Source: a virus. From it: 21,612 nucleotides of DNA. Each line of letters opens with the position of its first letter. Position 1 is the stretch's first letter. The notes under the pieces were generated by a model. It worked only from the letters and a program-made list of their open reading frames with translations, did not search any database and was not told the origin of the DNA. Below, one piece after another: positions 1 through 21,612 of the stretch. A program made the translations under genes and the position numbers. Location: positions 1 to 21,612 of IMG/VR virus record IMGVR_UViG_3300047470_000449; one strand, given 5' to 3'.

Positions 1-2
1 TC

Positions 3-98
3 CGCCGCCGGGGTGGTGCCGGTTATCTTTCGCCGAAGCATGACGCGACCTCGCTGATCGCTGCTGGCCTCGCGACTGATACAGATCCAAAGGCCTGA
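3..98 (+). CDS. C-terminal end of an unidentified phage protein (partial)
   Basis: An open frame enters from the left edge and ends at TGA 96-98, one base before the ATG of the next gene. The visible 31 residues run from RRRGGAGYLSPKH to DTDPKA, are rich in Gly and basic residues at the start, and show no motif I recognise. In phages with HK97-type necks, the gene before the gp6-like connector is often the major capsid protein or a small protein that follows it. This could be such a small head protein, but no function can be assigned. That it is coding is supported by the tight join to the next gene and the lack of an open alternative through this stretch. Confidence 0.55.
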   Translation, partial: RRRGGAGYLSPKHDATSLIAAGLATDTDPKA

Positions 99-99
99 T

Positions 100-441
100 A
101 TGAACGCCATATCGACCGACGAAGCAATTCAGCATTTGCGGGCGGAGGAAGATGATCGAGCGCATGTGGAGTTGCTTCTGGCGGCGGCCGAAGACAGCGC
201 GGCGCAGTTTCTCAATCGCCGGTTCTATGCAAATGCGGCTGCATTGGACACCGCTGTCCTCAACGGATCTGCCGGTTTGAAACCGATCTTGATCAATCCT
301 TCCATTCGAGCAGCGTGCTTGCTGATTTTGGGAGACCTTTACAGTAATCGCGAAGACGAGTTGGTGGGGGACGAGTTCAGCAGCATGCCTGCCGGTTCGC
401 GGTCACTGCTGACGCCGTATCGGATAGGGTGGGGGATCTAA
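100..441 (+). CDS. Phage head-tail connector, gp6-like
   Basis: This 113-residue protein resembles the HK97 gp6 / phage_connect_1 family, whose members form a ring under the portal and join the packaged head to the tail. It is mostly helical. The N-terminal stretch TDEAIQHLRAEEDD is followed by a helix with an ALLxAAEDSAAQFLNRR-type pattern typical of the family. The centre (NPSIRAACLLILGDLYSNRED) matches the family habit of a long helix ending in Y-x-N/H-R-E. The usual family length is about 90-120 aa. It begins one base after the previous stop. Its TAA at 439-441 shares its last base with the ATG of the next gene, so translation is probably coupled. The assignment is from remembered family patterns, not from a search. 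Confidence 0.82.
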   Translation: MNAISTDEAIQHLRAEEDDRAHVELLLAAAEDSAAQFLNRRFYANAAALDTAVLNGSAGLKPILINPSIRAACLLILGDLYSNREDELVGDEFSSMPAGSRSLLTPYRIGWGI

Positions 442-818
442 TGGCTCGTGGCGCAAACCAGCTTCGTGAACCGCATACCGGCGAGCTCAACAGGCGTATC
501 ACCCTTCGACTCAGATCCGATGTCCCAGCTTCGGATATGGGCCTGGAACCGGTGTTTTCTGAGCCTAGAAAACGCTGGGCGAAGATAGAGCCTGTCGGGA
601 CCGCGATATACGCCCATGGAGTTCAGACAGACAACAAGCTCACTCATCGCATCACGCTGCGCTACCACCCTAGTATCACCGATGCTCATGAAATCGTTCA
701 CGGTGAGACATTGTACCGAGTGAAACGCATCGCCGACTTGAATGGGGCGCACAGATTTACAGTCCTTGAAGTTGAGGAGTTAGGCCAACTCAAGAGCGGA
801 GGCGACATCTATGTCTAA
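441..818 (+). CDS. Phage head-tail adaptor (SPP1 gp16 / HK97 gp7 type)
   Basis: This 125-residue protein has the layout of the Phage_H_T_join family, the stopper that sits between connector and tail. It has a Gly/Glu-Leu-Asn-Arg-Arg-Ile opening (residues 11-17), a central WAKIEPV strand, then a repeated strand pattern (HRITLRYHPSIT) and an RVKRIADLNGAHRF stretch near residues 91-104. The tryptophan-containing first strand and the HRItlRY segment are hallmarks of the family. I chose ATG 441, which overlaps the preceding TAA by one base and has GGGGGA just upstream. A GTG at 429 in the same frame would add only four residues inside the previous gene. The 3' end overlaps the next gene by 8 bases. 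Confidence 0.82.
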   Translation: MARGANQLREPHTGELNRRITLRLRSDVPASDMGLEPVFSEPRKRWAKIEPVGTAIYAHGVQTDNKLTHRITLRYHPSITDAHEIVHGETLYRVKRIADLNGAHRFTVLEVEELGQLKSGGDIYV

Positions 819-1332
819 CTCCGCTTCGATTGACGGTTATCTACACGTTGAGGGTTTCGACAGCTTTGAACGAGACGCCTTCGACAAGCGAATGATTCGC
901 GCCGGGATGCGCAAAGTTGGTCTGCTGATCACCCAGCGAGCACAGATGAATCTTGCGCTGGGCAAAGGCCAGGACGGCTATCCGGTAAATCGAACGGGCG
1001 CCACGGTTGAATCGGTAAGTTTTAAGGTTTCCCGCTCGGGTTTCCTTGTCCGTATCTCCCCGACCAAGACCTCGGCGATGGAAGAGTTTTACCCGGCTTA
1101 CCTTCACTATGGGGTGAAGAAGGGTCGAAAACTCGGAAAGCTCGCACCTGGTAAGGGCAAGGGCAAATCGAACCGCCGCGCCATTGGCGCAAGGGCTGCC
1201 GCGCTTGCTGAGCGTGCCGCCGGGGCATGGCGAATCAAGCCTCGCGACAACTACATGGCCGATGCTTTGCAGGATTCATCATCGCAAGTTCAATCGATAC
1301 TTTCTGCTGCGTTTGCCGCTGCCCTGCGTTGA
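811..1332 (+). CDS. HK97 gp10-like neck / minor tail protein
   Basis: The 173-residue product resembles HK97 gp10-family proteins, which act at the neck as tail-completion factors. Visible features are the N-terminal GFDSFERDAFDKR helix and a MRKVGLLITQRAQMNLALG helix. A beta-rich middle follows (SVSFKVSRSGFLVRISPTK), then the tyrosine-containing FYPAYLHYGVKKG segment near residues 93-105, which corresponds to the family's xxExGT / yHYG region. After it lies a very basic linker (KKGRKLGKLAPGKGKGKSNRR). The C-terminus has the family's last helix beginning at the RDNYMADAL motif. It starts 8 bases inside the preceding gene with a good CGGAGG ribosome site around 798-803. With its two predecessors it forms a complete siphovirus-type neck module. 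Confidence 0.75.
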   Translation: MSNSASIDGYLHVEGFDSFERDAFDKRMIRAGMRKVGLLITQRAQMNLALGKGQDGYPVNRTGATVESVSFKVSRSGFLVRISPTKTSAMEEFYPAYLHYGVKKGRKLGKLAPGKGKGKSNRRAIGARAAALAERAAGAWRIKPRDNYMADALQDSSSQVQSILSAAFAAALR

Positions 1333-1356
1333 TCGCTGCCCCCTCCGGACACTTCT

Positions 1357-1965
1357 ATGAAACTGAACCCGATCGTTGCTCACTTGCGAGTGACGTGCCC
1401 GTCTTTTGCCGGCCGAGTTTCCGGCGGCATCGACTGGGATGCAGTCGTCGAAAGCGCCCACCTGGCGCTGCCTGCTGCTTACGTCATTGCCACTGCTGAC
1501 GCTGCGAGCTCGAGCAAAGCGCAGAACATGGTGATCCAGGACATCACTGATCAATTCAATGTGGTGATTGTTCTGGAAGCCTCTGACGAGCGGGGGCAGG
1601 CGGACAACGACATTTTGCACGATCTCCGCGCCGAGCTCTGGCGGGCCCTGGTTGGCTGGATACCTTCCGCTGAGTACGACCCCATTGAATATGGCAAGGG
1701 CGCGCTTCTGCATATCAGTCGTGCCCGAGTGGTTTACCAGTTCACGTTCTTTTCCGAGTTCCAACTAGGTCGCAATCGTGACGATGAGCCTGCCGAAACC
1801 TGGCAAGAGTTCGAGCTCGATGGTCTGCCCGGTTTCACCGGTGTCGATTTCAACGTGGACTTTATCGACCCGGCTGACCCCAAACTGCAGCGCCCTGGCC
1901 CCGATGGTCGAGTCGAGGCGACTTTCTCCGTTGAACTACCGCAACCCACTGAGGACTCTCCATGA
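1357..1965 (+). CDS. Gp37-family tail protein (Mu-like)
   Basis: This 202-residue protein fits the Gp37 family found between neck genes and gp38/sheath in Mu-like tails. The family is probably involved in tail completion or termination, but that role is inferred from position. The N-terminus (MKLNPIVAHLRVTCPSFAGRV) resembles an opening helix followed by a loop. A central strand-helix region follows (DITDQFNVVIVLEASDERGQ, then HDLRAELWRALVGW around residues 87-105). A beta-rich region ends with RARVVYQFTFFSEFQLG, which is typical of phage tail terminators. It is separated from the preceding gene by 24 bases with only a weak ribosome site. Its TGA overlaps the next ATG (ATGA at 1962). Base composition is still that of the neck genes, noticeably less GC-rich than the tail genes downstream. 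Confidence 0.65.
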   Translation: MKLNPIVAHLRVTCPSFAGRVSGGIDWDAVVESAHLALPAAYVIATADAASSSKAQNMVIQDITDQFNVVIVLEASDERGQADNDILHDLRAELWRALVGWIPSAEYDPIEYGKGALLHISRARVVYQFTFFSEFQLGRNRDDEPAETWQEFELDGLPGFTGVDFNVDFIDPADPKLQRPGPDGRVEATFSVELPQPTEDSP

Positions 1966-2174
1966 GCCGCATGACTGTGTACCCGGCCGCGGGCCGAGTG
2001 GTGCCCGACCCTGAAGCCGGCGGCGACTTGCCCGCGGAGGGACGAGATGTCCCGCGTGACGCATATTGGCTGCGTCGCCTGCAGGATCAAGACGTCACCC
2101 GCGACACGCCGAAAAAGGCCAAGGCCACCCCAACCACCCCGGCCCCGGCCACCCCTGGGAGCGCTGAAGTATGA
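1962..2174 (+). CDS. DUF2635 / Mu gp38-like small tail protein
   Basis: A 70-residue protein matching the short DUF2635 family, always found just before the tail sheath gene in Mu-like tails. The diagnostic core is present: a VYPAAGRVVPDPEAGGDLP opening, the PAEGRDVPRDAYWLRRLQDQDV pattern around residues 24-46 and a Trp-x-Arg-Arg-Leu. The last 25 residues are a low-complexity Lys/Pro/Thr/Ala tail. The biological role is unknown; presence before the sheath is the main clue. It starts at ATG 1962 overlapping the previous stop, although an ATG at 1971 is equally possible. Its stop overlaps the sheath start (ATGA, 2171-2174). The change from neck-type to very GC-rich codon use occurs within this gene. 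Confidence 0.8.
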   Translation: MSRMTVYPAAGRVVPDPEAGGDLPAEGRDVPRDAYWLRRLQDQDVTRDTPKKAKATPTTPAPATPGSAEV

Positions 2175-3655
2175 CCGTCAGCTTTAACACCATCCCCAGC
2201 GACCTGCGCGTCCCGCTGTTCTACGCCGAAGTCGACAATTCGCAGGCCAACAGCGGCGGCTCGAGCATGCCGCGGCTGATCGTGGCGCAGGTCAACGACG
2301 ACGCCACCGCGTTGGAAATTGGCCAGCTGACCCTGGTGTCGAGCCTTGGCCTGGCCAAGAGCATCGGCGGCATCGGCTCGATGCTCGCGCAGATGTACGA
2401 CACCTGGCGCCGCAGCGATCCGGCCGGCGAGGTCTGGTGCCTGCCGATCAAGGCTACCGGGACCAAGGCCGCCGGCACTGTGACCATCACCGGCACGGCT
2501 ACCGCCGGCGGTGAGCTGAACCTGTACATCGGCGGCAGCCGGGTGCGTGCGACCGTGACCAAGGGAGCCACCCCGACGGCCGCGGCCGCAGCGTTGGCGG
2601 CGGCGGTGAATACCGCCGGCCTGGCGGTGACGGCCGTGGCCGCGGTCGGTGTGGTGACGCTGACCTGCAAATGGTCGGGCCTGAGCGGTAACGACCTGGC
2701 GCTGCAGCTCAATCGCCAGGGCCGCAACAACGGCGAAGTCACACCGGCCGGTCTGACCGCGGTGGTCGCGCCGATGACCGGCGGGGTGGGCACCCCTGAC
2801 GTCACGCTGGCCTTGGCCAGCCTCGGTGATGAGCCGTTCGAGTTCATCTGTGCGCCATGGGCCGATGCCACCTCGCTGGACGCTTGGAAGGCCTTCATGG
2901 ACGATTCCAGCGGGCGCTGGAGCTGGGCCAAGCAGCTTTATGGGCATGTCTACACCGCCCAGCGCGGCACCCTCGGCGAGTTGGTCGCCTTGAGCGCCAC
3001 GCGCAACGATCAGCACGCGACCATTCACGGTTTTGAGGCGGCTTGCCCCGAGCCAGTATGGAACGTGGCGGCGGCCTATGCGGCGCGCACCGCGGTGTTC
3101 ATCTCGGCCGATCCGGCGCGACCGACGCAAACCGGCGAACTGGCGGGCGTCGCCCCGGCGCCGGCCGGTGCGCGTTTCACCCTGACCGAGCGTCAGTCGC
3201 TGTTGAACCGCGGCATTGCCACGGCCTACTTCGGCGGCGGTGCGCAGCGCATTGAACGGGCGATCACCAGCTACCAGTTCAACGCCTTCGGCCAGGCCGA
3301 TGATTCCTACCTGGACAGCGAGACGCTGCACCAGTCGGCGTATGTGATTGGCTATCTGAAGTCGCGGGTCACCAGCAAATACGGCCGGCACAAGCTGGCC
3401 AATGACGGCACACGCTTCGGCGCTGGCCAGGCCATCGTCACGCCGAACGTGATCCGCGCGGAACTGATCGCCGGCTACAGCGCGCTGGAGCAGCTGGGCA
3501 TCGTGGAAAACGCCGAGGCCTTCGCGGCCAACCTGGTCGTCGAGCGTTCGGCCACCAACCCGAACCGTCTCAACGTGTTGTACCCGCCGGACCTGGTCAA
3601 TCAGTTGCGTATCTTCGCCCTGCAGTACCAGTTCCGCCTGCAGTACGCGGTCTGA
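2171..3655 (+). CDS. Contractile tail sheath protein, Mu gpL-like
   Basis: The 494-residue product is a Mu gpL-type tail sheath subunit, which polymerises around the tail tube and contracts to drive it into the host envelope. The start (FNTIPSDLRVPLFYAEVDNS) is characteristic of the gpL family. It is followed by PRLIVAQV, LVSSLGLAKSIGGIGSMLAQM and the DTWRRSDPAGEVWCLPI segment around residues 77-93. A Thr/Ala-rich inserted domain occupies about residues 94-200. The conserved C-terminal region includes the AYFGGGAQRIERAITSYQ segment and ends with PPDLVNQLRIFALQYQFRLQ. Length matches the family (about 480-500 aa). It is coupled to the preceding gene by ATGA and followed immediately by a strong terminator, which is unusual because the tube gene lies only about 15 bases beyond. 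Confidence 0.95.
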   Translation: MTVSFNTIPSDLRVPLFYAEVDNSQANSGGSSMPRLIVAQVNDDATALEIGQLTLVSSLGLAKSIGGIGSMLAQMYDTWRRSDPAGEVWCLPIKATGTKAAGTVTITGTATAGGELNLYIGGSRVRATVTKGATPTAAAAALAAAVNTAGLAVTAVAAVGVVTLTCKWSGLSGNDLALQLNRQGRNNGEVTPAGLTAVVAPMTGGVGTPDVTLALASLGDEPFEFICAPWADATSLDAWKAFMDDSSGRWSWAKQLYGHVYTAQRGTLGELVALSATRNDQHATIHGFEAACPEPVWNVAAAYAARTAVFISADPARPTQTGELAGVAPAPAGARFTLTERQSLLNRGIATAYFGGGAQRIERAITSYQFNAFGQADDSYLDSETLHQSAYVIGYLKSRVTSKYGRHKLANDGTRFGAGQAIVTPNVIRAELIAGYSALEQLGIVENAEAFAANLVVERSATNPNRLNVLYPPDLVNQLRIFALQYQFRLQYAV

Positions 3656-3671
3656 TCCCACCACCGTTTAT

Positions 3672-3695
3672 AGCCCGCCGCGAGCGGGCTTTTTT
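3672..3695 (+). terminator. Intrinsic terminator between sheath and tube genes
   Basis: A perfect 7-bp stem, AGCCCGC (3672-3678) with GCGGGCT (3684-3690), has a 5-base loop and is followed by six T residues (3690-3695). It begins 16 bases after the sheath stop. The ribosome site of the tail tube gene (AGGAGAGAGG) starts only a few bases after the T run, so there is no room for a separate promoter and the tube gene must be reached by read-through or processing. Confidence 0.8.
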
Positions 3696-3709
3696 GTAGG
3701 AGAGAGGCC

Positions 3710-4057
3710 ATGGGCCAGAAAGTTGCGGGCACCGTTTACATCAAGGCAGACGGGGTTCAGTTCACCGTCACCGGCGGCGTGGAAGTGCCGCTGAGTGACA
3801 AGAAGCGCGAGTCGATTGCGCCGGGTTGTTTCAAGGAGGAGGACCTGGTGCCGTATGTGAAGGCCACCGTGGTCGACTCGCCGGACCTGCCGATCAAGCA
3901 AATCATGGCGGCCACCGATCAGACGGTCACAGCTGAGTTTGGTAACGGCCGGGTCTACGTGCTGGCGGGCGGCTACGTTGTCGACGAGCCGACCGCCAAG
4001 GGCGACGACGGTACCATCGACATTCAATGGGACGGCACTAAAGGAGGCTTCCAATGA
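3710..4057 (+). CDS. Phage tail tube protein, Mu gpM-like
   Basis: This 115-residue protein matches the Mu gpM tail tube family, the hexameric inner tube through which DNA passes. Typical features are the N-terminal GTVYIKADGVQFTVTGGVEV strand pair and the SDKKRESIAPG segment. Next come the highly characteristic PYVKATVVDSPDLP (residues about 47-60) and TVTAEFGNGRVYVLAGGY, with a C-terminal GTIDIQWDG. Length is normal for the family. It has a strong ribosome site (AGGAGAGAGG, 3698-3707) directly after the T run of the upstream terminator. Its stop overlaps the next gene by 4 bases (ATGA at 4054). The sheath-tube pairing is the standard Mu order. Confidence 0.93.
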   Translation: MGQKVAGTVYIKADGVQFTVTGGVEVPLSDKKRESIAPGCFKEEDLVPYVKATVVDSPDLPIKQIMAATDQTVTAEFGNGRVYVLAGGYVVDEPTAKGDDGTIDIQWDGTKGGFQ

Positions 4058-4356
4058 GTCAGGTGACGACGCACACCCTGGCCGCGCCAATTCAGGCGCA
4101 TGACGAGCTGGTGTCGGTGCTGACCCTGCGCCGGCCGACGGTAGCCGAGGCGCGCGCGATCAAGGCGCTGCCGTACAAGATCGATAAAAACGAGGACGTT
4201 TCGCTGGACCTGGACGTCGCGGCCAAATACATCGCCATCTGTGCGGCGATCCCGCCGTCGTCGGTGAACCAGATGGAACTGTCGGACCTGAACAGCCTGG
4301 CCTGGGAGGTGGCGGGTTTTTTCATGACGGCGGCATCGGCGACGTCGAAGGCCTGA
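4054..4356 (+). CDS. Tail assembly chaperone, Mu gp41-like (0-frame product)
   Basis: The 100-residue protein resembles the Phage_TAC_7 / Mu gp41 and P2 gpE family of tail assembly chaperones, which bind the tape measure protein before the tube polymerises. Family features are the TLAAPIQAHDELVSVLTLRRPT opening, an AEARAIKAL helix and a SVNQMELSDLNSLAWEVAGFF helix at the C-terminus. Near codon 88 the sequence T TTT TTC (4317-4323) allows a -1 shift into a second open frame that runs to 4484, giving a longer product as in P2 E/E' and Mu 41/42. It starts inside the previous stop (ATGA) and lies directly before the tape measure gene, the expected place. Confidence 0.88.
   Translation: MSQVTTHTLAAPIQAHDELVSVLTLRRPTVAEARAIKALPYKIDKNEDVSLDLDVAAKYIAICAAIPPSSVNQMELSDLNSLAWEVAGFFMTAASATSKA
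4317..4323 (+). promoter_or_regulatory. Slippery heptamer T TTT TTC for programmed -1 frameshift
   Basis: The 0-frame codons are GGT TTT TTC; the heptamer T TTT TTC fits X XXY YYZ, so both tRNAs can re-pair after a one-base backward slip. A possible weak CGGCA / TGCCG pairing lies downstream, but no strong stimulatory stem is obvious. Confidence 0.8.
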
Positions 4357-4484
4357 TTGCCGTGGCCTATGACCTGGCTTTTTTCTGGAAGGTTGGACCC
4401 GAACAGATGATGGCGCTGCCACTGGATACGTTCGCCGAATCGCTGGCAAACGCCCAGCGCATTAATCAAGTTCAGCAGGGGTAG
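4323..4484 (+). CDS. GpE'-like extension of the tail assembly chaperone, made by -1 frameshift
   Basis: In the -1 frame the reading continues from 4323 for 53 codons to TAG 4482-4484, three bases before the tape measure ATG. The deduced peptide contains AVAYDLAFFWKVGPEQMMAL and ends with SLANAQRINQVQQG. The DLAFFWxWxPxxM pattern is the signature of P2 GpE-type frameshift extensions. There is no convincing independent start codon with a ribosome site, so it is probably made only as a fusion to the first 90 residues of the upstream frame, giving about 143 aa. The expected heptamer T TTT TTC sits exactly at the joint. It is too short and start-less to be found by ordinary gene calling. Confidence 0.82.
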   Translation, partial: HDGGIGDVEGLIAVAYDLAFFWKVGPEQMMALPLDTFAESLANAQRINQVQQG

Positions 4485-4486
4485 CT

Positions 4487-6409
4487 ATGGCCGACAAGTT
4501 TCAACTCAAGGCTCTGATCACCGGTGTCGATAAGCTGTCTCCGACCTTGGCCGGTATCCGCAAAAACGTCGCCGGCTTTCGCAAGGGGTTGGAACGCACC
4601 GGGCTTGGCAAGATCGGCTTTAGCGATGTGCTCACGGGCGGGGCCTTGGCGGCCCCTTTCATTGCCGGCGCCGCGGCGGCGATTGAATTCGAGTCGCAGA
4701 TGGCCGATGTGAAAAAGGTGGTCAACTTTGACACCCCGGCGCAGTTCAAGGAGATGGGTGACGACATCGGGCGAATGTCCGACCGGTTGCCGATGGCCGC
4801 CAATGACATTGCCAAGATCGTCGCCGCCGGCGGGCAGTCGGGCATTGCCCGTGAGGAACTGTTGGGTTTCGCCGAGGCGGCGGTAAAGATGGGCATTGCC
4901 TTCGACCAGACCGCCGATGAGTCGGGCGACATGATGGCGAAGTGGCGCACCTCGTTCAAACTGACCCAGGGCGGCGTGGAAACGCTGGCCGACAAGATCA
5001 ACTATCTGGGCAACACCGGCCCAGCCAACACCAAGCAGATTTCCGACATTGTCACGCGGATCGGTCCGTTGGGCGAGATTGCTGGTCTGGCCTCCGGGCA
5101 GATCGCGGCGCTCGGCGCGACCATGGCCGGTGTCGGGGTGGAGCAGGACGTGGCAGCCACCGGCATCAAGAACTTCATGTTGGCCATGACCAAAGGGTCT
5201 GCGGCGACCAAAGACCAGGCCCTGGCCTTCAAAGCCTTGCGCCTTGATTCCAAGGAGGTGGCCAAGGCCATGCAGACCGATGCGCAGGGCGCGGTGCTGG
5301 ACATCCTCGACCGCATCAAGCGCGTCGACAAGGACAAACAGGCAGGGTTGCTCTCGGAGCTGTTTGGCACCGAGTCGATCACCGCGATTGCGCCGCTGTT
5401 GACCAACCTGGACCTGCTCAAAGGCAACCTGCAAAAGGTCGCGGATGCGCAGAAGTACAGCGGCTCGATGGAGAATGAGTACGCCTCGCGCGCGGCCACC
5501 ACGGCGAACAACCTACAGCTGTTACGCAACGCCGCAGCTAGTGTGGCGCGGGCCGTCGGCAGTGCCCTGCTGCCGGGGATCAATGCGGTAGTGGATAGTC
5601 TACGGCCGATGATTGGCAGCGCTGCCGAGTTGATCCAGGCAAACCCGCAGTTGGTCCGCGGCCTGGCCATCGCTGGCGGCGCCTTCACCGCATTACGGGT
5701 GGCGGTGTTTGCCGCGACCGTGGCTACCCGAGTGTTGGGGGTGGCGTTTACCGCAACACCGGTGGGCATCATAGCCGTGGCCATTGCCGCGGCAGCCGGC
5801 TTAATCGTGGCCAATTGGGAAACGGTCGGACCGTTCTTTACCGCGTTGTGGGAACTGATCAAGGCGATGGCCACACCCTTTGTGGAGTTCATGAGGGGCG
5901 TATTTGACTGGTCGCCGTTGGGCCTGATCGTTAAGCACTGGTCACCGATCACCGCCTTTTTCAAAGGCTTGTGGGAGGGCGTAAAACCGTACCTGCAGCC
6001 GATCCTGAGCATGTTCGGGATGGAGGAGGGTGGGGTCGGCCTGACCGCCAAAGTCGCTGGCTATGCCGACGAACAACGGCAACGCAATGCTGGCGCCGGT
6101 GGCGGCACCGGTGCCTTCCTGCAGGCCAATGCGGTGAGCATTGCCAAGGGTCAGCAGAGCGAACGCAGCCTGACCCAGCCCGGCCTCGCGCCGGGGCAAC
6201 TGTTGCGTCCGCCGGGGCTGCCGGCGCCGGGCGCGCTGCTGCAGTCGGGGCTGGCAAATAACCGCACGCAGTTGGAAGGCGGCCTGGTGATGCGCTTTGA
6301 GAATGCCCCGGCGGGCTTTCGGGTCGATCCGGGGACGACCAATCAACCGGGGCTGTCGATCACGCCGAAAGTGGGCTACCGCTCGCTGTCAGGGAGTAAG
6401 CCGGAATGA
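4487..6409 (+). CDS. Tail tape measure protein
   Basis: The 640-residue product is a TP901-type tape measure protein, which sets tail length and is threaded through the tube. The N-terminus (FQLKALITGVDKLSPTLAGIRKN) is typical. The TP901 core follows at about residues 60-260, with the ESQMADVKKVVNFDTPAQFKE segment, a LPMAANDIAKIVAAGGQSGI helix and an ALGATMAGVGVEQDVAATGIKN segment. Strongly hydrophobic stretches lie near residues 45-67 and 390-440 and could insert in the host membrane during DNA entry. The last about 110 residues are Gly/Pro/Gln rich. The gene starts three bases after the frameshift product stops, with AGGGG as ribosome site, and its end overlaps the next start by 4 bases. 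At 640 aa it is short, consistent with a Mu-length tail. Confidence 0.93.
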   Translation: MADKFQLKALITGVDKLSPTLAGIRKNVAGFRKGLERTGLGKIGFSDVLTGGALAAPFIAGAAAAIEFESQMADVKKVVNFDTPAQFKEMGDDIGRMSDRLPMAANDIAKIVAAGGQSGIAREELLGFAEAAVKMGIAFDQTADESGDMMAKWRTSFKLTQGGVETLADKINYLGNTGPANTKQISDIVTRIGPLGEIAGLASGQIAALGATMAGVGVEQDVAATGIKNFMLAMTKGSAATKDQALAFKALRLDSKEVAKAMQTDAQGAVLDILDRIKRVDKDKQAGLLSELFGTESITAIAPLLTNLDLLKGNLQKVADAQKYSGSMENEYASRAATTANNLQLLRNAAASVARAVGSALLPGINAVVDSLRPMIGSAAELIQANPQLVRGLAIAGGAFTALRVAVFAATVATRVLGVAFTATPVGIIAVAIAAAAGLIVANWETVGPFFTALWELIKAMATPFVEFMRGVFDWSPLGLIVKHWSPITAFFKGLWEGVKPYLQPILSMFGMEEGGVGLTAKVAGYADEQRQRNAGAGGGTGAFLQANAVSIAKGQQSERSLTQPGLAPGQLLRPPGLPAPGALLQSGLANNRTQLEGGLVMRFENAPAGFRVDPGTTNQPGLSITPKVGYRSLSGSKPE

Positions 6410-7665
6410 GTGAATGGCGCGACCGTAAGCAAGGCGCCTCCTTTCGGGGGGTGCCGTTCCTGGTGGACACCGACAGCGTGCCTGTCGGTCGGCGGACTCA
6501 GTTGCATGAGTTTCCGCAGCGCGATCAACCCTTTGTCGAAGACCTGGGGCGGCGTACCCGGCACTACAAGTTCACCGGGTTTGTCGCCGGTGAGGATTGC
6601 CTGGCGCAGCGCGACCGCCTGCTGACCGCGCTGGACAAGCCCGGTTCGGGCGAGCTGGTGCATCCGTGGTTCGGCCGCCTCACCGTCACCGCCGGCGAGT
6701 GTGAGGTGTCGCATGCGCGCAACGAGCTGGGCCTGGTGCGCTTCAGCCTGGAGTTTATCGATGGCATGCTGGCCTTCCCGGTGCAGTCGGCGAATACCCG
6801 TCGGCAACTGACGGGCCAGGCTCCGAGCCTGCTGGCTTCGATCAAGGGCCGCTTCAACGCGGTGATGGCGCCGGTGGACATGGCACGGCAGCGGGCCACC
6901 GCGCTGCGCTTGGCGCTGTCGGGTGCCCTGGGCTATGCCTTGAAGTTCCTGCAGCCGGCGTCCAGTTTGGGCACCGACCTCAACGGCCTGGTGGCCTCGC
7001 TGATGAACGGGCCGGGGGCGTTTGCCGACAGCCTGCTCGCTGGGATTAGCGGCCTGTCGCGCGCGTTCGACGGCTACGGTTCCAGCAGTGCGTTCCAGGG
7101 CAGTAGCGCCAAGGCGACGGAGGTGGCGGCGTTATCGGCTACGGCGCCGGCCACCGAGGACGTCGAGGTGGCAACGATCCAGGCCGCGGTGATTGCCCTG
7201 GTGCAGGACGCGGCACTGCTGGATCTGCTGCTGGACATGGCCGAGGTGCCGGTGGCGATCCGTCCGGGCGTGAGCGCGCCGGCGGCGCTGGATGTGCAAC
7301 TGGCGCAACAAGGGCCGACGGTGGTCGCCGGTACCGCGGTCGAGACAGCGGTGCCGGTCGCCGAGGATGTCCTGGTCGTGCGTGACGCGATCAGCGAGGC
7401 GTTGTGGTCGGTGGCCGGTGAGAGCCCGCCGGAACACTTCGGCACGTTGAGCGAGGCCCGCTTGGCCGTGGATCGGCACTTGACGGAAGTGGCGCGCAGC
7501 GGCGTGGGCCTGCGCAGCTATGCCCCGGCCGAAACCGTCTCAGCCCTGGTGCTGGCCCATGCGCTGTATGGCGATGCCTTGCGCAGCGGGGAAATTGTCG
7601 AGCGTAACCGTGTGCGTCATCCGGGATTTGTGCCGGCCACCGATCTCCAAGTAGCGAAGGCCTGA
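6406..7665 (+). CDS. Mu gpN-like DNA circularisation / baseplate hub protein
   Basis: This 419-residue protein matches the DNA_circ_N family (Mu gpN / gp43), a baseplate and tail-tip component thought to influence injected DNA. The diagnostic N-terminal domain (about residues 3-95) contains WRDRKQGASFRGVPFLVDT, a GRRTQLHEFPQRDQPFVEDLG stretch and TRHYKFTGFVAGEDC. It continues with the GSGELVHPWFGRLTV pattern shared with late-control and hub proteins. The remaining 300 residues are Ala/Val-rich and helical, with little recognisable sequence. It overlaps the tape measure stop by ATGA and is followed after two bases by gpP. Naming follows the family; direct DNA circularisation is not proven for this protein. 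Confidence 0.9.
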   Translation: MSEWRDRKQGASFRGVPFLVDTDSVPVGRRTQLHEFPQRDQPFVEDLGRRTRHYKFTGFVAGEDCLAQRDRLLTALDKPGSGELVHPWFGRLTVTAGECEVSHARNELGLVRFSLEFIDGMLAFPVQSANTRRQLTGQAPSLLASIKGRFNAVMAPVDMARQRATALRLALSGALGYALKFLQPASSLGTDLNGLVASLMNGPGAFADSLLAGISGLSRAFDGYGSSSAFQGSSAKATEVAALSATAPATEDVEVATIQAAVIALVQDAALLDLLLDMAEVPVAIRPGVSAPAALDVQLAQQGPTVVAGTAVETAVPVAEDVLVVRDAISEALWSVAGESPPEHFGTLSEARLAVDRHLTEVARSGVGLRSYAPAETVSALVLAHALYGDALRSGEIVERNRVRHPGFVPATDLQVAKA

Positions 7666-7667
7666 CC

Positions 7668-8777
7668 ATGGAACAGCTGAATGACGTCACCCTGAGCGTG
7701 GGTGGGCACGACTACGGCGGTTGGAAAGCCGTCAGCATCGGCGCCGGCCTGGAGCGCCAGGCGCGCGACTTTACCCTAGGCATCACCTGGCGCTGGCCGG
7801 GCGGCGGCGAGGTGCCGGTGCGGATTCGCCAGGGTGAAGCGGTGGAGGTGCGCATTGGCCAGGAGCTGCTGTTGACCGGGTATGTGTTCAGCACGCCGAT
7901 TCGCTACGACAGCGAGTCGGTCACCCTGAGCATCAGCGGGCGCTCGCGCACCGCGGATCTGGTGGACTGCGCGGCGGTCAATCAGCCGGGGCAGTGGCGC
8001 GGGCAAAACGTGCAACAGATCATCGCCGCGATTGCCGGCGAATATGGGATCGCGGTGGTCAATGAGGCGGCGCTGACCTTGGGTGTGGAAGACCACAGCA
8101 TCGAGCCAGGCGAGACCGCGTTTGAAAGTATCGACCGGCTGTTGACATTGTCGCGCCTGTTCAGCACCGACGACGGCCGCGGCCGCCTGGTGATTGCCAA
8201 GCCGGGCAGTGCCGGGCGCGCGGTCGATGCCCTGGAGCTGGGCAAGAACCTGTTGTCGGGTGACACCACGCTGGACTTTTCCGCGGTGTTTTCCGAGTAC
8301 GTCAGCAAGGGCCAGCGCAGTGGGACAGATACCAGTTTTGGCGCGGCGGCCAGCGAGGTCGAAGGGCGGATCAGCGATGAGCGGGTCGAGCGCCGGCGGG
8401 TCAAGATCATTCAGCAGTCCGGGCAGTTGACCGCCAAGCTGGCCCGTGAGCGGGTCGAGTGGGAGCGGGCCAACGCGGTCGGCAAGGCCTTGACCGTCAA
8501 CTACGTGGTGCAAGGCTGGCGGCAAAGCAACGGCGTGTTGTGGCGACACAACATGCTGGTGCGGGTGATCGATCCGTTGATCGGCGTGGACCGCGACATG
8601 CTGATCAGTGAAATCAGCTACGAGCTGAGCGAGCAGGGCACCACGGCGAAAATCAGCGTTGCCCCGCCCGAGGCCTTTCTGCCGGAGCCGAACGACGCTT
8701 ACGAGAAGCGCAAGGTCAAGAAGGGCAAGAAGACCGACAACTTTGAATACCTCATTCCAGCGGACTACAAACCATGA
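7668..8777 (+). CDS. Baseplate hub protein, Mu gpP (gp44)-like
   Basis: The 369-residue product corresponds to Mu gp44 / gpP, the trimeric hub of the baseplate, homologous to T4 gp27 and P2 gpD. The N-terminal half opens with LSVGGHDYGGWKAVSIGAGL, followed by an ARDFTLGITWRWPGGG strand and RIRQGEAVEVRIGQELLLTG. It continues to the ISGRSRTADLVDCAAV motif near residue 90-105, which is strongly conserved in gpP proteins. The C-terminal part has NYVVQGWRQSNGVLWRHNML, a W-x-N-x3-W segment typical of gpD-like hubs. The C-terminus is Lys-rich. It follows gpN by two bases and overlaps gp45 by ATGA. Confidence 0.92.
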   Translation: MEQLNDVTLSVGGHDYGGWKAVSIGAGLERQARDFTLGITWRWPGGGEVPVRIRQGEAVEVRIGQELLLTGYVFSTPIRYDSESVTLSISGRSRTADLVDCAAVNQPGQWRGQNVQQIIAAIAGEYGIAVVNEAALTLGVEDHSIEPGETAFESIDRLLTLSRLFSTDDGRGRLVIAKPGSAGRAVDALELGKNLLSGDTTLDFSAVFSEYVSKGQRSGTDTSFGAAASEVEGRISDERVERRRVKIIQQSGQLTAKLARERVEWERANAVGKALTVNYVVQGWRQSNGVLWRHNMLVRVIDPLIGVDRDMLISEISYELSEQGTTAKISVAPPEAFLPEPNDAYEKRKVKKGKKTDNFEYLIPADYKP

Positions 8778-9289
8778 AAAACGGCATCGCGAACATGCTG
8801 GCCCGCGGGGCGGTGGCCTTGGGCAACTCGGCCAGCAAGCTGCAAAGCCTGCAGCTGCGGTTGTTGGCCGGCGAGGTCAAAGACAACGTGGAGCACCTGG
8901 AGCCCTATGGCTTCACCGCCTGCCCGCAGGAGGGCGCCGAGGCGCTGGCGGCGTTCATTGGTGGTGACCGTAGCCACGGCGTGGTGATCGTGGTGGCGGA
9001 CCGGCGCTTTCGCCTGCAGGGGCTGAAGCCGGGCGAGGTGGCGCTGTACACCGATGAAGGTGATTTCATCCATTTCAAGCGCGGGCGGATGATCGAGATG
9101 GAGACCCTGACGCTCAAGGTCAAGGCGGCCACGGCGGTGGAGTTCGACACGCCGGAGATCCGCACCACCGGCAAGATCATCTCGCAGGGCGATCAGGTCG
9201 CTGCCGGGGTGAGCCAGATCAATCACCCGCACGGCGACGTGCAACCCGGAAGTGGCCAAAGCGGGCCGCCGCTTGGGGGTGGCGCATGA
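8774..9289 (+). CDS. Baseplate spike protein, Mu gp45 / gpV-like
   Basis: The 171-residue protein matches Mu gp45, the trimeric membrane-piercing spike at the tip of the tail tube. The order of elements is an N-terminal helix, an OB-fold domain and a C-terminal beta-prism. The OB-fold contains VEHLEPYGFTACPQEGAEAL and the GDRSHGVVIVVADRRFRLQGL stretch, then LKPGEVALYTDEGDFIHFKRG around residues 90-115. The prism carries MIEMETLTLKVKAATAVEF. Near the end there is a HPHGDVQPGSGQSGPP segment, which resembles the conserved C-terminal His/Gly-Pro-rich metal-binding tip of gp45 (H-x-H). It is coupled on both sides by 4-base overlaps. Confidence 0.92.
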   Translation: MKNGIANMLARGAVALGNSASKLQSLQLRLLAGEVKDNVEHLEPYGFTACPQEGAEALAAFIGGDRSHGVVIVVADRRFRLQGLKPGEVALYTDEGDFIHFKRGRMIEMETLTLKVKAATAVEFDTPEIRTTGKIISQGDQVAAGVSQINHPHGDVQPGSGQSGPPLGGGA

Positions 9290-9672
9290 GCCGAGAGGAT
9301 TTGTTGCGCCGCGCCGTTACCATCAGCCTGTTCACCTGGCGCCGCGCCGGGCCGGATGACGCGGTCGACGACAGCGACCGCCGGGGCTGGTGGGGGGACT
9401 GTGTGCCTTCGGTGGCCGCTGACCAGATTGGCTCGCGCCTGTGGCTGTTGGCGCGTCGCACGCTGGTGGCGCAGACGCTGCTGGATGCCCAGGCCTACGC
9501 CGAAGAGGCGCTGGCCTGGCTGCTCGATGACGGCATTGTCACCGCGGTGGGCGTCACGACCGAGCGCCGCGGCAATGATCGAATGACTTTGCGGGTGACG
9601 CTGACCGAACAGAGCGGCGAAACCTTAGAACTGGACTTTGAGAACACCTGGGGGCTGATCAATGCCGTATGA
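9286..9672 (+). CDS. Baseplate wedge protein, Mu gp46-like
   Basis: At 128 residues this matches the GP46 family (T4 gp25 analogue in Mu-like tails), which links hub and wedge and helps start sheath assembly. The diagnostic elements are the LLRRAVTISLFTWRRAGPDD stretch and the DRRGWWGDCVPS motif at about residues 37-48. SRLWLLARRTLVAQTLLDAQ and the EEALAWLLDDGIVTAVGV segment follow. The conserved W-W-G-D tetrad is clear. Start ATG 9286 overlaps the previous stop (ATGA), and the stop overlaps the start of gp47 by 11 bases. Confidence 0.92.
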   Translation: MSREDLLRRAVTISLFTWRRAGPDDAVDDSDRRGWWGDCVPSVAADQIGSRLWLLARRTLVAQTLLDAQAYAEEALAWLLDDGIVTAVGVTTERRGNDRMTLRVTLTEQSGETLELDFENTWGLINAV

Positions 9673-10705
9673 GATTCCAACGCTGCCGGCGCTGATCCAG
9701 CGCATCGAGGCCGATTTCGAGCGCAATGCCCCGGATGCCCTGCGCCGTGCCGATGCCAAGGTGGCGGCGCGGGCGCTCAGCGGCACCGCCTTCGAGCTGT
9801 ACGGTTATCAAGACTGGATTTCCAAGCAGTCCAACCCGGCGACCTGCGATGAGGAAATGCTGTTGCGCTGGGCGGAATGGCGCCTGGACGAGGGCCGCAC
9901 GCCGGCGGTAGCGGCCAGCGGCCTGGCGCTGGTGACGGGTTCGAGCGGCGCCCTGGTGGACGTGGGCCAGCTCTACCAGTCCGAGGATGGCCGGCGCTAC
10001 GTGGTGGCGCAAACCGCCACGCTGGTCGCTGGTGCAGCCAGTCTAACGGTGGTTGCCGAAGACGTCGGCGCCCTGGGCAACATCGAGGCCGGCACCCTGA
10101 CCGCCGTGTCGCCGGTGTTGGGGGTCAACTCGGAGGCCCTGATTGGGGCGGATGGCATTGTCGGTGGCACCGATGAGGAGAGCCTGGAGGCACTTCGCGC
10201 GCGGGTTCGCGCGGCGTTCAAGAATCCGAGCAAGGTGGGCAGCGGTGCCGATTTTGTCGAGTGGGCGTTGGAGGTGCCAGGCGTCACGCGGGCCTGGGCC
10301 TTGCCGCGCTGGATGGGGCCGGGCACCTTCGGTCTGGTGTTTGTGCGCGATGGGGATGCGGACATTATCCCCACGCCGGCGCAGGTCGCCGCGATGCAGG
10401 TGCATCTGGACAGTAAGCGCCCGGTCACGGCCGAAGTGTACGTCCTGGCCTCGGTCCCCTTGCCGGTCAATTTTAGCATCCGCCTGATCCCCGACAGCAA
10501 CGCCCTGCGCGTCGCGGTCACCACCGCGCTCAGGGGGCTGATCCGGGATGGCGGCGGGTCGGGTTCGACCATCCCTATTTCGCATATTCGGGCCGCGATC
10601 AGCGGGACGCCGGGGGAAACCGATCACCTGTTGTTGGCGCCCGTCAGTGATGTGGTGGTGGCGTTGAATCAGACGGCGGTGTTGGGGGCTATCACATGGG
10701 CTTGA
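9662..10705 (+). CDS. Baseplate wedge protein, Mu gp47 / baseplate J-like
   Basis: This 347-residue protein is the baseplate J / Mu gp47 homologue, the wedge subunit (T4 gp6 analogue) that forms the baseplate ring. The N-terminal part has the PTLPALIQRIEADFERNAPD helix and the LYGYQDWISKQSNPATCDEEML segment with WAEWRLDEGRTPA, both family hallmarks. The Baseplate_J domain (about residues 85-300) includes a LRARVRAAFKNPSKVGSGAD stretch followed by EWALEVPGVTRAWA near residue 200-215. Codon use and GC are as for neighbours. It overlaps gp46 by 11 bases and gp48 by 10 bases, so the three wedge genes are translationally linked. Confidence 0.93.
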   Translation: MPYEIPTLPALIQRIEADFERNAPDALRRADAKVAARALSGTAFELYGYQDWISKQSNPATCDEEMLLRWAEWRLDEGRTPAVAASGLALVTGSSGALVDVGQLYQSEDGRRYVVAQTATLVAGAASLTVVAEDVGALGNIEAGTLTAVSPVLGVNSEALIGADGIVGGTDEESLEALRARVRAAFKNPSKVGSGADFVEWALEVPGVTRAWALPRWMGPGTFGLVFVRDGDADIIPTPAQVAAMQVHLDSKRPVTAEVYVLASVPLPVNFSIRLIPDSNALRVAVTTALRGLIRDGGGSGSTIPISHIRAAISGTPGETDHLLLAPVSDVVVALNQTAVLGAITWA

Positions 10706-11340
10706 GCGAGGAAGACTACTTCCAAAAGCTGCGCCAGTTGCTGCCGCCCGGCCCGGCCTTCAACTTTGAGTTGCAGCCGGATGTGGCGGCGTTGATGGCG
10801 GCGCTGGCCCCCGAGCTGGCGCGGATTGACGGTCAGGATGCGGCGTTGTTGTTGGAGTTGAATCCGGCCACGGCCACGGCCTTGCTGCCGGACTGGGAGG
10901 GTTATCTCGGCTTGCCTGACGTCTGCACCGTACCGGGCTCGCAGACCCTGGAAGAGCGCCGGCAAGCGGTGCTCGACAAACTCACCGCCACGGGTGCCCC
11001 GCAGCGCAGCTATTACCAGCGGATCGCCCAGCGCCTGGGGATCGTGATCAACATTGAGGAGTTTCGCCCGGCGCGGGTGGGCCCGACCCAGGCCGGCGAT
11101 TTTCTCTATGGCGCGGGCTGGCCCTGGAGCTGGATCGCCTCGGCGCCCATTGAGGCCTACGGCACGGCGGCCGCGGCCACCCTCGATTGTCGCCTGCAGC
11201 TGGAGTCGCCGGAGTACACCGACGTGGTGTTGGCCTTTGGCCGGGCCCAGGTGGACACCATCGCCCAGGCGGCGGATTCGTTGTTCAACGCCATTCATTA
11301 CGTGACGCCGGAGGCTATCGCCGGCCTCGAGGACTTGTGA
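10696..11340 (+). CDS. Baseplate protein, Mu gp48-like (DUF2313 / YmfQ family)
   Basis: The 214-residue product fits the DUF2313 (YmfQ, Mu gp48) family, at the place where tail fibres attach to the baseplate. The N-terminus contains EDYFQKLRQLLPPGPAFNFE, the most conserved family feature. LLLELNPATATALLPDWEGYLGLP (residues about 54-77) and an ERRQAVLDKLTATG helix follow. The sequence ends with the cysteine-containing LDCRLQLESPEYTDVVLAFG region, where the family normally carries C-x(n)-P-A-H/E-T. It overlaps the end of gp47 and is followed after one base by the fibre gene. Confidence 0.92.
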   Translation: MGLSEEDYFQKLRQLLPPGPAFNFELQPDVAALMAALAPELARIDGQDAALLLELNPATATALLPDWEGYLGLPDVCTVPGSQTLEERRQAVLDKLTATGAPQRSYYQRIAQRLGIVINIEEFRPARVGPTQAGDFLYGAGWPWSWIASAPIEAYGTAAAATLDCRLQLESPEYTDVVLAFGRAQVDTIAQAADSLFNAIHYVTPEAIAGLEDL

Positions 11341-11341
11341 C

Positions 11342-12142
11342 ATGCAGAAAATTTCAGAGTCGACGGACCTGGTCACCCCGCTGGGGGAGTTCCGTTATGG
11401 CAGTGCGGTGGGCGGGGTGGCCCCGACGCCGCTGACGGCGGAATGGTTGAATGCGCTGCAGGCGGAACTGGCCAACTTTATTTTGGCCTACCTGCCGGCC
11501 TTGGACGCCCTGGATAACGAGCAATTGCTCAAGGCCGCGCGTCAACTCGTGGCCAATTTGGCGGTGAAGGCCACCACGCTGGCCGGTTATGGCATTGGCG
11601 ATGCCTACACCAAGGCGCAAACGGACACGTTGGTAGCGGCCAAGGCTAATTGGGGCATCACCTTGGCGGCCTATGGTATCGGCGACGCGTACACCAAGGC
11701 GGCCGTAGATGGTCTGCTGGCCGGCAAAGCCAATAACGCTATCACCCTGGCCGGCTATGGCATCGGCGACGCGTACACTAAGGCGGCCGTCGATGGCTTG
11801 GTGACGACGATCAATGCCACGTTGGCCACCAAACAAGACAAAAACACCGCGTTGATGGCCGCCAACGGTTGGCGCCTGGACAAAGCCACCGGGCTGCTCG
11901 AGCAGTGGGGGGCTGGCGTTTGCCCGGCGGATACCACGACGGCGCCGATCAACTTCCCGACGCCGTTTGCCGAGGTCTACAACTGCTTTGGCAACAAGAT
12001 CGTGACCAACTCGGTCGACGGTGACGGCAACAGCGCCGGGGCGTTCGCCAGCAGCGCCACGCAGTATCAGTTGTTCAACGATACGAACCTGATGGCGGTC
12101 ACCGTGCATTGGCGCGCGATTGGTCGAGCGCCCGGTTACTGA
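11342..12142 (+). CDS. Tail fibre protein with 28-residue repeats and gp53-like C-terminus
   Basis: This 266-residue tail fibre begins one base after gp48, the usual Mu gp49 / gpS place. The first about 70 residues contain the VTPLGEFRYGSAVGGVAPTP and TAEWLNALQAELAN patterns that anchor short fibres to the baseplate. Three copies of TLAxYGIGDAYTK follow at residues 79-91, 107-119 and 135-147, a strict 28-residue period. The GYGItDAYTK type of repeat is common in P2/Mu-family fibre shafts. The C-terminal domain, from NGWRLDKATGLLEQWGAGV onward (about residue 175), resembles the gp53-like C-terminal receptor-binding fold. At 266 aa it is short. No dedicated fibre-assembly chaperone gene follows; a terminator comes next instead. 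Confidence 0.88.
   Translation: MQKISESTDLVTPLGEFRYGSAVGGVAPTPLTAEWLNALQAELANFILAYLPALDALDNEQLLKAARQLVANLAVKATTLAGYGIGDAYTKAQTDTLVAAKANWGITLAAYGIGDAYTKAAVDGLLAGKANNAITLAGYGIGDAYTKAAVDGLVTTINATLATKQDKNTALMAANGWRLDKATGLLEQWGAGVCPADTTTAPINFPTPFAEVYNCFGNKIVTNSVDGDGNSAGAFASSATQYQLFNDTNLMAVTVHWRAIGRAPGY
11576..11782 (+). repeat. Three 84-base coding repeats in the fibre shaft
   Basis: Units begin at 11576, 11660 and 11744, giving a period of 84 bases (28 codons). The second and third copies are nearly identical in DNA around GGCGACGCGTACAC(C/T)AAGG, while the first has diverged. Such repeats can recombine and change shaft length. Confidence 0.85.
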
Positions 12143-12167
12143 TCTGCAAATTCATAAGTTTCACACC

Positions 12168-12189
12168 AACCCGCTTCGGCGGGTTTTTT
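12168..12189 (+). terminator. Intrinsic terminator between fibre and tailspike genes
   Basis: A 7-bp stem, AACCCGC (12168-12174) with GCGGGTT (12179-12185), is closed by a stable TTCG tetraloop and followed by six T residues (12184-12189). It begins 26 bases after the fibre stop and ends 18 bases before the tailspike ATG. Confidence 0.85.
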
Positions 12190-12207
12190 GTGCCCGGAGA
12201 AAAGTGA

Positions 12208-14961
12208 ATGACTGATATTTCAGCGCTGGAGGCCTATGCCGGCCAGCTGTCGGAGGCGGCTGCGCGCGCGAATGCCGCTTCTGGAAAGCAGCACGTCTAT
12301 GTCCACGGTGATGACCAAACAGATGTGGTGACCGAGTCCGGTCCGGTTCCTTCGCTGGCCAAACAGGCGCGGCGGTCGTTGGAAATCACCGCCGGGTTGT
12401 ACCAAGCGCTGCTGAACCGCGATGCCATCTTCGTCGAAGATTTCGGCGCCGTCGGGGGCGACCTGACGGCCAGCAACGGCGATGCCTGGCGCCGCGCCTT
12501 CCTGGCCTGCGCGGTGCGAAAGAAGTCGAAGCTTTATGGCTTCAACAACGTGTACTCCTTCCAGAATGACCACTTGCGCATCCCGGATGGCCTTACCTTT
12601 GAGGGTGCCGGGCGTGACCACTGGGACGTCAAGGCGTCGTGGCGCCCGCGCAAAATGGAAGTCGGCACCACCCTGCTGTTCTGTGGCACCCCGACCGACA
12701 CCGTACAAGTGGTGAACGTGTCGAACATGCGGGTGGCGGGTGGGGTGATCCCTAACGATGCGCCGGAAGGGTTCGCCGGGAACCAGAACTATTCCTTGCT
12801 CGACTTCACCAACGGCGACTCGACCGGCGCCGATCCGGCCACGCCGAAAAACCTGCGCGTGGCCGTGTCCCTCGGCAATGATGCGCACCTGGTAAATTGC
12901 CGAGTGCAACTCAACTACAACGGCGTGGATGGCTACAACTCGGTCGAGTTGTTGCCGGATTTCCCGGAGTACACCGCGTCTTACAACGGCTTCGGTGATA
13001 ACTACGACATCGGCGTGCTGACCTACAACAAGATGGACACCGGGCTGCAAGGTGTTCAGGTGGTCGGTTACTGGCGCATGGCGGCGCGGGCGATTATCGC
13101 CTCGAACTACGATGACGCGCGTTGGTATAGCGGCTGCGTGTTCCACGACGATGACATTTTCTTTCAGGGCTTCTACGGTCTTTCGATTCGCAGCAACGAC
13201 GTGCACCGCATCACGGCGATTGACGCTACTACCGTGTCGGTGCCGTGGAACGCCTCGCACACGGTACCGCGCAGCGGCAAGGTCTGGCTGGGCAATACGC
13301 CGTGCACCTATACCGCCACCAGCGTCGTCGGCGGCATGATCGTGCTGACCGGGTTTTCGGTGACGCCGAGCGCGCTGTCCTCGGTCGGTAAGGAGTGTTT
13401 CTTCGGCACGCACCCCGGCTTTGCGATCTCCTCGATCAGCAATGGCAGCATCACCGGCATGAACCACTTCACCAACCGCCGGCCGTATGACACCGCATTG
13501 GATACGCCAACCGCGAACCCAGGCGGCTGCTTCGAAATCAGCGGCAACCCTTTGCGGCATATCGAATTTGGGAATATCCACCTGTTCGATGTGGACGTGA
13601 TCGGCTTCCTCAAAGACACCCTGCACATTTCGTTCAAAGGCTGCGACGCCGAGGGGCAGGGTTTTGTCGGCATGGTGGGCACCGCCAAAGGCGCGCGGAT
13701 GATTGCCTCGGCGCCCATCGACGACGCCAACGCGCACGGCGCGTACCCGGCTGGTGCCACGGGCGGCGTGAGCTGGGATAATTCTGGCTCGATGGGCGAT
13801 GGCTCGGTCGATCTGAAGCCGTTCCAAAGTAGCACGCTCGGCCGGCATCCGGGCACCAACAAGTATTTCATGCCCGATACCATGCTCTGGAACGCCCAGG
13901 GCCACTGGATCAGTTCCATCGAGACCCGCCGCCGCTACAATGTCGGCATGCAGTTTGTGGCGAAAGGTCTGGAGGGGGCTGAGTATATCGAGCTGGTCAC
14001 GCCGGCTTTCGCCCGGATGGCGCGCTTCTCGGCGTCCAATATGCGCGTTGGCTTGGGCGGAACGACGGCACCGGCGTCGAGCATTCACTACCTCGGAACG
14101 ACCAACGCTGATCTGCGTTTGCAGACCAGCACCGCCGGCGCGGAGCCCGCGCTTCGCCTGCAAAATACCGTCGGAACGTGGCACTTTCGGCCATCCGCGG
14201 GGGCCTCTAACCGCCTGCAATTTGTGTATGAATCCAGCACTGTCATGCAGATGTCGCAGGCGGATGGGTCGCTCTATCCCGGTTCCTCGGGCGTGCCCGA
14301 TCTCGGTACCGAGGCTAGCAAATTCCGCAAACTGTTCTTGAGTGACGCCATTGGTTCCACCACGGCCAAGGTGCCTAATGGGCATTTCAACAACGTGTTC
14401 ACTGATTCGGGTGCGGTGTCGGTGTCGGACGAGCGGCTAAAAACCGAGAAGCTGCCCGTCGATGATCGGGTCTTGGATGCATGGGAGCAAGTTGAATACA
14501 TGCAGTTCAAGTTTGCCGACATGGTCGACGCCAAAGGTGCCGATGCCCGGATTCACTTTGGGGTGATGGCGCAGCGGGTGGAGCAGGTCTTCTCCGCGGC
14601 TGGCCTTGATCCGTTCGCTTACGGGATCTTGTGCTACGACGAATGGGGCGACGAATACGTGCCGGAAACCGCGTTGCGCACCGTATACGACGAGCACACT
14701 GAGGAGGGGGAAATAGGGGAGGACGGGGAACTGGGTGCGCCTATCGTCACCTACACCCCGCGGCAGGAAGAATATGAAACCGGAGAACTGCGCCTGCTGA
14801 CGCCGGCGGGTGACCGGTACGGGGTCCGATACCATGAGGCGCTGGCGCTGGATGCGGCTCTACTGCGAAGAGACAAAAGACGCGCTGATCTTGAGAGAGA
14901 TCTAATGCAGAGAACAATAAGGGGCCTTGAGGAGCGTCTGGCTGCGCTTGAGTTGGCGTGA
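12208..14961 (+). CDS. Tailspike / long tail fibre with pectate-lyase-like shaft and C-terminal S74 chaperone
   Basis: The 917-residue product looks like a trimeric tailspike. Residues 1-70 form a helical attachment region. From about 77 the pattern EDFGAVGGDLTASNGDAWRRAF marks the start of a pectate-lyase-like beta-helix, the fold of glycan-degrading tailspikes. Beta-rich sequence continues to about 600. A typical pre-chaperone stretch follows, including the DLRLQTSTAGAEPALRLQNT segment. The C-terminal intramolecular chaperone begins with SDERLK, where Ser740 and Lys745 match the Ser/Lys dyad of the endosialidase (S74) family, so the last about 178 residues should be released by self-cleavage after folding. 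HFGVMAQRVEQVF and a final coiled coil (about 877-917) are also typical. The substrate cannot be told. A ribosome site (GGAGAAAAG) precedes ATG 12208. Confidence 0.9.
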   Translation: MTDISALEAYAGQLSEAAARANAASGKQHVYVHGDDQTDVVTESGPVPSLAKQARRSLEITAGLYQALLNRDAIFVEDFGAVGGDLTASNGDAWRRAFLACAVRKKSKLYGFNNVYSFQNDHLRIPDGLTFEGAGRDHWDVKASWRPRKMEVGTTLLFCGTPTDTVQVVNVSNMRVAGGVIPNDAPEGFAGNQNYSLLDFTNGDSTGADPATPKNLRVAVSLGNDAHLVNCRVQLNYNGVDGYNSVELLPDFPEYTASYNGFGDNYDIGVLTYNKMDTGLQGVQVVGYWRMAARAIIASNYDDARWYSGCVFHDDDIFFQGFYGLSIRSNDVHRITAIDATTVSVPWNASHTVPRSGKVWLGNTPCTYTATSVVGGMIVLTGFSVTPSALSSVGKECFFGTHPGFAISSISNGSITGMNHFTNRRPYDTALDTPTANPGGCFEISGNPLRHIEFGNIHLFDVDVIGFLKDTLHISFKGCDAEGQGFVGMVGTAKGARMIASAPIDDANAHGAYPAGATGGVSWDNSGSMGDGSVDLKPFQSSTLGRHPGTNKYFMPDTMLWNAQGHWISSIETRRRYNVGMQFVAKGLEGAEYIELVTPAFARMARFSASNMRVGLGGTTAPASSIHYLGTTNADLRLQTSTAGAEPALRLQNTVGTWHFRPSAGASNRLQFVYESSTVMQMSQADGSLYPGSSGVPDLGTEASKFRKLFLSDAIGSTTAKVPNGHFNNVFTDSGAVSVSDERLKTEKLPVDDRVLDAWEQVEYMQFKFADMVDAKGADARIHFGVMAQRVEQVFSAAGLDPFAYGILCYDEWGDEYVPETALRTVYDEHTEEGEIGEDGELGAPIVTYTPRQEEYETGELRLLTPAGDRYGVRYHEALALDAALLRRDKRRADLERDLMQRTIRGLEERLAALELA

Positions 14962-14992
14962 ATTGGGCGGATCAGAGGGTGCTTACAACATT

Positions 14993-15019
14993 AGGTGGCG
15001 CCGGGGATTGGCGCCACTT
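14993..15019. terminator. GC-rich hairpin between convergent genes, probable bidirectional terminator
   Basis: GTGGCGCC (14995-15002) and GGCGCCAC (15010-15017) form an 8-bp perfect stem that can extend by two further pairs, with a 7-base loop. It lies 31 bases after the tailspike stop and just beyond the stop of the opposing gene (15031). Poly-T runs are weak on both sides, so termination is inferred from position and stem strength. Confidence 0.55.
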
Positions 15020-15030
15020 CTGCCTTGTGA

Positions 15031-15765
15031 TCAGGCGGTATACGGGAATTTGATATGAATCCTTCCGAGCATGGCGCGCTGTGTCAAAACAGCGTCCACC
15101 ATAGTATTGAATCCCTTGATGCCCTCATAATAATACTTGTGCTCTGTATCAAAAAGGTTGGCTAGTATTAGCCCAATGCCTTGAATTTTCCCGCACATGG
15201 AAAGAAGAATGTCGCGGTTTGCAATGTCCATTGGGTGCTGCCCAATGAATGCGCAAATTACAGAGCCCCTTGACTGGTATGGCAGATCATCGATGTTGTA
15301 TTTGTTCGGTATAGCGTCAAAGATGACGCGCAACTCACTCCATGCATGAGGTCGGCTCACGTCAAAGTTTAGTTGTGGGTTGTTGGTGACAGCGTTGGCA
15401 TTGAAATGCAGCGCCAAATCAATAGCGGCGTATCCCGACATGGAGGCACCGAAAAACACCACGTTTTCCGGGGCGTATCCTTCCATGGCTTTAGCGATAA
15501 CTGCCTTGATGTGGGAGCCGCCATCCTTCCTTAGGTAATAACTGTTTGTCGGGTCTGTTATACAAACGATATCACCTGGGAAATGACGGTAGTAACTCAA
15601 TAGTCCTGCGTATACTCCATTGTTCTTTAATGTTGCCATTGCTATCAAAAGCGTTTTTGAAGGTTTGCTTCTTTTTATATAGACAATATTCTCCCCGAGA
15701 ATATTGATCTGATATTTTTCGACGACCTGATCGTAATCCAACTCATTGCAAACATCTTCTAACAT
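15031..15765 (-). CDS. Alpha/beta-hydrolase-like protein, probable moron
   Basis: This 244-residue protein lies on the opposite strand between tailspike and endolysin and is clearly AT-richer than the tail genes. It has the order of an alpha/beta-hydrolase fold. Strands (NIVYIKR, TLLIAMATL, IVCITDP) are followed by a nucleophile elbow VVFFGASMSGYAAIDLAL at residues 102-119, with Ser108 or Ser110 as candidate nucleophile. Asp206 and His209 (FDTEH) are candidates for the rest of the triad. The segment NANAVTNNPQLNFD is like that of esterase-like proteins found in polysaccharide gene clusters, a comparison made from memory. No signal peptide is seen. AGGAAAG lies about 8 bases before its ATG. 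Possible roles are removal or transfer of acyl groups on surface glycan, but the substrate is unknown. Confidence 0.65.
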   Translation of the reverse strand: MLEDVCNELDYDQVVEKYQINILGENIVYIKRSKPSKTLLIAMATLKNNGVYAGLLSYYRHFPGDIVCITDPTNSYYLRKDGGSHIKAVIAKAMEGYAPENVVFFGASMSGYAAIDLALHFNANAVTNNPQLNFDVSRPHAWSELRVIFDAIPNKYNIDDLPYQSRGSVICAFIGQHPMDIANRDILLSMCGKIQGIGLILANLFDTEHKYYYEGIKGFNTMVDAVLTQRAMLGRIHIKFPYTA

Positions 15766-15932
15766 CTAGCTTTCCTGACTAATAAATGATGTTCCGCTCG
15801 AAAGTGAGCGCCTTGGATTGCGACTCATGGCGCAGCTCTCTAGCCCGCCAGTCTATCTGAAGTCGTCAACATCTACGAGTCAGGGTTTCCGCTATATCCG
15901 CCCAACCTCAGGATTTTTTTACCGGAGAGAAT
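15766..15932. other. Divergent intergenic region between hydrolase and endolysin
   Basis: The 167 bases separate two divergent starts and must hold the leftward promoter for the moron-like gene. A small CGCTC / GAGCG stem (15795-15810) and a T7 run at about 15912-15918 before the endolysin ribosome site (GGAGAG) are visible. I could not identify a convincing -35/-10 pair on either strand. Confidence 0.35.
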
Positions 15933-16589
15933 ATGCCGATCACCGACCAGCAGTTGCTGCAGCTCCTCCCCAATTCCCGCCCAGTCGCGGGAATTTTTTT
16001 GCCTGCACTGAACCGGACCATGTCCCGCTACAAAATCGACAGCCCCGTGCGTCAGTCGGCATTTCTGGCGCAAGTCGGTCACGAGTCAGGTCAGTTGCGC
16101 AACCTGGTCGAGAACCTGAACTACAGCGTTGAGGCCCTGATGGTGAAATTCAATCGTGAACGAATCCGTGAGGCGGATGCCAAAGCCTATGGTCGCGCCG
16201 CAGGGCGAGCGGCCAATCATCAAGCAATAGCCAACTGTGTCTACGGCGGTACCTGGGGCGCGAAGAATCTCGGTAACAAGAAGCCGGGCGACGGTTGGTT
16301 GTACCGAGGTCGTGGCCTGATCCAGATCACCGGCCTCGTGAACTACACCCCGTGCGCTGCAGCGCTGGGCCTGGACCTAATCAATCAACCCGAGTTGCTC
16401 GAGCAGCCGGAGCACGCGGCGATGTCCGCCGGCTGGTGGTGGGCGAACCACGATCTGAACGAACTTGCTGATGCTGGCCGTTTCCAAGACATCGGTAGCG
16501 TCATCAACACCGGCAAACCTGGACGGTTGCCGCATGGTGCCGACGAACGCAAGGCGCTGTATGACCGCGCGTTGCAGGTGCTGGTGTGA
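15933..16589 (+). CDS. GH19 (chitinase-like) endolysin
   Basis: The 218-residue protein is a glycoside hydrolase family 19 lysozyme-type endolysin that cuts peptidoglycan to release phage. The catalytic glutamate is Glu51 in AQVGHESGQLRNLVENLNYS, with Glu60 as probable second acid. The substrate-cleft motif GDGWLYRGRGLIQITG (about 119-134) followed by NYTPC is diagnostic. The Trp-rich SAGWWWANHDLNELAD segment (165-180) is also conserved. No signal peptide or membrane anchor is visible, so a holin would be needed for access to the wall. The start at 15933 has a good GGAGAG site. A second ATG at 16020 would remove the first 29 residues, but those look like native family sequence. An intrinsic-terminator-like hairpin lies within codons 14-23. 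No holin or spanin gene is adjacent. Confidence 0.93.
   Translation: MPITDQQLLQLLPNSRPVAGIFLPALNRTMSRYKIDSPVRQSAFLAQVGHESGQLRNLVENLNYSVEALMVKFNRERIREADAKAYGRAAGRAANHQAIANCVYGGTWGAKNLGNKKPGDGWLYRGRGLIQITGLVNYTPCAAALGLDLINQPELLEQPEHAAMSAGWWWANHDLNELADAGRFQDIGSVINTGKPGRLPHGADERKALYDRALQVLV
15972..16000 (+). terminator. Terminator-like hairpin inside the endolysin coding region
   Basis: AATTCCCGC (15972-15980) and GCGGGAATT (15987-15995) form a 9-bp perfect stem with a 6-base loop, followed by seven T residues (15994-16000). It has every sequence mark of an intrinsic terminator but lies in frame in codons 14-23, encoding NSRPVAGIF. Confidence 0.6.
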
Positions 16590-16974
16590 TCGGGAAATCA
16601 CCGAGCTACAGGTTAGCCCTGATGCTTACTATAGGGGTTTTCCTGATGGTACCTAAGCGGCAAACTTATCCAAAGGGTAACCATCATAAAACTCTACCCT
16701 ATGTGTAAGTTTGCCAACCACCACTTGAGACCAGTAGACTTTCTTGCGACCACCAAGGAATTGCTAAGCATCTAACAATATGTGAGTTTTCCGACAATCA
16801 AATTTCGAGAATTATCAGCAATCAAAATTAACAAACTATTCAAACCCAGCGATGTCAGGCTCTCTACAATTTTTGCCTAGCCTGAAAGTAAGAACCTCCA
16901 GTATTGGCGGTATTTGTAGCCCGAAACACATGAGCGGTTTATTTAATTTCAAGCTAAGCTTCCTACATAAAGAT
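16590..16974. other. AT-rich intergenic region after the endolysin
   Basis: The 385 bases carry no convincing gene on either strand. They hold a two-tier inverted repeat (16659-16715, listed separately) and otherwise AT-rich sequence without motifs I recognise. It is where a spanin pair or the end of the prophage might be expected, but no att-like direct repeat can be recognised within the window. Confidence 0.6.
16659..16715. repeat. Two-tier inverted repeat (hairpin 1)
   Basis: Outer arms GGCAAACTTA (16659-16668) and TAAGTTTGCC (16706-16715) are perfect 10-base complements. Inside them AGGGTA (16674-16679) and TACCCT (16695-16700) form a second perfect stem. No T run follows on either side, so it is not a standard terminator. 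The outer arms share CAAACTT / AAGTTTGC with the hairpin at 18042-18093. Confidence 0.75.
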
Positions 16975-17784
16975 TTATTCTGAAATCAATGCCCTTACAC
17001 TTCCTGCCAGGGCAAAATAAAGCTCCGGCTTAAAGTGGCTTGCGCTATTAGTATGATAAGCATCATTTACATAGAAAGGGTTCACGACACTCATTATATC
17101 GGTGTCCAGCGCCTCAACAAACTCCCAAGTTGTGTTGATACGCCTTTCCTGCGCCCTTACTTTGTCAATAGGAAAGTGCAAGAAAATAATTTTAGCTTTC
17201 GGCAGCCTCTTCTTTAGGTAAGCCGCAATTCTAATATTATTTGTCGCAGACTGCTCCGCGGAAAGGTAAGGAGCAAGTTCGAACTTATCTCTAAAACTCG
17301 ATACATAATCAGTACGCATAAAAAACGGAAAGGATTTTTCGGCTTCTTGCATCATCCAAATTCGAGCCCCCAAGTCCATATGGTTATCCATCAAGATAAT
17401 GTCAACGTCCTGCTGGTCCAAGATTTCGTGAAGCGGAGCTCCAGACTTAATGTTTCCAACTGGGAGTCCTGGGGTGATATTGTGCAGCCCCATGGTCGAT
17501 AGTGCTTGATTGCGAATAATCTGCTCAGGGTCTTCATCACCACTTTTGTCGTTACATCCCATATCGCGAAGAACATCGTCTCGCAACTGGCTCCAATTAA
17601 ATTGGGGGTTTCCATCTATTTGGTAGTGACAGAATTGGTCACTACGATTGTGGTAGATCGATGAGATGGTCCAAGCACCATACAAATTGGAAAATCGGTC
17701 AGCCGTGTACCTTGAGAGACAGGATCCAAAAGTCAAGATTTTCGGAATAAAACCATCTTGTTTCAATTTTTCTGATAGGATCAT
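16975..17784 (-). CDS. SGNH-hydrolase-like protein (resembles DUF6270-type polysaccharide proteins)
   Basis: This 269-residue protein shows the blocks of an SGNH/GDSL-type esterase. KILTFGSCLSRYTADRF is near the start, with Ser21 as likely nucleophile in the GSC variant of block I. ILMDNHMDLG follows (Asn134 as possible block III residue), then IIFLHFPIDKVR. Near the end is NDAYHTNSASHF, in which Asp241 and His244 give the D-x-x-H of block V. GSC-x-S-R proteins of this sort (DUF6270-like, related in style to WcbI) occur in capsule and O-antigen clusters. This is recalled, not searched. A role in adding or removing acyl groups on glycan is inferred. No signal peptide is seen. AAGGAAG precedes ATG by about 7 bases. 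The gene is AT-rich, stands alone between two hairpins and is read leftward like the glycosyltransferase genes to its right. Confidence 0.65.
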   Translation of the reverse strand: MILSEKLKQDGFIPKILTFGSCLSRYTADRFSNLYGAWTISSIYHNRSDQFCHYQIDGNPQFNWSQLRDDVLRDMGCNDKSGDEDPEQIIRNQALSTMGLHNITPGLPVGNIKSGAPLHEILDQQDVDIILMDNHMDLGARIWMMQEAEKSFPFFMRTDYVSSFRDKFELAPYLSAEQSATNNIRIAAYLKKRLPKAKIIFLHFPIDKVRAQERRINTTWEFVEALDTDIMSVVNPFYVNDAYHTNSASHFKPELYFALAGSVRALISE

Positions 17785-18100
17785 TCTACTTCCTTAATAA
17801 TCGAAATCGCCCTCTGCGTTTGGCGAATTTTGCGAGATGTTATCGATGGCGTGCGTTGATAGCAATCCCAGAAACGTTTAAGAACAAGGAATCGTTAGAT
17901 ATCCCTCGAACTTTCTGAAAAAGCGTTTTCCAAAACTGCCAAGCGTCTCTTTGGGCTATTTAGGGAGGGTCTGAAGTATCCACCGATTTTTCATGCCCTC
18001 GCTACTTGTGTTGGGACTCAGTGTGAGCTAGGGGGGAAGCCAGAAACAGACAAACTTTCGCGAAAACTAGAATTGCGAAAGTTTGCTGTTTCTTTAGTTG
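17785..18100. other. Intergenic region with an unexplained open stretch and hairpin 2
   Basis: This 316-base gap separates the glycosyltransferase and SGNH genes. A plus-strand frame stays open for roughly 70 codons from a TAG near 17900 to TAA 18118-18120, but it has no ATG or ribosome site near its beginning and the peptide is not recognised. The right end holds the long hairpin 18042-18093. The leftward promoter of the SGNH gene should be here but is not evident. Confidence 0.4.
18042..18093. repeat. Long hairpin (hairpin 2): 19-bp stem with a one-base bulge
   Basis: AGAAACAG (18042-18049), a bulged A and CAAACTTTCGC (18051-18061) pair perfectly with GCGAAAGTTTG (18075-18085) and CTGTTTCT (18086-18093), leaving a 13-base loop. 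It begins 8 bases after the stop of the leftward glycosyltransferase gene, so it may act as its terminator. The leftward strand after it reads TGGCTTCCCCCC, without a T run. Confidence 0.8.
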
Positions 18101-19975
18101 TTATGCAGCCCGCGACTTAAGGTTGTCTAGCAGTACATCTAGGATGATGAAGTGATCCTCCCACCGCGGCGGGGTATAGCTGCCCAGCGCCTTCACTGCA
18201 TCGTCGTGAACGTCTTTACTCGGGTCGCTGAAATCAAGGATTGTTTTCTGCCAAGTAATGGCGTCGAGAGGGTTAATGAAGGTGGCCAACGCCGAACTGG
18301 CTTCGTGGAAAACGGGAATGTCAGAGCAAATGACTGGTGTTCCCATCGCCTGGGTCTCAATCAGTGGCATACCCCAGCCTTCGCTGAAGGATGGGAACAG
18401 CATTGCTTTTGCTCCACGAATAACCCGTTTCAACCCGGCGTCACTGAGATCGCTTAGCTCAACAACATACGGTTTTATGGCTTCACACTGGTCAATAAAA
18501 TTGAAAACATTCTGATTTTCCCAGCCTCGTTTTCCAACAATGACCAGCTTTGGAGGTGTGATGCCCCGCAAAATCCAGTCCCTCCAGATTTGAAGCAGGA
18601 AGAGATGGTTTTTGCGTGGTTCAATCGTGCCGATGTACGTGAAGTAACTTTGTTGGTCCAGCGTCTCAAGCGCAGGAGAGAATTCTTCCGCAGGGCTCTC
18701 GAAGAAGCTTTCTTCAACCCCAATGTAGGCAACCTCGCATTCCGGCAACCGAAGCTCTTGGCTTTCGCACCAGGACAGAAAGGAAGTTTTAGTCGCTTCG
18801 GAGTTGACAATAACCATATCCGCACAGAATGAAACGGTGTCCATTCTTTTTATATGGTCGCTGTAACCGCTTGCGCGTACGTACTCGGGAAAGTCTATCG
18901 GAATCAAGTCATGGATATAAAAGGCGAACTTCAAGCCAAGCTTCATTTTCAGGGTAAAGAAGCCATCCTTGTTTGAAATGCCGTGATGAGACGTGTTTAA
19001 GTATACGGAGTTTCCGCGCGGGTAAGAGTTGATCAGTCGCGCCAAAGGCCTGCTGCAGTACTTCAAAACCTCATCGTCAATTTCACGACGATCGCTGGGC
19101 GATGACAGGTTGGTGTTTTTCAGTTGCTCAGATTTTTGGTTTCTGTGTAACGGAAGTAGACTTGAGTACGACTCAATCAAGTCTTTCGAACTTAACGGTA
19201 GTAGAGTTTTGGTTATAAGTTCGATAAAGTCGTTGTAAGATAGCTCCGGCAAATCGCTAAGCGTTTGACCTGAGTTTAAATTTTCAACGAAGGATAACGT
19301 TTCAAACTTTAATGGGTTGAAGAATAGGTCTTCCAGCTTTTCTGCAAAAACTTTTGTGCAGCTATCTACGACGATTGAGCCTGGCTTAGTGGTGAATGCG
19401 TAGTCGAATGCAGTGTCTGAAGTGTTGTTTTTTGAGTTGTTGATGAGTACCGTGGTGGAAGCCGGGTTCTCATCTTTGTACTCGTTCAATTGATTGGATA
19501 CGTCGGCAAATTTTTTCTGTAGTATAAACAGAGTTTTGTTTGCTTGGGGGAGTTTTAGAAGTGAAGAGCCACTGTGCCGTGTTTGCTTTTTTGACAGCTC
19601 AATTTGCAGTTGGGATAGGTGTTCAGCGTCCAGTATAAACTGCGTATTGCAAAGAGAGTCGTCTCCTAATCGAAGATAATTATCATTGTTGAATGTTAAG
19701 ATGTCATAGGGTACGGCGGAAATGCCAGAGTCTTTAAACCAGTCATTGGCTTCTTTGGTCAGATACCTCGAGAGGACCAATATTACTACGCTTTTATTAG
19801 CCTTAAGAAAATTTGATTTTCCTGTCAGCCAGGTGAGGGGGGCGAAAGTAATTTTGACGGAAGGCAGTCGCGCTGAAATGAAGGCGTGCTTGTCTGGTGG
19901 GCAGGCGACAATCATAAGCTCGCTTGCTACTTGATCGTTTTGAGCGACCAATAGGGGGGATGCAATTTCTGTCAT
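18101..19975 (-). CDS. Family 4 (GT-B) glycosyltransferase with long unrecognised N-terminal region
   Basis: The 624-residue protein ends in a clear GT4 glycosyltransferase. It has AFYIHDLIPIDFPEY (351-365), YIGTIEPRKNHLFLL (447-461) and LVIVGKRGW (477-485). The E-x7-E donor-site motif follows in SEGWGMPLIETQAMGTPVIC (Glu532, Glu540). SVYLNTSHHGISN (323-335) is the acceptor-side segment usual in this subgroup. The first about 300 residues match nothing I know. They are hydrophilic, with a few alpha/beta-looking stretches and no membrane segment. Proteins of this subgroup normally carry a TGIDRVE-type N-terminus, which here is found in the separate small gene just upstream. The start at 19975 follows an in-frame TAA by 12 bases and has a poor ribosome site, so it may depend on coupling to the small gene 16 bases before it. 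Donor and acceptor sugars are unknown. It is AT-rich relative to the tail genes. Confidence 0.85.
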   Translation of the reverse strand: MTEIASPLLVAQNDQVASELMIVACPPDKHAFISARLPSVKITFAPLTWLTGKSNFLKANKSVVILVLSRYLTKEANDWFKDSGISAVPYDILTFNNDNYLRLGDDSLCNTQFILDAEHLSQLQIELSKKQTRHSGSSLLKLPQANKTLFILQKKFADVSNQLNEYKDENPASTTVLINNSKNNTSDTAFDYAFTTKPGSIVVDSCTKVFAEKLEDLFFNPLKFETLSFVENLNSGQTLSDLPELSYNDFIELITKTLLPLSSKDLIESYSSLLPLHRNQKSEQLKNTNLSSPSDRREIDDEVLKYCSRPLARLINSYPRGNSVYLNTSHHGISNKDGFFTLKMKLGLKFAFYIHDLIPIDFPEYVRASGYSDHIKRMDTVSFCADMVIVNSEATKTSFLSWCESQELRLPECEVAYIGVEESFFESPAEEFSPALETLDQQSYFTYIGTIEPRKNHLFLLQIWRDWILRGITPPKLVIVGKRGWENQNVFNFIDQCEAIKPYVVELSDLSDAGLKRVIRGAKAMLFPSFSEGWGMPLIETQAMGTPVICSDIPVFHEASSALATFINPLDAITWQKTILDFSDPSKDVHDDAVKALGSYTPPRWEDHFIILDVLLDNLKSRAA

Positions 19976-19991
19976 TGGATTGGCCGCTTAT

Positions 19992-20261
19992 TTATTCTAA
20001 GGCATCAACTGGAATTGAAGGAGGAACTTCCTTCTCTCCGTGATTCCATCGGTTGGCGATGGTTTGAATGAACTCTCTGCTCGACGCATCGTCTAGCAGC
20101 ACTAATCGAACGCCGTCCTGTCTGACGAATGCTACGTCTTTACCTTCAGCGTTAAACAGTTCAAGCGCGTACCTTAGATCCACGCGGTCGATACCAGTTG
20201 GGGTCTCTGCATTCCTGCGAGCAATTAACCGTGTGAGGTCGTATACAACCAATTGATTCAT
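19992..20261 (-). CDS. Small protein resembling the detached N-terminus of a GT4 glycosyltransferase
   Basis: This 89-residue product begins MNQLVVYDLTRLIARRN and continues ETPTGIDRVDLRYALELF. That is the N-terminal strand-loop-helix pattern (YDvTRL...TGIDRVE..YA) of a subgroup of GT4 glycosyltransferases. It stops after PPSIPVDALE without the rest of the domain. I chose ATG 20261, three bases after the preceding stop and with GGGACGG before it. A longer reading from 20366 would overlap the previous gene by about 100 bases and add a foreign-looking leader. The next gene starts 16 bases further on in another frame. It may be a real split subunit that associates with the downstream GT4, or a relic of a frameshift or recombination. 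Confidence 0.6.
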   Translation of the reverse strand: MNQLVVYDLTRLIARRNAETPTGIDRVDLRYALELFNAEGKDVAFVRQDGVRLVLLDDASSREFIQTIANRWNHGEKEVPPSIPVDALE

Positions 20262-20263
20262 GA

Positions 20264-21355
20264 TTACCGTCCCCATTTCTGGTTGATCATGAACTTCATC
20301 GCGTCGGAGGGAAGCGGGACGCCTGGGTTCAATTGTTCCTCTGAACCAGAGAACAGGTAGCGCCAAAATGCGGGCGTGAGCGAGATTCCAGATACAGGTA
20401 GATAGGTTGTGCTGCGTTCACTCGGTGGTACGTCCGACGGTTTGACTCCCTGCGAAGACGGAGTCTTACTCAGACGCAATGTGGTTTTCCCAAAAAGCTC
20501 TGCTTCGATCAGGGAGCCGGAGGAAATAGAACAGAATGTGATATTTTTATCCATGACGAACAAGTCGTAAATGTTCACATCCAAGATGTTGATGTTGTGC
20601 GATTTTAACTCAGCTTCAAAGGGTTGTCTGTTTTTGAAGTGAGGGTGGAACTTATAGTAGACTTTTGGGAAGTAAGATTTGAGTTCGATCAGCGTGGCAA
20701 TGACTTCCTTCGGCGTAATCATTTTTTTGCCGTCAATCAAAGAAGAGTCGACGTCAATTTGCCCTAGAAATACTGCGGAACCAGGTGAAACGGTTACATT
20801 ACGGAAGACGCGCGCGCTACGTCCGAGAGACATGCGTGCATGCGAAACAATATCCTCATGAGGGATTGTCATGGCAGCAATCCGCTCTTGGAACTCCGGA
20901 ACGTTGGTGCGCATGCCGAACACATAATCAGGCAAGAAACGAATCGCGTGAAGTGTCAGGTCGACGTAATGTATTGAGGCCTTGTTTAACGCATTTATCA
21001 GCAATGGAGAAAGTTCAAAGCCGAAAAAGAGATGGTTTTTGTAAGGTTTCAAGGCTTCTGCGATATAATCTGCTTCGTCTTCATCTGAGTGAAACGCAGA
21101 TGCCCAGCCGGAGCTGTCGAACGGAAGCTGGAAGTCGGAGTAGAATTTAAAACGATTCAGTGGATCGCTAGGTTCTGTGCCAGTTAAGGTCGAAATTTTG
21201 CAGTTCAGAATTTCTGAAAAAGTGGTACCAAACAAAGAGAAAAGCCAGTCGCTATGAATTTCTTGTGGGTTTTCATATTTTTTATCTGACCGATCATCAA
21301 CTTTCAGAACATCTGTTGTGAAAACTACACCGTCGTACAGTTTTTCCGTGGACAT
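20264..21355 (-). CDS. KpsS/KpsC-like polysaccharide biosynthesis protein, probable GT-B transferase
   Basis: About 363 residues from ATG 21355. The C-terminal half has the order of capsule-type transferases of the KpsS/KpsC or sialyltransferase-like kind. A strand and basic-His segment VYYKFHPHF (about residues 232-240) is followed by DVNIYDLFVMDKNITF and SISSGSLIEAELFGKTTLRL near 277-296, the usual S-S-G/S..EA..fGk acceptor of the nucleotide-sugar phosphate. In the N-terminal half, HYVDLTLHAIRFLPDY is distinctive. A longer reading from GTG 21445 adds 30 residues but lacks a ribosome site. ATG 21355 has GGAG seven bases upstream. It heads the leftward gene group and its stop lies two bases before the next start, so they are likely co-transcribed. 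Sugar specificity is unknown. AT-rich codon use resembles the following genes. Confidence 0.62.
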   Translation of the reverse strand: MSTEKLYDGVVFTTDVLKVDDRSDKKYENPQEIHSDWLFSLFGTTFSEILNCKISTLTGTEPSDPLNRFKFYSDFQLPFDSSGWASAFHSDEDEADYIAEALKPYKNHLFFGFELSPLLINALNKASIHYVDLTLHAIRFLPDYVFGMRTNVPEFQERIAAMTIPHEDIVSHARMSLGRSARVFRNVTVSPGSAVFLGQIDVDSSLIDGKKMITPKEVIATLIELKSYFPKVYYKFHPHFKNRQPFEAELKSHNINILDVNIYDLFVMDKNITFCSISSGSLIEAELFGKTTLRLSKTPSSQGVKPSDVPPSERSTTYLPVSGISLTPAFWRYLFSGSEEQLNPGVPLPSDAMKFMINQKWGR

Positions 21356-21445
21356 CAACAAACTCCATGTGTGCATATAAATTTCAAGTGTTACCAGGTT
21401 GAGATCAGAAAACTGACAGTCGATCTGAAATTGTGTGGCTTTCAC

Positions 21446-21612
21446 TCTGCTGATTACGGCGATTTGCGCCTTCTCAATTTTACCTGTAACGGGGGGGCAA
21501 TTGGAAGCGAGGGGCGCTAGTGCCTGCAGTGTGGTTCGTGGGCGTTACCCCAGAAAGAAGGGGCTGCGAGCGATCTTCTATGCCTTGGAATGGATCGACG
21601 CTACCGGGTCAT
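21446..21612. other. Right-edge region without an assigned gene
   Basis: The sequence upstream of the leftward gene group is more GC-rich at its far end. A plus-strand frame is open to the edge and reads GRYPRKKGLRAIFYALEWID, but I do not recognise it and no start with a ribosome site is seen. It could be the beginning of a gene, a mobile-element remnant or an untranslated leader. Confidence 0.25.

Follow-up and report, generated by a model that had tools for sequence, protein, structure and literature searches.

Gene content of the window

The window analyzed here (the whole stretch of DNA under study, a 21.6-kb IMG/VR fragment) comes from an SfV/Mu-like tailed phage, and is best explained as the portion of a Pseudomonas-type, SfV/Mu-like temperate phage that runs from the tail genes to the right end. 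Matches to Pfam and PHROGs identify SfV/Mu-like head–tail connector and contractile tail genes on the plus strand from 100 to 11340, including the sheath (2171–3655), the tape measure (4487–6409), and baseplate genes up to gp48 (10696–11340); gp47 shares 64–77% identity with its nearest relatives. On the same strand follow a tail fiber protein (11342–12142; 44–76% identity to the fibers of relatives, with a PHROGs tail fiber match) and a tail spike (12208–14961) consisting of an N-terminal anchor, a body, and a C-terminal S74 chaperone. The spike is matched as such in PHROGs, its C-terminal domain is Peptidase_S74 in Pfam, and its C-terminus matches tail spike and endosialidase structures in the PDB.

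To the right of the spike the composition of the DNA changes, with G+C content falling from 60–69% in the tail genes to 43–53% from about 15 kb rightward; it is 47% over a hydrolase-like gene (15031–15765, minus strand) and goes up again over the endolysin. The original prediction described five leftward, AT-rich genes in this region and placed the first of them, the hydrolase, inside the phage gene order. All five open reading frames (ORFs) are present at those positions, the fall in G+C is confirmed, and the hydrolase-like ORF sits between the spike and a rightward GH19 endolysin (15933–16589, plus strand; Pfam PF00182, 7.5e-7; PHROGs endolysin, 1.3e-77). No spanin gene was found after the endolysin, and the 386 bp that follow it are AT-rich and contain no long ORF. 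The next gene (16975–17784, minus strand) encodes an orphan protein that had been called an SGNH enzyme; the ORF stands, while the name derives solely from motifs read by eye (FGSC near the N-terminus and DAYH near the C-terminus), as there is no Pfam, NCBIfam, or meaningful PDB match. Searches of IMG/VR, of plasmids, and of 398 Pseudomonadaceae genomes turned up no relative of it. Single-sequence AlphaFold models of this protein and of the hydrolase (pLDDT 36–37) were discarded.

The spike–lysozyme gap in related phages

Comparison with related SfV-like phages supports the view that the gap between the spike and lysozyme genes is an exchangeable cargo slot. The N-terminal anchor of the spike (approximately residues 1–60) is conserved in 64 loci, and among relatives the body is swapped with the anchor retained; the body found in the window is unique to it. 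The spike and lysozyme genes are both visible in 31 records, and the gap is shorter than 1.2 kb in 20 of these and longer than 1.5 kb in 11. Recognizable surface-glycan enzymes (acyltransferases, hexapeptide acetyltransferases, an AlgX-type SGNH protein, and GT92) occupy 7 of the 11 enlarged gaps, a weak alpha/beta hydrolase occupies 1, and 3 are without assignment; a gene with any other assigned function was found in none of the 11. The 7 were counted by Pfam-type assignment, except for L194, which was counted by position and ORF size only, and the acyltransferase ORF of L137 is over-extended across a lysozyme, the gene itself being only its C-terminal part. L077 and L090 are examples with an acyltransferase in the slot, and in L186, the spike is followed by LicD and a cytidylyltransferase. 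As in the window, the slot DNA of these relatives is AT-rich.

Judged from its sequence, the slot enzyme of the window is alpha/beta-hydrolase-like, and we propose it as a candidate for an acyl- or ester-related step. Its elbow reads GASMSG (a GxSxG motif with the second glycine replaced), and its profile matches, to UPF0227, YqiA, and XcbB_CpsF, all lie below the cut-off. A relative is present in a capsule locus of Sinorhizobium (S. sojae), and a pattern search of IMG/VR found none there. The slot of L099 holds an analogous gene, and the slot hydrolases of the window, L065, and L099 show a weak pairwise likeness, at an E value of 0.003 only. The earlier suggestion that the hydrolase serves in conversion has a good basis, because the gap is an accessory slot whose assigned contents in relatives are surface-glycan enzymes.

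A GT140 homolog and a split glycosyltransferase

The rightmost gene (20264–21445, minus strand) encodes a member of GT140, and thus a predicted beta-Kdo transferase. GT140 is the family of retaining beta-Kdo transferases founded by KrkA of E. coli K13 (PMC12887879; PDB 9yfx). The 9yfx structure is matched by a profile of the window's protein with an E value of 6.4e-59 over positions 24–383, and by the single sequence at 1.3e-15. Q229 and D233 correspond to the QxxxD nucleophile motif of KrkA (Q189, D193) and are invariant in alignment A1; in addition, E144 (in an FE motif) aligns with the KrkA general base Glu102 (in a YE motif), R169 aligns with Arg127, and H267-P268 aligns with the HP motif for CMP. 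On the strength of the profile match and these catalytic residues, we replace the label "KpsS-like" originally given to this protein. The window's protein and KrkA share both sequence family and catalytic residues, but KrkA is fused to a ribosyltransferase, whereas the GT140 protein here stands alone beside a GT4 gene in a phage contig. A genome-wide scan for GT140 returned nine distant bacterial loci, remote members occur in 2 of the 398 Pseudomonadaceae genomes, and a pattern search of IMG/VR found no virus record with GT140.

The neighboring GT4 glycosyltransferase (18101–19975, minus strand; Pfam Glycos_transf_1, 7e-15) is accompanied by a detached N-terminal piece (19992–20258, minus strand, with a start near 20258; DLTRL...TGIDRVDLRYA) whose 79-residue alignment with the N-terminus of an intact homolog shows 41% identity. 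The predicted split of this gene is real, since both pieces align to that one homolog, a 511-aa E. fergusonii protein: its residues 3–78 align with the small ORF (41%), and its residues 94–438 with residues 286–621 of the 624-aa ORF (44%). Residues 1–285 of the latter form an extension without detected relatives. The first 80 residues of an intact, single-chain GT-B protein are therefore found in a separate ORF, with the C-terminal GT domain whole, and the enzyme may be damaged and possibly inactive. A genome-wide scan with the GT4 protein found no relatives, and annotated phages yielded remote glycosyltransferase matches only. Directly past the GT4 gene, a long hairpin (18042–18093, minus strand; folding energy −26.4 kcal/mol, z −5.35; also apparent as a self-match) probably marks the end of a GT140–GT4 transcription unit.

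A similar pair is found in the capsule locus of the E. fergusonii plasmid pYUXJMC1-3 (L003), where a GT140 gene is followed 2 bp on by a glycosyltransferase gene of the same type; identities to the window's proteins are 38% and 44%. That locus is complete, with a transporter, KpsF, Capsule_synth genes, an intact glycosyltransferase, and no phage genes, whereas the window, which extends for only 167 bases beyond the GT140 gene, contains no KpsMT/KpsED transporter and no KpsC/KpsS linker genes.

Possible origin of the right-hand block and a proposed model for conversion

Most likely, the right-hand block (the orphan, GT4, and GT140; 16975–21445) is a second cargo block drawn from a Kdo-containing capsule locus, and it may belong to the phage. 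Related phages carry genes at comparable positions. L080 and L038 both have phage cargo in the interval from the lysis genes to attR: L080 shows an att repeat of 26 bp (the only case in which a direct-repeat search for att sites succeeded), and in L038 an SRAP gene precedes a tRNA end. In L065 and L069, the GH19 gene is followed by leftward genes, as in the window. At the right edge of the window we observed a weak candidate for a decayed SRAP gene fragment (21550–21601, minus strand; 77% identity to L069 SRAP in a 48-bp alignment). It is interrupted by stop codons, and its nhmmer score was beaten in 2 of 200 shuffled windows and exceeded those of other window segments by a small margin; the peptide read from the plus strand at this edge gave no match. 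Neither an integrase nor, beyond chance, an attR was found in the window, including by a search for tRNA ends.

The same region could instead be bacterial, that is, a Kdo-containing capsule or surface-polysaccharide island flanking a prophage or its remnant, with only the slot hydrolase being of the phage. We regard this as a serious contender whose chances fall somewhat short of even. It fits the bacterial capsule-type loci in which the GT140 and GT4 relatives reside, the absence of GT140 from the virus records searched, the spanin-less, AT-rich stretch after the endolysin, and the end of the contig so soon after the GT140 gene; however, no attR or tRNA end separates the endolysin from the glycosyltransferase genes, even remote GT140 is present in just 2 of 398 Pseudomonadaceae genomes, leftward genes directly follow the endolysin in the GH19-type relatives (L065 and L069) as well, and the weak SRAP-like trace lies at the far edge. 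A housekeeping O-antigen island holding these genes at the same locus, the finding that would have spoken against the original prediction, is unsupported in the 398 genomes, with the SGNH-like and hydrolase searches run without a positive control. It is less probable, and in our view unlikely, that the block is decaying, functionless cargo whose product is no longer made. The two-part glycosyltransferase with its 285-aa extension of unknown origin, the stop codons in the SRAP-like trace, and the long intergenic gaps point in that direction, but the GT140, 624-aa glycosyltransferase, and SGNH-like ORFs are all open, the GT140 catalytic residues are retained, and the 2-bp spacing from GT140 to the glycosyltransferase start is as in E. 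fergusonii.

A role for the slot hydrolase in the virion or in entry, as a tail-associated esterase, appears more doubtful still, despite its place directly between spike and endolysin and the precedent of Klebsiella prophages, in which SGNH-domain esterases serve as receptor-binding enzymes (PMC13123978): the gene is antisense to the late genes and AT-rich, like the acyltransferases and LicD at the same place, its relative is located in a capsule locus, and no similarity to a tail anchor was detected. An assembly chimera of phage and capsule locus, conceivable because the record is of metagenome type and its G+C falls sharply, is very improbable, as the fall starts inside the phage slot and recovers over the endolysin, and AT-rich cargo is found at the same place in relatives.

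Taking the cargo reading forward, we propose a model in which this phage family keeps a slot for glycan enzymes beside an equally variable spike, and the cargo of the lysogen alters the receptor of that spike; as a whole, we consider the model about evenly poised between right and wrong. The spike would bind or cleave a polysaccharide on the host surface. Once the phage is established as a lysogen, the AT-rich leftward cargo would be expressed apart from the rightward late genes, and its enzymes would alter that polysaccharide such that the same spike no longer recognizes the lysogen. CMP-Kdo would be the donor from which GT140 adds beta-Kdo, with GT4 attaching a further sugar. The inferred elements of this model are phage ownership of the right-hand block, a functional split GT4, the identity of the acceptor sugar, production of the cargo enzymes in the lysogen, and exclusion of superinfecting phage. 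A more specific version, in which the phage-borne GT140, its partner glycosyltransferase, and the slot hydrolase would yield a Kdo-containing lysogen glycan to which the phage's own spike is blind, representing import of part of a capsule pathway rather than decoration of an existing O-antigen, is speculative and on balance improbable.

The gtr cassette of Shigella phage SfV consists of a membrane flippase (gtrA), a bactoprenol glucosyltransferase (gtrB), and a specific membrane transferase. SfV and the window have a tail type in common, and in both, surface-glycan genes adjoin tail fiber or spike genes; no attP or attR is seen in the window. The cargo of the window's family differs in that it comprises one exchangeable enzyme or a few, in reverse orientation, and no flippase, bactoprenol glucosyltransferase, or specific transferase of gtr type was found among the ORFs and family matches from 15 to 21.6 kb, in keeping with the earlier suggestion of a different enzyme set. 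Among SfV-like prophages of Pseudomonas, the SfV-like element of Pf-5 adjoins bacteriocin genes, not glycan genes (PMC2647930). Acinetobacter prophages combine a tailspike depolymerase with Wzy, EpaA/EpaB, or the Atr acetyltransferase, and the altered capsule structures have been determined (PMC13228068). There too the spike gene is near capsule-altering genes, and the same protection idea was proposed; the phages and enzymes are different, and the window is known from sequence alone.

Shigella and Acinetobacter already provide examples of prophages that recode the target sugar of their own spike. The SfV-like phages of Pseudomonas type compared here possess a defined, exchangeable slot, with assigned contents that are all glycan-modifying enzymes, beside an equally exchangeable spike. 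If the right-hand block is indeed phage cargo, it would contain the first phage-borne GT140 Kdo transferase within the searched collections and literature. Because the slot adjoins the exchangeable spike, many natural phages can be used to match spike specificity with receptor change and to test the match.

Phage type and the cargo slot beside the tail spike

More than the left half of this complete 21,612-base IMG/VR virus record, which has no host genome attached, is a collinear contractile-tail cassette of SfV/Mu type (ORFs, Pfam, PHROGs). Among annotated phage records, the SfV-like element of P. fluorescens Q8r1-96 comes nearest (sheath 65%). Some IMG/VR contigs are closer still, with a baseplate protein gp47 that is 64–77% identical, and these relatives suggest a Pseudomonas host. 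ORF calls and composition confirmed both the five leftward genes of the original prediction, at the positions it gave, and the G+C drop over them, from 60–69% to 43–53%.

The first of these genes, the hydrolase-like gene (15031–15765, minus strand), occupies the gap between the tail spike gene (12208–14961, plus) and the GH19 endolysin gene (15933–16589, plus). To survey this slot, we used locus sets collected by gp47 (80) and by spike anchor (64; L numbers denote collected loci). Spike and lysozyme could both be placed in 31 of 50 checked records; the gap is below 1.2 kb, space for one fibre-assembly gene, in 20 of the 31, and exceeds 1.5 kb in 11. Slot ORFs were called mechanically, which may have overlooked small genes, and records that come from one study could be related to each other. 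In the 11 wider gaps, Pfam assigned acyltransferase-3 (L077, L216), hexapeptide acetyltransferase (L090, whose record is also L193, and L101, also L180), AlgX-type SGNH acetyltransferase (L069, also L220), GT92/GT2 (L097, also L197) and, below cut-off, alpha/beta hydrolase (L099, also L181). The L194 ORF matches the hexapeptide acetyltransferase in size and place, with no separate scan, and ORFs in L187, L188 and L221 are unassigned or unscanned; to no gene inside these 11 gaps did Pfam assign an unrelated function. Restriction-modification, ATPase, reverse-transcriptase and integrase genes also occur in the relatives, none of them inside the gap. Outside the 31-record count, L186 carries LicD and a cytidylyltransferase after the spike, L137 has acyltransferase-3 preceding the lysozyme, and L044 encodes a 675-aa protein (7825–9852) between fibre and GH19, without a family match and multi-membrane-spanning as judged by eye, which is possibly a new glycan-modifying membrane enzyme.

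The window hydrolase matches the UPF0227/YqiA esterase and XcbB_CpsF capsule families, all weakly and below cut-off. One relative, from the plasmid search, is internally deleted (L233:5989–6468, Sinorhizobium sojae megaplasmid; 43% over 83 residues plus a common C-terminus); it sits between two genes with Capsule_synth-domain products, which ties the family to a capsule-type locus. The most likely job of the window hydrolase would be an ester- or acyl-related change to surface glycan.

A GT140 homologue and its split GT4 neighbour

The product of 20264–21445 (minus), predicted to be KpsS-like, keeps its position and orientation but matches GT140 instead: a five-member profile hit PDB 9yfx (KrkA) at E 6.4e-59, and the single window sequence at E 1.3e-15. 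KrkA, the GT140 founder, is a retaining beta-Kdo transferase of the E. coli K13 capsule (PMC12887879). The catalytic residues tested align, with window Q229, D233, E144 and R169 falling on KrkA Q189, D193, E102 and R127, and H267-P268 on its CMP-binding HP.

On E. fergusonii plasmid pYUXJMC1-3, a GT140-type protein (38% identical to the window's) and a GT (44%) are encoded 2 bp apart, GT140 first, in a capsule locus that also carries genes for KpsF, a transporter and Capsule_synth proteins. In Tepidimonas, too, one locus holds both the GT140 and the GT4 family, with export- and KpsC/KpsS-like proteins close by (the last two identified by eye). The predicted split of the window GT was borne out, the first ~80 residues forming a separate ORF (19992–20258, minus) beside the main GT4 ORF (18101–19975, minus), and the enzyme may be damaged. 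Residues 1–285 of the main ORF form an N-terminal extension, for which a search detected no relatives. After the GT4 gene lies a long hairpin, a 52-base near-perfect inverted repeat (18042–18093, z −5.35); it is long for a terminator and could also mark a site of recombination or of a mobile element.

Ownership of the right-hand block

We consider it somewhat better than an even chance that the block at 16975–21445, which begins with the SGNH-like gene (16975–17784, minus), belongs to the phage. In favour of the host, we saw no attR or integrase within the window, a pattern search gave no other virus record with GT140, and GT140 and GT4 relatives are otherwise bacterial. In favour of the phage, GT140 is not a housekeeping gene in Pseudomonadaceae, being found, remotely, in 2 of 398 genomes; a search of those genomes for the SGNH-like gene and the hydrolase, run with no positive control, gave no match.

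Also in favour of the phage, related prophages hold cargo in the interval from the lysis genes to attR. In L080 this is a NotI-type restriction-modification pair, made up of the NotI-like endonuclease and a C-5 DNA methylase (16726–18881), bounded by a 26-bp att repeat, TGGTGGAGCCGGGGGGATTTGAACCC, that is a tRNA end (19702–19727; also L154:5027) and recurs near integrases at the left end. In L087 and L192, ORFs of NotI size are found at this position. The stretch from GH19 to a tRNA 3′ end in L038 contains a 277-aa gene and, as the last gene ahead of that end, a leftward gene for SRAP, an SOS-response peptidase. Leftward SRAP right of GH19 recurs (L038:12888–13619, L063:12628–13302, L061:11324–12307, L069:19584–20567) and is a useful right-end marker for this phage group. 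The window holds a possible decayed SRAP fragment (21550–21601) in the same orientation, its best match, to L069, being weak; in the nhmmer test its score was exceeded by 2 of 200 shuffled windows. No shuffle of its segment equalled it, though scores for other segments of the window come close. In L065, GH19 is followed by a leftward hydrolase-like gene.

Two further genes in related phages could be defence genes: right of the lysis genes, one for a reverse transcriptase of 589 aa (RVT_1; L212:17078–18847), and, right of the spike region, an AT-rich, leftward one for a 619-aa AAA-ATPase (AAA_21/AAA_15; L093:10308–12167).

Proposed surface-glycan entry and recoding

The spike usually has only its first 54–70 residues in common with relatives (up to 125 in a few), and the body beyond this conserved N-terminal anchor is replaced among them. 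Its C-terminus is an S74 chaperone of the sort found in tail spikes and in an endosialidase, an architecture from which we infer action on surface glycan. SfV enters via surface glycan, and its cargo recodes this glycan in the lysogen. Here, likewise, the spike-bearing phage would enter via a surface glycan that its cargo would recode in the lysogen, the principle being that of SfV and also of Acinetobacter prophages (PMC13228068). Unlike SfV, the window cargo yielded no gene of the gtr cassette, in line with the predicted different enzyme set. The open-licence papers searched describe no family-wide slot with diverse glycan chemistry for phages of this group; we regard the system as a new variation on a known theme.
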